Shown: positions 1 to 64,000 of the stretch, piece after piece | Layout: each line of letters opens with the position of its first letter | Position numbering within the stretch: the stretch's first letter is position 1 | NCBI GenBank assembly: GCA_017554145.1 | Contig: JAFZIZ010000006.1 | Span: 1 to 64,000, forward strand | Direction of reading: 5' to 3' | Length of the DNA: 64,000 nucleotides | Origin: Prevotella sp. | Lineage (GTDB): Bacteria; Bacteroidota; Bacteroidia; Bacteroidales; Bacteroidaceae | Translations under genes and position numbers: made by a program | Notes under the pieces: model-generated | What the model was told of the DNA's origin: nothing | What the model saw: the letters and a program-made list of their open reading frames with translations, nothing else | Databases searched by the model: none

Positions 1-2831
1 GTCGTTTCATCATCGAAACCAAGGAAATTACTTAAAGCAGATGTATCTCCAGGCAGATAGACACGTCCAGAACCTAACAGGCCTCCTGTCCAGCGATAGA
101 AACCAACTCCCTCTTCTTTATTGGCAAGAACATAAACATTACTGCTTTCACTGGTACCTTCCGTCTCTGCATCGCTGATCCTAAGCAAGTTCGTTGTAGG
201 CTCGGGAGCCCCAGTGGTTTGAGTCATCTCATAGGAACCTTGTGCTTCTGGAGCATTGATGAGATAAGGTACACCACCCTTCAGAGCGGTAGTGACTTGC
301 TCTAACGTGATTGCTTTGTCCTCCACACCGGTAACCACATACGCCTTGAACTCGTCAGGCAATGTTACATCGTAGGCACTGACCAGTGTTGCCCATTTAG
401 CCTCTCCAACAGTGAACTCGTATGAATCGTACGGTACGAAACGATAGATGCGAGGCAGTGCATGCGTATTATCCGCTTCGTCGTAAGCGGAGAATGACGG
501 CATGGAGAAACTATCAAAGATAGCACTGAAATCCATGTCACTGTCACCGCCACCACCAGGCATGTTGAAGTCAAGTTTAGTACCGAACTTAATCCTATTC
601 TTTGCCTTTACAATCTCTGCTGGTCCATCACCAGTGTCTTTCTGTCTGTCCTCAAACTTATATTTGATAGTAGCACCAGATGCATCAATAGCAATCGTCG
701 CCAACAGGCTGTCGCCCTGATTGACTTCTGTACCGAACTTCAACTTTGCACCGCCGCCACCAAACATGGAGGCGATGTCGAAGCCACCTTCAGAACCTTC
801 TGCTTCCTTGTCGGAAGCATAGAGATATTCATTGTTGCTTGCCCTGAAACGCCAATAAGTATCGTCATACTTCTCAAGAGTTATTTCTAAGGCGCCATCG
901 GGAACAGTGACAATGACATCCTCCTCATCAACCTCTAAGAATTCAGTTGCTTCAGCACCTTTACCTCCCATCATCGAATCTTCAGATTTCATGACATCGG
1001 GGGTCTCTCCATCCATGCCGACAATCAGGAGTTTGTTGCCGTCTGCCAACTGAGAGGGATCTGTTACCAAGACATACTTACCACTCTTCAAGCCATTGGG
1101 CTCCTTGTCACGGGAAGTCACATCTACAGAGAACTTACGCTTCATGGTGTACGACTTCTCTTCGTTGACATCATTGGTAGCAGGATCATCTTCCTGTAGT
1201 GTTACTTTCACTTTCACGGTAATCTTAGAGGTGCCTTCCTTGAGTGCTGTAAAGGTACTGTCCGTACCTGCTTCGTTCTTCACCCAGTTGGCAACTTCTT
1301 TATCGCTGGACTTAAATACAGGTGCTCCAGCAGTACCTGCTGTTAGATTGCTAATAGAATAGAGTTGTTCTGAGGTCTTGGTGGTATTGGCCTTCATATC
1401 TGTAATGTCGTTAACAACCAAGACATGGGTAATATCTTGAAGATAGTTGCCTGCATCCACTTTGGCAGAATATTGTGGTTCGCTATCACCGCCGCCTGTT
1501 CCTCCCATACCGGAGAACATACTCTGATCCTCTGTATATACCAACGGACCAAAGACAATTACCTTGTCGCCTGGGCTGAGGGAACTGGATGACAGAGAAG
1601 AGTATGTCATCACACCAGTTTCGGCAACAATCTCAACCGTGCCATGACCGTCTATCACCTTCATGTGACCGTCTTTCGTACCGTCATCAGAGATATAGTA
1701 AGAGCATGTGCCATTGTCACCCATGCCAGGAAGGGCTATTCCATCCAAATCAAAATCCATATCATCCATGCCAGGGACTTCCATATCACCAAACATATCG
1801 AAGATACCACCGCCAACCTTGGAGATGATACCCTGAATGTAATAGTTGTAATTGTCTTCCCTATAAACAGTAATATTATTGACATTAACGCGTCCATTCT
1901 GAGCCAGTTCTTTGGCTTGAGCCACAGTGAAAGGATGATTCTTACTGCCTGGCACTTCCGATGTAGGGTCATCGATGATCACCGTACAGGTGGCAGAAGC
2001 CTTATCATGCTCCTCGGTCTCACTTACAGAGGCTGTAATCACTACGGTGCCACGTTCTCCAAAGCGCACAACACCATCATTATTTTCAAAATATGCCACA
2101 CCAGTGTTACTACTACTCCATGCAATATCCGACGCTGGTGCTCCCGTGCAGGTGATGCTTGGTGACAACGTTGCGTTTGATAATTCTACAGCATAGTTGT
2201 CGGATGAAAACTTCATGGATACAAATTTCTGGGCATTATTCACCTTTTTGAAGATTGCAATCCGCGAGTCCTTGATATTATCGTCAACAACGTCATCACC
2301 GTCACCTTCTTTTTCAACCTTCACTTCCCAACTCTTACTCATCATGCTGTTCTTGAGACCGACATAGTAGGTTTTTCCCCCCATTGGGACGGTTTTTAAA
2401 CAGTTGTGATCTATACCTATAAATTTAATTCCTTTTTCTTCATCTTCACCGACAGATAGTTTGCTATCATCATACTGGAGCCATTTGCCATCGTAAACAA
2501 CGCGAAATTTAAAGTATTCTGCATCCTCTTCTGCAATCCATAAGATTTTTTCTGACAATTCGTTGTTTTCCTCACTGCCAATGATGCGGTCCTTATCAGC
2601 ATTCAACTCCACAGCAACAGTACCGGGCTTCTTGTCGCTTCCCTTATCATTGGTCATTGCCAGCCCCGTCGTCAGATCTACAATCGCGACGATATCGCCA
2701 TGCTGTAAATCATCAAACTCGACTTTCTTCCACTTCACATAGGTGGTTTCTTGTGCCCACGCACTTCCTGCTCCTACTATGAGGGCACATAGCACGAGAA
2801 TCGTTTGAAAGACTAATTTCTTTTTCATCAT
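1..2831 (-). CDS. Large secreted protein with Ig-like and OB-fold-like domains (3' end cut by window)
   Basis: The frame is open from tandem ATGs at 2826-2831 to the window edge, at least 943 residues. An N-terminal signal peptide (Lys-rich start, hydrophobic core, cleavage near GSAWA-QE, residue 26) indicates export. Around residues 202-284 there is a bacterial Ig-like (Big_2) pattern with the typical WSSSNTGVA core. Residues 292-430 begin PFTVAQAKEL and contain YIQGIISKVGG, the pattern of the OB-fold domain found in Bacteroidales surface proteins (DUF6359-like). A second degenerate Ig-like segment lies near 480-545. Gly/Met/Asp-rich linkers are present. It starts only 16 bp after the RND permease, so it may share that transcript. 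I infer a surface or secreted adhesin-like or polymer-binding role; no catalytic motif is visible. The C-terminus is missing. Confidence 0.75.
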   Translation of the reverse strand, partial: MMKKKLVFQTILVLCALIVGAGSAWAQETTYVKWKKVEFDDLQHGDIVAIVDLTTGLAMTNDKGSDKKPGTVAVELNADKDRIIGSEENNELSEKILWIAEEDAEYFKFRVVYDGKWLQYDDSKLSVGEDEEKGIKFIGIDHNCLKTVPMGGKTYYVGLKNSMMSKSWEVKVEKEGDGDDVVDDNIKDSRIAIFKKVNNAQKFVSMKFSSDNYAVELSNATLSPSITCTGAPASDIAWSSSNTGVAYFENNDGVVRFGERGTVVITASVSETEEHDKASATCTVIIDDPTSEVPGSKNHPFTVAQAKELAQNGRVNVNNITVYREDNYNYYIQGIISKVGGGIFDMFGDMEVPGMDDMDFDLDGIALPGMGDNGTCSYYISDDGTKDGHMKVIDGHGTVEIVAETGVMTYSSLSSSSLSPGDKVIVFGPLVYTEDQSMFSGMGGTGGGDSEPQYSAKVDAGNYLQDITHVLVVNDITDMKANTTKTSEQLYSISNLTAGTAGAPVFKSSDKEVANWVKNEAGTDSTFTALKEGTSKITVKVKVTLQEDDPATNDVNEEKSYTMKRKFSVDVTSRDKEPNGLKSGKYVLVTDPSQLADGNKLLIVGMDGETPDVMKSEDSMMGGKGAEATEFLEVDEEDVIVTVPDGALEITLEKYDDTYWRFRASNNEYLYASDKEAEGSEGGFDIASMFGGGGAKLKFGTEVNQGDSLLATIAIDASGATIKYKFEDRQKDTGDGPAEIVKAKNRIKFGTKLDFNMPGGGGDSDMDFSAIFDSFSMPSFSAYDEADNTHALPRIYRFVPYDSYEFTVGEAKWATLVSAYDVTLPDEFKAYVVTGVEDKAITLEQVTTALKGGVPYLINAPEAQGSYEMTQTTGAPEPTTNLLRISDAETEGTSESSNVYVLANKEEGVGFYRWTGGLLGSGRVYLPGDTSALSNFLGFDDET

Positions 2832-2847
2832 AGCCTAATATTTTTAA

Positions 2848-5800
2848 TTATTCTGTTTTTATTTCTTCACTTTTCACCTCACCCGTCTTACCCTGAAACT
2901 TTTCGTGTAACTTCTGGAACACGATGAAGAACGCAGGTACTACGAACAGCAGGGCGATGGTGCCGATGGCCATACCACCGATGACACCAAGGGCAAGGGC
3001 ACGGTTGCCGTTGGCACCGGCACCGCCAGCAATGACGAGCGGTATCATACCGATAATCATCGTTGCCACAGTCATCAGGATGGGGCGCAAACGCTCCTGA
3101 CAGGCAGCGAACGCCGCATCGCGGATGCTCATGCCTTGGGCACGACGCTCTGAGGCAAACTCGGTAATCAGGATGGCTGTCTTCGAGAGCAGACCTATCA
3201 ACATGATGACACCCGTCTGCAGGTAGATGTTGTTGTCCATGCCAGGCAGGTGGAGCAGTGAGCCGAGGTAGGCGCAGACAAAGGCACCCATCAGTCCGAA
3301 GGGCACGCTCAGCAGTACGGCGAGCGGTGTGAACCACGAGTTATAGAGCGATGCAAGGATAAGGTAGATGAGTACCACACAGATGATATAGATGAGGGCG
3401 GTGGTATTCGAACCAGCCGTTTCCTCCACCTCACGCGACATATTACTGTACTCGTAAGTAGCAGTAGTGGGCATCTCCTGCTTAAACACCTCAGCAATAG
3501 CCTCATGCGCCTCGCCCTCACTGAAGCCGTTGGCGGCAACGATGTTACAGGTGATGCTCTGGAACAGGTTAAAGTGCTCAATGTTCGACGGACCGACAAT
3601 CTCCTTCAGCGAGACGAACTCGGAAATAGGTGCCATCTTACCGCCACGCACCTTCACAAAGATATTCTGCAGTGACGATGGGTCGAGACGACTCTCAGGC
3701 ATGGCACTCGCCATGATGCGATAGACCTTACCAAACTGGTTGAAGTTACCGATATAGCTTCCACCGCAGAAGGAACCGAGCGTGCTGAGCACCGTCTTAG
3801 GTGACACACCTGCACGGTCGCACTGGGTGGCATCCACCTCGACACGATACTTCGGATAGCGCTCTGAATATGATGACATCGCCATGCTGATTTCCGGACG
3901 TTCAGCCAGTTTGGTCAGGAAGTGCTCAGTTTTCTTGGCAAACTCCGACAAGTCACCGTCCGTAGGATCCTCCACGATGAGACTCACACTGTTACTCGTA
4001 CCATAGCCTGGTACCTGCGGCAACTGGAAGGGCAGCACCTTCACGTTTTTGATGTCCATGCAGGCATAGTAGAAGCGACCGATGATGAGGTCTATCAGAT
4101 GATTCATACCCGGACGCTCATCCCAGTGCTTCAGACGGACGACGAGCGTGGCGAAGTTCGATCCGTTGCCCGATGCCAGTCCGTAGCCGCACGACACGGC
4201 GAAACTCTCCAACTCGGGAATCTGCTTCACCTTCTCCTCCACCTGTTTTGTCAGTTCCTGCGTCTGCTGTAACGTGTAGCCCTCCGGTGCGCGAATCTCG
4301 GCGAGGAAGACTCCCTGGTCCTCTTGCGGAACGAGACCCGATGGTAAGTTCTTCATGAAGAACATGAGCAGGACAGCGGCAATCGCTAGTACACCCCACG
4401 ACAGGATTGGTCGCTTGATGAACTTTTGAACCGCCTTCGAGTATTTATTGAAGATAGCATTATAGCTTACGGTGTACGCCTTCTTCGTATAGTACGACAA
4501 CGACTTGCGCTCACTCTTGTCCTCCAAGGCTTTCAGCATGATAGCACAGAGTGCAGGACAAAGCGTCAGTGCCGACACGCACGACAAGCCAACGGATGAG
4601 GCAATGGTCACACCAAACTGGGTAAAGAAGGTGCCCGACGTACCGCTCATGAAGGTCACAGGAATAAACACCGCCATGAATACCAATGTACACGAGATGA
4701 CAGCCACTGACACCTCACTCATTGCCTGGCGCGTAGCCTCACGGGCATCCGATATGCCGTTTTCCATCTTCGCCATCACTGCCTCGACGACTACGATGGC
4801 ATCATCGACCACCGTACCAATGGCGAGCACGAGTGCGAAAAGCGTTAGGATATTAAGCGAGAATCCCGCCAGCATGACGATGGCGAAAGTACCCAATAGC
4901 GACACGCAGATGGATATCGATGGGATAATCGTTGCCTTGAAGTTCTGCAGGAAGAAGAACACGACGAGAATCACAAGGATGATAGCGATGATAAGCGTCT
5001 CCACCACGTTGTGGATGGCGGCGAAAAGGAAGTCGTCCGAAGTCTGCATAGTAACAAACTCCAGTCCAGCTGGCATCGTCGCTTTCATGTCCTCACACAT
5101 CTTGGTGATGCGGGCGTTCACCTCCGTCGCATTGGCATCAGGAGCCTGGAACACCATGAGTAATATGCCTGGCTTACCGTTAATGTTTGACAAGAAACTG
5201 TAGCTCTGGGCACCAATCTCCACCTCCGCCACGTCGCTCAGATGCAGCAGGTGACCGCCGTCGGTGGTACGAAGCACGATGTCGTTGAACTCCTCGACAG
5301 TCTTCAACGTGCCCTTGTACTCCATCGAGTACTGGTATTTGTTTTTCGACAGTTCACCCAACGAACCCGTGGCTGCTACGAAACTCTGTCCGCCTATGGC
5401 GGCAAACACATCATTAGGATCTAAACCGTACTGCGCCATCACATCGGGCTTCAGCCAGATACGCAGGGCATAGGTATTTCCTAATGCCATCACGTCGCCC
5501 ACACCTGTAATACGCTGCAGGCGCGGCTTGATGTTGATATCGACATAGTTCGAGATGAAATCATCGTCGTATTTCCCATCCGAACTCCTGATGGCGAGGA
5601 TGCGCAGGATGTTACTCTGCATCTTCATCACTTGGACGCCCACTTTCGTCACGTCGGCAGGCAGCAAGGCTTGTGCCTTCGACACGCGGTTCTGCACGTT
5701 CACCGCCGCCATGTCGGGATCGGTGCCCTGCTCAAAGTACACGCTGATGCTCACGTTGCCCGACGAAGAAGCCTTCGAGGTCATATATGTCATGCCTGGC

Positions 5801-6018
5801 ACACCGTTGATACTTTCCTCCAACGGCTGGATGACCGACTTCATAATCGTGCTTGCATCAGCACCTGTATAGTTAGTCGTCACCATCACCTGTGGCGGTG
5901 CAATGCTGGGATACTGCTCAATGGACAGTGACTTCATGCAGATGAAGCCCACCATCGCAATGACGATACTGATGGCACACGCCATCACGTATTTATTGAT
6001 GAAAATATTATTCTTCAT
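2848..6018 (-). CDS. RND efflux transporter, inner-membrane permease (AcrB/HAE1 type)
   Basis: 1056 residues, the usual length of the HAE1 hydrophobe/amphiphile efflux family. It is a proton-driven antiporter of the inner membrane that works as a trimer with a periplasmic adaptor and an outer-membrane channel. Visible features are TM1 at residues 10-30, the large periplasmic loop, a TM block at about 338-500 with the paired aspartates of the proton relay in TM4 (GTVVDDAIVVVE, about D405/D406), a second periplasmic loop, and a C-terminal TM block with GNGNRALALGVIGG. It begins 3 bp after the adaptor gene, so the two are co-transcribed. No outer-membrane factor follows, which is unusual, because many Bacteroidales RND operons carry a TolC-like third gene. 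The substrate cannot be told from sequence. Confidence 0.93.
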   Translation of the reverse strand: MKNNIFINKYVMACAISIVIAMVGFICMKSLSIEQYPSIAPPQVMVTTNYTGADASTIMKSVIQPLEESINGVPGMTYMTSKASSSGNVSISVYFEQGTDPDMAAVNVQNRVSKAQALLPADVTKVGVQVMKMQSNILRILAIRSSDGKYDDDFISNYVDINIKPRLQRITGVGDVMALGNTYALRIWLKPDVMAQYGLDPNDVFAAIGGQSFVAATGSLGELSKNKYQYSMEYKGTLKTVEEFNDIVLRTTDGGHLLHLSDVAEVEIGAQSYSFLSNINGKPGILLMVFQAPDANATEVNARITKMCEDMKATMPAGLEFVTMQTSDDFLFAAIHNVVETLIIAIILVILVVFFFLQNFKATIIPSISICVSLLGTFAIVMLAGFSLNILTLFALVLAIGTVVDDAIVVVEAVMAKMENGISDAREATRQAMSEVSVAVISCTLVFMAVFIPVTFMSGTSGTFFTQFGVTIASSVGLSCVSALTLCPALCAIMLKALEDKSERKSLSYYTKKAYTVSYNAIFNKYSKAVQKFIKRPILSWGVLAIAAVLLMFFMKNLPSGLVPQEDQGVFLAEIRAPEGYTLQQTQELTKQVEEKVKQIPELESFAVSCGYGLASGNGSNFATLVVRLKHWDERPGMNHLIDLIIGRFYYACMDIKNVKVLPFQLPQVPGYGTSNSVSLIVEDPTDGDLSEFAKKTEHFLTKLAERPEISMAMSSYSERYPKYRVEVDATQCDRAGVSPKTVLSTLGSFCGGSYIGNFNQFGKVYRIMASAMPESRLDPSSLQNIFVKVRGGKMAPISEFVSLKEIVGPSNIEHFNLFQSITCNIVAANGFSEGEAHEAIAEVFKQEMPTTATYEYSNMSREVEETAGSNTTALIYIICVVLIYLILASLYNSWFTPLAVLLSVPFGLMGAFVCAYLGSLLHLPGMDNNIYLQTGVIMLIGLLSKTAILITEFASERRAQGMSIRDAAFAACQERLRPILMTVATMIIGMIPLVIAGGAGANGNRALALGVIGGMAIGTIALLFVVPAFFIVFQKLHEKFQGKTGEVKSEEIKTE

Positions 6019-6021
6019 GGT

Positions 6022-7155
6022 TTATTTTTCATTTTTCGGTGCTTCGGGGAAAAGGACCTGCTGCCCTTCTTGTACATTATTAGCCCCGACGGTCACAATT
6101 TTGTCGCCTACATTGAGACCGCTGGTCACGATGAAATCCTTTCCGTTGCCTGTATCGACCGTCGTTACCGTAACGGCTGTCGCTGTACTGTCAGTCTTCA
6201 CCTTATAAACCTGTTGCTTGTCCTGAAGTTTCACCACCGCAGTTTGCGGAATGACCATCACGTCCTTCTTGGCAATCGGCAGCACGACTGTACCCTGAAT
6301 ACCAGAGAAGAGATGACCATCAGGATTGGGGAATGAGGCCTTTGCACCTAATGAGCCAGTAGTGGCATCCACCACGCCCGTCAGGCTGGTGATGCGTCCC
6401 TTGTGCGGGTACTCTGTGCCATTTTTCATCACGAACGTCACATCCGGCAACTCTGCTATGTGCTTCATCTTGTCTTCATGAGTCAGACCGGCTGAGACCG
6501 ATGCTTCGATAAGTGCCTCAGACACCGCAAACTCAGCATCCATATTCGTATTACCACTGACAATGGTGAGGCGGGTGGCAGGTGACACCTGATCACCCGT
6601 GCGTACGGAAATTTCACCAATAACACCCGTTACAGGTGCCGAAATGGTACAGAAACCGAGGTTCACTCTCGCACGGTTCACCGAGGCGCGGGCTTGTGCC
6701 ACGGATGCTTGTGCCCGCTTATAGGAATTCTCCGAATTATCGAGCATATAGCGACTCACGATGTTCTTTTCAAAAAGGTTCTTGTTCGACTCATATTCCA
6801 GTTTCGCACTGTTCTCCGAAGCCAGAGCAGCCTGTAGGTTTGCCTGCGCTGCCTCTAATTCTAACTGCGCATTACGCGAGTCAATAACGAAGAGCACCTG
6901 TCCCTTCGCCACCTGTTGACCCTCACTGACGGCAATCTTCATCAACTGACCGCTCACCTGAGGTGTGATGGTCACGTCCGACTGTCCCTTCATTTTTGCA
7001 CTGAACTTCACGGGCACTGTGATGTCCTGTTTCTCTACCGTCATCGTCTCAAACGATGTCTTTGTTTCCTTGGGCATGTCTATTCCACATGATGTCAGAA
7101 CGCTGACCATTGTGGTGAGTGCAAGTAACCACTTTAAAGAATCTTTCCTATTCAT
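6022..7155 (-). CDS. RND efflux periplasmic adaptor, lipoprotein (AcrA/MexA type)
   Basis: 377 residues. The N-terminus is a lipoprotein signal with lipobox LTSC at about residues 20-23, so it should be lipid-anchored. The order is barrel-sandwich half (VTITPQVSGQLMKIAV, then VAKGQVLFVID), a coiled-coil hairpin rich in Ala/Glu/Gln (residues about 110-165), the second lipoyl half (TISAPVTGVIGEIS) and beta-barrel/membrane-proximal domains. It links the RND pump 3 bp downstream to an outer-membrane channel encoded elsewhere. It is the first gene of the unit. Upstream, reading the minus strand, TATCTTTG (7186-7193) fits a Bacteroidetes -7 box, 31 bases from the start codon. Confidence 0.92.
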   Translation of the reverse strand: MNRKDSLKWLLALTTMVSVLTSCGIDMPKETKTSFETMTVEKQDITVPVKFSAKMKGQSDVTITPQVSGQLMKIAVSEGQQVAKGQVLFVIDSRNAQLELEAAQANLQAALASENSAKLEYESNKNLFEKNIVSRYMLDNSENSYKRAQASVAQARASVNRARVNLGFCTISAPVTGVIGEISVRTGDQVSPATRLTIVSGNTNMDAEFAVSEALIEASVSAGLTHEDKMKHIAELPDVTFVMKNGTEYPHKGRITSLTGVVDATTGSLGAKASFPNPDGHLFSGIQGTVVLPIAKKDVMVIPQTAVVKLQDKQQVYKVKTDSTATAVTVTTVDTGNGKDFIVTSGLNVGDKIVTVGANNVQEGQQVLFPEAPKNEK

Positions 7156-7404
7156 TTTTGTTAATAAAATTTCTAGTTATTGCGGCAAAGATACAATAAA
7201 ATTTATTAACAATTGAAAGCCTCCCCTTTAAATTATGTTAAAGAGACCGCTTTTGTACGAAAAAGATAGAGAAATGAGGCCGAAAGGCATAAAAAAAGAA
7301 CTAAGTATGTCATTTAGGTCATTAGGTCAATCGAAAGTAATATACTTAACCCTTGTAAACTATATGGTTTGCGCGTGTAATTTCCTAGACCGAAGAGGAA
7401 AACT

Positions 7405-7460
7405 TTTTCCTCCGAAGAGCAGTAAATTTTCCTCCGAAGAGCAGTAAATTTTCCTCCGAA
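7405..7460. repeat. 22-bp tandem repeat, about 2.6 copies
   Basis: Units at 7405-7426 and 7427-7448 are identical (they start TTTTCCTCCGAAGAGC), and a third partial copy ends at 7460. The first unit forms the right arm of a palindrome GAGGAAAA-CT-TTTTCCTC at 7395-7412. The period matches the 22-bp repeats at 14819 and 25660. Confidence 0.9.
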
Positions 7461-7487
7461 CAAGCGAAAAGCCGTTTCTCTGATAGC

Positions 7488-7522
7488 GATACGGCGTGTT
7501 GCTCATAGTAACACGCCGTATC
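7488..7522 (-). terminator. Hairpin terminator downstream of nadB
   Basis: Perfect 13-bp inverted repeat (GATACGGCGTGTT / AACACGCCGTATC) around a 9-base loop, 15 bp past the nadB stop codon. There is no clear T-run on the minus side, so it may act as a strong mRNA 3' stem or a bidirectional block. Confidence 0.7.
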
Positions 7523-7536
7523 ACGAAATGCCCAAT

Positions 7537-9126
7537 TTACCTCTTATCGTAAGCGTGAAGGGGATAGTCGATGGTGTAGTGGAGACCACGACACTCTTTG
7601 CGCTCGAGGGCCCAACGGGTGATAAGGTAGCCGACATTGATCATGTTACGGAGTTCACAGATGTCTGGGCTCGCCTTCACACGTTTGAAGAGGCGTTCTG
7701 TCTCCTCATAAAGCATATCGAGACGGTCCCAGGCACGATGCAGACGGAGGTCACTACGGACGATACCCACATAGTTGGACATGATCTGGGCGACTTCCTT
7801 GACGGACTGCGTGATAAGCACCTTCTCCTCGTTGGTCATCGTACCCTCGTCGTTCCACTTAGGAACATCCATATTGAAGTCGTACTCATCAACATGCTGC
7901 AAAGAGTGCTTGGCAGCGGCATCGGCATAAACAACGGCTTCGATAAGGGAATTGGAAGCCAAACGGTTGCCACCATGCAGACCAGTGCAGGAGCACTCGC
8001 CAAGGGCATAGAGGCGCTCGATAGAGGACTGTCCGTTGAGATCGACCTTGATACCGCCACACATATAATGGGCTGCAGGACGAACGGGGATATAGTCGGT
8101 CGTGATATCGATACCCATCGAGAGGCACTTCTGATAGATATTCGGGAAGTGACGACGAGTCTCTTCCGGGTCTTTATGCGTCACGTCGAGACAGACATGG
8201 TCGATACCATGAATCTTCATCTCCTTATCGATGGCACGAGCCACGATGTCACGAGGTGCCAATGACAGACGCTCGTCGTACTTCTCCATGAAGGTCTCAC
8301 CCGTAGGCAGTTTCAGGATACCGCCATAGCCACGCATCGCCTCCGTGATGAGGTAGGCAGGATGTGTCTCGTTGGGGTTATGAAGCACAGTGGGATGGAA
8401 CTGTACGAACTCCATATCGGCTACCGTACCCTTGGCACGATAGACCATGGCGATACCGTCGCCTGTGGCAATGACGGGATTGGAAGTGGTGAGATAGACT
8501 GCACCGCAACCACCTGTACACATCACCGTGACCTTGGCAAGATAGGTATCTACCTTCGGTTTGTCGGGATTGAGCACATAAGCGCCATAGCACTGGATAT
8601 GGGGAGAGCGACGAGTGACACGTACGCCCAGATGGTGCTGGGTGATAATCTCTACAGCGAAATGGTTTTCCTTGACCTCGATGTTAGGATGGTTTCTGAC
8701 TGCTTCCATCAGTCCACGCTGTATCTCTGCACCTGTATCGTCGGCATGGTGGAGGATACGGAACTCAGAGTGTCCGCCCTCACGATGGAGGTCGAACGAG
8801 CCATCTTCCTTCTTGTCGAAATTCACGCCCCAGTTAACCAGTTCCTTGATCTGCTCTGGAGCATTGCGTACCACCTGCTCTACCGCCTTGCGGTCGCTGA
8901 TATAGTCGCCAGCGATGATGGTATCGGCAATATGCTTGTCGAAGGTGTCTACCTTCATATTCGTCACGGAGGCGACACCACCTTGTGCAAACGACGTATT
9001 CGCCTCATCGAGCGACGTCTTGCATATCATACAAACCTTACCCTTGTTGGCACGGGCAATCTTCAAGGCATAGCTCATACCAGCCACACCTGCACCTATC
9101 ACCAGAAAATCGTACTTGTAAACCAT
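7537..9126 (-). CDS. nadB: L-aspartate oxidase
   Basis: 529 residues, close to the usual length of about 530-540. This flavoenzyme oxidises L-aspartate to iminoaspartate in the first step of de novo NAD synthesis. The N-terminal dinucleotide-binding motif VIGAGVAGMSYALKIA (residues about 8-23) binds FAD. The HREGGHSEFRILHHADDTGAEIQ stretch and the VRPAAHYMCGGIKVDLNG and LYALGECSCTGLHGGNRLASNSLIE region are hallmarks of the succinate dehydrogenase/NadB flavoprotein family. The C-terminal helical domain is complete. nadA and nadC are not adjacent, but nadD lies in the window at 28222. The gene diverges from dacB across a compact symmetric promoter. Confidence 0.96.
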   Translation of the reverse strand: MVYKYDFLVIGAGVAGMSYALKIARANKGKVCMICKTSLDEANTSFAQGGVASVTNMKVDTFDKHIADTIIAGDYISDRKAVEQVVRNAPEQIKELVNWGVNFDKKEDGSFDLHREGGHSEFRILHHADDTGAEIQRGLMEAVRNHPNIEVKENHFAVEIITQHHLGVRVTRRSPHIQCYGAYVLNPDKPKVDTYLAKVTVMCTGGCGAVYLTTSNPVIATGDGIAMVYRAKGTVADMEFVQFHPTVLHNPNETHPAYLITEAMRGYGGILKLPTGETFMEKYDERLSLAPRDIVARAIDKEMKIHGIDHVCLDVTHKDPEETRRHFPNIYQKCLSMGIDITTDYIPVRPAAHYMCGGIKVDLNGQSSIERLYALGECSCTGLHGGNRLASNSLIEAVVYADAAAKHSLQHVDEYDFNMDVPKWNDEGTMTNEEKVLITQSVKEVAQIMSNYVGIVRSDLRLHRAWDRLDMLYEETERLFKRVKASPDICELRNMINVGYLITRWALERKECRGLHYTIDYPLHAYDKR

Positions 9127-9145
9127 TGTAGTAATAAATTATGCT

Positions 9146-9207
9146 GCAAAGATACGAAATAATTGATAATTGACAATTGATAATTGATAATTATTTCGTA
9201 ATTTTGC
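9146..9207. promoter_or_regulatory. Symmetric divergent promoter nadB / dacB
   Basis: The arms 9146-9164 and 9189-9207 are 19-bp inverted repeats with 17 matches. The minus -7 box TATCTTTG is at 9147-9154 and the plus -7 box TAATTTTG at 9199-9206, 44 bases apart. The palindrome CAATTG (9174-9179) sits at the exact centre and supplies overlapping ATTG -33-like boxes to both promoters with 19-base spacers. Simple GATAATT-type repeats fill the middle. Confidence 0.7.
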
Positions 9208-9216
9208 GCATTGATT

Positions 9217-10434
9217 ATGAGCAGACTAAAGATTTTACTTCTATTCCTCGTGGCTTCCGTCACCATGATGGCACAGACGGAAGAGCCCGATACTTTCTGC
9301 GTGGACACGATGGAGGTAGCACTCCCGTGGCCGCAGAATATCCAATACCGACTCGACTCATTGTTGCAATCGAAGATGTTTGAAACTTCTATGGTGGGCA
9401 TGATTGTCTATGACCTCACTGATGACTCCGTGCTGTATAAGGTGAATGAACGACAGATGATGCGACCAGCCTCCACGATGAAACTCATCACGGCTATCGC
9501 TGCCATCGACCGTCTGGGAGGCTCCCATCAGTTCCGCACCCAACTCTACTATAAGGGCGATATTGACAACCGTACCCTCTATGGTGACCTGTATTGTCTG
9601 GGAGGTTTCGACCCCCGTTTCGACCGTGACGACATGAAGGCGTTCGTGGAGAGCGTGCAACGACTGGGTGTGGATACTATCCGAGGACGCTTGGTGGCCG
9701 ACAGGTCGATGAAGCATCCCGACCTGTTGGGTGAAGGCTGGTGTTGGGATGACGACAACCCCAAACTGTCACCCCTTTCCTTAGGAAGAGATATCGCTTT
9801 CTTAGAGGCTTTCGCCCGAGATTTGTCGGAAGGTGGTATCGTACTCGCCAGCATTCAATTGTCAGAGGGTTTCCTGCCTAATGACGCCTCTATCCTCTGT
9901 ACGAGGACACACAGTATCGACCAAGTGCTGCAGCGGATGATGAAGAACAGTGATAACTTCTATGCTGAATCAATGTTCTACCAACTGGCAGCCACCAGTG
10001 GGAAACGTCATGCCCATGCAAAGGATGCCGCCAGCGTCATCAAACAACTGATCAGTAAGGTAGGACTTGGAAGTAATCCCTATCGTATTGCCGACGGCAG
10101 TGGACTGTCGCTTTATAACTATGTGTCACCAGAACTGGAGATGCGACTGCTGCGCTATGCCTATCGCAACTCACATATCTATCAGCACCTGTTACCCTCG
10201 CTACCGATAGCAGGGCGTGACGGTACACTGAAAAGTCGTATGAAGGGAACCTTTGCCGAAGAGAACGTCAAGGCAAAGACAGGAACAGTGACGGGTGTAT
10301 CGGCTCTCGCTGGCTATTGCACAGCTGCCAACGGTCATCAACTCTGTTTCTCTATCATCAACCAGGGTATTATGAAACCCGACCCAGGACGTGCTTTCCA
10401 GAATCGGGTATGTAATGCGCTCTGTGCACCGTGA
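9217..10434 (+). CDS. dacB: D-alanyl-D-alanine carboxypeptidase/endopeptidase, PBP4 type (peptidase S13)
   Basis: 405 residues from ATG 9217. A TTG two codons upstream is less likely because the -7 box at 9199-9206 would leave almost no leader. A signal peptide (LKILLLFLVASVTMMAQ) sends it to the periplasm. The penicillin-binding triad is complete: STMK at about S86-K89, SDN at about 245-247 and KTG at about 354-356. The family trims pentapeptides or cuts cross-links in peptidoglycan. It is somewhat shorter than many PBP4 proteins, because the insert domain between the first two motifs is reduced. It stands alone and is followed closely by the convergent response-regulator gene. Confidence 0.93.
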   Translation: MSRLKILLLFLVASVTMMAQTEEPDTFCVDTMEVALPWPQNIQYRLDSLLQSKMFETSMVGMIVYDLTDDSVLYKVNERQMMRPASTMKLITAIAAIDRLGGSHQFRTQLYYKGDIDNRTLYGDLYCLGGFDPRFDRDDMKAFVESVQRLGVDTIRGRLVADRSMKHPDLLGEGWCWDDDNPKLSPLSLGRDIAFLEAFARDLSEGGIVLASIQLSEGFLPNDASILCTRTHSIDQVLQRMMKNSDNFYAESMFYQLAATSGKRHAHAKDAASVIKQLISKVGLGSNPYRIADGSGLSLYNYVSPELEMRLLRYAYRNSHIYQHLLPSLPIAGRDGTLKSRMKGTFAEENVKAKTGTVTGVSALAGYCTAANGHQLCFSIINQGIMKPDPGRAFQNRVCNALCAP

Positions 10435-10441
10435 ATCATTC

Positions 10442-11146
10442 TTAAACTCCAGAACAGTAACGCTCGAAAGCATCACGATAGGCTTCGGTGACACGGATAA
10501 TCTCGTCGCCGATATAGACGCACATATTCCTATCTACCGTCCGTATCTTATCTAATCGGACAATATAGGAACGGTTGATGCGCATGAACGTATCAGTAGG
10601 CAATGCGTCCTCAACGGTCTTCATCGTCATGTGGGTAGTCAATGGGATACGCTCGCCCTCAAGATGGAAGCGCACATAGTCTTTCATTCCCTCGACATAG
10701 ACAATCTGGTCGAAACTCACCTGACGCAGTTCTCCGTCGACGCGAATAAACATAGATGTTTTGTTGGCTGTTAGCTCGCTATGACTAAACCACTGTTCGG
10801 CTTTCTCGACAGCAGCGATGAACTTATTATAGCGGATAGGCTTCAACAGGAAATCGAGGGCACTCACCTCATAACTCTCGAAGGCATACTCCTTAAAAGC
10901 GGTGGTAAAAATCACTTTCGTACCCTCAGGCAACATGTGAGAGAGTTCCATACCATTCATATCGGGCATCTGAATATCCATAAAGGCAAGGTTGACAGGG
11001 TGTTCCTTCAACCAAGCAAGTGCCTCTACAGAGTCGGTAAACGAGTGTTCCAACTGCAACTGGGGCGTCTTGGCCACATACGACTCTAACAACTTGACTG
11101 CCAGCGGCTCGTCGTCAACGATGATACAGGAGAGAGGAGAGATCAT
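10442..11146 (-). CDS. LytTR-family response regulator
   Basis: 234 residues. The N-terminal receiver domain (residues 4-120) shows the acidic pair VDDEP and the phospho-acceptor in LAFMDIQMPDMNG (about D55), with a conserved Lys in FLLKPI. The C-terminal LytTR DNA-binding domain (about 135-232) contains VEGMKDYVRFHLEG and the FMRINRSYIV stretch. It is the last gene of a run barrel protein - histidine kinase - regulator. The gap to the kinase is only 38 bp and is made entirely of a GATAATAGTTTAGA repeat. It probably controls an operon of envelope or signalling genes, possibly its own. Confidence 0.93.
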   Translation of the reverse strand: MISPLSCIIVDDEPLAVKLLESYVAKTPQLQLEHSFTDSVEALAWLKEHPVNLAFMDIQMPDMNGMELSHMLPEGTKVIFTTAFKEYAFESYEVSALDFLLKPIRYNKFIAAVEKAEQWFSHSELTANKTSMFIRVDGELRQVSFDQIVYVEGMKDYVRFHLEGERIPLTTHMTMKTVEDALPTDTFMRINRSYIVRLDKIRTVDRNMCVYIGDEIIRVTEAYRDAFERYCSGV

Positions 11147-11184
11147 AGTTTAAAGATAATAGATAATAGTTTAGAGATAATAGT
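11147..11184. repeat. Simple-sequence repeat filling the kinase-regulator gap
   Basis: The 38-bp gap consists of about 2.5 copies of a 14-bp unit (AGATAATAGTTTAG). It separates two co-directional genes and contains no obvious promoter or terminator. Confidence 0.8.
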
Positions 11185-12252
11185 TTAGAGTTGGATGGTG
11201 ATTCTGACCTTGTAGATATTATCCTCGAGGGACTGCTCCCACGTGTATTTGTCTTTGTAGATGAGATCCAGGCGACGCTTGGTATTCTCGATACCAATAC
11301 CAGAACCACTGCGGTCAGCATCCGTCTTGGGGAAGTTGGTATTCTCACACGTAAATGTAAGCTGTTGGCTATTAGCATTTGGCTCTTGGCTCACTGCCAA
11401 AGAGATATCAATACGTGAATCACGCCCACTGCTGACACCATGCTTAAAGGCATTCTCGATAAGGGAAATAAACAATAGGGGAGCGATTTCCAGTTGAGAG
11501 TTGAGAGTTGATAATTGACAGTTGACAACTGTCTTTTCGTTGCAACGGAGTTTCATAAGTTCTATGTAGTTGTGCATAAACTCCATTTCACCCTGCAGGG
11601 GTACTTTCTCATGACGCGTCTCATACATGGCATAGCGGAGCAGGTCGCTCAGTTGGGCGATGGCATCCTGTGCCTGGTCGGCATCAATCTGTATGAGTGA
11701 CGAGATATTATTGAGCGTATTGAAGAGGAAATGGGGGTTCAACTGGTTCTTCAACCATTCCAGTTCTGCCTCGGTACGCTTCTGCTGTTCTTCCTTCAGT
11801 TGGCGCTTGATATTCTGGGCACGATAGACATGATGTACCAACCAGGCGATGACCATCAGTAGTACGTTCATCAGGATGTGCAGGATGGACGAAGCATAGT
11901 AGCTGGTCATGGCATAACGCTTGAAACGCTCGTTGGGAATCCTGTCCATAAAACCAGTATCGGCACCAAAGAAACTCCATACAAGGAGTCCGACGATGAA
12001 CGCATTGCCTATCCAGAATAGCCAACGACGATTCCGATAATAGCATAACGGTAGCAGGATGAAGGCATTGACGAAATAGATGGCTGCAGGTATCCACATG
12101 ATACGAGCTGAGAAACCGATGGCTCTGCTGGCATCGCTCCAACTATGATTGGCGGCGAAAGCGGAGATGGCTGGTACCATCAGGAATACCAGCCATGCTG
12201 CCACTTGCAGTCCGTAGAATGTAATGTCTCGTTTTGTAATATTTACTTTCAT
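11185..12252 (-). CDS. Membrane sensor histidine kinase, LytS/YehU (His_kinase + HATPase) type
   Basis: 355 residues from ATG 12252. A farther upstream in-frame ATG would overlap the preceding gene. Four hydrophobic helices in the first 150 residues anchor it in the inner membrane. The His_kinase domain has LKNQLNPHFLFNTLNN with the phospho-accepting His (about residue 185). The ATP-binding domain has LIENAFKHG and GSGIGIENTKRRL. The partner is the LytTR regulator just downstream. Two stretches, CQLSTLNSQLE and QEPNANSQQLTF, are encoded by copies of simple repeats seen elsewhere in the window, suggesting that repeat DNA was absorbed into the reading frame. The ligand is unknown. Confidence 0.92.
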   Translation of the reverse strand: MKVNITKRDITFYGLQVAAWLVFLMVPAISAFAANHSWSDASRAIGFSARIMWIPAAIYFVNAFILLPLCYYRNRRWLFWIGNAFIVGLLVWSFFGADTGFMDRIPNERFKRYAMTSYYASSILHILMNVLLMVIAWLVHHVYRAQNIKRQLKEEQQKRTEAELEWLKNQLNPHFLFNTLNNISSLIQIDADQAQDAIAQLSDLLRYAMYETRHEKVPLQGEMEFMHNYIELMKLRCNEKTVVNCQLSTLNSQLEIAPLLFISLIENAFKHGVSSGRDSRIDISLAVSQEPNANSQQLTFTCENTNFPKTDADRSGSGIGIENTKRRLDLIYKDKYTWEQSLEDNIYKVRITIQL

Positions 12253-12277
12253 GGGGGCAAAGATAATCATTTTTTTC

Positions 12278-14749
12278 TTATTGTTGTCCCATTTGTGCAT
12301 TATTTATTGTCTCACCGTCGCTCTGATGCTCGATATAGTCACTCTCTACACGGCTGCGACGCTGCTGATACTGCTTCTTCGTATTACCGAAGTTATAGGT
12401 GAGGCTGAGGGAGATGCTCTGCATAGGCACCTTGATATTCATGTGGTTGGTGAAGTCTTTGCTGTTGGTATAACTCTCGATAGCCAGTGAACCACCGTTG
12501 CCCAGACCTGTCATCGCCATCACACTAACCGTCAGCTTGTCGTTGAAGAAAGACTTGGAGAGATTGGCAGTCAGCATATTGAAACCACTGCTCCAGCCTT
12601 GCAGGTTATAGCTCTTGGTAGAGGTGATGAGGTAGCAGCTGAGTTTGATGTCCCAAGGAAGTGTCTGCTGAACACCGAGCATCATATTGGCATGCCATCC
12701 GCTGTTGCTGAGGTCGAGAGCCTCTGAGCGCAAGTCGCTATAATCAACACCACCGTTGAGGAAGATACGCGTGTTCTTGTTCAGCAGGTAGTTGACATAG
12801 ATATTCAGACTGGTCATATTGTGCTTGGCAGTATTGTCGTAAGTAGAGTTCAGCACGTTGTTGCTATCATAGAAGGAATACATCTCGATGGCGTTGGAAG
12901 TGAAACTATGACGCAGGTTGACATTCAGCATGAGCTTAGAACTGAAGGAATTGAACACCAGTCCGAGGTTGTGTGACTTCTCTGTCTCCAGATCAGGATT
13001 ACCATAGGAAATCATGGTGGGGTTAGAACGGTCAACGTATGGATTCATATAGGTGATACCTGGACGAGAGATGCGCATATTATAAGTCAGACCGATATTG
13101 CTGGTCGGAGCGAAGTTATAAGAGAGACTGGCTGAGGGAACGAGGTTGCCGTAATTGGTGGTGAAGTCATTACCATTACCCAACTGATAACTGACATCCT
13201 GCCAGGTCTGTTCGTAACGAAGACCAGCCTTCGTGCTCCACTTGCCAAACTTGCTGACGAACTCGGCATAACCCGCCAAGATAGCGTTCTTATACTCATA
13301 CTCAGAACTGAGAGCCTCGCTATATTCGCCCATCAGGTAGTTGTCAGCATCAGAGGTGGCCTTACGATAACTGAACTTCATACCTGCATTCAGGGTGGTA
13401 TTCTTGCCTATAAGCGTAGTGAAGTCTGCCTGGAAGATATGATCGGTGGTACGCTCCTTATTCTCAGAATAGCGATTGGTCATATCCATCCAACTGCTGT
13501 TCTCCAACTGATCGAAGAGTGTTGTCGTCTCATTGTTGGTAGGTGCATAGGTCAACTGATAAGCCAGTGTGAGACTGCTGGTACGCTCCTGATTGAAGAA
13601 ACGCTGGTAGTCAAGGCTTCCACTGAAAGAGGTACGCTTCATCTTCGTATCGATGGTGTTGCCGTATGAATAACCGTTGCCATACATACTTCCTGTGTAA
13701 CTATTGGTAGAATGACTGTTGCTCTTCATATTGAAAGAGGTGATACCTGCCGTCAGACCGATGCTGCTCAGTGCATCGAGTTCATAACCTAATGTAATGT
13801 TACCCATCACAAACGGAGTCTTAGGCTTGGAAGTAGACTCAGAGATTAAGGTTGAAGGCATCGTACCTAACTGCTCGCGCTCCATCGTCGTGGTTGTCTC
13901 ACCAGGGTTGGAACGATTGTAGTTGACATTGGCGCTATAGGTGAGTTTATCCTGCTGACCACTGACAAAAGCACTGGCACCAAGACTCTTCGTACCTGCC
14001 TGTACACGGATATTACCATTATAGCCGTTCATGCTGGATGCACCACCCATAGCGGCTGTAGCCTCCTTGTTCATCACGATATTCAATACACCTGCACCAC
14101 CCTCAGCATCGTATTTCGCACCAGGATTGGTGATGACTTCGATATTCTTGACCATAGAGGCAGGCATAGCCTTAAACACCTGACTGGGGGCTGACGACAT
14201 CATTACGTTAGGTTTGCCGTCAACATATACCTTAAAGGAAGAAGAACCATTGACAGAGATATTATCCTCACCATCGACAGTCACCATAGGAACCTTACGC
14301 AACATATCGAGAACGGTAGCAGCCTTTGAGTCAGCATCCTCCTGAACGTTATATGACATCTTATCAACTTCCATCTTTACCAACGGCTTCTGGGCTACAA
14401 CCTCCACACCAGCCAACATCTGGGCGTCTTCTTTCATCTCCACATGACCAAGGTCTATCTCTGTCTGTCCACTGAGGGTAATCTCACGATTGGTATCGAC
14501 CTTACCGATACTACTCATCTGTACGACATAGCTACCGTTGCCGGCAATCTCCTGACTGAAATGACCATCAAGGTCGGTCACACACATAGCAGCAGGCTTC
14601 TGAGCACCCTTCTTAAAGATACGAACGGTAGCATAGGGTTCACCTTCCTGAAGGGTTGCATCTACCAATACACCTGTAACCACTGTTTTCTGTGCCATCA
14701 TCACTGTTGCGATGAAACTCAACATGATTGTAATAACTGATTTTTTCAT
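12278..14749 (-). CDS. TonB-receptor-like outer-membrane beta-barrel with carboxypeptidase-regulatory N-terminal domain
   Basis: 823 residues with a signal peptide ending near TVMMAQ. Residues about 22-105 form a CarboxypepD_reg-like beta-sandwich (VTGVLVDATLQEGEPYATVRIF, split here as VTGVLVDATL and YATVRIF). A plug-like region follows (DMLRKVPMVTVDGEDNISVNG, shown as DMLRKVPMV), then a long C-terminal barrel of the OMP_b-brl_3 type with many aromatic-ended strands. It is the first gene of a run with the histidine kinase and LytTR regulator downstream (25-bp gap). Such trios are common in Bacteroidales, but the cargo is unknown. The final residues are Gln-rich and hydrophilic rather than ending in a terminal aromatic strand. 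The minus -7-like box TACTTTTG is at 14784-14791. Confidence 0.87.
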   Translation of the reverse strand: MKKSVITIMLSFIATVMMAQKTVVTGVLVDATLQEGEPYATVRIFKKGAQKPAAMCVTDLDGHFSQEIAGNGSYVVQMSSIGKVDTNREITLSGQTEIDLGHVEMKEDAQMLAGVEVVAQKPLVKMEVDKMSYNVQEDADSKAATVLDMLRKVPMVTVDGEDNISVNGSSSFKVYVDGKPNVMMSSAPSQVFKAMPASMVKNIEVITNPGAKYDAEGGAGVLNIVMNKEATAAMGGASSMNGYNGNIRVQAGTKSLGASAFVSGQQDKLTYSANVNYNRSNPGETTTTMEREQLGTMPSTLISESTSKPKTPFVMGNITLGYELDALSSIGLTAGITSFNMKSNSHSTNSYTGSMYGNGYSYGNTIDTKMKRTSFSGSLDYQRFFNQERTSSLTLAYQLTYAPTNNETTTLFDQLENSSWMDMTNRYSENKERTTDHIFQADFTTLIGKNTTLNAGMKFSYRKATSDADNYLMGEYSEALSSEYEYKNAILAGYAEFVSKFGKWSTKAGLRYEQTWQDVSYQLGNGNDFTTNYGNLVPSASLSYNFAPTSNIGLTYNMRISRPGITYMNPYVDRSNPTMISYGNPDLETEKSHNLGLVFNSFSSKLMLNVNLRHSFTSNAIEMYSFYDSNNVLNSTYDNTAKHNMTSLNIYVNYLLNKNTRIFLNGGVDYSDLRSEALDLSNSGWHANMMLGVQQTLPWDIKLSCYLITSTKSYNLQGWSSGFNMLTANLSKSFFNDKLTVSVMAMTGLGNGGSLAIESYTNSKDFTNHMNIKVPMQSISLSLTYNFGNTKKQYQQRRSRVESDYIEHQSDGETINNAQMGQQ

Positions 14750-14818
14750 AATGCTATTTTTTTGTTTGTTTCTGATTTTGCTGCAAAAGTAGAGTGAAAA
14801 ACAATGCGCTCCAACTCA

Positions 14819-14853
14819 CTTTCGACGAAATGCCTCCCGTCTTTCGACGAAAT
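14819..14853. repeat. 22-bp tandem repeat, about 1.6 copies, between barrel gene and mutY
   Basis: Unit 14819-14840 starts CTTTCGACGAAATGCC and is repeated from 14841 to about 14853. The core TTTCGACGAAA is a near palindrome. Between it and mutY lie three AGTTCATAG repeats. Confidence 0.75.
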
Positions 14854-14899
14854 CCTAGAAAAGTTCATAGTTCATGGGGCATAGTTCATAGTTTTTTCG

Positions 14900-14907
14900 T
14901 AATTTTG
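14900..14907 (+). promoter_or_regulatory. mutY -7 box (near-leaderless)
   Basis: TAATTTTG in the context TTCGTAATTTTGC, identical to the dacB promoter context. The ATG is only 9 bases further on, which supports a near-leaderless mRNA and the chosen mutY start. Confidence 0.6.
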
Positions 14908-14916
14908 CACACCGAA

Positions 14917-15897
14917 ATGAGTTTTACGACTACCATATTGAGTTGGTTCAGGGAGCACGGAAGGGTGTTACCCTGGCGACAGACACGCGACCCGTATGCG
15001 ATATGGCTATCGGAGATCATCCTCCAACAGACCCGTATCGAACAGGGACTGCCATACTGGGAGCGCTTCATGCGTCGATGGCCAACGGTAGAGGAACTCG
15101 CTGCAGCCTCAGAAGACGAGGTGCTGCGTGAATGGCAGGGATTGGGCTACTATAGCAGAGCAAGAAATCTGCATACAGCCGCCAAACAAATCGTGGAGAT
15201 GGGTGGTTTCTCTCGTACACTGGAAGGTATCAAGCAACTGAAGGGTGTAGGCGACTATACGGCTGCTGCCATTGGGAGTATCGCCTTCGACCTTCCTGCC
15301 GCTGTCGTCGATGGGAATGTCTATCGGGTATTAGCTCGCCATTATGGTATCAACACACCTATCAATACGACAGAAGGTAAGAAAGAATTTACTGCATTGG
15401 CACAAAGCCTCTTGCCTGCCAAACAGGCTTCGGCTTTCAATCAAGCCATGATGGACTTCGGTGCCATCCAATGCACTCCGTCAACACCACAATGTCCATC
15501 CTGCCCATTAGCAGAGACCTGCGTTGCCTTACGCGAGAATCGCATCAGCGAACTGCCTGTCAAGCAAAAGACGTTGAAGGTAAAAGAACGTCATCTTACG
15601 TACGTATATATAAGGTATCAGGGCGAGACCGCCATCCATCGTCGTGGAGAAGGTGACATCTGGCAAGGACTCTACGAACCTTGGCTAACAGACAAGGTTC
15701 CGTGTGGCGCTACTCTGTTGCGCCAGAACGTGAAGCACGTCCTCACCCATCGTGTACTCTATGCAGACTTCTGGCTATGGGAACCCGACCAGAAGCCCGT
15801 ATTACCAGCAGACTATCTATGGATCAAGGAAGCGGATATAGACCAGTATGGTGTGCCACGACTGATAGAAATACTCCTTAACAACATAAAGAAATGA
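14917..15897 (+). CDS. mutY: A/G-specific adenine glycosylase
   Basis: 326 residues from ATG 14917. An upstream in-frame ATG (14794) would put the promoter inside the gene. MutY removes adenine mispaired with 8-oxoguanine. The helix-hairpin-helix region (LKGVGDYTAAAIGSIAF, catalytic Asp in PAAVVDGNVYRVLAR) is present. The iron-sulfur loop is complete: C-x6-C-x2-C-x5-C within CTPSTPQCPSCPLAETC. The start also shows LPWRQTRDPYAIWLSE and ILQQTRIEQ, family signatures. The C-terminal NUDIX-like domain that recognises 8-oxoG is shorter than in E. coli. The stop codon overlaps the purN start (ATGA-type coupling). Confidence 0.95.
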   Translation: MSFTTTILSWFREHGRVLPWRQTRDPYAIWLSEIILQQTRIEQGLPYWERFMRRWPTVEELAAASEDEVLREWQGLGYYSRARNLHTAAKQIVEMGGFSRTLEGIKQLKGVGDYTAAAIGSIAFDLPAAVVDGNVYRVLARHYGINTPINTTEGKKEFTALAQSLLPAKQASAFNQAMMDFGAIQCTPSTPQCPSCPLAETCVALRENRISELPVKQKTLKVKERHLTYVYIRYQGETAIHRRGEGDIWQGLYEPWLTDKVPCGATLLRQNVKHVLTHRVLYADFWLWEPDQKPVLPADYLWIKEADIDQYGVPRLIEILLNNIKK

Positions 15898-16478
15898 TCA
15901 ATATTGCCATCTTTGTATCGGGAAGTGGAACGAACTGCGAGAACCTCATCAAATACTTTGAGGATTCTGACTATTATCGTTGTGTATTGGTTGTCAGCAA
16001 CAAGCCTGAGGCTGCAGCCTTAGAGCGTGCTCAAAAACTGGGTGTCGAGACAGCAGTGGCTCCCAAGCCTCAGTTAAACGATGCCGACTTCATGATGCCG
16101 TTGCTCCGTCAGCATGACATACAGTTTATTGTCTTAGCAGGTTTCTTGCCCCTGATTCCTGATTTTCTTATCGATGCCTATCCTCGTCGCATCATCAATA
16201 TCCACCCTGCCCTCTTGCCAAAATACGGAGGCAAGGGTATGTGGGGACATCATGTGCATGAGGCAGTAAAGGCGGCTGGTGAGACAGAGACAGGTATGAC
16301 CGTTCATTATGTCACGCCCGTCTGCGACTCTGGTGAGATGATTGCACAATACAAGGTGGCACTGTCGCCTGACGATACTGCCGATGATATCGCTGAAAAG
16401 GAACACCTGTTGGAAATGCAGTACTTCCCCCAAGTAGTGGAAAAGGTCCTCAACGAAACGTTTCATGGCATCGCATAA
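15894..16478 (+). CDS. purN: Phosphoribosylglycinamide formyltransferase
   Basis: 194 residues. It transfers a formyl group from 10-formyl-THF to GAR in purine synthesis. The start shows IAIFVSGSGTNCENLIKYF (phosphate-binding loop). The catalytic triad region includes the conserved Asn and His (IINIHPALLPKYGGKGMWG, shown as INIHPALLPKYGG) and the Asp in HYVTPVCDSGEMIAQ. The start codon overlaps the mutY stop, and its 3' end overlaps the next gene by 14 bp, so the three are one transcription unit. Confidence 0.96.
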   Translation: MINIAIFVSGSGTNCENLIKYFEDSDYYRCVLVVSNKPEAAALERAQKLGVETAVAPKPQLNDADFMMPLLRQHDIQFIVLAGFLPLIPDFLIDAYPRRIINIHPALLPKYGGKGMWGHHVHEAVKAAGETETGMTVHYVTPVCDSGEMIAQYKVALSPDDTADDIAEKEHLLEMQYFPQVVEKVLNETFHGIA

Positions 16479-16818
16479 CGATTTAGGAAAATGGGGCGAA
16501 CAGATGGCTGTAGACTATCTGCAACGTAAGGGCTACACCATCTTGGAACGTGACTGGAAGAGTGGTCATCGTGATTTGGACATCATAGCACTGGATGGCA
16601 ATGTGTTGGTATTCGTAGAGGTCAAAACACGCACCAACCGTCTATTTACCGATCCTATTGAAGCAGTGGGGTATCAAAAAATTCGCAACCTGCAACAAGC
16701 TGCGAATCACTATGTGAAATATCGTCATGCCGACTGCGATATCCGTTTTGATATCGTCTGCATCACTGGCACTGACGAATCAGAAGCGGAGATAGAACAT
16801 ATCGAAGACGCTTTCTAA
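16465..16818 (+). CDS. YraN/UPF0102 family protein (endonuclease-like fold)
   Basis: 117 residues, standard length for the family. The motif order G-x-x-G-E-x-x-A (LGKWGEQMAVDYL), GHRDLDIIALDG, and VFVEVKTRTN is that of the restriction-endonuclease-like core (D/E-x-K). The role is not firmly known; it is suspected to act on DNA. It overlaps purN by 14 bp and converges with ndk 9 bp downstream. Confidence 0.92.
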   Translation: MASHNDLGKWGEQMAVDYLQRKGYTILERDWKSGHRDLDIIALDGNVLVFVEVKTRTNRLFTDPIEAVGYQKIRNLQQAANHYVKYRHADCDIRFDIVCITGTDESEAEIEHIEDAF

Positions 16819-16827
16819 AACGAGAGA

Positions 16828-17292
16828 CTATTTGCACTCCCCTTCTCCGTAGATATATCCCTGCATGCCATGGGTATAGTCGTAAATCTCTTCCGGACGG
16901 AAGAAACGAGCCAATTCAATAGCAGCATTCGAGGTAGAGTCGGAAGCATGAACGATATTCTGCTGATTGCTGACAGAATAGTCACCACGGATTGTACCAG
17001 GAGCAGCCTCACGACCATTCGTCACACCCGTCATCGTACGTACCACCTGTACAGCATCTACGCCAGAGATAGCCAGAGCCACTACTGGAGATACCTGCAT
17101 AGAGGCTGCCAATGAGGGGAAGAAAGGACGATCTACCAGATGTGCATAGTGCTCACGCAGAATCTCATCACTCAGTTGCATCATCTTCATTCCAGAGATA
17201 CGAAGGCCACGACGCTCAAAACGATTCAAAACCTCGCCAATCAGTTGACGCTGTACACAACTCGGCTTTAATAATACTAATGTTGTTTCCAT
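16828..17292 (-). CDS. ndk: Nucleoside diphosphate kinase
   Basis: 154 residues. It exchanges the gamma phosphate between nucleoside triphosphates and diphosphates. The start METTLVLLKPSCVQRQLIG and the active-site region NIVHASDS (phospho-His) are typical. The family consensus around the His is more often HGSDS, so Ala replaces Gly here. The sequence GVTNGREAAPGTIRGD is fully conserved. It is convergent with the YraN gene. Its promoter has TATCTTTG on the minus strand at 17324-17331, 31 bases before the ATG. Confidence 0.95.
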   Translation of the reverse strand: METTLVLLKPSCVQRQLIGEVLNRFERRGLRISGMKMMQLSDEILREHYAHLVDRPFFPSLAASMQVSPVVALAISGVDAVQVVRTMTGVTNGREAAPGTIRGDYSVSNQQNIVHASDSTSNAAIELARFFRPEEIYDYTHGMQGYIYGEGECK

Positions 17293-17323
17293 ATTCTTTT
17301 TGGGGTTTGTTAATAGACTGTTG

Positions 17324-17553
17324 CAAAGATAGTATAAAATTTCGAGTAAACGAGAAAACTCAAATAAAATTTGGTTTTCTTCTCACTTAATCGTACTATG
17401 ACCTTCGGTCGAAAGTAGGCTGCATCTCAGCAAAAAAAATAAAAACTTTGTATTTTATTTTGTTTTGCGTTCGATTTAGATAAATTTCTCACGCTCAAGT
17501 ATGAAAATTCATTCTCATTCTTTTCGCTTACTCGAAATTTTGCACTACCTTTG
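17324..17553. promoter_or_regulatory. Divergent ndk / flippase promoter region with inverted promoter copies
   Basis: 17324-17356 and 17521-17553 are inverted repeats of about 33 bp with high identity. Each contains an outward -7 box: TATCTTTG minus at 17324-17331 and TACCTTTG plus at 17546-17553. The shared core is AAAATTTCGAGTAA. Between them lies a copy of a dispersed intergenic element (17400-17476). Confidence 0.6.
17400..17476 (+). repeat. Dispersed intergenic element, copy 1
   Basis: About 77 bp beginning GACCTTCGGTCGAAAGTAGG and ending TTTTGCGTTCGATTT. It is nearly identical to 31606-31681 and lies in the same orientation upstream of a plus-strand gene. It is AT-rich in the second half and contains an inverted repeat TTCGGTCGAA at its start. 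No coding potential is visible. Confidence 0.8.
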
Positions 17554-17560
17554 TCGGCAA

Positions 17561-19030
17561 ATGAGTACGGAGAATCTGAAGGAGAAAACGGCAAAGGGAC
17601 TATTTTGGGGGATACTGAACAGTGGTACCACCCAAGTGCTGAATGTCGTTATCGGCATCTTACTAGGTAGATTGCTGTCACCTGGTGAGTGGACTCCTAT
17701 CGCGATGATTGCCATCTTCTCCGCCATTGCAGGTAACTTGCAATCGAGTGGATTCTCCACAGCGATTGTGAACATGAAGGAGCCGAAGGCAAACGACTAT
17801 AATGCCGTATTCTGGTTCAACACGCTGGCAAGTGCCTGCATCTATCTCGTGCTGTTTGCTGCTGCCCCCTTGATTGCCTCATTCTTCGAGCAACCCTGTT
17901 TGACAGACCTGTCGCGCTTTATCTTCCTTGCCTTCTTCATCTCGTCGTTTGGTATTTCGACACATGCCTATATGACGAAGAACATGATGAACAGGGAGAT
18001 TGCCATTGTAAACTTCTGTGCGCTGGTATGTTCGGGGACGGTGGCTGTTATCTTGGCATTCAAGGGATATTCCTATTGGAGTTTGGCATGGCAACAGATT
18101 GTCAACGCCACAGCCTTGGTCATTGGACGTTTCTTCTTTGTCAAATGGCGTCCCTCATTGAAAATAGACTTCTCTCCGATTCGTCGCACGTGGAAGTTTG
18201 CGATGAACATTCTGGTGACAATGATCATCAATACCGTCAATAACAACATCCTCACCTTTATCTTCGGAAAACTGTTTACGAAGACACCTGAGGTGGTGGG
18301 TAACTTCTTCCAGGCATTCAAATGGAACACGATGACATACCAGTTGGTAAGTGGCAGTATCGACCAAGTGGCACAACCAGTATTGGTAGAAGTAAGAGGG
18401 AAGAAGGAAGAGGAACAAGCCAACAGCCAAGAGATACGTGTATTCCGTAAGATGCTGAGGTTTACTGCTTTCCTTGCATTCCCTGCGATGTTCGGACTCG
18501 CTTTGGTAGCCAATGAGTTTATCCTCTCTACCATCGGACCTAAGTGGGAAGCGTGTATTCCCCTATTGCGTATCCTCTGTATCGGTGGTGCATTTATGCC
18601 GTTCTATTCGCTCTATAAGAACCTTGTCATCAGTCAGGGACGTAGCGATATCAATATGTGGTTGAATATCTCGCAGATAGCCTTGCAACTGGTATTGATC
18701 TTCCTCACCTATCAAGAGGGTATCGAAACCGTTGTGGCTGCCTATACCATCCTGAATATCCTCTGGTTGCTGGTCTGGCAGGTCTATGCCAAGAAGATGA
18801 TTGGCGTTCGTCTGTGGGATGTGTTGAAGGACACGATTCCCTTTGCCCTCATCAGTGCTGCCGTCATGATAGCAACAGGTTGGATGACATCTAGCATCAG
18901 TAATATCTATCTACTCCTGTTTGTGCGAATCGTCCTAGCCGCCATTCTCTATACTGCCGTCATGAAGATGGCCCATGCCAAGATCATGGACGAGTGTATA
19001 CAATTCCTATTGAAAAAGAAAAGATCATGA
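17561..19030 (+). CDS. Polysaccharide (oligosaccharide) flippase, MOP/PST family
   Basis: 489 residues from ATG 17561. The upstream in-frame ATG 17501 is excluded because the -7 box TACCTTTG (17546-17553) lies after it. There are about 12-14 hydrophobic helices. The N-terminal LKEKTAKGLFWGILNSG and LNVVIGILLGRLL are typical of the Wzx/RfbX-like polysaccharide flippase family, which moves lipid-linked sugar repeats across the inner membrane. A hydrophilic insert (about residues 283-300) includes EEEQANSQEIRVF, partly encoded by the GCCAACAGCCAA repeat. The stop overlaps the next start (ATGA), so it forms an operon with two glycosyltransferases. Confidence 0.9.
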   Translation: MSTENLKEKTAKGLFWGILNSGTTQVLNVVIGILLGRLLSPGEWTPIAMIAIFSAIAGNLQSSGFSTAIVNMKEPKANDYNAVFWFNTLASACIYLVLFAAAPLIASFFEQPCLTDLSRFIFLAFFISSFGISTHAYMTKNMMNREIAIVNFCALVCSGTVAVILAFKGYSYWSLAWQQIVNATALVIGRFFFVKWRPSLKIDFSPIRRTWKFAMNILVTMIINTVNNNILTFIFGKLFTKTPEVVGNFFQAFKWNTMTYQLVSGSIDQVAQPVLVEVRGKKEEEQANSQEIRVFRKMLRFTAFLAFPAMFGLALVANEFILSTIGPKWEACIPLLRILCIGGAFMPFYSLYKNLVISQGRSDINMWLNISQIALQLVLIFLTYQEGIETVVAAYTILNILWLLVWQVYAKKMIGVRLWDVLKDTIPFALISAAVMIATGWMTSSISNIYLLLFVRIVLAAILYTAVMKMAHAKIMDECIQFLLKKKRS

Positions 19031-20052
19031 CCAAATATCCTGCAGAAAACGATGTAGCTGTATTGTTGATATTCTTCACACGGCAAGAAACCCTCAAACG
19101 AACCTTTGAGGCTATCAGGAAGGCACGTCCCTCCCACCTGTACCTCTATCAGGACGGTCCACGGAATCCAGAAGAGGCCAAGAAGATCGAGACTGCCAAA
19201 CAAATCGTGGCAGACGACAAAATAGACTGGGACTGTGAGGTACAACGTAACTACCATACGGAAAACTCGGGTGCATGGGCTTCCAACTATCAGGCACAGC
19301 GATGGGCTTTCTCGTTGTATGATAAATGTGTTGTCATTGAAGACGACTCTACCCCTTCCGTATCGTTTATCCATTTTTGTAAAGAAATGCTTGACCGCTA
19401 TGAGAACGACGAGCGTATCACGATGATTGGGGGTTATAACCACGAAGAAAAGACAGATGCGCCATATGACTATCTCTTTACCACGGTCTTCTCCATCTGG
19501 GGCTGGGCTTCATGGCGCAGGGTAGTTGACAAATGGGATGAAGACTATCAGGTGGTGGACAACGACTTTGACATGCGTCAGTTAGAGGCGGTGGTCAAGG
19601 CGCGTGGCGACCGTCAGGAGATGGTGACCAAACTCCGTAAGCACAAAGAGGCAGGAGTACCTATTTACGAAACGGTATACTGGTCGTATAACATGCTCCA
19701 TTCCGGACTGACCATCGTACCCACCCGTAATATGATTCAGAACACGGCAGTATCAGAAGAGTCGGCACATTACCAAAGTGCCATGAAGACACTACCCAAG
19801 CGGATGCAAGAGATGCTGACCATGCCCAGTTATGAGATGACTTTCCCCTTACGGCACCCACACTATGTCATCGAAGACGTGGAATACAAGCAACGGGTCT
19901 ATCGCATCATGGCATGGGGACATCCTTGGATAAAGATAGGGCGTAGCATGGAGGAGCTGTTCCGTAATCTCCGATATGGCAACTTCAAAGCCATCTGGAA
20001 CGCCATTGTCTTCCGAGTCAAGAAGAACACAGGACACATCAATTACCAATAG
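19027..20052 (+). CDS. Glycosyltransferase-like protein (GT-A fold, DXD-type)
   Basis: 341 residues from ATG 19027, whose ATGA overlaps the flippase stop. The N-terminal region VAVLLIFFTRQETLKRTFEAI followed by HLYLYQDGPRN resembles GT-A sugar transferases. A DxD-like metal/nucleotide site is seen in CVVIEDDSTPS (about residue 107). GWGWASWRRVVDKWD-type aromatic motif (here IWGWASWRRV) is characteristic of a Bacteroidales group often annotated as hemolysin-activation or sugar transferase proteins. The acceptor is unknown. The context is a glycan export module. Confidence 0.8.
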   Translation: MTKYPAENDVAVLLIFFTRQETLKRTFEAIRKARPSHLYLYQDGPRNPEEAKKIETAKQIVADDKIDWDCEVQRNYHTENSGAWASNYQAQRWAFSLYDKCVVIEDDSTPSVSFIHFCKEMLDRYENDERITMIGGYNHEEKTDAPYDYLFTTVFSIWGWASWRRVVDKWDEDYQVVDNDFDMRQLEAVVKARGDRQEMVTKLRKHKEAGVPIYETVYWSYNMLHSGLTIVPTRNMIQNTAVSEESAHYQSAMKTLPKRMQEMLTMPSYEMTFPLRHPHYVIEDVEYKQRVYRIMAWGHPWIKIGRSMEELFRNLRYGNFKAIWNAIVFRVKKNTGHINYQ

Positions 20053-20054
20053 CC

Positions 20055-20966
20055 ATGGACATATCTGTTATCATACCCGTCTACAATAAAACCGCCTATA
20101 TTGAGAGATGCCTGCAAAGCATCTTCTCACAAGACTTCCCTTCATTTGAGGCTATTGCCGTAGATGACGGTAGCACAGATGTCTCTGGGAAGATTTGCGA
20201 CAATTGGGCAGAACAGGAAACGCGACTGAAAGTATTCCATATTGAGAACAGTGGTGTGACAGCCGCCAGACGCTATGGACTGGAGCATGCCAAAGGCAAG
20301 TATATCATGTTTGCGGATGCGGATGACCTGTTGATGCCTGGTGCCTTGAAACGGATGTATGAAGCAATCACCCAGACCAATGCCGACGAGGTGATTGGGC
20401 CTTATGAAGACCAGTATGGCAAATGCCATGACAGTGGAATGCGAGACTTTGTTGACCAGGAACCACTTATCCGTGACCTGCTTGCCACCAAGAACTCTTT
20501 CTGTGTCCTATGGGGCATCATCTTCAAAAAGGAGTTATTAGACGGATGTCTTGGTGCTCCCAAGGAGATTGTGGAACGTGAGGACTCCCTCATGCAGATC
20601 AAATGCCTGATGAAGTCGCCCAAAGTGTTTTTTGTTGCCGAACCAGCCTACCTACACTACGAGGACATCCCTAACAACCGAGTAGAAGACCTGCATATGA
20701 TCCGTATATATGACGAGGAACTTAGGAAGACGCTCCAGCCTCAATGGGAGCGCTATCGCTCTGCTTTCGTGCGCCATCAGATCAAGGTCTATGAGAAATT
20801 CATTGACAAACGGCAGTTTCATGTTCTCAATGCCTATTACCGTCCTTTACGACAACAGTTAGATAAGACTATTCCCTTAGCAGACCGTATGGCAATCCTG
20901 CTACCTCCACGCATCAGCTATTTCTTCGTACATTATTACAAAAAGATCCGAAAGGCGCTATCCTAA
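20055..20966 (+). CDS. Family 2 glycosyltransferase
   Basis: 303 residues. The GT2 signature is clear: MDISVIIPVYNKTAYIERCL, then AIAVDDGSTDVSGKICDNWA, GVTAARRYGLEHAKGKYIMF and the DxD-like FADADDLL (about residue 95). It is cytoplasmic, possibly membrane-associated through the C-terminal basic/aromatic helix (FFVHYYKKIRKAL). It starts 2 bp after the previous glycosyltransferase. Its 3' end overlaps the convergent membrane-protein gene by 9 bp. The sugar specificity is not readable. Confidence 0.92.
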   Translation: MDISVIIPVYNKTAYIERCLQSIFSQDFPSFEAIAVDDGSTDVSGKICDNWAEQETRLKVFHIENSGVTAARRYGLEHAKGKYIMFADADDLLMPGALKRMYEAITQTNADEVIGPYEDQYGKCHDSGMRDFVDQEPLIRDLLATKNSFCVLWGIIFKKELLDGCLGAPKEIVEREDSLMQIKCLMKSPKVFFVAEPAYLHYEDIPNNRVEDLHMIRIYDEELRKTLQPQWERYRSAFVRHQIKVYEKFIDKRQFHVLNAYYRPLRQQLDKTIPLADRMAILLPPRISYFFVHYYKKIRKALS

Positions 20967-22415
20967 CAGATAGCCCACCAACAGGCTACCATTGTATAGC
21001 CATAGGAAGAGCGTGATGGTTGTGACAAGAAAGCGCAGACCATTGGCTATTAGTTGTTGGCTGTTAGCCTTTGGGCTTTTGCTAATAGCCAACAGCCAAT
21101 AGCCAATAGCAATAGGAATGACAAAAGCCCAATGGGAAGCCATGATATAGACCTCATTCAGTCCAAATCCCAAGACAAGATGTATGACCATGTCAAACGC
21201 GAAACCCACAAAAGTGAGCCACAGGAAACGACTCTTTCGGCCAAACCATAGACCAACAAGGAAAAGACCTACCAGAAAAGCCTCAACAACATAGCATATC
21301 CACCATCGGTACTGTACAATCAATGGGCGGTCACGAAGGGTATCCCCCAAGAGATAGTCCTGATGTAACAGAAAAGACTCTCCAAACAAGTTCTCCACCA
21401 TAGAGTCCCAACGAGGTGTAGTGATATCCGTCCAACGAAGGAAGATACTCTTTCCCTTGATAGGCAGTCCCTTATGCAACTTCGCCCATCGCTCCTCCGC
21501 CTCCTTCTTCAACTGTCGCTTATATAAAATGGTGAAAGCCTTTTGTTTCTCCTCAGGATTGGTAATGGAGGTCGTATCCATAAACTGTTTATAGGCTCGT
21601 TGCCGCGCCACTTCCCCTTTCTTCGCCAACGCTGCCTGACGTGCTTTCTCCTGTGGCTGGACGTAGGTGCGGTATTCCCAGTTGGCAAACAACCACATCA
21701 ACAGGGCTGGAAAGATGACTGCCAGTGACAGGTATAGCGGACGAAAGAAACGCTTGCCATTCACAAATAGTGCGTCAAGGTATATCTTCACACCATTACT
21801 CAAGGTGATGCCTGCCGTAATGATAAACAAGATGACCGTCTGAACCACCGTCAACTGCTTCCCTTCCTGTATATATCTCCCAGACAGATACAAGGCAAAA
21901 AGCAATAGGAACATTGACACCGTAAAATGGTCTGGGACAATACTCGCCACCATGATGTGGGCAAAGCCATAGAAGAATGCCGTCAATAATGTGGCATCAT
22001 AGCGTATGAGTCCTATAATATCTCTGAAAATTCGATACAGGAACACCACAGAATAACTGTTACACACCAAGAGCAAGGATGCCAATAGGAACTGTACGAG
22101 ATTATAACCTGTTAGGGCTATCAGTCCTGTATTCAACAGATAAAGCGGATAGACCATGAAGGCTAGCAACGGATGGCGGAATACCTGATAGGTTGTACCC
22201 CAATGGGTGATGACCGCATACGTAATAGGATCGTAGCCAGATACTTGGAACTGAGTATAGAACACTCCTCCGTTCTCAATAGATTCTTGGAGGAAAGAGC
22301 CAGAGAAACAATAGATACAACAGGCATGCAGGAATATGCTGATGATGACAAATACCCCAACGAGCCATCGTTCCTCCTGACGAATACGGAATAATCCAAG
22401 AACTTTTCTAATCAT
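20958..22415 (-). CDS. Polytopic membrane protein, paralogue of the next gene (DUF6080-like)
   Basis: 485 residues from ATG 22415; an ATG at 22427 is also possible. About 10 hydrophobic helices resemble the layout of membrane glycosyltransferases, but I see no firm GT-C catalytic motif. It aligns with the product of 22408-23775: QVSGYDPITYAVITHWG, RHPLLAFMVYPLYLLN, IVPDHFTVSMFLLLFALYL and NGKRFF recur there. A central hydrophilic loop (about 250-340) ends in ILxWTDITTPRW-like sequence. Near the C-terminus, residues encoded at 21041-21114 come from a GGCTATTAG/GGCTGTTAG simple repeat, lengthening the loop relative to the paralogue. The function is unknown; context suggests envelope glycan work. 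Confidence 0.8.
   Translation of the reverse strand: MIRKVLGLFRIRQEERWLVGVFVIISIFLHACCIYCFSGSFLQESIENGGVFYTQFQVSGYDPITYAVITHWGTTYQVFRHPLLAFMVYPLYLLNTGLIALTGYNLVQFLLASLLLVCNSYSVVFLYRIFRDIIGLIRYDATLLTAFFYGFAHIMVASIVPDHFTVSMFLLLFALYLSGRYIQEGKQLTVVQTVILFIITAGITLSNGVKIYLDALFVNGKRFFRPLYLSLAVIFPALLMWLFANWEYRTYVQPQEKARQAALAKKGEVARQRAYKQFMDTTSITNPEEKQKAFTILYKRQLKKEAEERWAKLHKGLPIKGKSIFLRWTDITTPRWDSMVENLFGESFLLHQDYLLGDTLRDRPLIVQYRWWICYVVEAFLVGLFLVGLWFGRKSRFLWLTFVGFAFDMVIHLVLGFGLNEVYIMASHWAFVIPIAIGYWLLAISKSPKANSQQLIANGLRFLVTTITLFLWLYNGSLLVGYLLG
21041..21114. repeat. GGCTGTTAG-type simple repeat inside a coding region
   Basis: Interleaved copies of ATAGCCAACAGCCAATAGCC and its reverse form occupy the 3' part of the membrane-protein gene and are translated in frame. 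Related copies occur at 11356-11400, 22499-22579, 23077-23110, 37261-37300 and 46706-46735. Confidence 0.8.
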
Positions 22416-23775
22416 ACCAGAACGCAATAGATATAGGCGACTGTTGCATCCAGTCGACCATCAGTCCGACATTATGAATCAATAAATATATGGTTAAGCC
22501 TGCGACTATTAGTCGCAGACCATTAGCCATTGACCTTTGACCATTGACCTTTGACATCAAATAGCCAATAGCAATAGGAATAACATATACCCAATGGGCA
22601 GCCATGATATAGACCTCGTTGATGGCAAAGCCCAACATGAGATGCATCAGCACATCAGGAAGGATTCCTAACAGACACATCCATAACAGGCGTTGACGGA
22701 AGCCACAACAGATGCCTGCCAACAGCAATAATACCAGTAAACCCTCCACGATATAGTTGACGACGGAGCGATAGGGCAACAACACAGGGCGATAACTCGT
22801 CAGGATATCGTCCAATACCCATTCATCATGCAGTTGCAACGTCTCACCAAAGACATTCTCTTTCAACGTCTCCCAACGGGAAGTCGTCTTATCCGTCCAT
22901 TTCAGAATACTCCCTTTACCTAACGGTTTTCCTTTATGTACCACCCAAGGTGCATGCTTATAACGCTTGTGGTTCTCCTTCGCCTTCTGCAACATCTCCT
23001 CCTTATGCTCCTTGAAGTACTGTTTCTCTGCCTGTTCTTTGGGAAGCACATAGGTGCGTTCTTCCCATACTCCTAAGCCAATGACTAAAAGCCAACAGCC
23101 AATGGCTATTAAAAAGAACTTCCAATGGAAGAAACGCTTCCCTCTGGCTATCCACTCAGCAGCAAGTACTTTGGCAGCATTCGTCAATGTAACACCTGCA
23201 GTGATGAGCAACAACAAGGCTGTCTGCCACATCTTCAATACACGTCCTTCCTTCCATGCTTTGCTAATCAGATAGAGTGATAACAATATCAGAAACAGGG
23301 AAATACCGAAATGATCAGGAACGATATAGGTCACCAACACATAGGCAAGACTAAAGAAGAAGATAGTCAAGAGAGACGCATCCCAACGACCGATACCCAC
23401 TACCTCACGCAGGATGCGATAGAGGACAATCGTTGTAGCAAAAGCAAAAAAGAGGGTGATGGCGGCAGAGATATACAAGGCACCATTCACACCCGCCAGA
23501 GCAATCAACAGTTGGTTCAGTCCGTAAGGCAACGCCATCAGGTATGGCAACAACGGATGACGCAGCACATCGTATTTCATCCCCCATTCTGTCAATACCG
23601 AATAGGTGGTCCCATCAAAGCCGGACACATGATAATGGTAGGTCAACAGTTTGCCGTAATCCTCAGAGACCACAGAGAGCAGGGAATCATACTTGGCAAT
23701 CACCATTCCGTTGAGAATGATGAGCAACAGCAATACAGCCAGTCCTAATGTCCACTCCTCACGTTTCAGTCTCAT
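22408..23775 (-). CDS. Polytopic membrane protein, paralogue of the downstream gene (DUF6080-like)
   Basis: 455 residues. The same block order as its neighbour is visible: HVSGFDGTTYSVLTEWG, LRHPLLPYLMALPYGLN, YIVPDHFGISLFLILLSLYL, GVTLTNAAKVL and ILKWTDKTTSRWETLKENVF. It probably arose by tandem duplication. The starts and stops overlap (8 bp with the downstream gene, ATGA with the HAD gene upstream), so translation is likely coupled. Two segments (CWLLVIG and the MSKVNGQRSMANGL loop) are encoded by the same simple-repeat family. I infer a membrane glycosyltransferase or transporter-like role, with low certainty. Confidence 0.8.
   Translation of the reverse strand: MRLKREEWTLGLAVLLLLIILNGMVIAKYDSLLSVVSEDYGKLLTYHYHVSGFDGTTYSVLTEWGMKYDVLRHPLLPYLMALPYGLNQLLIALAGVNGALYISAAITLFFAFATTIVLYRILREVVGIGRWDASLLTIFFFSLAYVLVTYIVPDHFGISLFLILLSLYLISKAWKEGRVLKMWQTALLLLITAGVTLTNAAKVLAAEWIARGKRFFHWKFFLIAIGCWLLVIGLGVWEERTYVLPKEQAEKQYFKEHKEEMLQKAKENHKRYKHAPWVVHKGKPLGKGSILKWTDKTTSRWETLKENVFGETLQLHDEWVLDDILTSYRPVLLPYRSVVNYIVEGLLVLLLLAGICCGFRQRLLWMCLLGILPDVLMHLMLGFAINEVYIMAAHWVYVIPIAIGYLMSKVNGQRSMANGLRLIVAGLTIYLLIHNVGLMVDWMQQSPISIAFWYD
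22499..22579. repeat. Simple repeat in coding region (TTGACC/AGCC family)
   Basis: Contains two copies of CATTGACCTTTGAC and GCCAATAGC-type units at the position homologous to 21041-21114 in the paralogue, but with different length and content. Confidence 0.75.
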
Positions 23776-24356
23776 ACGCGAAACGGTTTAAAATGAGCCT
23801 CATCGGCAAAGGCAAGAAGTTCTTTATCCCCATTACTGTCACCATAGGCAGTCAGATGATACTCGTCCCGATGGGGATATACTTCCAGAATACGGTTCAC
23901 TTTCTCTTGTCCATAACAGTTTTTCGTGAGGAAGTTACCTGTCAGACAACCATCTTTGACTTCTATCTGTGTTCCCAACACCTTCACAGAAGGGAAGAAC
24001 GGTTGTACCCAGTTATCAATAGACGCACTGATGATCAATACCTCCGCACCGTCTGCCTGTGCCTGCTTCAAGGTCTCTACAGCCTGTGGACGCAACAGAT
24101 GACGATGCGTATCTGCAAATCGTTGGCACAGCGTATTGAAAGTATCCAACGGCATCCCTTTGAAGAAATAGGAAAACACCTTCTCCTTGGCACGATAGTT
24201 AGGATAGAGCCTCAACTTCATCATGATGATAAGTGGCAGACGATACAGGAACCCTATCGTAAAAGCAACAAGTCCCTTGGCATCAAGGATAAACATGAGC
24301 AGGGTATCACGGTTGGTCAGTGTACCATCAAAGTCAAAGGCTACTATCTTCTTCAT
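23772..24356 (-). CDS. HAD-superfamily phosphatase (HAD-IB, SerB-like)
   Basis: 194 residues from ATG 24356; longer in-frame starts would overlap the acyltransferase gene heavily. Motif I is FDFDGTLTNRD (nucleophile Asp, about residue 8). Motif II is LIISAS (about 98). Motif III/IV is YGDSNGDKELL (about 172-182). A helical cap lies between motifs I and II and is hydrophobic (GLVAFTIGFLYRLPLIIMM), possibly membrane-touching. HAD-IB enzymes dephosphorylate small metabolites or sugar/lipid phosphates. It has four-base overlaps with genes on both sides, in a glycan/acyl operon. Confidence 0.88.
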   Translation of the reverse strand: MKKIVAFDFDGTLTNRDTLLMFILDAKGLVAFTIGFLYRLPLIIMMKLRLYPNYRAKEKVFSYFFKGMPLDTFNTLCQRFADTHRHLLRPQAVETLKQAQADGAEVLIISASIDNWVQPFFPSVKVLGTQIEVKDGCLTGNFLTKNCYGQEKVNRILEVYPHRDEYHLTAYGDSNGDKELLAFADEAHFKPFRV

Positions 24357-25336
24357 ATTCTCACCACCAGTTTTAATATCTTTTGCAACAGCCATGCCAG
24401 CGGAATGGTGATCACAATCGTTAGCAATGCCGTCAACCAATAGCCCAGATGATAAGGCGTGATATTTGCCATCACAAAGTGATCATGTATCAGATACGCC
24501 TCCAGGCTCAGTGCTCCAAAGAAGGCACAGAAGTTGTTGAACCACTTGGGTGTCCTGCGGAACACACGATTCAGCATCAAAATGAGCGTAATGGTAAAGG
24601 GAATGTATATCATTCGCTCAATAAACAGCGGGAATCTTCCATGAGTAACTTGCTCCAAATAGACACACGAACTGAATGTAGCAAGGAAGAGAATCAGCAC
24701 CATCCAGATGCCAGTGCCGTCAATCTTCGTCTCTCGTCTCACCAGTTCACCACAGTTGATGCCAATAAAGAAGATAGGTACACGACTCCAGAATATCTCG
24801 ATATGTCCCACTGCCTGGTGCAAAGGACCAATCCATTGCACCCAGATGCACCATAGAATCATCAAGACAGGCAACCATCTGTAAATGGGATGTCGCTGAA
24901 TCAACTTCATATATGGTGGTGCCCAAAGGTAGAGTATCATGATGGCAGGGATATACCAGAACGTCAGTTCATCGTGAAGCCAAAAGTCCCAGTTAATGGT
25001 AATATCACCTATCAGGTCGAGATAGTCGCCTTTTACCCAATCGAAACGTGGCAGATAGTAGAGTGAAGCCATCACCAACCACGCAGGATAGATGCGAAGA
25101 AGACGACGCTTATAGAACTGCCAGACATCAGAATTCTTCACCCACGAGAACCAAAGACCGATACCACTCAGAAAAAGGAACATATCCACACCAACGTTTC
25201 CGCAGCGCCTCAGTCCGAAGAACTCATCGCTACGAGCCAAAGGCGTATGGAAGAGGATGATGAAAAGCATGGCTGCTCCCATCAACTCACCACGAAAGCG
25301 GCTCACGTTGGCCAGTTCTATGTCCTTTATCTTCAT
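24353..25336 (-). CDS. Membrane acyltransferase, acyltransferase-3 family (OafA-like)
   Basis: 327 residues from ATG 25336, whose ATGA overlaps the upstream gene's stop. About 10 TM helices. The family signature is near the N-terminus: RGELMGAAMLFIILFHTPLA with the catalytic-type His, and NVGVDMFLFLSGIGLWFSW. These enzymes transfer acetyl or other acyl groups to cell-surface glycans. LEAYLIHDHFVM near the C-terminus is also typical. The paralogous enzyme follows upstream. The acceptor is unknown. Confidence 0.9.
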   Translation of the reverse strand: MKIKDIELANVSRFRGELMGAAMLFIILFHTPLARSDEFFGLRRCGNVGVDMFLFLSGIGLWFSWVKNSDVWQFYKRRLLRIYPAWLVMASLYYLPRFDWVKGDYLDLIGDITINWDFWLHDELTFWYIPAIMILYLWAPPYMKLIQRHPIYRWLPVLMILWCIWVQWIGPLHQAVGHIEIFWSRVPIFFIGINCGELVRRETKIDGTGIWMVLILFLATFSSCVYLEQVTHGRFPLFIERMIYIPFTITLILMLNRVFRRTPKWFNNFCAFFGALSLEAYLIHDHFVMANITPYHLGYWLTALLTIVITIPLAWLLQKILKLVVRI

Positions 25337-26403
25337 AGTTTGGGTTTGGGAATACGGTCTATCAACTGCTTCACAGCCCATGAGAGGGCAATGGTGACGA
25401 CGACATAAAGCATCAGTCCGTCGTAGATATCCTGTTTCCAGGCAACGGTGATGAAGATTTTACGTACGATAGGGTGCGTCACAAACATAGCGGCAGAGAT
25501 GGTTCCAACCCAAATGATGACACTGAGCATCCACTTTGGCATCACCTTTACAAGTGCGATGGTTCCAATGATGACAAACACAGGAACAAAGAACCAGCTT
25601 TGATACCAGAAACTCATAGCCACAATCAAAACGGTGGAAACCAATAAGGTTACGATATATTCCCAACGTGGGAATGTTTTGTTCCCAACGTGGGAATTAT
25701 TTGTTCCCAACGTGGGAATTCTTGCGAACAAGATACCTAATCCAAAGGGAAGCATGCCTCCGATGAAGTTATAGCGTAGGCGATTGAGTATTTCGCCCTC
25801 AGGATCGCAGAAAATCTGCATCAACCAACAGACAATAACAAGGGCAATGACATACATCGTATTCCGTCTGTAGAGCAACAAGCGATAGACGATATACAGT
25901 TCCATCATCAGTCCGAAAAACCAATAGATACCTGGCCAGATAATCTTATCAGGCGTTGGAAGTACATTGATATACATGAGCAGTTGGGCAATCACGTTAT
26001 ACCAATGGAACTGGAAGCGCCCTGGTGTCAATGCATCTACAATAACGAATATCGTGAAACCCACTATCAACATCCGCAGCAGTTTGAGGTAGTTATAGCG
26101 AACAAATGGCAAAGTACCAACTTTGTCGCTTTGCTCGTATTTCTTTACTAAGCCAAATCCACTGAGGAAGAGGAATACGGGCACACCATAATGTCCGAAA
26201 TATGATAGCAGATGAACGGGTAAGAGGTTGTCGGGATTCGTGATGACCTGCCAGAACCCTTCGTTATGGGACGTAAAGAACTGATACTCGTTCTCCTTCA
26301 CTATCCTGCCAATAAAGTGGCAGTAGTTGTGCAACATGATGGCAAGAATGGCAATACCCCTCATCGCCGTACACTCATCCCGTGTCAAAAAATCATTCCT
26401 CAT
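25333..26403 (-). CDS. Membrane acyltransferase, acyltransferase-3 family, with 22-bp repeat tract
   Basis: 356 residues, about 10 TM helices. Signature residues are RGIAILAIMLHNYCHF near the N-terminus and HYGVPVFLFLSGFGLVKKY. It probably acylates a surface polysaccharide. A loop at about residues 228-250 is encoded by three 22-bp copies containing the palindrome TTCCCAACGTGGGAA. Because 22 is not a multiple of three, each copy is read in a different frame and only a copy number divisible by three keeps this frame. This makes it a candidate phase-variable gene. It is followed by the second acyltransferase (ATGA overlap). Confidence 0.9.
   Translation of the reverse strand: MRNDFLTRDECTAMRGIAILAIMLHNYCHFIGRIVKENEYQFFTSHNEGFWQVITNPDNLLPVHLLSYFGHYGVPVFLFLSGFGLVKKYEQSDKVGTLPFVRYNYLKLLRMLIVGFTIFVIVDALTPGRFQFHWYNVIAQLLMYINVLPTPDKIIWPGIYWFFGLMMELYIVYRLLLYRRNTMYVIALVIVCWLMQIFCDPEGEILNRLRYNFIGGMLPFGLGILFARIPTLGTNNSHVGNKTFPRWEYIVTLLVSTVLIVAMSFWYQSWFFVPVFVIIGTIALVKVMPKWMLSVIIWVGTISAAMFVTHPIVRKIFITVAWKQDIYDGLMLYVVVTIALSWAVKQLIDRIPKPKL
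25660..25718. repeat. Three 22-bp tandem repeats carrying a 15-bp palindrome, inside a CDS
   Basis: TTCCCAACGTGGGAA occurs at 25660-25674, 25682-25696 and 25704-25718, exactly 22 bp apart, with 7-base spacers TGTTTTG and TTATTTG. Confidence 0.97.
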
Positions 26404-26413
26404 TTCTCATTCC

Positions 26414-28225
26414 TCATTTCTCATTTGGACGAAGCCCATTATAGTCCACACTGTTCTTCAACAATCGCGGACGTTTCTCGTTATAATGACTGTTCAGCAC
26501 ATCATACTCTTGCCGATAGTCTTTTGTCTGAATACCGCCTAAGAACAGCAACGTATGAGGCAACAGGTCGAGCATATATGGACGATGGCGATAGCGTTTG
26601 ATGGCCTCCCATCCATAAGGATGTGTCAACCGATACTCCTCCGATGCCCATATCCAGAACGGTATCTCAAACTCCTCTCGTGCCAACCGATAGTCGATAG
26701 TGGCAGAGTGCATACGACCATAGAAGTCCAACTTTCCATTGAAACACTCCTCCCCATGGTCAGGCATATAGATAACGATGGCATCCTGATGCTCAAAGCG
26801 ACGGATGATCTCATCGACGATAGAGTCGTTATAGAGCACTGCATTATCATAGTCGGCATTGATCTGCAAACGATTCTCTGGCAGTTGTTTGTCAGGATAG
26901 TCTTTCACTGTGAACTTCCTTCTGGTCTTCACAGGGAAGCGTCCCCGATAGTCTACGTGCTGTCCCATCAGATGGAAGATGGTCAGTTGATGGTCGTAGT
27001 GATGTTTTTTCTCCAAGGCATCATAGTCTTTCAGCAATCCCTCGTCATAGCGATGCAGTTTACTGTTTCGCGTATCAAACAACTTCGCGCTTAGTTCAGG
27101 ATGATTCAAGAAGAAGCCGCCACTAAAGTCATAGACCGCCTCGCCTGCCTTGGGCAGAAACTGGTTGGTGAGGAATGTCACATGATAGCCTGCCTTACGG
27201 AATACCTCTGGGAACATCGGTTTGTCGCACCAATCACCTTCCTCCCCAACGGTATGCAGTGAGAATACCTGTTTGAACACAAAACTCGTCAGGTTCCATG
27301 GGGCAACCACATCCGTAAAGGCAATCAGCGTACTATCCTGCATGCGTTGCAGTTGTCGGGGCGTCGTAGGCTTATCATATCCATAGAGTTGGGAACGATA
27401 ACGGTTATAACTCTCTCCGATAATCAAGACTATCTGAGGACTGCGGAAATTACAGTTATCTACCTTCACCAGATTAGTGGTCTTCATCAGTTGTGTGATC
27501 TGTCGAGATGCCAAGCGATTGGCATAGAAACTGAAGATGAGTCGATGGACGGGCAGATAGAGGTTGGCACACTCCTTTGTTGTTAACTCATGTTCCACCT
27601 CTCCGAGATTTGATTTTGTCATCAGTCGTAACATCGCCTGTTTGTTGGGTAGACACAGAATGGCACAATAGATAAACAATCCGAAGGCAATCACACCCAT
27701 CACGGCACGAGACGTTACAATGACAGAAGGTATCAATTGCGGATGGTCTTTTCTGCGTTTCCACCACACCATGAAAATCGCCCAAAGGATATGTAACAAA
27801 GCGATGAGGAATATCCAACCCGTCTTCGAAGTAATCAGGTCCCAACCTACATACGAACTGAGGAACTCGCTCGCCTCCCTACCAGTGGTCTCGAAGAAGA
27901 GCATCAGCATCGTAGGTGTCAGTGTCGATTCGAAATGCACGTAACAGAACATATCTATCAGGGCGATAGCATAGAGCAGGAATGCCAATACGCCACGTAC
28001 CCAGATACGTACCTTTCGAGGAATCAATGAGAGTAGAAAACAGACGATATATAGGTCGAAAAACAATTCTTCAGCAGAGAGTTCATAGGGTTTGGCTCCT
28101 TTGAGATGCAGACGAATCTCCGTCTGTGTACAAAGATAACCCAGTGCAAACATAAATACGAAGAATGCCGCATTCACACGCAGTGGACGCCACAACCAAC
28201 CCAATATCTGCAACAGTTTCTTCAC
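26414..28225 (-). CDS. Phosphoethanolamine transferase-like membrane sulfatase-fold enzyme (EptA family)
   Basis: 603 residues. Five N-terminal TM helices (residues about 15-215) are followed by a periplasmic alkaline-phosphatase-like domain. IVLIIGESYNRYRSQLYGY (about 278-296) is the metal-binding start of the family, and KPTTPRQL follows. The nucleophile region APWNLTSFVFKQVFS supplies a Thr/Ser. HLMGQHVDYRGRFP and VIYMPDHGEECF supply further metal ligands. Such enzymes move phosphoethanolamine from lipids to lipid A or glycans and can alter resistance to cationic peptides. The stop/start overlap with nadD is four bases. A 10-bp gap with CATTTCTCATT repeats precedes the acyltransferase. Confidence 0.9.
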   Translation of the reverse strand: MKKLLQILGWLWRPLRVNAAFFVFMFALGYLCTQTEIRLHLKGAKPYELSAEELFFDLYIVCFLLSLIPRKVRIWVRGVLAFLLYAIALIDMFCYVHFESTLTPTMLMLFFETTGREASEFLSSYVGWDLITSKTGWIFLIALLHILWAIFMVWWKRRKDHPQLIPSVIVTSRAVMGVIAFGLFIYCAILCLPNKQAMLRLMTKSNLGEVEHELTTKECANLYLPVHRLIFSFYANRLASRQITQLMKTTNLVKVDNCNFRSPQIVLIIGESYNRYRSQLYGYDKPTTPRQLQRMQDSTLIAFTDVVAPWNLTSFVFKQVFSLHTVGEEGDWCDKPMFPEVFRKAGYHVTFLTNQFLPKAGEAVYDFSGGFFLNHPELSAKLFDTRNSKLHRYDEGLLKDYDALEKKHHYDHQLTIFHLMGQHVDYRGRFPVKTRRKFTVKDYPDKQLPENRLQINADYDNAVLYNDSIVDEIIRRFEHQDAIVIYMPDHGEECFNGKLDFYGRMHSATIDYRLAREEFEIPFWIWASEEYRLTHPYGWEAIKRYRHRPYMLDLLPHTLLFLGGIQTKDYRQEYDVLNSHYNEKRPRLLKNSVDYNGLRPNEK

Positions 28226-28767
28226 GCCCTATACAATCTTTTCACGTCGTCGATAATATTATTAGGCACCAGTCCTTCGATGCTCTCTCCCTTTCTCACC
28301 CGTTCCCGTATCTCCGTACTGGAAATGGGTAGCAGTTCTGCCTCAATCGTTCCACGTTGGTCTTCCCTCGGATATACCACCACTTCATGATGTCGCAGGA
28401 TATCCTTCCAGTGATACCAACGTTCAAAGCGCTGCCAGTTGTCACCTCCGAGCACCAGTGAGAATGTCACATCGGGATAGTCACGCTTCAGTGCCTGCAA
28501 CGTATGCCAAGTGTACGAGGGTTTAGACAGGTGGAACTCATAGTCAGAAGCCTCGATACCTTCCACGCCTTCCAGTGCTTTCTTTGCCAGTTGGAAACGC
28601 AAATCATCATCCAGTAAGTCTGTCGCCTCCCTCTTTAAGGGATTCTGTGGTGACACCATCAGCCATATCTCGTCCAACTCCGTTTGTCGGAGTATCTCCT
28701 TCGCCAGTGCGATATGTCCGCAATGGATGGGATTGAACGAGCCGCCAAAGATGCCTATCTTTCTCAT
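28222..28767 (-). CDS. nadD: Nicotinate-nucleotide adenylyltransferase
   Basis: 181 residues. It makes deamido-NAD from nicotinate mononucleotide and ATP. The start IGIFGGSFNPIHCGHIALAK contains the GxFNPxHxGH nucleotidyltransferase motif, and SSTEIRERVRKG near the C-terminus is the second ATP-binding motif (ISSTxxR). It sits in the order yicC-gmk-nadD, which is frequently conserved in Bacteroidetes, with ATGA-type overlaps on both sides. Confidence 0.96.
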   Translation of the reverse strand: MRKIGIFGGSFNPIHCGHIALAKEILRQTELDEIWLMVSPQNPLKREATDLLDDDLRFQLAKKALEGVEGIEASDYEFHLSKPSYTWHTLQALKRDYPDVTFSLVLGGDNWQRFERWYHWKDILRHHEVVVYPREDQRGTIEAELLPISSTEIRERVRKGESIEGLVPNNIIDDVKRLYRA

Positions 28768-29336
28768 TTCAGAAAGTCGCTTACCACTTTCAAGGTCTCT
28801 TGCTTCGCTATGTCTAAGTTGTCATTGACAATGACACGATCAAACTGAGGGGCGAAGGTCAGTTCATATTCTGCCTTCGACAAACGTTGTTCAATGGCTT
28901 CAGGGGTATCAGTACCCCTACCTTCCAGTCGGCGACGTAGTTCCTCTATGGAAGGAGGTTGGATAAAGAGACTCAATGCCTTTTTACCATAATGCTTCTT
29001 GATATTCACGCCACCCTTCACATCCACGTCGAACACCACATTCTGGCCTTGTTCTCGTTGACGTTCTACCTGTGCCTTCAGTGTACCATAGAAGCGATTC
29101 TCATAGACTTCCTCATACTCTAGGAACTCTCCGTTCTGAATCTTCTCCTTAAACTCCTCTGGTGTCAGGAAGAAATACTCCACACCGTTCTGCTCTGTTC
29201 CTCGTGGAGCACGGGAAGTACACGAGATAGAGAAGTAAAGCCTCAACTCTGGATGTTCTTGCATCAACCAATTGACGATGGTCGACTTTCCACTACCACT
29301 GGGAGCACTAACAATAATCAGTTTTCCTTTCATCAC
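28764..29336 (-). CDS. gmk: Guanylate kinase
   Basis: 190 residues. It phosphorylates GMP to GDP. The P-loop is VSAPSGSGKSTIV (about residues 9-21), and the GMP-binding region is SISCTSRAPRGTEQNGVEYF. VFDVDVKGGVNIKK and the lid RLEGRGTDTPEAIEQRL are conserved. The stop overlaps the nadD start by four bases. It lies 31 bp after yicC in a gap made of AATTCTTCAACTTT-like simple sequence. Confidence 0.96.
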   Translation of the reverse strand: MMKGKLIIVSAPSGSGKSTIVNWLMQEHPELRLYFSISCTSRAPRGTEQNGVEYFFLTPEEFKEKIQNGEFLEYEEVYENRFYGTLKAQVERQREQGQNVVFDVDVKGGVNIKKHYGKKALSLFIQPPSIEELRRRLEGRGTDTPEAIEQRLSKAEYELTFAPQFDRVIVNDNLDIAKQETLKVVSDFLK

Positions 29337-29367
29337 TTCAATTCTTCAACTTTTTAATCCTTCAATT

Positions 29368-30243
29368 TTAAAGTGCATTTAGTACTTGTTCTTTGATTTG
29401 TTCGAGTTCGTCTTTCATCATGACGACGATGTTCTGCATCTCCGCCAGATTCGACTTCGAACCAGTGGTATTGATCTCACGTCCCATCTCCTGAGCGATG
29501 AAACCGAGTTTCTTACCCTGTCCTGCTGCATCTGCCATGGTCTCACGGAAATACTTCAGATGGTTCGTCAGACGCTGCTTCTCCTCACTGATATCCAGTT
29601 TTTCGATATAGTAGATGAGTTCCTGTTCCAAGCGGTTCTTGTCATACTCTGCCTCAGGAATCTGCTTCAGACCATCCACGATACGACTGCGAATCTTTTC
29701 CACACGACTCTTCTCATAGGGCTCAATACTTGCCAATAGGCGTTCGATATTGTCAATCTTCTCGGCAAACTTCTTCTCCAAGGCTGCACCTTCTTGTGTA
29801 CGGAAGTCTACCAAGTGTTGCACAGCCTCCACGACGCCGTCACGGACAACCGTCCATTCCTCTTCGTCAAGCACTTCCACTTCCGTCTTCGTCAATACGT
29901 CAGGCATACGGATCAGCGTCTGCATCCAGTCAACGTTACCCTCCACACCATGAGAGGCTGCGAAGTCTTTCAGTTGCTGGAAATAACTCTCCATCAAGGC
30001 AGTATTCACAGGAGTAGCCTCCGTCGTCGCGTCTTTCTCTATCCAGACACTCATCTCCACCTTTCCACGGATGATACGCTCAGCGATGATCTGACGAATC
30101 TCCATCTCCTTCTCACGATAGAGCGGTGCAATACGAGTGGTGAGGTCCAACTGCTTAGAGTTGAGCGACTTGATTTCTACGTTGATTTTCTTTCCCTTAT
30201 AGGCTACGACAGCCTTGCCATAGCCCGTCATTGATTGTATCAT
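29368..30243 (-). CDS. yicC: YicC family endoribonuclease-like protein
   Basis: 291 residues from ATG 30243 (MIQSMTGYGKAVV, the family's invariant start); the longer frame is rejected. The N-terminal YicC domain has IKSLNSKQLDL. The C-terminal DUF1732 domain has KKLGFIAQEMGREINTTGSK, the most conserved stretch. Family members are reported to affect RNA turnover and stationary-phase fitness. It is first in the operon that continues through gmk, nadD and envelope genes. The minus -7 box TAATTTTG (30270-30277) is 27 bases before the ATG. Confidence 0.93.
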   Translation of the reverse strand: MIQSMTGYGKAVVAYKGKKINVEIKSLNSKQLDLTTRIAPLYREKEMEIRQIIAERIIRGKVEMSVWIEKDATTEATPVNTALMESYFQQLKDFAASHGVEGNVDWMQTLIRMPDVLTKTEVEVLDEEEWTVVRDGVVEAVQHLVDFRTQEGAALEKKFAEKIDNIERLLASIEPYEKSRVEKIRSRIVDGLKQIPEAEYDKNRLEQELIYYIEKLDISEEKQRLTNHLKYFRETMADAAGQGKKLGFIAQEMGREINTTGSKSNLAEMQNIVVMMKDELEQIKEQVLNAL

Positions 30244-30312
30244 AATATCTCTTTTATTAATTTTGTTTGCAAAATTACGAATTAGTGCGTAAAATGCCAA
30301 ATATAATACTAA

Positions 30313-30340
30313 AAAATCCGCACGAAGTTATCGTACGGAT
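30313..30340 (-). terminator. Intrinsic terminator of the repeat-protein gene
   Basis: Hairpin AATCCG-C-ACGA / TCGT-A-CGGATT with loop AGTTA, followed on the minus strand by a run of T (A-run 30308-30315 on plus). It lies 44 bp past the stop of the gene at 30384. Confidence 0.75.
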
Positions 30341-30383
30341 TCCTTTCAACGATGATTGTTATGTTATTTATATCGAAGTATTC

Positions 30384-31502
30384 TTATTTATCCACCTCAT
30401 CTGAGAAGAAAAAGAAGAAGAAACAGGCGGCAATGACCGTATGGTTGTATTTGCCGCTAAACCTGCCGATGGTCATACGGTTGCTAGCCTCAAACATACC
30501 ACTATTGTAATAGCCGCAAGTCATTCGGTTCGACTTCTCGAAAGTACGACCGTCAAAATATCCGAGCGTCATACGGTTCGATCGCTCCACCGTGTTACCC
30601 GATACATAGCCGATAGTCATGTGGTTAGCCCCTTCAACGACACCATTCGGTTTAATATAACCAATGGTCATGTGGTTGGATCCCTCAACGACACCGTTAG
30701 ACTTTACATAACCCAATGTCATGCCATTGCTCGCCATGATTTCACAATTCAGTGATTCCCACTCCTTGCGTTGAGCCTCCTCACGGGCTAATCGCTCCTG
30801 ACGTGCTTTCTCCTCACGGGCGGCTTTCTCCTGATCTTGCTTCACTTTGTCGGCATGTATCTCTGCCACTTGCTCAGGTGAAAGCAGTGCACCAATGAGC
30901 GTGAATGTCGTCAGCAACGGACTTACATGACCATCGAACGTGCCAACAGTCATGTGGTAACATGTGGCTTTCTGCATGGTAGCCTCACCAATCACTTCAC
31001 CGTCAAACGATACTTTGTTGGTCTTCGCATCATAGTTGAGCGTACCCAATTTTGAAGTCACGATAGTACCATCGTTACTGATACGTCCCACTTCGTTACC
31101 CAAGTTACTCTTCACGATACCTGTTATCGGGTCAAGCATGTACTTCACATCCTGTCCAGCCAATTCGCCACTATCATATTTTTTGTTAAATGTAATCTCC
31201 AACCTCACGGGATCCCATGTGGCAATCTTTGTCTTACCCTGCCACAAAATGGCCATCGTCCTCGTACCTGCTGGGGCTGGCTGCGGAATGGTAGGTGTTA
31301 TACTCTTAATCACCGCCTGAATAGAGTCTCGTTTGCGTTGCTCTTCTATTGCGGCTTTTTCTTGTGCCTTTTCTTTCTTGGTCTTAATACCTAAGCTTTT
31401 GCGAGCACCTTTAATAAGACTGCCCCATTGCGCTTCAGCAGGCGTGCTGACAATAAACATCGCTGCCAACGCCAACATGATGATTTTGGTTGATAGTTTC
31501 AT
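30384..31502 (-). CDS. Secreted protein with six C-terminal SN-x-MT-x-GY repeats; unknown function
   Basis: 372 residues. A signal peptide ends near TPAEA-Q (residue 24). A basic coiled-coil-like segment (about 40-62) is followed by a beta-rich domain (about 80-205) and a strongly charged helix (about 210-250, DQEKAAREEKARQERLAREE, 20 residues quoted). Residues 258-350 are six repeats of 16-17 residues with consensus SN-x-M-T-x-G-Y-x4-V/F-E, likely stacking beta strands. An earlier relative, YHMTVGTFDGH, lies at about 183. The C-terminus has six consecutive Phe residues and a charged tail. I do not recognise a characterised family; the repeat pattern is vaguely MORN-like. The promoter TACCTTTG is at 31547-31554 on the minus strand. 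Confidence 0.8.
   Translation of the reverse strand: MKLSTKIIMLALAAMFIVSTPAEAQWGSLIKGARKSLGIKTKKEKAQEKAAIEEQRKRDSIQAVIKSITPTIPQPAPAGTRTMAILWQGKTKIATWDPVRLEITFNKKYDSGELAGQDVKYMLDPITGIVKSNLGNEVGRISNDGTIVTSKLGTLNYDAKTNKVSFDGEVIGEATMQKATCYHMTVGTFDGHVSPLLTTFTLIGALLSPEQVAEIHADKVKQDQEKAAREEKARQERLAREEAQRKEWESLNCEIMASNGMTLGYVKSNGVVEGSNHMTIGYIKPNGVVEGANHMTIGYVSGNTVERSNRMTLGYFDGRTFEKSNRMTCGYYNSGMFEASNRMTIGRFSGKYNHTVIAACFFFFFFSDEVDK
30453..30731 (-). repeat. Protein-level repeat array (six 16-17-residue units)
   Basis: DNA coding for residues 258-350 of the secreted protein; units share ATGGTCAT-type and GGTTCGA-type words on the plus strand. Conservation is clearer in protein than in DNA, suggesting selection on structure. 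Confidence 0.8.
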
Positions 31503-31546
31503 CTGTTTTAATGATTTAAATATGGTTATGTTATTAATTTCGATGA

Positions 31547-31606
31547 CAAAGGTACGAAATATTTCTTATTTCTTAATTCTTATTTCTTATTTTTTTCGTA
31601 CCTTTG
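31547..31606. promoter_or_regulatory. Symmetric outward promoter pair
   Basis: CAAAGGTACGAAA (from 31547) and TTTCGTACCTTTG (to 31606) are perfect inverted copies. The minus TACCTTTG (31547-31554) serves the repeat-protein gene. The plus TACCTTTG (31599-31606) faces vanW. The boxes are 44 bases apart, exactly as at nadB/dacB, with TTTCTTATTTCTTAATTC-type repeats between. Confidence 0.6.
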
Positions 31607-31681
31607 ACCTTCGTCGAAAGTAGGCTACATCTCAGCAAAAATAATAAAAAATTTGTTTTTTATTTTGTTTTGCGTTCGATT
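31606..31681 (+). repeat. Dispersed intergenic element, copy 2
   Basis: Nearly identical to 17400-17476 and in the same orientation relative to the downstream gene. Here it lies between two TACCTTTG boxes (31599-31606 and 31687-31694), as if inserted after the first. Confidence 0.8.
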
Positions 31682-31694
31682 TGCACTACCTTTG
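31664..31694 (+). promoter_or_regulatory. vanW promoter
   Basis: TTTG (31664-31667), 19-base spacer, TACCTTTG (31687-31694). The ATG at 31700 is only 5 bases past the box, so the mRNA is probably leaderless or nearly so. Confidence 0.7.
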
Positions 31695-31699
31695 CATAC

Positions 31700-32524
31700 A
31701 TGAAACGAATATTATTTTGCGAACTCTGTCCCTTCACTTATCGCCTTTCAACGGAGAAGGAGATTCTAAAACGCCATCTGAGAGACCTCTCTCAGAAAAC
31801 ACGTTTTGCCAAGGATCGGATAGAGGAATCTATGCCCACCGTTGTCTATCACCACAATTCCCTTATCCGTCGCAGGTTAGGTAATGTCAACATGCAGTTG
31901 CAGGAAAACAAAGCCGTCAATCTCGCCCTGGCAGTCAAGCATATCGACGGACTTCTGATACATCCTGGTGAGACCTTCTCCGTCTGGAAGCTCATCGGGC
32001 GTACCACCAAACGGAAAGGCTACAAAGAAGGACTCACCATCGCGAAGGGAAAACCCTCACAGGGCATCGGCGGTGGCATGTGCCAACTCTCTAATCTTAT
32101 CCATTGGATGGTACTGCATAGCGACCTCACCATCACTGAGCATCATCACCACGACGGTCTCGACCTCTTCCCCGATCATGGTCGCCAAATACCTTTCGGC
32201 ACAGGCACCAGCATCTCCTATAACTACATCGACTATCGGGTAAAGAATAACACTTCCAATACCTATCAACTCCGTCTATGGACGGATGATGAATACCTCT
32301 GTGGTGAACTCCGTGCAGAGACTCCCCTTCCCTACACCTTCCATATCCATGCTGAGAACGAGTATTTTTCACGTGAGAACGGCATCGTCTATCGTAACGG
32401 CGAAGTCTATCGTGACACCATCGACCGCAATACTGGCGACTGCATTGACCATCAACTCATCCGTACCAACCACGCCAAAGTGATGTACGAATGTTCTCCC
32501 ACTATGGAGATACAAGAAAAATAG
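31700..32524 (+). CDS. VanW family protein
   Basis: 274 residues from ATG 31700; upstream in-frame ATG 31604 lies before the promoter and is rejected. The VanW domain is clear: HPGETFSVWKLIGRTTKRKGYKEG and the Gly-rich IGGGMCQLSNLIHWMVLHS (each shown here in part as GETFSVWKLIGRT and GGGMCQLSNLIHW), followed by EHHHHDGLDLFPDHGR. No signal peptide is visible. The domain also occurs in glycopeptide-resistance clusters, but its biochemical role is unknown, and no van genes are nearby. It stands alone before metG. Confidence 0.88.
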   Translation: MKRILFCELCPFTYRLSTEKEILKRHLRDLSQKTRFAKDRIEESMPTVVYHHNSLIRRRLGNVNMQLQENKAVNLALAVKHIDGLLIHPGETFSVWKLIGRTTKRKGYKEGLTIAKGKPSQGIGGGMCQLSNLIHWMVLHSDLTITEHHHHDGLDLFPDHGRQIPFGTGTSISYNYIDYRVKNNTSNTYQLRLWTDDEYLCGELRAETPLPYTFHIHAENEYFSRENGIVYRNGEVYRDTIDRNTGDCIDHQLIRTNHAKVMYECSPTMEIQEK

Positions 32525-32530
32525 GAAAAC

Positions 32531-32562
32531 TTTGGTGGATTCAGAAAAAAGTAGTACCTTCG
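32531..32562 (+). promoter_or_regulatory. metG promoter
   Basis: TTTG (32531-32534), 20-base spacer, TACCTTCG (32555-32562), then a 24-base leader containing AAAAAGG before the ATG. Confidence 0.65.
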
Positions 32563-32586
32563 CAGGCAAATTAAAAAAGGTAAGAA

Positions 32587-34653
32587 ATGGCAGAAAAGAA
32601 ATTCAAGCGAACGACCGTCACATCGGCACTGCCCTATGCTAATGGTGGTGTACATATCGGTCATCTGGCTGGCGTTTATGTGCCTGCCGACATCTATGTG
32701 CGTTATTTGAGATTGAAGAAAGAAGAGGTGTTGTTTATCGGTGGTAGCGATGAGCATGGTGTACCCATTACGGTGAGAGCCCGTAAGGAAGGTATTACCC
32801 CACAGGATGTGGTAGACCGCTATCATCAAATGATTAAGAACTCGTTCAAGGAGTTCGGCATTTCATTCGATATCTATAGTCGTACCACAAGTGATATACA
32901 TCACAAGTTTGCAGCCGAGTGGTTTCGCAAACTCTATGATGAAGGTAAACTGACGGAAGAGACTACGGCACAGTTATATGATGAGGAGGCTAAACAGTTC
33001 TTGGCGGACCGTTATGTAACAGGCGAATGTCCTCACTGCCATAACGAAGGTGCCTATGGTGACCAGTGTGAGAAGTGCGGTCGCGACCTTTCCCCTACAG
33101 AACTGATTAATCCGAAGTCGACCATCAGTGGCTCAACACCTGTACTGAAAGAGACGAAGAACTGGTATCTGCCCCTGAACGAATATCAGGAATGGCTGAA
33201 GCAGTGGATTCTCGAAGAGCACAAAGAATGGCGTCCCAATGTTTACGGACAGTGTAAGTCTTGGCTCGATATGGATTTGCAGCCCCGCGCCATGACGCGT
33301 GACTTGGATTGGGGAATCCCCGTACCCGTAGAGGGTGCCGATGGTAAAGTACTCTATGTATGGTTTGACGCACCTATCGGTTATGTATCAAACACCAAGG
33401 AACTCTGTGACAAAGAACCCGAGAAATGGGGCTCTTGGGAGAAATGGTGGCAAGACGAAGACACCCGTCTGGTACACTTCATCGGTAAGGATAACATTGT
33501 GTTCCACTGTATCATCTTCCCTGTAATGATGAAGGCACACGGTAAGTATATCATGCCTGACAATGTTCCTGCCAACGAGTTCTTGAACCTTGAGAACGAT
33601 AAGATATCTACTTCAAGAAACTGGGCGGTATGGCTTCATGAGTATTTGGTAGATATGCCCGGCAAGCAAGACGTGCTGCGCTATGTACTGACAGCCAATG
33701 CCCCTGAGACTAAGGATAATAACTTCACTTGGAAGGACTTCCAAGATCGCAATAACAACGAACTTGTAGCCGTTTATGGTAACTTTGTGAACCGTGCTTT
33801 GCAACTCACAAAGAAATATTGGAACGGTATTGTTCCAGCCTGTGGTGAACTACTCGATGTCGACAAGCAGGCACTGGAAGAGTTCAAGGACGTGAAGCAA
33901 AAGGTAGAAGCCCTGCTCGACCAGTTTAAGTTCCGCGATGCTCAGTTTGAGGCAATGAACCTTGCCCGTATTGGTAACCGTTATATCACTGAGTGCGAGC
34001 CTTGGAAGGTTTGGAAGACCGACCCGAAGCGCTGTGAGACCATTCTGAATATCTGTCTGCAACTGACTGCCAACCTCGCCATTGCTTTCGAGCCGTTCCT
34101 GCCATTCAGCAGCAAGAAACTGCGTGAGATGCTGAACCTCGAGAGTTTTGAGTGGGAACAATTAGGCAGTACAGACTTGCTGAAGGCTGGTCATCAGTTG
34201 GGTGAACCCACTTTGCTCTTCGAGAAGATTGAGGATGAGACCATTCAGAAGCAACTCGATAAACTGGAGGCAACGAAGAAACAAAACGAGGCTGCCACCT
34301 ATCAGGCTGCTCCCGTTAAGGAAACCTGCTCATTCGAGGACTTCGAGAAACTCGACATCCGTGTGGGTTTGGTAAAGGATTGTCAGAAAGTAAAGAAGAG
34401 TAAGAAACTGCTGCAGTTCACAATCGATGACGGTTCTGGCGTAGATCGTACTATCTGTTCTGGTATTGCTGCTTTCTACGAGAATCCTGAGGAACTCATA
34501 GGCAAGCGCATCCTCTTCGTCGCCAACTTTGCCCCCCGTCAGATGATGGGTATTGAGAGTCAGGGAATGATTCTCAGTGCTGTTGACTTTGACGAGAGCC
34601 TCAGTGTGGTAACGACGACGAAAGACGTAAAACCAGGAAGCCAAGTGGGATAA
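32587..34653 (+). CDS. metG: Methionyl-tRNA synthetase with C-terminal tRNA-binding domain
   Basis: 688 residues. It charges tRNA-Met. The HIGH-type motif is HIGHL in [16 protein letters not shown] zinc knuckle CPHC...CEKC is at about residues 148-165. The KMSKS loop appears as [10 protein letters not shown]. The C-terminal Trbp111-like domain (from about 580: [20 protein letters not shown]) contributes to tRNA binding and dimerisation. The full-length architecture matches long MetRS enzymes. It has its own promoter and is followed after 19 bp by the ornithine-cyclodeaminase-like gene. Confidence 0.97.
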
Positions 34654-34672
34654 AGGGGTTAATGATAAACGA

Positions 34673-35635
34673 ATGAAAGACAATACCATCAAATTGATTC
34701 CCCATCAGGAAATCAGAAAATTAGGTATTACACCTCAACAGTGCATTGACTGGGTGGAAGAGTCATTCAGTATTAAATACGATGCTACGCTCCCCCCTAA
34801 GATCAGTATTCATCCTCAAGGTGATGACTTTTTCAATGCGATGCCCTGTCTGTTACCCTCTAAATACGGTAGATACTGTATCAAGGTAGTTCATCGTATA
34901 GAACGCGCTGTTCCCTCTTTAGGGAGTGATATTATGCTATACGATTCACATCGAGGCAACCTATTGGCAATCATTGACGGTGACTGGATTACGACGATGC
35001 GTACTGGTGCTGTTACAGCACTTGCAGCAAGACTCTTCAAGCGGTCTGGCGTGAATACTTATTCCATAGTAGGACTGGGAAACACAGCCCGTGCTTCAGC
35101 CCTATGTCTCGTTGCCGATAATAAGAACACTCCTATTACTTTCCGTCTGATGAGATATAAAGATCAGGCAGAAATCTTTGCCGAGCGACTAAAAGATTAT
35201 AAGCATGTTACGTGTGAGATTATTGATAACATGGAAGACTTTATCGTTGGGGCTGATGTCATTATCTCATGTGTAACCTCTGCTAGTCAACTCTTCAGCG
35301 AAGACGACAAGGCATACAAGAAAGGAGTACTTGTATTACCAGTGCACTCCAGAGGTTTTCAGAATTGCGATCTCACCTTCGACAAGGTATTTGCTGATGA
35401 CAGAGGACATGTGGAAGGCTTCCGTTATTTCTCCCAATTCAAGTATTTTGACGAATTAAGTAATGTGTTGTTAGGAAAGATATCTGGTCGTGAGAATGAC
35501 GAGGAGCGTATTCTGAACTATAATGTGGGATTGGGTCTTCATGATGCTCTTTATGCCACTAAGATTTACGACATGTTTGTCTCATCATCTATGGCATATC
35601 ATCAAATCAAAGAAGATCGTAAATTCTGGGTTTAG
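34673..35635 (+). CDS. Ornithine cyclodeaminase / mu-crystallin family protein
   Basis: 320 residues. The Rossmann motif IVGLGNTARASALCLVA (about residues 130-146) binds NAD(P). Conserved early residues are KVVHRIERAVPSLGSDIMLYD and DGDWITTMRTGAVTALAARLF (shown as GDWITTMRTGAVTA). Family members are ornithine cyclodeaminases, ketimine reductases or alanine/opine dehydrogenases; the substrate cannot be decided here. It follows metG by 19 bp and overlaps the convergent licD-like gene by four bases. Confidence 0.87.
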   Translation: MKDNTIKLIPHQEIRKLGITPQQCIDWVEESFSIKYDATLPPKISIHPQGDDFFNAMPCLLPSKYGRYCIKVVHRIERAVPSLGSDIMLYDSHRGNLLAIIDGDWITTMRTGAVTALAARLFKRSGVNTYSIVGLGNTARASALCLVADNKNTPITFRLMRYKDQAEIFAERLKDYKHVTCEIIDNMEDFIVGADVIISCVTSASQLFSEDDKAYKKGVLVLPVHSRGFQNCDLTFDKVFADDRGHVEGFRYFSQFKYFDELSNVLLGKISGRENDEERILNYNVGLGLHDALYATKIYDMFVSSSMAYHQIKEDRKFWV

Positions 35636-36417
35636 TCTTTCCAGTACGCCTCGAAGTGATGCGTCGTTCGTTTATCTTCTGGGGGTAGTTGCATGTAGTC
35701 TCCATAGTTTCGCCACAAATAGTCGTCATAGCCTATCATGATCTTATAGGTACGATCCTCAAACTTCGCATCCATCATCTTCTTCATATCGGCAGCAGGG
35801 AAACAACCTGTGATGGTAGAGCCCGCCTCTGTCATGTGACACAATGTATTTGTGGGTTTCCTTCCGATAATCAACCAGTCGATGACACGGTTCAACATTC
35901 CCACTGAAACGGGCAAGCTCCGATAACACCAATACGCTAGTCGGGAATGCAGGGGATTGTTCTTGGAAATCTTACAGCGTCGGATCTTATACAGCAGTTT
36001 CTTCCAACGGAAGATACGCTCTCGTTTCTTCATATCCTCTGTTACATAGTCGACAGGGAAGACATCGATATACACACCGATTTCATAGCCCTCCGTCTCT
36101 TTCTCTATCATCTTCGTGCGCTGATCAACTACCTTGGCGAAGGTATAATAGTAGTGTTCCTCCTTCTTCGGATCCAACACCCGATAACGTCCTGTCTGAT
36201 CTTGATAGGTCTTCAAGAAACGCTCATAGTCGTTACGCATCATATAGATGTCGATATCATCGTCCCAAGGAATATATCCCTTATGACGTATAGCACCAAT
36301 CAACGTACCGCTACTGAGTGAATAGCGCAGTCCCTGTTCCTCACAAAACCGATGGACATCATCCAGAATGCTCATCTGCAAACTGCGCAGTTCCTGTATA
36401 TCCGTAATCCTCCTCAT
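35632..36417 (-). CDS. LicD family phosphotransferase (glycan phosphorylcholine-type)
   Basis: 261 residues. The nucleotidyltransferase-like LicD signature is near the N-terminus: YSLSSGTLIGAIRHKGYIPW followed by DDDIDIYMMRNDYERF (metal-binding aspartates about residues 53-57). Family members add phosphocholine or similar phospho-groups to lipopolysaccharide, teichoic acid or other glycans. In Bacteroidales the donor is often unknown. It lies upstream in transcription of nothing obvious and converges with the previous gene. The gap to the DUF1460 gene (25 bp) is AATTCTTCAATTTT-like simple sequence. Confidence 0.9.
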   Translation of the reverse strand: MRRITDIQELRSLQMSILDDVHRFCEEQGLRYSLSSGTLIGAIRHKGYIPWDDDIDIYMMRNDYERFLKTYQDQTGRYRVLDPKKEEHYYYTFAKVVDQRTKMIEKETEGYEIGVYIDVFPVDYVTEDMKKRERIFRWKKLLYKIRRCKISKNNPLHSRLAYWCYRSLPVSVGMLNRVIDWLIIGRKPTNTLCHMTEAGSTITGCFPAADMKKMMDAKFEDRTYKIMIGYDDYLWRNYGDYMQLPPEDKRTTHHFEAYWKD

Positions 36418-36442
36418 CTCAATTCTTCAATTTTATAATTTT

Positions 36443-37315
36443 TCAATTATCAACCATCCTCCACACTCTGATGCCAGTATGTTTAGGCTGTTTCATCTCA
36501 TACTCATAAAACGTCTCCTTGCTCAGCAATACCTTCTTATAGAGACTCGATGCATGCAACAGATGCAATCGCCCGTTCTTCCAGAAGGCAATACCGATGT
36601 GACGCGTGTCGAGTCCGTCACTGTCTGTCAACATCGCCACGATATCGCCGTCATGTATCATCCCCAAGGAAGTCGACTGTCTCCATCTCAGATTCCTTTT
36701 AGGAATATAGCGGAACTTCCGTCCATTGGTCGCATCCTCATATTTCTTGATAACAGGTACGAACTCAGGATGATTCTTCAGTTGCTTATATAGCGAGGGA
36801 TGTTGCGACATATAATCAATGTGTATCGTCTGCACCGCCGTATAAGGTTCCCACGGAGCCGCTTTCGGACAGATCTCCTTGACGATACCCAACTGCTCAT
36901 TGTCCTCGCCCCACCATGTGAAATAATGCAGACGAGAAGTATAGTCCGTCATCTTACCGTTACGGAAGCGTATCTTAGAGAGATTCTGGCAGAAGTCCTT
37001 GAATGTCCGTTTGTTCTGCTGGTCGCACATCGAGAGTGCTACCACTGTCTCTACGAACGTCGTACAGTCGAGTTCATGCAGATTGACAATCAGGTGTTCT
37101 TTGTCGCCCAGTTCCAACGTATGTCCCACGTATGGCAGTCCTAAGAACTTCTTTCCAAAATAGAACACACGATGCTCCTTACCCCGTTGCATCTGTGCTT
37201 CTTTCAGCAGTTTCACCACCAGAGCACTATCTGCTTTGGTATACTCTACCTGTTGGGCCCAACAATCAAAGACTAATAACCAATAACCTAAAATCAATAA
37301 TATAATTCTTTTCAT
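36443..37315 (-). CDS. DUF1460 (N-acetylmuramoyl-L-alanine amidase-like) secreted protein
   Basis: 290 residues from ATG 37315, which gives a clean signal peptide (KRIILLILGYWLLVFDCWAQ). The NlpC/P60-like fold signature is LPYVGHTLELGDKEHLIVNL and HELDCTTFVETVVALS, with the catalytic-type Cys at about residue 83. HIGIAFW supplies the later His. Family members cut peptidoglycan fragments or act as amidases. Part of the signal peptide (LGYWLLVF) is encoded by an AACCAATAACC-type simple repeat. The upstream frame extension (37357) lacks a signal and is rejected. Confidence 0.87.
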   Translation of the reverse strand: MKRIILLILGYWLLVFDCWAQQVEYTKADSALVVKLLKEAQMQRGKEHRVFYFGKKFLGLPYVGHTLELGDKEHLIVNLHELDCTTFVETVVALSMCDQQNKRTFKDFCQNLSKIRFRNGKMTDYTSRLHYFTWWGEDNEQLGIVKEICPKAAPWEPYTAVQTIHIDYMSQHPSLYKQLKNHPEFVPVIKKYEDATNGRKFRYIPKRNLRWRQSTSLGMIHDGDIVAMLTDSDGLDTRHIGIAFWKNGRLHLLHASSLYKKVLLSKETFYEYEMKQPKHTGIRVWRMVDN

Positions 37316-37388
37316 AATGTCTTTTAAAAAAGTATGAATATGAAAGAGTTGATCCAATTTGGCATCTATATCTTTAGCAGGTCGTAAA

Positions 37389-37862
37389 TCACTTGTTTTT
37401 CAGATAGTTTGCGAAGATGCGAGCAGCACTTTCGACTTTAGCGGCACAAGGACGTGTTTTATAGTACTCGGCAGTACGAGGGGAAGCAACGTAACTGTTT
37501 TGTGCCTTCTCATAGCCTTCCAATCCGAGAATCTCAGCACAGATGAGACTACCATTCTCTTCTTTCGACTTGGCAAGAAGGTCTTGCACGACTTTATAAC
37601 AGGCGGACTTACCTTCACGGTCAGAACCCTCCGTCTGACCACAATCAAGACCAACGAGCATAACGATACCAGAAACGGCACCACACATCATACGCATACG
37701 ACCTACTCCACCACCGAAGCCTGCAGCAATCTTCTTGGCTAAGGTCTCGTCTAAACCATAAAGATCGGAAAAGGCTGCCACCACACTTTGGCAGCAGCCA
37801 TATCCGGCCATGAAATTATCAACTGCGCGTTGAACGCGCTCTTCTAATTCAAGTTCAGTCAT
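37389..37862 (-). CDS. C_GCAxxG_C_C family redox/metal protein
   Basis: 157 residues. The name-giving pattern is present: YGCCQSVVAAFSDLYG, then AAGFGGGVGRMRMMCGAVSG, GLDCGQ, and CYKVV and ICAEIL further on. Family members are suspected redox or metal-binding proteins. It lies 3 bp after the acyl-CoA dehydrogenase gene and is last in the etf operon, which suggests a link to that electron-transfer system. The C-terminus ends CAAKVESAARIFANYL. Confidence 0.88.
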   Translation of the reverse strand: MTELELEERVQRAVDNFMAGYGCCQSVVAAFSDLYGLDETLAKKIAAGFGGGVGRMRMMCGAVSGIVMLVGLDCGQTEGSDREGKSACYKVVQDLLAKSKEENGSLICAEILGLEGYEKAQNSYVASPRTAEYYKTRPCAAKVESAARIFANYLKNK

Positions 37863-37865
37863 ATT

Positions 37866-39596
37866 TTAAGCCTCAGCCTCTTCGTCGTTAGCCTTGAAAG
37901 AAGCCAAGTCTTCTACCTGGAATGCCTTGATGTAAGCAGACTTACCAAGAACGTCTTCCTCAGTCATGCGAACATAAACATTAGCAGACTTCTTGAAGAG
38001 TTCAGGAGCCTTGCTGGCATCACGGATAATAAGGAGAGACATCACGAGTTCAGCAGTCATATCGTAAAGACGGCGAGCCAAGAAGTCTTGTGCATCCTGA
38101 TTCTCCAAGGCCTTCACATTAGCGAGAGCCTCCTCGTAAACGGGGATGAGTTTCTCAACGCGAGCCTTCAACGCAGCGACAGAATCGCTGGGCACCAGAC
38201 TTGCTGCCATATCCTTGATATTGGCAAGCATGGTGCCGTTGGTGATATAGCGGATAGCAGCAACAACCTGCAACTGCGTGGTACCCTCGTAGATCGAGAA
38301 GATACGAGCATCACGGAACAGGCGCTGGCTCTTGTACTCCATGATGAAACCTGAACCACCGTGGATGCTGATAGCATCGTAAGCGTTCTGGTTGGCGTAC
38401 TCTGAGTTCATACCCTTAGCAAGTGGTGTGAAGGCATCAGCCAGACGCTGATACTTCTTCAACTCCTGCTTCTCCTCGGGCTCCAACTTGCGATCGCGCT
38501 CGATGTCCTCGAGGCACTTGTAGATATCAACGTAGCATGCTGTCTCGTAAAGCAGTGCACGACCTGCGTCGAGTTTCGCCTTCATACGAGAGAGCATATC
38601 GTAGACTGCAGGGAAATTGATAATAGCCTCACCAAACTGCTGACGCTCCTTAGCGTATGCCAGACCCTCGTTGTAAGCCTCCTGCTCAACACCTACAGAC
38701 TGTGCTGCGATACCCAGACGGGCACCGTTCATCAGAGCCATCACGTACTTGATAAGACCCAGACGAGTGCTTCCGCAGAGTTCTGCCTTTGCGTTCTTAT
38801 AGGTCAACTCACAGGTGGGTGAACCATGGATACCCAGCTTGTGTTCGATATGACGAACATTCACGCCGCCCTGACGCTTGTCGTAGATGAACATCGACAG
38901 ACCACGTCCGTCCTTCGTACCTTCCTCAGAACGAGCCAGCACGAGGTGGATGTCAGAGTCACCATTGGTGATGAAACGCTTCACACCGTTCAGACGCCAG
39001 CAGTTCTCCTTCTCGTCGAAGGTAGCTTTCAGCATCACACGCTGCAGGTCAGAACCAGCATCAGGCTCCGTCAAGTCCATACTCATACCCTCACCAGCGC
39101 AAACGCGTGGGATGTACTTCTGGCGCTGCTCCTCAGAACCGAACTCATAGAGCGTATCGATACAGCTCTGCAGGCTCCAGATGTTTTGGAAACCAGCATC
39201 AGCAGCACTAATCATCTCGCTCAACATTGAGAACACTGCGTTAGGCAGGTTCAGACCGCCATAACGACGAGGCATTGAAACACCCCAAAGACCAGCCTTA
39301 CGGGTGGCATCGAGGTTCTCGTAAGTCTTAGAGGCGTAGATCATACGACCGTTCTCGAGGTGTGGACCTTCAAGGTCAACGTCCTCAGAGTTTGGTTCGA
39401 TGATATTAGCAGCCACGTCGCCAGTGATGTCGAGAATCTGCTTGTAGTTCTCGATGGCATCGCCCAGGTCAACGGGGGCATAGTCATATTCTTTCGCATC
39501 AGCGAAACCCTTTTCTTTCAGCTCAACGATACGAGCCATCAGGGGGTGGTTCAAGTAGAACCCGATCTCAGGATGATCGCTATAATAGTTTGCCAT
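37866..39596 (-). CDS. Acyl-CoA dehydrogenase family protein, C-terminally extended
   Basis: 576 residues, longer than the classic 380-residue enzymes and like other Bacteroidales members with an extra C-terminal helical domain. The dehydrogenase signature is EGMSMDLTEPDAGSDLQRV (FAD/substrate binding). AYAKERQQFGEAIINFPAVYDML and the IHGGSGFIMEYKSQRLFRDARI region are typical (parts: ERQQFGEAI, GGSGFIMEY, RDARIFSIYEGT). It passes electrons to the ETF encoded just upstream (15-bp gap). The substrate, fatty or amino-acid-derived acyl-CoA, is not evident. Confidence 0.93.
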   Translation of the reverse strand: MANYYSDHPEIGFYLNHPLMARIVELKEKGFADAKEYDYAPVDLGDAIENYKQILDITGDVAANIIEPNSEDVDLEGPHLENGRMIYASKTYENLDATRKAGLWGVSMPRRYGGLNLPNAVFSMLSEMISAADAGFQNIWSLQSCIDTLYEFGSEEQRQKYIPRVCAGEGMSMDLTEPDAGSDLQRVMLKATFDEKENCWRLNGVKRFITNGDSDIHLVLARSEEGTKDGRGLSMFIYDKRQGGVNVRHIEHKLGIHGSPTCELTYKNAKAELCGSTRLGLIKYVMALMNGARLGIAAQSVGVEQEAYNEGLAYAKERQQFGEAIINFPAVYDMLSRMKAKLDAGRALLYETACYVDIYKCLEDIERDRKLEPEEKQELKKYQRLADAFTPLAKGMNSEYANQNAYDAISIHGGSGFIMEYKSQRLFRDARIFSIYEGTTQLQVVAAIRYITNGTMLANIKDMAASLVPSDSVAALKARVEKLIPVYEEALANVKALENQDAQDFLARRLYDMTAELVMSLLIIRDASKAPELFKKSANVYVRMTEEDVLGKSAYIKAFQVEDLASFKANDEEAEA

Positions 39597-39611
39597 AATC
39601 TTTTTCTTTTT

Positions 39612-40634
39612 TTATTTCGAGTTCTGCTTGTAATACTTAATCAGCTTGGGAACGACTTCCTCTACGGTGCCTACAATGACGTAGTCGGCAATGCGGTTGA
39701 TGGGAGCATCAGGATCGCTGTTCACAGAGATGATGATACCAGAATCCTGCATACCAGCGATGTGCTGGATCTGTCCAGAGATACCGCAGGCGATGTACAC
39801 CTTTGGATGAACGGTAACACCCGTCTGACCAATCTGACGGTCATGGTCAATCCAACCAGCATCCACAGCAGCACGAGAGCCACCGACCTCACCATGCAGT
39901 ACCTTGGCAAGCTGGAACAGCTGGTCGAAACCTTCCTTCGAACCAACACCATAACCACCAGCAACCACGATAGAAGCACCCTTCAGATTGTGCTTAGCAG
40001 CCTCAACATGGTGGTCGAGTACCTTTACAACAAAAGCCTCAGGGCTAACGTACTTAGAAACCTCAGGATATACAACCTCCTTCTTGCAAGCACCCTCATA
40101 GATGGCTTTCTGCATCACGCCACTACGAACAGTTGCCATCTGAGGACGATGGTCAGGGTTCACGATGGTAGCCACGATGTTACCACCGAAAGCAGGACGA
40201 ATTTGATAGAGTAGGTTCTCGTAAACCTTCTCGTTCTTCTTATCCTCATAAGGACCAATCTCCAACTCTGTGCAATCAGCGGTCAGACCAGAGGTCAGTG
40301 ACGAACTAACACGTGGACCGAGGTCACGACCAATCACGGTAGCACCCATCAGACAGATCTGAGGCTGCTCCTCTTTGAAGAGGTTCACTAGAATATCCGT
40401 GTGAGGTGCAGATGTGTAAGGGAACAGGTCCTTAGCGTCGAAAACAAAGAGTTTGTCAACACCATAAGGCAGAATCTGATCCTCTACTTTGCCCTTGATG
40501 TCTGTACCAGCAACAACAGCGTGGAGCTCAACACCTAATGTATTGGCGAGTTTGCGACCCTTGGTCAGCAACTCCTGAGATACTTCCTGTACCTGAGTAC
40601 CTTCTATTTCGCAATATACAAATACGTTGTTCAT
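39612..40634 (-). CDS. etfA: Electron transfer flavoprotein, alpha subunit
   Basis: 340 residues. The C-terminal FAD domain carries GGYGVGSKEGFDQLF, GGSRAAVDAGWIDHDRQIGQ (20) and GISGQIQHIAGMQDSG, ending SVNSDPDAPINRIADYVIVG. The N-terminal half is the ETF domain (HADHsuperfamily-like). With EtfB it accepts electrons from the acyl-CoA dehydrogenase downstream. Whether it bifurcates electrons (a second FAD in the beta/alpha shuttle) cannot be settled from this reading. It lies 5 bp after etfB. Confidence 0.95.
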   Translation of the reverse strand: MNNVFVYCEIEGTQVQEVSQELLTKGRKLANTLGVELHAVVAGTDIKGKVEDQILPYGVDKLFVFDAKDLFPYTSAPHTDILVNLFKEEQPQICLMGATVIGRDLGPRVSSSLTSGLTADCTELEIGPYEDKKNEKVYENLLYQIRPAFGGNIVATIVNPDHRPQMATVRSGVMQKAIYEGACKKEVVYPEVSKYVSPEAFVVKVLDHHVEAAKHNLKGASIVVAGGYGVGSKEGFDQLFQLAKVLHGEVGGSRAAVDAGWIDHDRQIGQTGVTVHPKVYIACGISGQIQHIAGMQDSGIIISVNSDPDAPINRIADYVIVGTVEEVVPKLIKYYKQNSK

Positions 40635-40639
40635 ATCTC

Positions 40640-41512
40640 TTAACCAATAATCTTTTCTTCCAACAATTCTTTGATCATTCCCTCGATATCAGCATCAGAA
40701 GCCGTCAAAGTTTTCGACTCCTTAGCCTGGAACACGATGTTCTTGATAGCCTTTACCTTCGTAGGCGAGCCACTCAGACCACACTGCTGAACGTCACCAT
40801 CGACATCAGCAACGCTCCACTGATTCAGCGTCAGATAAGGACGCTCCTCATAGAGGTTGTCATAGGCAGTACCTTCGGCAGGACGTTCCATCGGACAGGT
40901 AGCACGCTTGTACTTCATCACCAACTTAGCGTTCTGAGGACGACAGGGGGCAGCACTTCCGTTTACAGTGATAACTACTGGCAGCGGAGCCTCAACGGTC
41001 TCCACACCACCATCGATTACACGCTTGATAGTAGCCTTGCCATCCTTCACACTCAATACCTCCTCAGCGTAAGTTACCTGATTCAGACCCAGTTTCTGAG
41101 CCACCTGAGGACCTACCTGCGCAGTATCACCATCGATAGCCTGACGACCACCGATAACAATATCTACATCACCAATCTTCTTGATGGCAGTAGCCAATGC
41201 GTAAGAAGTAGCAAGGGTGTCGGCACCAGCAAACAGACGGTCGGTCAACAACCAACCTGTATCGGCACCACGATAAAGTCCCTGACGGATGATTTCACCT
41301 GCACGTGGAGGACCCATCGTGAGGATTCCTACTGTTGAGCCTGGATTCTGCTCCTTCAAACGAAGGGCCTGCTCCAAAGCATTCAAATCTTCTGGATTGA
41401 AGATGGCGGGTAAAGCAGCACGATTCACAGTGCCTTCGGCAGTCATTGCGTCCTTACCCACATTTCGGGTGTCTGGCACTTGCTTGGCCAGAACAACAAT
41501 CTTTAAAGCCAT
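40640..41512 (-). CDS. etfB: Electron transfer flavoprotein, beta subunit
   Basis: 290 residues. KIVVLAKQVPDTRNVGKDAM at the N-terminus and FNPEDLNALEQALRLKE are conserved in EtfB. GADTLATSYALATAIKKIG and IVIGGRQAIDGDTAQVGPQV (20) form the nucleotide-binding core. It is the first gene of the operon. The promoter reads, on the minus strand, TTTG (41582-41585), a 20-base spacer and TACCTTTG (41554-41561), 41 bases before the ATG. Confidence 0.95.
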   Translation of the reverse strand: MALKIVVLAKQVPDTRNVGKDAMTAEGTVNRAALPAIFNPEDLNALEQALRLKEQNPGSTVGILTMGPPRAGEIIRQGLYRGADTGWLLTDRLFAGADTLATSYALATAIKKIGDVDIVIGGRQAIDGDTAQVGPQVAQKLGLNQVTYAEEVLSVKDGKATIKRVIDGGVETVEAPLPVVITVNGSAAPCRPQNAKLVMKYKRATCPMERPAEGTAYDNLYEERPYLTLNQWSVADVDGDVQQCGLSGSPTKVKAIKNIVFQAKESKTLTASDADIEGMIKELLEEKIIG

Positions 41513-41553
41513 AAATATTAATTATAATGTGTTATCTTCTCTAAAATCGGGTG

Positions 41554-41585
41554 CAAAGGTACTGCTTTTTATGCACACAGCCAAA
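41554..41585 (-). promoter_or_regulatory. etfB operon promoter
   Basis: Minus-strand TTTG (41582-41585), 20-base spacer, TACCTTTG (41554-41561). Confidence 0.65.
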
Positions 41586-41672
41586 TAAATTGCACAAAAA
41601 GGGACGAAACGTGCACATTCTTACCGATTTGTGCAACAAAAAGAATTATTTCTATGGAAAAACTATAAGTTC

Positions 41673-41704
41673 TTTGGCTTTTTCAAGAAAAATATGTACC
41701 TTCG
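41673..41704 (+). promoter_or_regulatory. GH3 gene promoter
   Basis: TTTG (41673-41676), 20-base spacer, TACCTTCG (41697-41704). This places the true start at ATG 41731 rather than the upstream in-frame ATG 41551. Confidence 0.65.
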
Positions 41705-41730
41705 CAAAATACTTAACTAATAAAAGAACT

Positions 41731-43899
41731 ATGAACAGACTTACTGCCGTTTTATTGCTGCTATGTGGCTTCCTTACAAGCACATCTGCACAACCGTATG
41801 ATTTTCAGAACACAAAACTAAAGGATGACCAGCGCGTAGAACTCTTTCTAAAGCATCTCACCCTTGACGAGAAGATGCAGTGGATGGCTCCTATGCTCGG
41901 TGCACCTCGTTTGGGCATTCCTATCACCAGTTGTTACGAGGGTTTGCACGGATTAGCCCTTGGAGGTCCATCACGTAATAATGGCGTGAAGACTGTCGAC
42001 GGTAAAGAGGTGCCTAACGACCTGTCTACCACCATTTTCCCACAGGCCTATGGCATGGGATGTACATGGGACAGAGGTCTCATCCAACGTATTGGTGAGA
42101 TTGAAGCCGAAGAGGTACGCTGGTATGCCCAAGGCAATATCGCCCGTCGCAAGGGTCTTATCGTCTTTGCACCCAATGCTGACCTCGCACGTGATCCTCG
42201 TTGGGGACGTACTGAAGAGAGTTATGGTGAGGATCCTTACCTCGTTGGACAACTCGCAATAGCGATGGTGAAAGGTTTGCAGGGCAACAATCCACGTTAT
42301 TGGAAGACGGCTGCACTGATGAAGCATTTTTTGGCCAACAGCAATGAGGACGGCCGTGACTCTACTAGCAGCAATTTTGACGAGCGACTATTCCGTGAAT
42401 ACTATTCTTATCCTTTCTATAAGGGTATCACCGAGGGAGGCAGTCGTGCCTTTATGGCGTCGTACAATAGTTGGAATGGTATCCCGATGGCTGTTCATCC
42501 CTGTCTCAACGAGATAGCCCGTAAAGAATGGGGCAACAACGGTATCATCTGTACTGACGGCGGTGCCTATGTGATGCTTGTTAATGCCCATCATTATTAT
42601 CCCGACCTACCATCGGCTGCTGCTGGTGTCGTCAGGGCAGGTACCAGTCAATTTCTCGATCGCTACCAGCCCTATCTGAAGGAGGCTATTGAAAAGGGAT
42701 TGGTAACAGAGACCGATATCGACAAGGTCATCAAAGGTAATATCTATGTAGCCTTGAAGTTAGGTCTGCTTGACGATAAGTGTCCATACGCTGAGATTGG
42801 CAAGGACTCTACTGCCATACCCCCTTACGAACGTGAAGATGTGAAACAGTTTGTACGTGAGGTGACCGCCAAGAGTATCGTACTGCTGAAGAACGATAAC
42901 CAGACACTGCCTATTAATACTAATAAGGTAAAGAAAATCGCTGTCGTGGGTCCCTATGCCGATAAAATCATCTACGACTGGTACAGCGGTACTGCACCTT
43001 ACGAGAATACTATTTTAAAGGCGATGCAGGAGGCTGGCCGTGAACAGGGTATCGAGATTCTGTATGCTCCAGACAATCAATTTGGTCGCGCTGAGGATCT
43101 CGCCAAGCAGGCTGATATGGTGATTGTTTGCACGGGTAATCATCCTTACGGCACCGACCGCACTTGGAAGGTTTGCCCTGTACCCTCCGATGGTCGTGAA
43201 GCCAATGACCGCCACTCACTGCAGTTACCAGACGAGGATGAGATTCGTCGACTATACAGTATCAATCCGAACACCGTTTTGGTCCTCGTCAGCAGTTTCC
43301 CCTACTCTATCAACTGGAGCGACACCCATCTGCCCGCTATCCTCCATGTTACCCATTGTTCACAGGAACAGGGTCATGGTGTCGCCGATATACTTTTTGG
43401 GAAGGTGAACCCCGCTGGTCGCACGAATCAGACATGGGTGAAAGATATTCTCGACCTGCCCCACATGATGGACTATGATATCCGCCATGGTCGTACCTAT
43501 ATGTACTTCGATGACCAACCTCTCTATCCCTTCGGCTACGGACTCAGCTACACCCGTTTCGAGTATGGCGAGGCAAAGATCGTGAAGCAGGATAAGCAGA
43601 AGGTTTATGTCTCTGTGCCTGTTAAGAACGCAGGCAGTCGTGATGGCGACGAAGTGGTACAACTCTACGTCAGCTATCCCGAATCGAAGGTGGAACACCC
43701 AAAGCGCCAGTTAAAGGCTTTCGAGCGTGTTAGTATCCCTGCTGGTCAAACCCGCGATGTAGTACTGGCTGTCGATAAGGCTGACCTTACCTATTGGGAT
43801 GAAGCGCGTCATACCTATATCCCCGAGATAGGCCGTATCCATTTCGATATCGGTGCCTCCTCTGCTGACATTCGTTCAGAAATTGAATGGAATAATTAA
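41731..43899 (+). CDS. Glycoside hydrolase family 3 (beta-glucosidase/beta-xylosidase)
   Basis: 722 residues with a signal peptide (LTAVLLLLCGFLTSTSAQ), hence periplasmic. The N-terminal (beta/alpha)8-like domain carries the nucleophile region NNGIICTDGGAYVMLV (Asp about 278). The alpha/beta sandwich domain begins near VRKVTAK-like SIVLLKNDNQTLPI. The C-terminal fibronectin-III-like domain (from about 590) contains YPFGYGLSYTRFEYGEAKI and GDEVVQLYVSYPES. The MAPMLGAPRLGIPITSCYEG stretch (20) suggests the bifunctional xylosidase/glucosidase subgroup common in Prevotella. No CAZyme neighbours or SusCD pair lie next to it. Confidence 0.93.
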   Translation: MNRLTAVLLLLCGFLTSTSAQPYDFQNTKLKDDQRVELFLKHLTLDEKMQWMAPMLGAPRLGIPITSCYEGLHGLALGGPSRNNGVKTVDGKEVPNDLSTTIFPQAYGMGCTWDRGLIQRIGEIEAEEVRWYAQGNIARRKGLIVFAPNADLARDPRWGRTEESYGEDPYLVGQLAIAMVKGLQGNNPRYWKTAALMKHFLANSNEDGRDSTSSNFDERLFREYYSYPFYKGITEGGSRAFMASYNSWNGIPMAVHPCLNEIARKEWGNNGIICTDGGAYVMLVNAHHYYPDLPSAAAGVVRAGTSQFLDRYQPYLKEAIEKGLVTETDIDKVIKGNIYVALKLGLLDDKCPYAEIGKDSTAIPPYEREDVKQFVREVTAKSIVLLKNDNQTLPINTNKVKKIAVVGPYADKIIYDWYSGTAPYENTILKAMQEAGREQGIEILYAPDNQFGRAEDLAKQADMVIVCTGNHPYGTDRTWKVCPVPSDGREANDRHSLQLPDEDEIRRLYSINPNTVLVLVSSFPYSINWSDTHLPAILHVTHCSQEQGHGVADILFGKVNPAGRTNQTWVKDILDLPHMMDYDIRHGRTYMYFDDQPLYPFGYGLSYTRFEYGEAKIVKQDKQKVYVSVPVKNAGSRDGDEVVQLYVSYPESKVEHPKRQLKAFERVSIPAGQTRDVVLAVDKADLTYWDEARHTYIPEIGRIHFDIGASSADIRSEIEWNN

Positions 43900-43907
43900 A
43901 CATACTA

Positions 43908-43939
43908 TTTGGCTGTCTCAATTATTTTTTATACCTTTG
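43908..43939 (+). promoter_or_regulatory. parC promoter
   Basis: TTTG (43908-43911), 20-base spacer, TACCTTTG (43932-43939), 22-base leader to ATG 43962. Confidence 0.7.
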
Positions 43940-43961
43940 CCCTAAATTTAATAGAACATAC

Positions 43962-46700
43962 ATGGACGACGAAATCAAGGACGACGAGATACTGGAGGAG
44001 ACTCCAGAAGAGCAAGAAGAGCAACAGGCAGAAGGGCATTCTGACTATAAACCTGTGAATCGGTTTGATGCAGCAGCAGTACATCACCTGAGCGGCATGT
44101 ACCAGAACTGGTTCCTGGACTATGCCAGTTATACCATTTTGGACCGTGCCGTGCCACATATCGAGGACGGACTGAAACCTGTTCAGCGACGTATCCTGCA
44201 CTCCATGAAGCGTATGGACGACGGACGCTTCAACAAGGTGGCAAATATCGTGGGACACACGATGCAATTCCACCCCCACGGTGATGCCTCTATTGGCGAT
44301 GCACTGGTGCAGTTAGGACAGAAAGACCTGCTGATAGATACCCAGGGTAACTGGGGAAATATCCTGACTGGTAACAAGGCGGCTGCTCCCCGTTATATCG
44401 AGGCACGTCTGTCGAAGTTCGCCCTTGACACCGTCTTCAATCCCAAGACCACAGAATGGCAGATGTCGTATGACGGCAGGAACAAAGAGCCTATCACACT
44501 GCCCGTCAAATTCCCGTTGTTGCTTGCACAAGGTGCGGAAGGTATTGCTGTGGGACTCTCCACGAAAGTATTACCCCATAACTTTGTGGAAATCTGTGAT
44601 GCTGCCATTGCGTATCTACATAAGAAAGACTTTCATCTCTATCCTGACTTCCCTACTGGCGGAAGCATTGATGTCTCCAAATATAATGACGGACAACGAG
44701 GAGGTATCCTGAAGGTACGTGCTAAGATTGAAAAACTCGACCAGAAGACGCTCGTCATCCGTGAGATACCGTTCTCCAAAACTACAGAGACCCTGATTGA
44801 CTCTATCCTGAAGGCTGTGGACAAAGGGAAAATCAAGGCACGCCACGTGGAAGACCTGACAGCCGCAAAGGTAGAGATACAGGTACAACTGGCACCAGGT
44901 GTTTCTTCCGATAAGACGTTGGATGCGCTCTATGCCTTCTCTGACTGTGAGATTAATATCTCGCCAAACTGTTGTGTCATCGAGGATAACAAGCCTCAGT
45001 TCTTGACCATCAGTGATGTATTGCGCCATAGTGTAGACCGTACAAAAGACCTCATCCGACAGGAACTGGAGATCCGTAAGAATGAACTTCTGGAACAATT
45101 GCATTTTGCATCCTTGGAGAAAATCTTCATTGAGGAACGTATCTATAAGGATAAGGAATTTGAGAATGCACCCACTGTGGATGCCGTTTGTGAACATATC
45201 GACGAGCGATTGACACCCTACTATCCGCAGATGGTTCGTGAGGTCACAAAAGATGATATCCTGAAATTGTTGGAAATCAAGATGCAACGCATCCTGAAGT
45301 TCAACAAGGACAAGGCAGACGAGATGATGGCTCGTATCAAGGCGGAAATTAAGGGAATCAACCGTGACTTGAAGAACCTCGTAGAGGTCACCGCCAACTG
45401 GTTCCAGTTCCTGAAAGACAAATACGGTAAAGACCATCCACGTCTGACGGAGATTCGCAATTTCGACACCATTGAGGCTACTAAGGTCGTGGAAGCCAAT
45501 CAGAAGCTCTATATTAACCGTGCAGATGGCTTTATCGGAACAAGTCTGAAGAAAGACGAGTTCGTATGCAATTGCTCGGACATCGACGACATTATCATCT
45601 TCTATAAGGATGGTAAGTTTAAAGTGGTCCGTGTGGCAGAAAAGCTCTTCGTCGGCAAGAACGTGATGTGGTTGAGTGTTTTTAAGAAGAACGACCAGCG
45701 CACCATCTACAATGTTGTCTATCGTGACGGCAAGAAGGGTATCTACTATATCAAGCGTTTTAATGTACCAGCTATAACCCGTGACCGTGAATACGACCTC
45801 ACGGCAGGTACACCAGGCTCAAAGGTAGTTTACTTCACAGCAAATCCCAATGGAGAGGCAGAAATCATCAAAGTAACGCTCGATCCCGCTCCTAAACTTA
45901 AAAAGATATTCTTCGACAAGGACTTCTCTGAGGTAGGTATCAAGGGACGTGCAGCGAAAGGTGTTATCCTTACCAAGTATCAGGTACACCGCATTGGACT
46001 GAAGAGTCACGGACACTCCACGCTGGGTGGTCGTAAGGTATGGTACGATCCAGATGTCAACCGCCTTAACTATGACGAGCACGGACAACTGCTCGGTGAG
46101 TTCAATGACGGCGATCAGATTCTGGTTATCCTTAAGAATGGTGACTACTATCTGACTAACTTCGAAGTCAACAACCACTTCGAAGACAATATCGCCCGTT
46201 TGGAGAAATATAAAGCTGATAAAGTATGGAGTTGTGTCCTCTTCGATGCCGACAACCAAGGCTATCCATATGTTAAACGCTTCCTCATGGAGGCTTCTAA
46301 GAGGAAACAAAACTATTTAGGTGAGAATCTCAATTCCCAACAAATACTGTTGACCGATCAGGTATATCCTCGTATTCAGATAACCTATGGTGGAGCTGAT
46401 GAATTCAGAGGAACAGAGGAAATAGACGTGGAGCAGTTTATTGCTGTCAAGGGCTATAAGGCAAAAGGCAAGCGACTGACGACCTATCAAACGGAGAGTA
46501 TCATCGAACTGGAACCTACACGTCTCCCTGAGCCAACAGAAGAATCTGAGAATTCCGAAGGTTCTGAAAACCTTGGGTATTCTGAGAACTCCGAAACTCT
46601 CGAAACACCTGAGGTTATTGAAGTTGCTGATACTCCATCAAAACCAGACGATAAACCCAATGAGCAACCATCCCTATTCTCGGATGAAGACTATCAGTAA
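43962..46700 (+). CDS. parC: DNA topoisomerase IV subunit A (GyrA/ParC family)
   Basis: 912 residues. The breakage-reunion domain shows DGLKPVQRRILHSMKRMDDG, VGHTMQFHPHGDASIGDAL (winged helix) and the catalytic Tyr in NKAAAPRYIEARLS (about residue 146). A long coiled-coil stretch (about 395-500) and six-blade-type C-terminal repeats follow, but the strict GyrA box is absent, so ParC is preferred over GyrA. Residues 1-30 are acidic. The last 60 residues are Glu/Ser/Pro-rich (SENSEGSENLGYSENSETLE, 20) and end QPSLFSDEDYQ, which resembles a sliding-clamp-binding peptide. parE is not adjacent. Its end overlaps the next gene by 17 bp. Confidence 0.94.
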   Translation: MDDEIKDDEILEETPEEQEEQQAEGHSDYKPVNRFDAAAVHHLSGMYQNWFLDYASYTILDRAVPHIEDGLKPVQRRILHSMKRMDDGRFNKVANIVGHTMQFHPHGDASIGDALVQLGQKDLLIDTQGNWGNILTGNKAAAPRYIEARLSKFALDTVFNPKTTEWQMSYDGRNKEPITLPVKFPLLLAQGAEGIAVGLSTKVLPHNFVEICDAAIAYLHKKDFHLYPDFPTGGSIDVSKYNDGQRGGILKVRAKIEKLDQKTLVIREIPFSKTTETLIDSILKAVDKGKIKARHVEDLTAAKVEIQVQLAPGVSSDKTLDALYAFSDCEINISPNCCVIEDNKPQFLTISDVLRHSVDRTKDLIRQELEIRKNELLEQLHFASLEKIFIEERIYKDKEFENAPTVDAVCEHIDERLTPYYPQMVREVTKDDILKLLEIKMQRILKFNKDKADEMMARIKAEIKGINRDLKNLVEVTANWFQFLKDKYGKDHPRLTEIRNFDTIEATKVVEANQKLYINRADGFIGTSLKKDEFVCNCSDIDDIIIFYKDGKFKVVRVAEKLFVGKNVMWLSVFKKNDQRTIYNVVYRDGKKGIYYIKRFNVPAITRDREYDLTAGTPGSKVVYFTANPNGEAEIIKVTLDPAPKLKKIFFDKDFSEVGIKGRAAKGVILTKYQVHRIGLKSHGHSTLGGRKVWYDPDVNRLNYDEHGQLLGEFNDGDQILVILKNGDYYLTNFEVNNHFEDNIARLEKYKADKVWSCVLFDADNQGYPYVKRFLMEASKRKQNYLGENLNSQQILLTDQVYPRIQITYGGADEFRGTEEIDVEQFIAVKGYKAKGKRLTTYQTESIIELEPTRLPEPTEESENSEGSENLGYSENSETLETPEVIEVADTPSKPDDKPNEQPSLFSDEDYQ

Positions 46701-47499
46701 GATATGGGCTGTTAGCTGTTGGCTGTTAACTCTTAGCAACCCAATACATGCCCAAAATGACTCTGCTAAAGTCATTATTAGCAGTCGTATGGTGGGCATA
46801 GGTGCTACCAACGTGTTGGATACCTATCTCTCTGCAGAACACTTCAATGGAATTGGTGCCAGTTTTATCGCCACCGTGGAACGAAAGAGACCACATCGAA
46901 GATGGAGCACCTTGATGGAACATGAAGCCAACCTCTCGTTGCTCCACGACCGTGCTGATTCAAAAAAGGAACTGGAAGGTGCCTATAATTTTTACTGGGG
47001 AAAGCTGTATAACTGGCACTTCTATAATGACCGCCTGACCATACAGGCTGGAGGTATCGTCAATGCCTCTTTGGGATTCATCTATAACACCTCTAATTCC
47101 AATAACCCTGCTCAGGCACGTGCACATCTGAATATCATGCCTACTGGAATAGCCTCTTATCGATTCATACTCTTCAACAAGCCCGTCATGGCACGTTATG
47201 AGCTGAACCTTCCCTTGGTTGGCATCATGTTCTCTCCCAACTACGGACAGTCTTACTACGAAATCTTCAACCGTGGTAATTACGACCATAATATTGTACC
47301 AACCACCTTCGTCTCGGCACCAGAATGGCGACAGATGCTTACCCTTGAGGCCAACATCACAGGGAAATGGACATTGCGCATAGGTTATTTAGGTAATTAC
47401 CAACAATATAAAGTCAACCAACTCAAGCAACACGTTTATACGCATCGTTTCCTGATTGGCTTTACCCATCGTTTCTCTATCATCCCACATGCCTTATGA
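46684..47499 (+). CDS. DUF3316-like outer-membrane beta-barrel protein
   Basis: 271 residues from ATG 46684. A signal peptide (ISKIWAVSCWLLTLSNPIHA-Q) is followed by beta-rich, aromatic-alternating sequence with strands such as WRQMLTLEANITGKWTLRIG (20) and a terminal HRFLIGFTHRFSI. It is typical of small Bacteroidales barrels (DUF3316 pattern). Its function is unknown. The signal peptide is partly encoded by the GGCTGTTAGCTGTTGGCTG repeat. It overlaps parC by 17 bp and the S41 peptidase by four, so it is translationally coupled. Confidence 0.82.
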   Translation: MKTISKIWAVSCWLLTLSNPIHAQNDSAKVIISSRMVGIGATNVLDTYLSAEHFNGIGASFIATVERKRPHRRWSTLMEHEANLSLLHDRADSKKELEGAYNFYWGKLYNWHFYNDRLTIQAGGIVNASLGFIYNTSNSNNPAQARAHLNIMPTGIASYRFILFNKPVMARYELNLPLVGIMFSPNYGQSYYEIFNRGNYDHNIVPTTFVSAPEWRQMLTLEANITGKWTLRIGYLGNYQQYKVNQLKQHVYTHRFLIGFTHRFSIIPHAL

Positions 47500-48506
47500 G
47501 ATATTCCTTGCTATACATACTCGCCTTCATTCCCCTATTCTTCTGTAGTTGTGTCAACGAAGAGGAACGACCTGATACGCCTTCAGGCAACTTTGAGGCA
47601 CTCTGGCAGATTATCGATGAGCATTATTGTTTCTTCGACTATAAGCAACATGAATATGGACTGGACTGGCAAGAGGTATACCATCAATACAAGATGCGCA
47701 TCAACGATAACATGAAAGAGACTCAACTCTTTGAAGTATTGTGTGACATGCTTTCTGAGTTGCGCGACGGCCATGTCAATCTCTCTACCAGTTATGACTA
47801 CGGACGTTATTGGACATGGCAAGAGGCTTTTCCCAAGAACTTTAGCGACAGTCTGTCACGTATCTATATGGGAACCGACTACAAGATTGCCAGTGGTTTA
47901 CGATATAAGGTACTGGACGATAATATCGGCTATATCCGATACGAGTCTTTCCAAGACCCTATCGGCGAGGGCAATCTGGACGATGTCCTTTCCTACCTTA
48001 TCCTCTGTCGAGGACTTATCATCGACATCCGTAACAATGGCGGAGGTGACTTGACCAATGCAGAAAAACTGGCAGCCCGCTTTGTCAGTGAGAAGACGCT
48101 GGTGGGTTATCTGCAACATAAGACAGGAAAAGGGCATAATGACTTCAGCAATCTGGAAGCACAATACTTAGAGCCATCCAGCAATATGCGATGGCACAAG
48201 CCTGTATGTGTCCTGACCAACCGCTCCGTATTCAGTGCCGCTAACGAATTTGTATCTATGATGCATGCACTCCCTCAAGTCAAGATTGTGGGCGACCATA
48301 CTGGTGGAGGTTCTGGTATGCCTATGAGTAGCAGTCTGCCCAACGGATGGAATGTCAGATTTTCTGCTTGTCCGATGTACGATAAGGACAAACAACAGAC
48401 GGAGTTCGGTATAGAACCGGATCATAACGTACAATTAAAGGATGACGACACGGCAAAAGGTATCGATACTATTATCGAGGCAGCAAGAAAACTTTTAACC
48501 GAATAA
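47496..48506 (+). CDS. S41 family peptidase, lipoprotein
   Basis: 336 residues. Lipobox FFCSC (Cys about residue 19) predicts a lipid-anchored periplasmic or surface protein. The S41 (C-terminal processing peptidase) core is seen in GYIRYESFQDPIGEGNLDDV, RGLIIDIRNNGGGDLTNAEK (20) and the nucleophile region NRSVFSAANEF (Ser about 252). GDHTGGGSGMPMSSSLPNGW follows. There is no clear PDZ domain, so it is a short, PDZ-less S41 enzyme. The ATGA overlap couples it to the barrel protein gene. It ends just before the tRNA promoter. Confidence 0.9.
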   Translation: MRYSLLYILAFIPLFFCSCVNEEERPDTPSGNFEALWQIIDEHYCFFDYKQHEYGLDWQEVYHQYKMRINDNMKETQLFEVLCDMLSELRDGHVNLSTSYDYGRYWTWQEAFPKNFSDSLSRIYMGTDYKIASGLRYKVLDDNIGYIRYESFQDPIGEGNLDDVLSYLILCRGLIIDIRNNGGGDLTNAEKLAARFVSEKTLVGYLQHKTGKGHNDFSNLEAQYLEPSSNMRWHKPVCVLTNRSVFSAANEFVSMMHALPQVKIVGDHTGGGSGMPMSSSLPNGWNVRFSACPMYDKDKQQTEFGIEPDHNVQLKDDDTAKGIDTIIEAARKLLTE

Positions 48507-48538
48507 TTTGTTTTTTTCCTTTTTTAATCGTACCTTTG
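48507..48538 (+). promoter_or_regulatory. tRNA-Leu/tRNA-Val promoter
   Basis: TTTG (48507-48510), 20-base spacer, TACCTTTG (48531-48538), ending 10 bases before tRNA-Leu. Confidence 0.75.
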
Positions 48539-48548
48539 CAAACCATTA

Positions 48549-48630
48549 GCGCCTGTGGCGGAATTGGTAGACGCGCTAGACTTAGGATCTAGTGTCTCAC
48601 GACGTGCAGGTTCGAGTCCTGTCAGGCGCA
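48549..48630 (+). tRNA. tRNA-Leu (anticodon TAG)
   Basis: 82 nt. Acceptor GCGCCTG (48549-48555) pairs with CAGGCGC (48623-48629), discriminator A. Anticodon stem CTAGA/TCTAG with loop CTTAGGA, anticodon TAG (reads CUA). A long variable arm marks Leu. The T-loop is normal (TTCGAGT). No CCA is encoded. Confidence 0.95.
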
Positions 48631-48642
48631 CATCAACAACAA

Positions 48643-48716
48643 GTCGGCATAGCTCAGCTGGTTAGAGTATCACCTTGACATGGTGGGGGTCGTTGGTCCG
48701 AATCCAACTGTCGACA
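48643..48716 (+). tRNA. tRNA-Val (anticodon GAC), integration target
   Basis: 74 nt. Acceptor GTCGGCA (48643-48649) pairs with TGTCGAC (48709-48715, one G-U), discriminator A. Anticodon stem CACC/GGTG, loop TTGACAT, anticodon GAC. The T-stem is GTTGG/CCAAC and the loop reads TCCGAAT, so position 55 is C instead of the nearly universal T. The 3' 20 bases are the left att repeat of the mobile element. No CCA is encoded. Confidence 0.92.
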
Positions 48717-48717
48717 C
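48697..48717 (+). repeat. attL core (21-bp direct repeat)
   Basis: 21 bp starting TCCGAATCCAACTGTCGACA, identical to 56771-56791. It covers the 3' part of tRNA-Val, leaving a complete tRNA at the left end. Confidence 0.95.
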
Positions 48718-48724
48718 GGTAGAT

Positions 48725-48750
48725 AAGTGGCTGATTTTCAGTCACTTTTT
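48725..48750 (+). terminator. Terminator after the tRNA operon, inside the element
   Basis: AAGTGGCTGA (48725-48734), loop TTT, TCAGTCACTT (48738-48747), then TTT. It lies 9 bp past the tRNA-Val end, on element DNA, so the element brings its own stop for tRNA transcription. Confidence 0.75.
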
Positions 48751-48775
48751 ATTTTTGCCCGTTTTAAGGTTAAAT

Positions 48776-48797
48776 TTTTGATGAACTTTTGATGAAC
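48776..48797 (+). repeat. Left arm-type repeats, two 11-bp copies
   Basis: TTTTGATGAAC at 48776-48786 and 48787-48797, followed by TTTTTGTT. The same unit is present three times at the right end (56633-56665). Confidence 0.93.
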
Positions 48798-48804
48798 TTT
48801 TTGT

Positions 48805-48835
48805 TTTGTAATCTCAGATAATCTATGTATATTTG
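48805..48835 (+). promoter_or_regulatory. Integrase promoter
   Basis: TTTG (48805-48808), 19-base spacer, TATATTTG (48828-48835), 28-base leader. It lies directly beside the left arm sites, so integrase binding could repress it. Confidence 0.65.
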
Positions 48836-48863
48836 CACCATAAATCAGTTAAATATCTAAGTT

Positions 48864-50402
48864 ATGGCAAAGTTAAATTTTAGTCTCAGGACTACAAAGA
48901 CCGATGGAAAGAGTAATCTTTATATCTTGGTTAATCGTCCAAAGTTTGGTGTTAGATGGATGTTGAACACTGGAATCAAAGTTAGTGTATCTAATTGGAA
49001 CGATTCTTTTAAATCTGCAAAGGCTTTGAGTAAGTATTTGGCAACTGAGGAAGGAAAGAGCGTACATGAGAAAACGGATTTATGCGCGCAAGTTGTTGAG
49101 GCTTATTTTTCCGACATGAAGCAGGGAGAGCAGGCAGACAAAGGAGAACTGGAGAGTCTTATTAATGACATCGTAAACACTGACCTCAAAGAGAAACGAG
49201 AGGAACTTGAAGAACTCCGTCAGGATGAACGCAAGATTAAGGCAGAGCAGGAACTACACCGTCTTGGGGAAGTGTTATCCTATTATAACACCTTCTTTGA
49301 TGGAATCAAAAACGGCAGCGTCCGACATGGAGATAACAAGCGTTACTCAGAGTCCACCATTTCAGCATGGCGAACCTTTGGGGAACACCTCAAAGGCTAC
49401 CTGATGGCAGAACACAAAGAACACTTACATTTTGATGACATCACAACGAGAACGGCAACGTCTTTTGTTACCTATTGCGAGCGTGAGGAACTTATGAAAG
49501 GAACTATCGGACAGTTAGTAAACCATTTCCGCAAGTTGTGTAATATTGCAGCAGAGGAAGGAATAAACTCAAACGCAGTCTCTCTTAGGATATGGAAAAG
49601 CCACGATCAAAAGGAATCTGACAAGCGCGCAGAGATTGCGCTTACTGATGGAGAAGTGGACGCGCTTTATAACTTGTCCCTCACTGGCTACAATGAGAAA
49701 TGCCGCGACTTGTGGATGCTTGGTTACTTTAGCGCGCAGCGTGTAAGTGATTACTCCAAGTTTGGAAAAGACAATTTTGGAGTTAATCCTGATGGTACAC
49801 CTGTTATTCGTGTACGTCAGAAAAAGACTAATATTGAGTTAGATGTACCTATCTTAGACGAGCGCGTTTTTGAAATTTGCGAGAAATACAAATATCATTT
49901 TCCATCTTTAGGACGTGATGCAATAAACCGAGGTATCAAGGAAGCGTGCAAGATTCTGAGCGAGTCAGTGCCTACCCTGAAAGAATGGGAAGTTACTCTA
50001 CTATCCAAGAAGGAGCGCGACAAAGAGCGTTGGTTTATCGAGACGAGAAAGCGAGTGGCAGAAGGTGAGAAGTTGCACGGAGAGGAAAGCAAGCGTTATC
50101 GCAAGTGCCTGGAGTATGCTAACGAACACGACTCAGGCGAGTTTCTTTATAAGCGAGACTACAAAGGGGAAGTTATCCGCCAACGATGGGAACTTGTCTC
50201 TTGTCACACTACAAGGCGCAGCATGATAACAAACTTGCATAGAACTGGCTTGTTATCCGACAGAGAAATAATGAGCATTTCAGGACACAAGACTTTAAAC
50301 TCTTATGAGAAATACATGAAGGTTAAGAAAGAAGAGAGAGCAGCGTCCATCTATGAGAAGATGAAGAAAGCAAAGGAAATCCAATTAAAGAAGGAGGCAT
50401 AA
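48864..50402 (+). CDS. int: Tyrosine recombinase (integrase)
   Basis: 512 residues, long for the family. The N-terminal arm-binding domain (residues 1-60: SLRTTKTDGKSNLYILVNR, WMLNTGIKVS) is followed by a charged helical linker (about 95-140), a SAM-like core-binding domain (about 150-240) and the catalytic domain. Active-site residues are the Arg in FSAQRVSDYSKF (about 292), CHTTRRS (His/Arg about 447-450), GHKT and the nucleophile Tyr in SYEKYMK (about 483). An insert of about 70 residues before HxxR (SKKERDKERWFIETRKRVAE, 20) is unusual. It should catalyse integration and excision at tRNA-Val. The next gene starts after one base. Confidence 0.94.
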   Translation: MAKLNFSLRTTKTDGKSNLYILVNRPKFGVRWMLNTGIKVSVSNWNDSFKSAKALSKYLATEEGKSVHEKTDLCAQVVEAYFSDMKQGEQADKGELESLINDIVNTDLKEKREELEELRQDERKIKAEQELHRLGEVLSYYNTFFDGIKNGSVRHGDNKRYSESTISAWRTFGEHLKGYLMAEHKEHLHFDDITTRTATSFVTYCEREELMKGTIGQLVNHFRKLCNIAAEEGINSNAVSLRIWKSHDQKESDKRAEIALTDGEVDALYNLSLTGYNEKCRDLWMLGYFSAQRVSDYSKFGKDNFGVNPDGTPVIRVRQKKTNIELDVPILDERVFEICEKYKYHFPSLGRDAINRGIKEACKILSESVPTLKEWEVTLLSKKERDKERWFIETRKRVAEGEKLHGEESKRYRKCLEYANEHDSGEFLYKRDYKGEVIRQRWELVSCHTTRRSMITNLHRTGLLSDREIMSISGHKTLNSYEKYMKVKKEERAASIYEKMKKAKEIQLKKEA

Positions 50403-50403
50403 C

Positions 50404-51135
50404 ATGGCATACCCTGTTAGTATTGATTATTGCAAGAAAATTGAGGCGGCACGGCATTTTTTATTTAGCCTACCTTATAAGGAGAGCCACCCCGAAAATT
50501 TGAGTTACGAAGAAGTGCAACATCAAGACGGTGTACTTTTGTCGAGTGTTTGGATAGAAAATGTGAGGCAAGAATATTATTCACAAGAAAGTAACCTTAT
50601 TATATTTAAAGGTATTTTCTCAGACATCTTAAATAATTCCTATGTTGAAGATGGAACGACCAGAAAGTGGAATGAATCAAAAGAAGGTTTACTTTACGAC
50701 AAAACTGCCATTATCAAACGTCTGGAATATGAAGGTAACACTAAGATGCAAATAGATTTCTATCTATCGCAAGTTTACAAGTTGCAGCAGACCATATTAG
50801 AGCGCATGGATGCAGCGCGTATTCTTATAGATTGGATAGAATACCCCCAAAAATATGAAAAAGTCGAATGGCTAAGTATGTTTGATCCAAACAGGACGGA
50901 TGACAAGGATTTCCCAATAGAAATAACACAGATTTTTGAAAGCCCTTGCAAATGTTATGAATTCTTTAATCCTCCACGCAAACTTAGCCCTTCTGGATGG
51001 GGAAAAAGATTTTCTCTTTATCGAGATAAAGCGACAAATCAACGTGGAGATATTGGTACAATATTTGATAAACTTGTAAAACTTCACTTTTTGGAAGAAA
51101 AATCTAAAAGCACTTTTGAAAAGTATGTGAGTTAA
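50404..51135 (+). CDS. Unknown protein of the element
   Basis: 243 residues, no recognised domain. It is hydrophilic with a likely helical middle section (FYLSQVYKLQQTILERMDAA, about 121-140), no signal peptide and no TM helix. The single Cys pair is in SPCKCYEFF. It begins one base after the integrase stop, so it is co-expressed, perhaps as an accessory to recombination or a regulator. An intrinsic terminator follows (51142-51166). Confidence 0.75.
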   Translation: MAYPVSIDYCKKIEAARHFLFSLPYKESHPENLSYEEVQHQDGVLLSSVWIENVRQEYYSQESNLIIFKGIFSDILNNSYVEDGTTRKWNESKEGLLYDKTAIIKRLEYEGNTKMQIDFYLSQVYKLQQTILERMDAARILIDWIEYPQKYEKVEWLSMFDPNRTDDKDFPIEITQIFESPCKCYEFFNPPRKLSPSGWGKRFSLYRDKATNQRGDIGTIFDKLVKLHFLEEKSKSTFEKYVS

Positions 51136-51228
51136 TTTTTTAAAGCATCCATTTGGGTGCTTTTTTATTTTATCTTACTTTATTTATTAACTTTTTGTGA
51201 GTATGTTTGCGGCTACGTGAGTTAATTT
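51127..51228 (+). promoter_or_regulatory. Direct repeats upstream of the HTH gene
   Basis: GTGAGTTAATTT occurs at 51127-51138 and 51217-51228, with a weaker relative (GTGAGTATGTTT) near 51197. They may be operator sites for the HTH protein. A -7-like TACTTTTG is at 51261-51268. Confidence 0.4.
51142..51166 (+). terminator. Terminator of the integrase operon
   Basis: AAAGCATCC (51142-51150), short loop, GGGTGCTTT, then a T-run to about 51166. Confidence 0.75.
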
Positions 51229-51294
51229 GCGTCTAACAAAATGCATATCTGTTAATTATTTACTTTTGCATCAAACAATTTAAATTTGTAAGAT

Positions 51295-51570
51295 ATGCGA
51301 GAAGTTACAATGTTTGTGCAAGAAGTTTTGCCAGTGTTTGAGAACTGGATAAGAACGACGATTAGCGACGAAGTTAGCAAGGTACTGGAGGCAGACCGCC
51401 AGAAACAGAAGCCATCCAAGAAGTACACCCGAAAGGAAGTTAGCAAGATGGCAAGCATAAGTTTGCCTACGTTATGGCAGAAAACCAAAAACGGAGAAAT
51501 CAACGCAACCCATATCGGGCGAAGGGTACTGTATGACGAGGCAGAAGTTAAGCGCTTTTTAGGTCAGTAA
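51295..51570 (+). CDS. Excisionase-like helix-turn-helix protein
   Basis: 91 residues. The C-terminal part (KKYTRKEVSKMASISLPTLW, 20, then INATHIGRRVLYDEAEVKRF) fits the MerR-like excisionase/helix_turn_helix_17 fold used by Bacteroidetes mobile elements. The N-terminal half is a likely amphipathic oligomerisation helix. It probably directs excision with the integrase or regulates the replication gene downstream. Its own -7 box TACTTTTG lies 26 bases upstream. Confidence 0.8.
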   Translation: MREVTMFVQEVLPVFENWIRTTISDEVSKVLEADRQKQKPSKKYTRKEVSKMASISLPTLWQKTKNGEINATHIGRRVLYDEAEVKRFLGQ

Positions 51571-51602
51571 TCTAACGCAAGAACGAAAACGAACGAACAA
51601 CA

Positions 51603-52541
51603 ATGCAGGATAACCACTATATAATATTCGCCCTACCTATGCTTAAATTCATATACACAATGTCGCCCCCTAAATTCTTTGACTTGGTGTTACATTATAG
51701 CATAAGCATAGAAGCCAAGAAAATCCAAGTGAAGGATGACACAGAAGCATATCGCCAGTTACTTCTGTGTGCCAGAAGTCGTCCTAAAGAGGTGCCTTCT
51801 TTCCTTATAGAAGTTATAGAGGAAATCTATGGAGATGATTATAAAGATAGTATAGGTGAAATGTGGGCGGTAGATACCTTCGATATGGACGGATGGGGTA
51901 CTAAAGATTTTATCGAAGAATTTAAAAAACTGGACTGTGACATTACTAATGATGATGTGGTAGAGTGGCATAGATACAGGATTGCAGGGAATAGGTTAGG
52001 ATATACTATCCATAATTATAGAAACGTAAAAAACAACGCAGCCCAATATATAAATATGTATGGTAGTGGGTGTGTGCCTGTCGCCATTCCCAAGTCTATC
52101 TTTTTAAGTCTGAAAGACAAAAATCTTAAAGAGTATGATAAAGTGAAGTGGGCTACATACATGGCTATCCGTAGCCTTGCCAAAAACAATGTGGCTTTGA
52201 CGACATCATCAGTTATCATGTGGCGCAGTGTAGGGGCTAAGAACTTGCAGGAGTACAAGAACGCACAGAGGGATAAGCGTATAAAGGCGATTATCGAGAA
52301 ATGGCATACAAGGAGGCAGTTCCAGAAGGTAATAGCCGACCTTATTACACACAACCTTATAACCAAATGCTTGTATAACAACCGAATTGCAGTTAGCGCA
52401 TCTATTACGCAGCCCCAAGAGTTTGCCGAGGCGGTTGCAACGCTTATAAGGAAGATATATACCAAGCACAATGCCGACAAAGTGAGACAAAAAGAAAACA
52501 CCATTAAAAGCCTACTGGATGAGGCTCTTAACACTTATTAA
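51603..52541 (+). CDS. Candidate replication initiator of the element (unassigned)
   Basis: 312 residues, basic in the second half and hydrophilic. I do not recognise the family with confidence. ATG 51639 is an alternative start. The C-terminal segment (KRIKAIIEKWHTRRQFQKVI, 20, then ADLITHNLITKCLYNNRI) looks like winged-helix DNA-binding helices. It is followed immediately by 12-bp iterons and an AT-rich tract (52564-52645), the layout of a rep gene with its origin, so I infer a replication role. It follows the HTH gene by 32 bp. Confidence 0.7.
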   Translation: MQDNHYIIFALPMLKFIYTMSPPKFFDLVLHYSISIEAKKIQVKDDTEAYRQLLLCARSRPKEVPSFLIEVIEEIYGDDYKDSIGEMWAVDTFDMDGWGTKDFIEEFKKLDCDITNDDVVEWHRYRIAGNRLGYTIHNYRNVKNNAAQYINMYGSGCVPVAIPKSIFLSLKDKNLKEYDKVKWATYMAIRSLAKNNVALTTSSVIMWRSVGAKNLQEYKNAQRDKRIKAIIEKWHTRRQFQKVIADLITHNLITKCLYNNRIAVSASITQPQEFAEAVATLIRKIYTKHNADKVRQKENTIKSLLDEALNTY

Positions 52542-52563
52542 GAAATGTACATCTTTAATAAGG

Positions 52564-52645
52564 TGTACAAAGGAATGTACAAAGGAGTGTACAAAGGAAT
52601 GTGCAAGATATAAATAAAAATATAATATAAAAATATAATATGAAA
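52564..52645. repeat. Iteron array and AT-rich tract (candidate origin)
   Basis: TGTACAAAGGA(A/G) at 52564-52575, 52576-52587 and 52588-52599, with a degenerate fourth copy to about 52608, then an almost pure A/T stretch with repeated AAATATAATAT. Iterons plus AT-rich DNA beside a putative rep gene suggest an origin of replication. Confidence 0.6.
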
Positions 52646-52882
52646 ATACAGGATAATATATTACACGCAAAATTAAATTTTGACGTGATAGCGAAAAAAA
52701 GACATAGTTTTTACGTTGACTATCTTCTTAACTTATATTGCTGCAATATGCAGTTAAACACCCCTTCTGTTATACACCATCCAGAAGGAGAAACTAAGAA
52801 GGATATAAATATAGGTGTTGTAAAGAAAAATTACACCCTTCCAGATACGGAGAGAAATACTAATAATATGTGGTATCAATGA
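52640..52882 (+). CDS. Small unknown protein of the element
   Basis: 80 residues, hydrophilic, no recognised motif; Lys-rich N-terminal half, two adjacent Cys (LYCCNMQ). It starts right at the end of the AT-rich tract and is co-directional with its neighbours. It is supported mainly by context. Confidence 0.45.
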   Translation: MKIQDNILHAKLNFDVIAKKRHSFYVDYLLNLYCCNMQLNTPSVIHHPEGETKKDINIGVVKKNYTLPDTERNTNNMWYQ

Positions 52883-52929
52883 GTTTGGTACGAGAGAGAC
52901 AACAGGATAACATTTTAACAAGATAATAA

Positions 52930-53394
52930 ATGAAAAAGTCAGAACTTACACCCCAAGAAAAAATTTGCATTATAGGTACTATGCTACTTGGTAAAGAATA
53001 TCTGCCAGTGGCTTATGCTCTAAGCCATCCCAATGCTAAAACTAAGTCAGAAACAAGTCTAACGGTTATGCGCTCCAGATGGTGGGCTTCGCCTCTATCC
53101 CTGTCTTTTAGACAAGAAATGCAGGATAAGATAGCACGTATAGCAGTTGTTAAAGGCAATGACCTTACAACTAAAGAGGGTATTATCTCGCAACTTGTTA
53201 CGGCTACACAAGAGACAAGCGGCAAGGATAGTGTTAGTGCCTTGCAGACCTTGGCTAAATTGCAAGGATTTGACAAACCAGATAAAGACGAAAACGAAAC
53301 AGAACACCGTAAATATATCCTACCATATCGCACTAAATGCCGATTCTGCAAACTTATGGAACTATATGTAAAAATTCTAAACGAACAATCTTGA
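52930..53394 (+). CDS. Terminase-small-subunit-like protein
   Basis: 154 residues. The pattern of a terminase small subunit is suggested: a helical N-terminal DNA-binding part (LTPQEKICIIGTMLLGKEYL), a segment like the domain edge SPLSLSFRQEMQDKIAR, and the C-terminal module TTKEGIISQLVTATQE followed by SVSALQTLAKLQGFDKPD, which resembles the conserved ALxxLxKxxG end of Terminase_2 proteins. Satellites of the PICI type often carry a TerS to redirect packaging. A basic Cys-containing tail (RTKCRFCKLMELYVK) follows. No large subunit is present. It could also be another small DNA-binding protein. Confidence 0.55.
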   Translation: MKKSELTPQEKICIIGTMLLGKEYLPVAYALSHPNAKTKSETSLTVMRSRWWASPLSLSFRQEMQDKIARIAVVKGNDLTTKEGIISQLVTATQETSGKDSVSALQTLAKLQGFDKPDKDENETEHRKYILPYRTKCRFCKLMELYVKILNEQS

Positions 53395-53399
53395 TTGCA

Positions 53400-53606
53400 A
53401 TGATAAAAGAGAATGGTAACACGAGTATTAACCACTTTAACGGCAAGTGTCTTGATTGCCCAGATTGTTGGTGCCTGGAGTTCCATCACCGTACCGAGGT
53501 GTGGACTGGCTACTGCCACCTGTTGCGCCAACGTGTAAACGGCAACGACCTTTGCCACCTACCAAGGCAGCCCCCAGAGCCTCAACAACTGGAATTGTTC
53601 TTATAA
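53400..53606 (+). CDS. Cys-rich miniprotein with C-terminal clamp-binding-like motif
   Basis: 68 residues from ATG 53400. Cysteines in CLDCPDCWCLEF and GYCHLL, LCHL, with nearby His, could bind zinc. The C-terminus ends QPPEPQQLELFL, which fits the bacterial beta-clamp-binding pattern QLxLF. I infer a possible replication or repair accessory. The start overlaps nothing; it follows the TerS-like gene by 5 bp. Confidence 0.65.
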   Translation: MIKENGNTSINHFNGKCLDCPDCWCLEFHHRTEVWTGYCHLLRQRVNGNDLCHLPRQPPEPQQLELFL

Positions 53607-53630
53607 GTTTAACATAAAAAAAGATTGAAT

Positions 53631-53885
53631 ATGGATACTATTTTATTTACAAGCAAAGGCGAAGAAACAAGATTTAATGCCCTAAAAAGAGAGCATAAAG
53701 AAAATTTTGAGCGTACAGAAATGGAACGAGAAGCAGAGTGCGCACTAAAAGGCACAGAGTTTACACCACAAGACTATGAGCCTATCTCTGACGATGTGGT
53801 ACTGGCTACTATCAGAGCAGGGTGGCGCAGTCCTCTTGATAAAGCGTTTGAGCGTAAAAGTAAAAAAGAAGGTTGGAACAAATAA
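53631..53885 (+). CDS. Small acidic/basic unknown protein
   Basis: 84 residues from ATG 53631 (a TTG at 53625 is the alternative). Charged, likely helical (REHKENFERTEMEREAECAL, 20), without a recognised domain. Next to the Cys-rich gene (24-bp gap) and 11 bp before the next one, so probably one operon. Confidence 0.6.
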   Translation: MDTILFTSKGEETRFNALKREHKENFERTEMEREAECALKGTEFTPQDYEPISDDVVLATIRAGWRSPLDKAFERKSKKEGWNK

Positions 53886-53896
53886 ACTAATTATAT

Positions 53897-54583
53897 ATGA
53901 AACAGTCTAACAACCCCCTTCCTACTATGCCAAAAGTGATGCATGACGAAGAAGCAGAACGAAGAATAAGAGAACGTTTGCAAAGGCAAGAAGATGGCTT
54001 GCGCAACATCGTTAAGAGGCTAAGAAGCCAAGGCGCACCCATCCAGACGGCAAACGATTTGCAGAAGATGACACCCTCATTTATACGTGAGGGTATCAAG
54101 ACACAAAAAGAAAAGCAACTTTCTGGCGATTTTATTCCGCAGTCTATAAGGCAGAGTTATACGGCACAGTTCGCCCAGATGGAGAGGCAACTAATTCCAG
54201 ATGCTCAAACCTTGCAAGATATTTTGCACGACCTTCCTGTTACTATCCACATGGATAATGATGCAAACGTCTTGCATTTCGACTACGAAGAACTGGAAGC
54301 ATATATCGCCAAGCAGTCAGAGGTAGCCATACCAGAGGAGATGCAAGAATACTTTTATAAGGTACAAGGTATCTGTAAATCATGGCACGACCTTATAGAA
54401 TGGTGTAGCCAGAACAATATTACACTGCCTACGATGAGGCTTGTACGCTATCTTACAGGCGAGAACGGCAGATTTGCACAACCGCCACACCTTGATGATA
54501 CGTGCATCTTGTCACTTGATCCAGAGGACTTCTTTACGATGTTTAAGTACGGTACTATTGGAACGATTAAAAAGGAAGGATAA
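53897..54583 (+). CDS. Unknown protein of the element
   Basis: 228 residues. The N-terminal third is a strongly charged helix (HDEEAERRIRERLQRQEDGL, 20, about residues 16-35). The rest is mixed and ends in FTMFKYGTIGTIKKEG. No signal, TM or known domain. It is the last gene before the antisense-RNA region; no plus-strand T-run terminator is seen. Confidence 0.7.
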   Translation: MKQSNNPLPTMPKVMHDEEAERRIRERLQRQEDGLRNIVKRLRSQGAPIQTANDLQKMTPSFIREGIKTQKEKQLSGDFIPQSIRQSYTAQFAQMERQLIPDAQTLQDILHDLPVTIHMDNDANVLHFDYEELEAYIAKQSEVAIPEEMQEYFYKVQGICKSWHDLIEWCSQNNITLPTMRLVRYLTGENGRFAQPPHLDDTCILSLDPEDFFTMFKYGTIGTIKKEG

Positions 54584-54680
54584 TATCTTCGTTTAACTTG
54601 GTTGTTGTTCGTGTTTTCGTGTTCGGTGCGGTGGTGCGTGTTAGTGCGTATCTGCCGCACTTTATTTAATGCCGATAAAT

Positions 54681-54747
54681 AAAAAGGTAGCAACCTTCGC
54701 AGGCTACCACCTTAATCAAACTTAAAGTAACCTATATGGTTACGATG
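54681..54747 (-). ncRNA. Candidate antisense small RNA, about 67 nt
   Basis: Minus promoter: CTTG (54779-54782), 20-base spacer, TACCTTTG (54751-54758). The predicted RNA has a 5' stem-loop GTAACC-ATATA-GGTTAC (54727-54743), a single-stranded linker TTTAAGTTTGATTAA, and a terminator hairpin GGTAGC...GCTACC (54686-54708) followed by five U. The T-run exists only on the minus side, and no minus CDS lies upstream, so a dedicated RNA is the simplest explanation. It is antisense to the start of the 27-codon ORF and, through the 17-bp repeat, complementary to the serine-recombinase leader. Confidence 0.6.
54715..54731 (+). repeat. 17-bp direct repeat, copy 1
   Basis: ATCAAACTTAAAGTAAC, identical to 54949-54965. 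Both copies lie shortly before an ATG. Confidence 0.95.
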
Positions 54748-54819
54748 TGGCAAAGGTACTACTTTTCCATGATATTACCAAGTATCTTTTGTATGGTTTT
54801 AATGCTTGTGTGGTTTTAA
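54736..54819 (+). CDS. Hydrophobic 27-residue peptide (candidate small toxin-like ORF)
   Basis: ATG at 54736, TAA at 54817-54819. The product has a short aromatic/basic start (MVTMWQRYYF) and then one hydrophobic span (SMILPSIFCMVLMLVWF) able to cross a membrane. Its leader carries the 17-bp repeat 4 bases before the ATG, and the antisense RNA covers its 5' end. The arrangement resembles type I toxin-antitoxin loci. No convincing plus promoter is seen (AACCTTCG at 54692 is weak), so expression is unproven. Confidence 0.4.
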   Translation: MVTMWQRYYFSMILPSIFCMVLMLVWF

Positions 54820-54913
54820 TCTTGAAAAGCCTTTATTTTCACACATTTATATAACCCTATATGTACGGTTATAATCTAAAAGGTTAAAAACATACAAAAT
54901 ATTAGTAATATGT

Positions 54914-54944
54914 ATTGCAGTATCAATAATTATTTGTATATTTG
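54914..54944 (+). promoter_or_regulatory. Serine-recombinase promoter
   Basis: ATTG (54914-54917), 19-base spacer, TATATTTG (54937-54944). The 17-bp repeat (54949-54965) forms the leader before ATG 54972. Confidence 0.6.
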
Positions 54945-54948
54945 CAGT

Positions 54949-54965
54949 ATCAAACTTAAAGTAAC
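54949..54965 (+). repeat. 17-bp direct repeat, copy 2 (recombinase leader)
   Basis: ATCAAACTTAAAGTAAC, 6 bases before the recombinase ATG, where it would cover the ribosome entry site. Confidence 0.95.
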
Positions 54966-54971
54966 ATAGAT

Positions 54972-55634
54972 ATGGAAAAACAAGCAATTATTTACGCACG
55001 TGTGAGTACGGTGGCACAGAACACCGACCGCCAAGTTATTGATCTGAAAGAGTATGCCAATAGCAACGGCTACAATCTTCTTGAAGTATTTACGGAACAA
55101 ATCTCTGGAGCGAAGAAGAACGCAGAGCGTGAAGCGTTGACAGATGCAATTAATTACGCACTATCAAACCAGTGTACTATCCTGTGCAGCGAGTTAAGCC
55201 GTCTGGGTAGAAATATAGACGAGGTTTTAAAGTCCGTTATCTATTGCAAGGAACATGGCATTAATGTTTTCTTCCAGAAGGAACAGTTTAGTATCTTCAA
55301 CCAAGACGGCAAGCCCCATCCCTTCTTAATGATTTTTATTTCAGTCCTTGGAACTTGTGCAAGTCTGGAACGTGAGGCAATCCGCTTCCGTATGAAGTCA
55401 GGGTATGATAACTACATTCAACATGGTGGCAAGGTAGGCAGGAAAGAAGGTTTTAAATACTCTTTAGAGGACTATACGAAGAAATACCCAGAACTTGTGC
55501 AGGACTTACAGGAGAAGCAAAAGGGCGCAAGTGGCAAACTATATTCTGTTAGAGCATTGGCGAACAGGTACGATGTAAACGCAAGTACAGTGCAAACAAT
55601 AACAAAGATACTGAAAGGAGGTACAAAATGTTAG
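54972..55634 (+). CDS. Serine site-specific recombinase (resolvase/invertase family)
   Basis: 220 residues. The catalytic domain begins IIYARVSTVAQNTDRQVIDL (20; nucleophile Ser about 12). EQISGAKKNAEREAL and CSELSRLGRNIDEVL are conserved. The long E helix (LEREAIRFRMKSGYDNYI) and a C-terminal helix-turn-helix (YSVRALANRYDVNASTVQTI, 20) complete a small resolvase. It may resolve multimers of a replicating circular form or invert DNA. Its stop overlaps the next miniprotein start. Confidence 0.92.
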   Translation: MEKQAIIYARVSTVAQNTDRQVIDLKEYANSNGYNLLEVFTEQISGAKKNAEREALTDAINYALSNQCTILCSELSRLGRNIDEVLKSVIYCKEHGINVFFQKEQFSIFNQDGKPHPFLMIFISVLGTCASLEREAIRFRMKSGYDNYIQHGGKVGRKEGFKYSLEDYTKKYPELVQDLQEKQKGASGKLYSVRALANRYDVNASTVQTITKILKGGTKC

Positions 55635-55750
55635 GTATTTATCTATGGTGTATTCTCTTAATCATCATTGCCTGTTGCATACTCCCTTGGTGGTTTCTGC
55701 CAGTGGTGGTGTTATCTGCTATCTTTTCAATGTTTCTTTCTAAAAAATAG
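55628..55750 (+). CDS. 40-residue membrane miniprotein A
   Basis: ATG at 55628 overlaps the recombinase 3' end; TAG at 55748-55750. Two hydrophobic helices flank a PWWFLP turn, and the end is basic (SKK). It is almost entirely hydrophobic. It is paired with a second miniprotein 12 bp downstream. Holin-like, toxin-like or regulatory roles are all possible; no family is recognised. Confidence 0.6.
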   Translation: MLGIYLWCILLIIIACCILPWWFLPVVVLSAIFSMFLSKK

Positions 55751-55754
55751 GAGG
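55749..55754 (+). promoter_or_regulatory. Shine-Dalgarno-like site for miniprotein B
   Basis: AGGAGG, 7 bases before ATG 55762, is unusual in this genome, where such sites are otherwise absent. It decides the start at 55762 over ATG 55758. Confidence 0.6.
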
Positions 55755-55761
55755 TTGATGT

Positions 55762-55884
55762 ATGATAAAGGCGGCTTTATTCGTGTGGGCTATCTTAATG
55801 GTGGTTTTCCTTTTTGTCATGTGTCCTGTTGCCTTCTGGGTTATTATTATACTTGCAGCCATCATCCAGTTTGGGTGTAAATAA
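55762..55884 (+). CDS. 40-residue membrane miniprotein B
   Basis: ATG at 55762, TAA at 55882-55884. The same design as miniprotein A: two hydrophobic spans around a central CPVAFW turn, ending FGCK. The shared length, spacing and pattern suggest a duplicated or cooperating pair. The transcript ends at the hairpin at 55908-55934. Confidence 0.6.
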   Translation: MIKAALFVWAILMVVFLFVMCPVAFWVIIILAAIIQFGCK

Positions 55885-55907
55885 CAGGGTATATCTTCTA
55901 AAGTTTA

Positions 55908-55934
55908 GGTGTAGCAGTCTGTTACACCTTTTCT
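55908..55934 (+). terminator. Terminator after the twin miniprotein genes
   Basis: GGTGTA (55908-55913) and TACACC (55923-55928) form a stem, followed by TTTTCTTTTG. Confidence 0.65.
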
Positions 55935-56125
55935 TTTGCTCTTTCCTGTCTTTCCATCACCCCCTACGATACACCCCCCCCCCTTATTTATGCAAGGTTG
56001 GCACATTCATTCCTACTCAAAAATTTTTTTCTCCCAAAATTCGTTAAAGGTGTTAAAGCGCACTATTTAGACATCATTCTATAAGGCTATACAAAGAGCA
56101 TAGGCGGCAAAGGACTTCTGAAACG

Positions 56126-56175
56126 AAAACACTAAAATCCAAGTATCGACTATTTATAAAACACTAAAATCCAAG
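56126..56175 (+). promoter_or_regulatory. Twin 18-bp direct repeats (candidate operators)
   Basis: AAAACACTAAAATCCAAG at 56126-56143 and 56158-56175, 32 bp apart (about three helical turns), ending 10 bp before the -33 box of the next promoter. Confidence 0.6.
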
Positions 56176-56185
56176 GTTAAAGCGG

Positions 56186-56217
56186 TTTGGCGGCATATTG
56201 AATAATGGCTACCTTTG
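56186..56217 (+). promoter_or_regulatory. Promoter of the 65-residue gene
   Basis: TTTG (56186-56189), 20-base spacer, TACCTTTG (56210-56217), 21-base leader to ATG 56239. Confidence 0.65.
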
Positions 56218-56238
56218 CAGAAACAAAATACAAGGACT

Positions 56239-56436
56239 ATGGAGAAATATAAAAGTATTGAAGAGTATCTAAAGGCGAGTGATTTAACCAGAGAGGACAT
56301 GAAAGATTTAATCCTTCGCAGTTCTCTTGACCTTCTGGGAGATTGCGCACATAACTTTGAAGGTGATGCGGCTATGACTGAAAGAGTTGCGCAGCCTCTA
56401 ATATTCTTTAATGACATATTGGATAACGTTAAATAA
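56239..56436 (+). CDS. Small unknown helical protein
   Basis: 65 residues from ATG 56239. Acidic, helical (EEYLKASDLTREDMKDLILR, 20). It has a strong own promoter with operator-like repeats upstream. No recognised family. It could be a regulator or an anti-defence-type small protein; nothing in the sequence decides. Confidence 0.65.
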   Translation: MEKYKSIEEYLKASDLTREDMKDLILRSSLDLLGDCAHNFEGDAAMTERVAQPLIFFNDILDNVK

Positions 56437-56528
56437 CTCCTTATACAAAAGGTTATTAATATGTGTCTTTTGCCGTATCTGTCTGGGAAGATGGGTGCGG
56501 TTTTTAAATACGAAAAATATCGGTTTTC

Positions 56529-56559
56529 TTTGCAGTTTCAAAGAATCTTCGTATCTTTG
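56529..56559 (+). promoter_or_regulatory. Promoter of the right-end ncRNA
   Basis: TTTG (56529-56532), 19-base spacer, TATCTTTG (56552-56559). Confidence 0.6.
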
Positions 56560-56562
56560 CAT

Positions 56563-56636
56563 CGTTCCTTTATAAAGGACACAAAAAAAGATATTTAACT
56601 GATTGCTCTTGCCTGAGAAGGTAAGGGCATTTTTTT
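56563..56636 (+). ncRNA. Candidate small RNA at the right end, about 74 nt
   Basis: A full promoter precedes it, no ATG-initiated ORF lies inside, and it ends with a 9-bp stem GCTCTTGCC-TGAGAA-GGTAAGGGC (56605-56628, two G-U pairs) and a T-run. The 14-nt palindrome TCCTTTATAAAGGA lies at 56566-56579. It sits against the arm repeats, so it may link regulation with recombination. Confidence 0.5.
56605..56636 (+). terminator. Terminator of the right-end ncRNA
   Basis: Stem 56605-56613 / 56620-56628 and T-run 56630-56636, which merges with the first arm repeat. Confidence 0.7.
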
Positions 56637-56665
56637 GATGAACTTTTGATGAACTTTTGATGAAC
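56633..56665 (+). repeat. Right arm-type repeats, three 11-bp copies
   Basis: TTTTGATGAAC at 56633-56643, 56644-56654 and 56655-56665, in the same orientation as the two left copies. Confidence 0.93.
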
Positions 56666-56770
56666 TTTTTGTTAATCTTCCAAATTCGCAAAAAATCTCA
56701 AAAATGCCAAAAGCCTTATAAACAGGACGTTTCGTGATTTTGCAAAGTTAAATAAAATTAAATATCCCTC

Positions 56771-56791
56771 TCCGAATCCAACTGTCGACAC
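56771..56791 (+). repeat. attR core (21-bp direct repeat)
   Basis: Identical to 48697-48717; only this tRNA fragment remains at the right end. Confidence 0.95.
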
Positions 56792-56793
56792 AA

Positions 56794-56832
56794 AAAAGGG
56801 GCAGGTTTACCATTATGGTACCTGCCCCTTTT
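56794..56832 (-). terminator. asd terminator
   Basis: AAAAGGGGCAGGT (56794-56806) and ACCTGCCCCTTTT (56820-56832) form a 13-bp stem. It sits 12 bp past the asd stop and 2 bp inside attR's right flank. Confidence 0.85.
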
Positions 56833-56844
56833 AATATATTTAGA

Positions 56845-57858
56845 TCACTTTACATTGCCTACTTTGATTAAATACTCTCCAATCTGAACAGCATTGAGGG
56901 CAGCACCCTTACGAATCTGGTCACCAGAGAGCCAGAAGGTGAGACCATTCTCGTCTGAGAGGTCCTTGCGGACACGACCAACATAGACATCATCCTTACC
57001 TGCCGTCTCCAAAGGCATCGGATAAACGAGGTTAGCAGGGTCGTCAACCAATGTACAACCAGGGGCAGCAGCAATAGCCTGCTGTGCCTCTTCTACACCG
57101 ATAGGACGCTCTGTCTCAATCCATACACTCTCAGAGTGGGAACGTAACGAACTGACACGGACACACATGGCAGAACACATGGCATCGGTATGCATAATCT
57201 TACGAGTCTCGTTGAACATCTTCATCTCCTCCTTGGTATAGCCATTCGGTTGGAACACGTCAATCTGAGGAATTACGTTATATGCCAACTGGTGGGCAAA
57301 CTTCTTGATGGTCTTTACCTCACCCTCTTCTACCATTTCCTTATATTGCTGTTGCAGTTCAGCCATAGCAGCAGCACCTGCACCTGAAGCACTCTGATAA
57401 GAAGCAACGTGGATGCGCTTGATATGACTAAGTTTCTCCAATGGCTGCAATACCACTACCATCATGATAGTCGTACAGTTCGGATTAGCAATGATTCCAC
57501 GAGGACGATTGAGAGCATCCTCCGCATTACACTCAGGAACAACCAAGGGCACATCATCATCCATACGGAAAGCCGAGCTATTGTCAATCATCACAGCACC
57601 ATATTTGGTGATGGTCTCTGCAAATTCCTTTGAGGTTCCTGCACCAGCTGACGTAAAGGCGATATCAACATCCTTGAAGTCGTCATTGTGCTGGAGCAAC
57701 TTCACTTCAATCTCCTTTCCTTTGAAGGTGTACTTTCTGCCTGCACTGCGTTCTGAGCCAAACAGCACAAGTTCGTCCATCGGGAAATTTCTCTGGTCGA
57801 GGATTCTCAAAAACTCCTGACCTACGGCACCAGAGGCACCAACAATTGCTACTTTCAT
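56845..57858 (-). CDS. asd: Aspartate-semialdehyde dehydrogenase
   Basis: 337 residues. It reduces aspartyl phosphate with NADPH in lysine/threonine/methionine synthesis. The start [19 protein letters not shown] (NADP-binding), the catalytic Cys in [14 protein letters not shown] (about residue 130) and the His in [14 protein letters not shown] are conserved. It is alone next to the mobile element. The minus promoter -7 box TACCTTTG is at 57894-57901, 35 bases from the ATG, in a shared region with the divergent antiporter gene. Confidence 0.96.
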
Positions 57859-57893
57859 AAGTCTTATTCTACTCTTAATTCATATTTTGCGTG

Positions 57894-57931
57894 CAAAGGT
57901 AGCACTTTTTTTGCAAAAATGCGTATCTTTG
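57894..57931. promoter_or_regulatory. Compact divergent promoters asd / antiporter
   Basis: Minus TACCTTTG (57894-57901) and plus TATCTTTG (57924-57931), 22 bases apart. The plus box excludes the ATG at 57919 and supports a start at 57940. Confidence 0.6.
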
Positions 57932-57939
57932 CACTTGAA

Positions 57940-60078
57940 ATGGCATACTTTGCGCAATATTTTCCGATTACGAATCCGACGTTGATATTCTTCGTCGTAT
58001 TATTAATCATTTTGTTTGCCCCGATTATCATGGGTAAACTGCGCATCCCGCATATCATCGGAATGGTGTTGGCAGGTATGCTGATTGGTAAATATGGACT
58101 GAATATCTTAGAGCGTGACTCCTCCTTTGAACTATTCGGAAAGGTAGGTCTGCTCTATATCATGTTCCTTGCGGGTCTGGAGATGGACTTAGAGAGTGTG
58201 AAAAAGAATTCCAAGAGATTTCTGATCTTCGGATTGCTCACCTGTTTGGTACCACTCTTCATGACGTATTTCATGGCCATCTGGTTACTGAACTATTCTT
58301 CTCAAGCATCCTTCCTATTAGGTTGCATCATGGCCTCAAACACCTTGATCGCTTATCCTATCATTGGACGTTACGGACTCCAGCGTAATTCAAGTGTCAT
58401 GTTGAGTGTTGGGTCATCTATGATTTCCCTTTTCCTGGCTCTATTGATGCTGGCAGCACTTGCAGCCTCCTACGGAGAAGATGCAGGTTTTGGCTTCTGG
58501 ATATTATTCCTCTTAAAATTTACAGCATTCTGTTGTGTTAGTATTTGGCTGATACCTAAACTCGCCCGTTATTTCCTACGCCGCTATTCCGACTCTGTGA
58601 TGCAGTTTATCTTTGTGCTTGCCATCATGTTCCTCAGTGCAGCAGCATCTGAGGCAGTAGGCGTGGAAGGTATCGTAGGTGCATTCACCTCAGGATTGAT
58701 TCTCAACCGTTACATTCCCCATGTGTCTCCATTGATGAACCGCATCGAGTTTATCGGTAATGCACTCTTTATCCCCTATTTCCTGATTGGTGTAGGTATG
58801 CTCATCAACGTAGGCTCTCTCTTCACCGGTCTGCATATGTTGTGGATCGTACTACTTATCGCATTCTTCGGTACTTTCGGAAAAGCTGTAGCTGCCTACT
58901 TGTCGAGTCTGTTGTTCCGTTTACCTCAGTCAGCCGGTAATATGATGTTCGGACTGACCAGTGCCCATGCTGCCGGTGCTATTGCGATGGTAATGGTAGG
59001 TATGCAATTAGAAGTTAGCCCTGGAGTCTTTTTAGTCAATGACGAGATACTGAATGGTGTTGTTATCATGATTCTTGTCACCTGCGTTATCAGTACTATG
59101 ATGACAGAACATGCAGCCCAACAGATTATCCTACAGAAGAAAACCCATCTGAAGACGGATGATTCCCAACGAGACGATGAGAAGATTCTCCTCTGCGTAA
59201 AATATCCCGAGATTGCTCCTCAGTTATTGGAACTTGCCATCATGGTACGTAATCAGAAGCTGAATCGTGGTATTGCAGCATTAAATGTAGTCTATGACGA
59301 TACTAACTCTGCTGTCAACCGAGAAAGTGGTTTGCGCCTGTTAGAACAACTACAGCAACAGGCAAGTGCCAGTGATGTAAAGATGCAGACACAGGTACGC
59401 CTTGCCACCAATATCGCCAATGGTATCAAACATGCCTTCCGTGAGTTCGGTGGGTCAGAGATTATCATGGGAATGCACGTTCATACTGAGGCGAATCCTA
59501 AGTTCTGGGGCGATTTCATCCAAAGTCTTTACAATGGACTAAACCGACAAATCGCATTGATTCGTTTCGTCCAACCACTGAACACCTTACGTCGTATTCA
59601 AGTGGCAGTACCTTCCCGTGCAGAATTTGAACCAGGATTCCATCGATGGTTGGAACGTCTGAGTCGTATGGCTGGTAACCTTGACTGTCGTATCGAGTTT
59701 CATGGACGTGACGAGAGTTTGGTGCTCATTCGAGAATATATCAATAACCTTCACCCTGGGGTACGTGCGGAATATACCTCTATGGCACACTGGAACGAAC
59801 TGCCTAAGTTAGCGGAAAACATCAATGAAGACCATCTCTTTGTTGTCATCACAGCACGTAAGGGTACTATCTCCTATAAGAACGCACTGGAGCGACTGCC
59901 TAACGAATTGATGCAACATTTCTCTGGCAAGAACCTCATGATTATCTTCCCTGATCAACATGGTGATGCGAAAGACAATACCATGACCTTCACGGAGGCA
60001 CAACACCAGGAGGAAAGCAGTATCTATGTTACCATTGCCCGATGGATTAATGCCCATCGGTTTCATCAACCTCATTAA
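57940..60078 (+). CDS. Cation:proton antiporter (CPA2/KefB-like) with C-terminal soluble domain
   Basis: 712 residues from ATG 57940 (the ATG at 57919 precedes the -7 box). About 12 TM helices fill residues 10-395, with LRIPHIIGMVLAGMLIGKYG (20) and VEGIVGAFTSGLILNRYIPH (20) typical of the family. GLTSAHAAGAIAMVMVGMQL follows. The C-terminal half (about 430-705) is soluble with repeated USP-like features (LLCVKYPEIAPQLLELAIMV, 20), rather than a TrkA-N/RCK domain. It exchanges Na+ or K+ for H+; ion specificity is unclear. lolD-like ATPase follows after 15 bp. Confidence 0.92.
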   Translation: MAYFAQYFPITNPTLIFFVVLLIILFAPIIMGKLRIPHIIGMVLAGMLIGKYGLNILERDSSFELFGKVGLLYIMFLAGLEMDLESVKKNSKRFLIFGLLTCLVPLFMTYFMAIWLLNYSSQASFLLGCIMASNTLIAYPIIGRYGLQRNSSVMLSVGSSMISLFLALLMLAALAASYGEDAGFGFWILFLLKFTAFCCVSIWLIPKLARYFLRRYSDSVMQFIFVLAIMFLSAAASEAVGVEGIVGAFTSGLILNRYIPHVSPLMNRIEFIGNALFIPYFLIGVGMLINVGSLFTGLHMLWIVLLIAFFGTFGKAVAAYLSSLLFRLPQSAGNMMFGLTSAHAAGAIAMVMVGMQLEVSPGVFLVNDEILNGVVIMILVTCVISTMMTEHAAQQIILQKKTHLKTDDSQRDDEKILLCVKYPEIAPQLLELAIMVRNQKLNRGIAALNVVYDDTNSAVNRESGLRLLEQLQQQASASDVKMQTQVRLATNIANGIKHAFREFGGSEIIMGMHVHTEANPKFWGDFIQSLYNGLNRQIALIRFVQPLNTLRRIQVAVPSRAEFEPGFHRWLERLSRMAGNLDCRIEFHGRDESLVLIREYINNLHPGVRAEYTSMAHWNELPKLAENINEDHLFVVITARKGTISYKNALERLPNELMQHFSGKNLMIIFPDQHGDAKDNTMTFTEAQHQEESSIYVTIARWINAHRFHQPH

Positions 60079-60093
60079 AATGCTATCTGTCCT

Positions 60094-60831
60094 ATGATAT
60101 CAATCCAAGGAATCAAAAAGAGTTTCGGCTCTCTCGAAGTATTAAAAGGCATTGACCTCCATATCGACAAAGGAGAGATTGTCAGTATCGTCGGCCCCAG
60201 TGGAGCCGGCAAGACAACCCTTCTGCAGATTATCGGCACATTAGATCGTCCTGACGCAGGATCTGTATGTATCAATGGTATTGATGTCAGTAATCTCAGC
60301 AAGAAGAAACTCTCCGATTTCCGCAACCAGCATATTGGCTTCGTTTTTCAGTTCCACCAGTTGCTGCCCGAGTTTACGGCTATTGAGAACATCATGATAC
60401 CTGCTTATATCGCAGGAGTATCACGTCATGAAGCCAAACAACGGGCTCAAGAACTGCTCAACTTCATGGGACTTGCCAATCGTGCCACTCATAAGCCCAA
60501 TGAACTGAGTGGTGGTGAGAAGCAAAGAGTGGCCGTTGCACGAGCTTTGATCAACCATCCTGCCGTTATTCTGGCAGATGAACCCAGTGGTTCACTTGAT
60601 TCGAAAAATAAAGAAGAACTACATCAATTATTCTTTGACCTGCGTGATAAATACGGTCAGACCTTCGTCATCGTTACTCATGACGAAGGTCTGGCAAGTA
60701 TCACCGATCGCACCATCAAGATGCGAGATGGATTATTAGAAGTCGGCACTCTTGGGAGTACGGGGGAAGGGGATGACATCACGGATATTCTGCATACCAG
60801 TGACGAACAGGATGAGACGCTCGAAGCCTAA
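60094..60831 (+). CDS. lolD: ABC transporter ATP-binding protein, LolD/MacB type, with 3' overlap into asnS
   Basis: 245 residues. Walker A is GPSGAGKTT (about 37-45), the signature [15 protein letters not shown] (about 141), Walker [14 protein letters not shown], and the switch His follows in VTHDEG. The LolD subfamily (lipoprotein release) is suggested by [20 protein letters not shown] (20), but MacB-type partners are possible; no permease is adjacent. The last roughly 25 residues ([20 protein letters not shown], 20) are read from the complement of asnS's 3' end, which indicates loss of an earlier stop codon. Confidence 0.87.
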
Positions 60832-62175
60832 TCCGAAACCTGCATGCGGACAGGTACCCCAACGACGGGTATCGATATACCACCACAGATGGGTCTGATC
60901 CATCTCGCGGCGCTCTATCTCACTCATCAACTTATCGTAACTCTCCTCACGAACAGAACCACCGATAATCTCACCAATCTGTGGGAACAACACATCCGTT
61001 CCCTGCATCGTAGGACCAGGAGCCACAGCACCTTTATAACCTACTGAACCACCATTAGCAGTATCTTGATTCTGTTTCATATAGAATGACTTGAATGCAC
61101 GAGGATAGTCTGTCATGATAACAGGCTTCTTGAAGTGTTCCTCAACGAGGTAGCGCTCATGCTCGGAAGCAAGGTCATCACCCCAGTTGCATGGGAATTC
61201 AAACTTCTTACCGTTCTTAATAGCCTCCTGCAGGATATTGATACCCTCTGTATAAGGCAGACGGACAAAGGTCTCTTTCAAGACACCCTCCAAACGCTGA
61301 ATAAGCGTCTTGTCAATCATCTGGTTGAGGAAGGCAATATCATCCTTACAGTTGTCAAGTGCCCACTTCACACAGTATTTGATGAAGTCTTCTTCCAAGT
61401 CCATCAGTTCTTCCTGATCAAGGAAAGCAACCTCTGGTTCTACCATCCAGAACTCTGCCAAGTGGCGAGGAGTATTACTATTCTCTGCACGGAACGTAGG
61501 ACCGAAGGTATAGATGGCACCCAGTGCGGTAGCACCCAGCTCGCCCTCCAACTGTCCCGATACCGTCAGCGAAGTCTGCTCACCGAAGAAGTCATCATCG
61601 TAGATAATCTTGCCGTTCTCATCCTTCTTCAGGTCGTAGAGGTTCTTGGTAGTCACTTGGAACATGTTTCCTGCTCCCTCACAGTCTGATGCAGTTATCA
61701 GCGGGGTATGGAAATAGAAGAATCCATGCTCATGGAAATAGGTGTGGATAGCCATAGCCATATTATGGCGGATACGCATTACGGCACCAAAGGTATTGGT
61801 ACGCAGACGCATGTGAGCATTCTTACGCATCACCTCAAACGACTGTCCTTTCTTCTGCATAGGATAAGTATTGTCGCAGAGACCATAGAGTTCCAGACTT
61901 GTTGCCTGTATCTCACTGCTCTGTCCTGCGCCCTGACTCTCTACAAGTGTACCAATGGCACAGATACAAGAGCCTGTAGTAATATCCTTCAATAGTTGCT
62001 CATCGAACTTCGTCGGGTCAACAACCACCTGAACATTCTTGATAGTGGAGCCATCGTTCAGAGCGATGAAGTCTACTGCCTTTGAACTACGATGCGTACG
62101 CACCCAGCCCTTCACGCAGACCTCTTTTCCATAGTCCGTACTTTTCAGTACGTCAATGATCTTTATTCTCTTCAT
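60736..62175 (-). CDS. asnS: Asparaginyl-tRNA synthetase
   Basis: 479 residues, the usual size. The N-terminal OB domain ([20 protein letters not shown], 20) is followed by the class II core: motif 1 near [15 protein letters not shown], motif 2 [20 protein letters not shown] (20), motif 3 [15 protein letters not shown]. The C-terminus ends [15 protein letters not shown]. The final 96 bp overlap the convergent ABC ATPase gene. It lies 31 bp downstream of the pseudouridine synthase gene in a gap of CCTTTTTACC-like repeats. Confidence 0.97.
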
Positions 62176-62206
62176 TTACTTATTTTACCTTTTTACCCTT
62201 TTACCT

Positions 62207-63601
62207 TTACTCGTAAGCACCCATACGCAAGCGATCCACTTCCTCTTCTGTGAGGTAACGCCAGTCACCACGACGCAGATTCTTCTTCGTCAGACCGGCA
62301 AACTGCACACGGTCAAGTTTGGTTACACGATAGCCCAGACTCTCGAAGATACGACGTACAATACGGTTCTTACCTGAATGTATCTCAATACCTACCTGTT
62401 TCTTATCTATAGGGTCAGCATACTGGATATCATCAGCCTTAATCTCACCATCGTCAAGCGTGATACCCTCTGCAATCTGCTGCATATCATGAGCAGTCAC
62501 ATTCTTGTCGAGGAAGACATGATAGATCTTCTTCTTCAGGAACTTCGGATGTGTCAGTTTCGAAGCGAGGTCACCATCATTGGTGAGCAGAAGCACACCC
62601 GTGGTGTTACGGTCGAGACGACCTACAGGATAGATACGCTCTGGGAAAGCACCCTTCACAAGATCCATCACTGTCTTACGCTGCTGAGGATCATCACTGG
62701 TTGTCACATAGTCTTTCGGCTTGTTCAACAACACATACAGTTTCTTCTCTGGAGTTACAGGAGTGTCGTGGAACTTCACTTCATCTGTGCGAAGAACCTT
62801 TGTACCGAGTTCAGTAACGACCTCGCCATTCACTGTTACTACACCTGCCTGGATGAACTCATCGGCCTCACGACGGCTACATACGCCGGCATTGGCAAGG
62901 AACTTATTCAGACGAATGGGCTCGTTGGGATCGTAGTTCTCCTCCTTATACTCGATACGTTTCTTGAAACTATACTTTGCATTGGGATCATAGTCGGCAG
63001 TATGCTGACGATAACCACCACGTTGCTGACCATAACCGCCACGCTGTTGATAGCCACCACGAGGCTGACCATAACCGCCACGAGGCTGGAAACCGCCTTG
63101 TTGACGTGGCTGACCATAACCACCACGAGGCTGATAACCGCCCTGTTGACGTGGTTGATAGCCACCGCGAGGCTGATAGCCGCCTTGTTGACGTGGTTGA
63201 TAACCACCCTGTTCACCTTCTGCTTGTTGATTGTAACGAGGACGATACCCTCCCTGTTGGTAATTACCACGGGGTTGATAACCTCCTTGCTGACGAGGAC
63301 GATAGCCGCCCTCACCATTATTGGGATTGAAACGGGGACGATAGCCACCCTGACGCTGAGGGGCACTGCTCTGCAAGCCTGCACCAAAGCCCTCAGGACG
63401 GAAACCGCCTTCTTCCTGATTCTGATTACGATTGTAGCCACCCTGATTATAACGTACCGGTTGATGGATACGTGGACGTGGTGAACGTCCTGGTTTGTAG
63501 CCTTGATAACCACTTGTCTGACTGGCACTGCCCTCACGGCTTGACGTGTTCTGTTGCTCGGCAGACTGTTCCTCTGTTCTCTTTTCGTTCTCTAATTCCA
63601 T
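62207..63601 (-). CDS. RluB/RsuA-type pseudouridine synthase with long R/G/Q-rich tail
   Basis: 464 residues. Residues about 33-197 are a low-complexity, Arg/Gly/Gln/Tyr-rich tract built of units such as RQQGGYQPRGGY, likely disordered and RNA-binding. The S4 domain (about 229-275: IRLNKFLANAGVCSRREADE, 20) and the synthase domain follow, with catalytic GRLDRNTTG (Asp about 330) and GKNRIVRRIFESLGYRV. It should modify 23S or 16S rRNA in the cytoplasm. The tail is unusual for the enzyme but occurs in other Bacteroidales homologues. The order purB - this gene - asnS is co-directional. Confidence 0.92.
   Translation of the reverse strand: MELENEKRTEEQSAEQQNTSSREGSASQTSGYQGYKPGRSPRPRIHQPVRYNQGGYNRNQNQEEGGFRPEGFGAGLQSSAPQRQGGYRPRFNPNNGEGGYRPRQQGGYQPRGNYQQGGYRPRYNQQAEGEQGGYQPRQQGGYQPRGGYQPRQQGGYQPRGGYGQPRQQGGFQPRGGYGQPRGGYQQRGGYGQQRGGYRQHTADYDPNAKYSFKKRIEYKEENYDPNEPIRLNKFLANAGVCSRREADEFIQAGVVTVNGEVVTELGTKVLRTDEVKFHDTPVTPEKKLYVLLNKPKDYVTTSDDPQQRKTVMDLVKGAFPERIYPVGRLDRNTTGVLLLTNDGDLASKLTHPKFLKKKIYHVFLDKNVTAHDMQQIAEGITLDDGEIKADDIQYADPIDKKQVGIEIHSGKNRIVRRIFESLGYRVTKLDRVQFAGLTKKNLRRGDWRYLTEEEVDRLRMGAYE
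62980..63360 (-). repeat. DNA coding for the R/G/Q-rich repeats
   Basis: Repeated CCACGAGGCTGATA and CCGCCTTGTTGACGTGG words on the plus strand; the GGY(Q)PR units on the minus strand read from these. It is a likely slippage or recombination site. Confidence 0.8.
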
Positions 63602-63668
63602 AATTCTTTTTGTTGATTTTTTTAGCTCGGAAACCTCCCGGCCCCCGCTTGTGTTGTAAAATAAATAA

Positions 63669-64000
63669 TTAAATACCTGTATAATTCATAGGCGTAATTG
63701 CCATCAATTCTTCTTTTACCTCTGCACTGACATCGAGTCCCTGAATAAACTCGTGAATCAGTTCGGGAGTCATCTTCTGATTAGTACGTGTCAAAGCCTT
63801 CAGTGCCTCATAAGGATGCGGATAGGCTTCACGACGCAGGATGGTCTGGATAGCCTCAGCAACCACTGCCCACGTATTGTCAAGGTCTTCCTGTAACTTC
63901 TCCTCGTTGAGGATCAGCTTGCGCAATCCTTTCAATGTGCTCTGGATAGCAATCAAGGTATGTCCCATTGGAACACCTACATTGCGCAGAACGGTTGAGT
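63669..64000 (-). CDS. purB: Adenylosuccinate lyase, C-terminal part (5' end beyond the window)
   Basis: The open frame enters from the right edge and ends at 63669; at least 110 residues are visible. STVLRNVGVPMGHTLIAIQS (20) matches the conserved PurB region after the catalytic segment, and KGLRKLILNEEKLQEDLDNT (20) continues the helix bundle. PurB acts twice in purine synthesis. The ATG at 63968 inside the frame is not the true start. A 67-bp gap with ACCTCCCGGCCCCCGC separates it from the pseudouridine synthase gene. Confidence 0.93.
   Translation of the reverse strand, partial: STVLRNVGVPMGHTLIAIQSTLKGLRKLILNEEKLQEDLDNTWAVVAEAIQTILRREAYPHPYEALKALTRTNQKMTPELIHEFIQGLDVSAEVKEELMAITPMNYTGI

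What the first reader, a model, noticed from the sequence alone, without database searches (positions are those of the whole stretch)
54681..54972. Antisense RNA that could control both a 27-residue hydrophobic peptide and the neighbouring serine recombinase
Seen: a minus-strand promoter (CTTG-N20-TACCTTTG), a 6-bp perfect stem-loop, a linker and a terminator whose T-run exists only on the minus side, with no minus CDS. The RNA covers the start of a hydrophobic 27-codon ORF at 54736. Its linker and stem contain the complement of ATCAAACTTAAAGTAAC, which is also the leader of the recombinase mRNA, ending 6 bases before its ATG. Known: type I toxin-antitoxin loci pair small membrane peptides with antisense RNAs. 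Inference: one RNA could repress a toxin-like peptide in cis and the recombinase in trans, tying element stability to recombination.
Basis: partly seen in the sequence, partly recalled or inferred. Interest (0 to 1): 0.8.

Follow-up and report, generated by a model that had tools for sequence, protein, structure and literature searches.

The report
Antisense RNA controlling a mobile-element recombinase
A small mobile element in a Bacteroidales-like genome appears to encode a short RNA that can stick to the start of the element's own DNA-recombinase message and should keep that enzyme low; one related element keeps the same arrangement with a different but again matching sequence, which suggests that the pairing matters.

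Summary
On the minus strand at 54681-54782 lie a Bacteroidetes-type promoter, a 6-bp stem-loop, a linker and a terminator hairpin; the predicted RNA carries the exact complement of 17 nt of the serine-recombinase leader (54949-54965). It has the same divergent RNA gene, with different stem and linker letters that again match its OWN recombinase leader. Own pairs form strong duplexes (-27.6 and -28.1 kcal/mol; 0 of 1000 shuffled leaders each); swapped pairs do not (-11.8, -8.4). In both elements the match begins 4-6 nt after the recombinase -7 box, i.e. near the predicted transcript start, and reaches the start codon. I conclude that this is probably an antisense RNA that represses recombinase translation. 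The arrangement was detected in 2 of 65 recombinase loci scanned; no transcript has been shown. It works like OrzO/IstR-type divergent antisense RNAs, with a recombinase instead of a toxin as target: a new variant of a known kind.

The parts
54681..54747 (-). predicted antisense RNA (about 65-70 nt): 5' stem-loop, linker, terminator hairpin
   Evidence: fold of 54672-54752 minus z -3.75, 0 of 200 shuffles as stable; counterpart in G556 z -6.42
54751..54782 (-). promoter of the antisense RNA, CTTG-N20-TACCTTTG
   Evidence: same type and spacing in G556 (TTTG-N20-TACCTTTG, read); consensus TAnnTTTG/TTTG from PMC7366714 (passages)
54727..54743 (-). 5' stem-loop GTAACC-ATATA-GGTTAC; its 3' arm begins the target-pairing stretch
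54715..54731 (-). 17-nt stretch of the RNA complementary to the recombinase leader
54681..54713 (-). intrinsic terminator hairpin with T-run on the minus side
54937..54944 (+). -7 box TATATTTG of the recombinase promoter (no TTTG/CTTG -33 element at the usual spacing)
54949..54971 (+). predicted recombinase mRNA 5' leader; 54949-54965 is the target, pairing resumes over ATATGG at the start codon
   Evidence: transcript start inferred
54972..55634 (+). serine recombinase of resolvase/invertase type, 220 aa
   Evidence: PF00239 8.5e-29; phrog_125 DNA invertase 9e-35; PDB relatives Sin and gamma-delta resolvase
54787..54820 (+). tandem 17-bp motif TTTTGTATGGTTTTAAT / GCTTGTGTGGTTTTAAT between the two promoters; nearly identical in G556; possible recombinase binding sites (inferred)
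54883..54899 (-). inverted third copy of the motif (2 mismatches)
54736..54819 (+). 27-codon ORF of the finding; judged not a gene
   Evidence: no plus promoter, not conserved in G556
48697..56791 (.). the whole integrated element, exact 21-bp direct repeats at both ends, in tRNA-Val

Best explanation
A small integrated mobile element carries, divergently from its serine-recombinase gene, a gene for a roughly 67-nt antisense RNA. The RNA has a 5' stem-loop, a single-stranded linker and an intrinsic terminator. The linker and the 3' arm of the stem pair with nearly the whole 5' leader of the recombinase mRNA up to its start codon, so the ribosome should be kept off (or the duplex cut) and the recombinase kept low. 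Shown by sequence: the RNA gene anatomy, the complementarity, and its maintenance with changed letters in a second element. Inferred: that the RNA is made, that pairing represses translation, and that this restrains recombination by the element.
For: Exact 17-nt complement plus 6 more pairs over the start codon. In G556 the same layout with different letters: own duplexes -27.6 and -28.1 kcal/mol (0 of 1000 shuffled leaders reach either), cross duplexes -11.8 and -8.4 (219 and 722 of 1000 reach these); net cofold gain -20.5 and -16.4 for own pairs, -4.6 and -3.3 for crossed pairs. Leader/antisense alignment scores within an element are 20.5 and 18.0; between elements leader/leader 12.0, antisense/antisense 9.5, mixed 11.5 and 6.5. 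The repeat begins after 4 intervening nt (window) and 6 (G556) downstream of the recombinase -7 box, i.e. near the predicted transcript start (and the sequences). Both RNAs fold far better than shuffles, z -3.75 and -6.42, with different stem letters. In a scan of 65 distinct recombinase loci the two rank first and second for a leader repeat upstream, each above all 60 shuffles of its leader. Among 13 gene starts of the element the recombinase scores 19.5 against the RNA, the next best 9.5.
Against: No expression data. Only two elements show it; it was not detected in the other 63 of 65 loci scanned, among them G734, whose recombinase is 66% identical. G876 (65%) was not in that scan; its contig ends about 259 nt upstream of the recombinase and shows no such RNA gene in that stretch, so it is inconclusive. 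The promoter pattern alone is expected 0.55 times per window by chance. The G556 terminator has a poor T-run and was missed by the strict scan. An unrestricted duplex-energy scan did not separate the two from other loci. The recombinase promoters lack a clear -33 element, so their start sites are inferred.
Confidence: 0.77

Rival explanations
1. The repeats are DNA sites (operator, or accessory binding sites of the recombinase) and the RNA-like features are incidental.
For: Serine resolvases bind repeated sites beside their own gene (recalled); a tandem plus inverted 17-bp motif really lies in this intergenic region.
Against: That motif is nearly identical between the two elements while the leader repeat has changed letters; the leader repeat starts near the predicted transcript start and lies within both predicted RNAs; promoter, two hairpins and terminator surround it in both elements. 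A repressor that changes its specificity together with its operators is not excluded.
Confidence: 0.1
2. Type I toxin-antitoxin locus: the RNA represses the 27-residue hydrophobic peptide, with or without the recombinase.
For: The RNA covers the start of the ORF; the peptide is hydrophobic by eye (sequence).
Against: No plus-strand promoter box found; ORF absent in G556.
Confidence: 0.04
3. The RNA controls the recombinase operon chiefly for the sake of the two 40-residue hydrophobic peptides encoded right after it (55628-55750, 55762-55884): a toxin-antitoxin system with the recombinase as passenger.
For: The first peptide ORF overlaps the recombinase stop codon and both look strongly hydrophobic.
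Against: In the G556 ORF list no such pair follows the recombinase (ATG-started ORFs of 35 aa or more on that strand); the peptides match nothing in PHROGs or NCBIfam at E 0.01 (Pfam was not run on them).
Confidence: 0.05
4. Leader duplication of no function: a piece of the recombinase leader was copied upstream and kept alike by gene conversion.
For: Short duplications are common (recalled); only two elements are known.
Against: The copy sits inside a complete RNA gene in both elements, and the similarity ends near the predicted transcript start.
Confidence: 0.04

Closest known systems
OrzO-zorO (and IstR/tisAB, OhsC/shoB) divergent antisense RNAs
   Same: Short RNA with its own promoter, encoded divergently from its target, with about 18-21 nt of complementarity; PMC3919570 (passages) reports 18 nt for OrzO with the zorO 5' UTR and that 15 continuous nt suffice.
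   Different: Target is a 220-residue serine recombinase on a mobile element, not a small membrane toxin; the pairing reaches the start codon; the host looks like a Bacteroidales.
RNA-OUT of IS10/Tn10 and other antisense RNAs of transposase genes
   Same: Mobile element uses an antisense RNA to keep its own DNA-moving enzyme low (PMC4555090, passages).
   Different: RNA-OUT overlaps its target start on the opposite strand (recalled); here the RNA gene lies about 230 bp away and pairs through a repeated stretch; the enzyme class differs.
RteR of CTnDOT
   Same: Small RNA encoded by a Bacteroides mobile element that regulates the element (PMC9299015 and PMC7366714, passages).
   Different: RteR acts on the tra operon; no sequence comparison with RteR was made here.
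Tn3/gamma-delta/Sin resolvase res regions
   Same: Serine recombinase related to Sin and gamma-delta, with repeated motifs between its promoter and a divergent promoter; the res layout itself is recalled.
   Different: The divergent gene here is an RNA gene, not a transposase; crossing-over at these motifs is untested.

Membership tests
Divergent ('unconventional') antisense sRNA regulators such as OrzO/IstR/OhsC | RNA gene with own promoter and terminator, divergent from the target | tested here: met
   by sequence only; the promoter pattern alone is not significant and the G556 T-run is poor
Divergent ('unconventional') antisense sRNA regulators such as OrzO/IstR/OhsC | About 15-21 nt complementarity to the target 5' UTR | tested here: met
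   17 contiguous plus 6 pairs in the window; 30 pairs with interruptions in G556
Divergent ('unconventional') antisense sRNA regulators such as OrzO/IstR/OhsC | RNA is expressed and represses the target | not testable with these tools
   no RNA data or bench work
Type I toxin-antitoxin system | Target encodes a small hydrophobic toxin, conserved with the RNA | tested here: not met
   27-codon ORF absent in G556 and without promoter box; the downstream 40-aa pair also not seen behind the G556 recombinase
Small serine recombinase (resolvase/invertase) | Resolvase N-terminal domain with active-site serine | tested here: met
   PF00239 over residues 5-153; S12 invariant in the three-way alignment; its role as nucleophile is recalled
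Small serine recombinase (resolvase/invertase) | Acts on defined crossover sites | not testable with these tools
   repeated motifs seen; no inverted or resolved product observed
Known Rfam RNA family | Match to a covariance model | tested here: not met
   no match in 54681-54782 up to E = 5 in the scan of 48000-58000

The most novel reading that the evidence does not exclude
The RNA is an incompatibility or immunity determinant of a mobile element: acting in trans it silences the recombinase of any incoming element with the same leader, and element lineages diverge by changing RNA and leader together, as plasmid copy-control RNAs do (recalled). Recombinase control, not replication control, would then set which elements can share a cell.
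Probability: 0.2. Interest if true: 0.8.

Novelty: new variant of a known kind. Interest (0 to 1): 0.55.

Why it matters
Antisense control of transposases is well known, and divergent antisense RNAs of toxins are known. In the searches made here (listings, plus passages of PMC4555090 and PMC9299015) I found no described antisense RNA for the leader of a serine recombinase; the nearest report is antisense transcription enriched in COG1961 in one strain (PMC4555090). Two natural elements with orthogonal RNA/leader pairs give a ready-made swap experiment. If right, it adds a post-transcriptional layer to the control of DNA rearrangement by Bacteroidales mobile elements.

Tried and rejected
DNA search with the RNA gene: 6 of 399 genomes of the family matched, but apart from the own genome all matches lie within query positions 1-41, the promoter side, so I do not take them as relatives. 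The 17-mer in viral contigs gave 11 stretches; a tblastn of 14 element proteins found none of them in those loci, so they are taken as chance. Plasmids: nothing by DNA; by protein best 44% (capped at 5000 records). Phages by protein best 35% (49 records). The tandem motif in viral contigs: none.

An unrestricted RNAduplex scan of upstream regions (69 loci, best 30 printed) was too permissive: L084 and L087 scored lower than both real ones, L085 and L036 about as low as the window. I then changed the measure to gapped local alignment of leader against upstream DNA, a choice made. There 65 distinct loci remained after dropping duplicates and loci with under 150 nt upstream; window 19.5 (best of 60 shuffles 13.0) and G556 15.5 (10.0) rank first and second. 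Of the 12 rows printed, four others (L080, L094, L030, L088) also exceed their shuffles, by 1 to 1.5, none with promoter plus hairpin. The strict promoter-terminator scan found 1 of 65 (the window; G556 missed); the relaxed one found 4 of 65 (G556, L029, L011, L090; the window was missed, I think because its stem has too few G-C pairs for that rule), and the last three have repeat scores of only 9.5-11.0.

The count of 5 leader differences, all with a changed partner (of 17 positions paired in both), is largely forced by the pairing condition and is not used as independent proof. A covariance model was not built: two diverged sequences align poorly. Alignment A2 used wrong coordinates and was discarded.

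Full report
Setting. The window lies in an unnamed assembly (G000) that looks like a Bacteroidales (inferred from its promoters and from the named relatives of the recombinase). The finding sits in an 8.1-kb integrated element bounded by exact 21-bp repeats at 48697-48717 and 56771-56791, inside tRNA-Val next to tRNA-Leu. It carries a tyrosine integrase, an HTH_17 protein and a serine recombinase of the resolvase type; 7 of the 10 element proteins scanned have no Pfam match.

Observation. The 17-mer ATCAAACTTAAAGTAAC occurs at 54715 and 54949 and nowhere else in the window, even with three mismatches. The minus promoter fits the Bacteroides consensus (PMC7366714, passages), but such a pattern is expected 0.55 times in this window by chance. 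The predicted RNA folds into a 5' stem-loop and a strong terminator, z -3.75.

A second element. Relatives of the recombinase are common (54 of 399 family genomes at E 1e-25; 32 of 398 genus genomes at E 1e-40), but only one with a comparable upstream region is close: G556, 71% identical. Its element lies near the same tRNA-Leu/tRNA-Val pair and the same chromosomal gene as in the window (aspartate-semialdehyde dehydrogenase, name recalled). Of its other genes mainly integrase and HTH protein match the window's, and the exact att core was not found there, so its ends are not defined. Upstream of that recombinase and divergent from it is the same layout: TTTG-N20-TACCTTTG, stem-loop, linker, terminator hairpin, fold z -6.42. 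Most stem, linker and terminator letters differ from the window's. Yet the linker again matches the leader of its own recombinase (AAACATTTAAGA and beyond).

Test of pairing. With leaders cut near the predicted transcript start, own duplexes have -27.6 and -28.1 kcal/mol, and neither is reached by any of 1000 dinucleotide-shuffled leaders; crossed duplexes have -11.8 and -8.4, reached by 219 and 722 of 1000. With the folds of the single RNAs subtracted, the gain is -20.5 and -16.4 for own pairs and -4.6 and -3.3 for crossed pairs. Leader and antisense copy are more alike within an element (20.5, 18.0) than leader with leader (12.0), antisense with antisense (9.5) or the mixed pairs (11.5, 6.5) between elements. 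It rests on one comparison of two elements.

RNA or DNA level? The repeat begins after 4 intervening nt downstream of the recombinase -7 box in the window and 6 in G556, i.e. near where transcription should start, and it extends to the start codon. A DNA operator has no obvious reason to respect these borders. In the same intergenic region a tandem motif, TTTTGTATGGTTTTAAT and a second copy, is almost unchanged between the elements, and the window has an inverted third copy; these are better candidates for protein sites, possibly of the recombinase itself (inferred).

Spread. In 65 distinct recombinase loci with enough upstream DNA, the RNA gene plus a matching leader was detected only in the window and G556 (see Tried and rejected for the choice of measure and for near misses). 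G734, in the same clade of the tree, shows none. G876, also in that clade, came after the scan; its contig ends about 259 nt upstream, where only a different arrangement is seen. Tree: 67 sequences, support 0.47 for these four together, 0.95 with L015. So the RNA may be an invention of this lineage or may have been lost in relatives.

The peptide. The 27-codon frame has no TAnnTTTG box upstream on its strand. In G556 the corresponding ATG is followed by TGA. The tail of the frame coincides with the conserved tandem motif, which explains its weak similarity. I reject it as a gene. Two other hydrophobic 40-residue ORFs directly behind the recombinase (55628-55750, 55762-55884) are better peptide candidates, but no such pair is seen behind the G556 recombinase.

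Mechanism. Most likely the RNA is made steadily from its consensus promoter, pairs first by its unpaired linker, then opens its 5' stem, covering the short leader up to the start codon of the recombinase. Ribosome exclusion, RNase III cleavage or both would follow. For scale, OrzO has 18 nt of complementarity, of which 15 continuous nt suffice (PMC3919570, passages). None of these steps has been observed here.

Comparison and novelty. It works like the divergent antisense RNAs of some toxin genes, and has the purpose of RNA-OUT-like RNAs of transposases. A gut metatranscriptome study reports antisense transcription enriched in COG1961, the recombinase class related to the invertase Pin, in one strain (PMC4555090, passages); in the passages seen it names no such RNA. 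My literature searches cover only open-licence PMC papers, and I read passages of four papers, none in full.

Noticed in passing
window 55628-55750 and 55762-55884 (+): Two strongly hydrophobic 40-residue ORFs directly behind the recombinase, the first overlapping its stop codon; possible small membrane peptides of the same operon.
   Followed up: partly
window 54787-54820 and 54883-54899: Tandem 17-bp motif plus inverted copy between the two divergent promoters, the tandem part nearly unchanged in G556; looks like recombinase or regulator binding sites. A 10-nt inverted repeat (TATAACCCTA/TACGGTTATA, 54850-54873) lies between them.
   Followed up: partly
window 48762-48805 and 56619-56673: TTTTTGATGAACTTTTGATGAAC repeats near both element ends, possible arm-type sites of the tyrosine integrase; a 16-bp inverted pair lies at 48843-48858 and 56589-56604.
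   Followed up: no
L012, L020, L027, L028, upstream of the recombinase: Several recombinases at about 45-51% identity share CAAATNAATCTATAA just upstream, perhaps part of their crossover site.
   Followed up: no
window 52563-52606: Three direct repeats at 12-bp spacing (GTGTACAAAGGA) just after the 312-aa gene at 51603, iteron-like.
   Followed up: no
L039, L042: Two more distant recombinases have a divergent promoter about 95 bp upstream with a short repeat of the leader inside or beside it; not an RNA gene of this kind by the scans used.
   Followed up: partly
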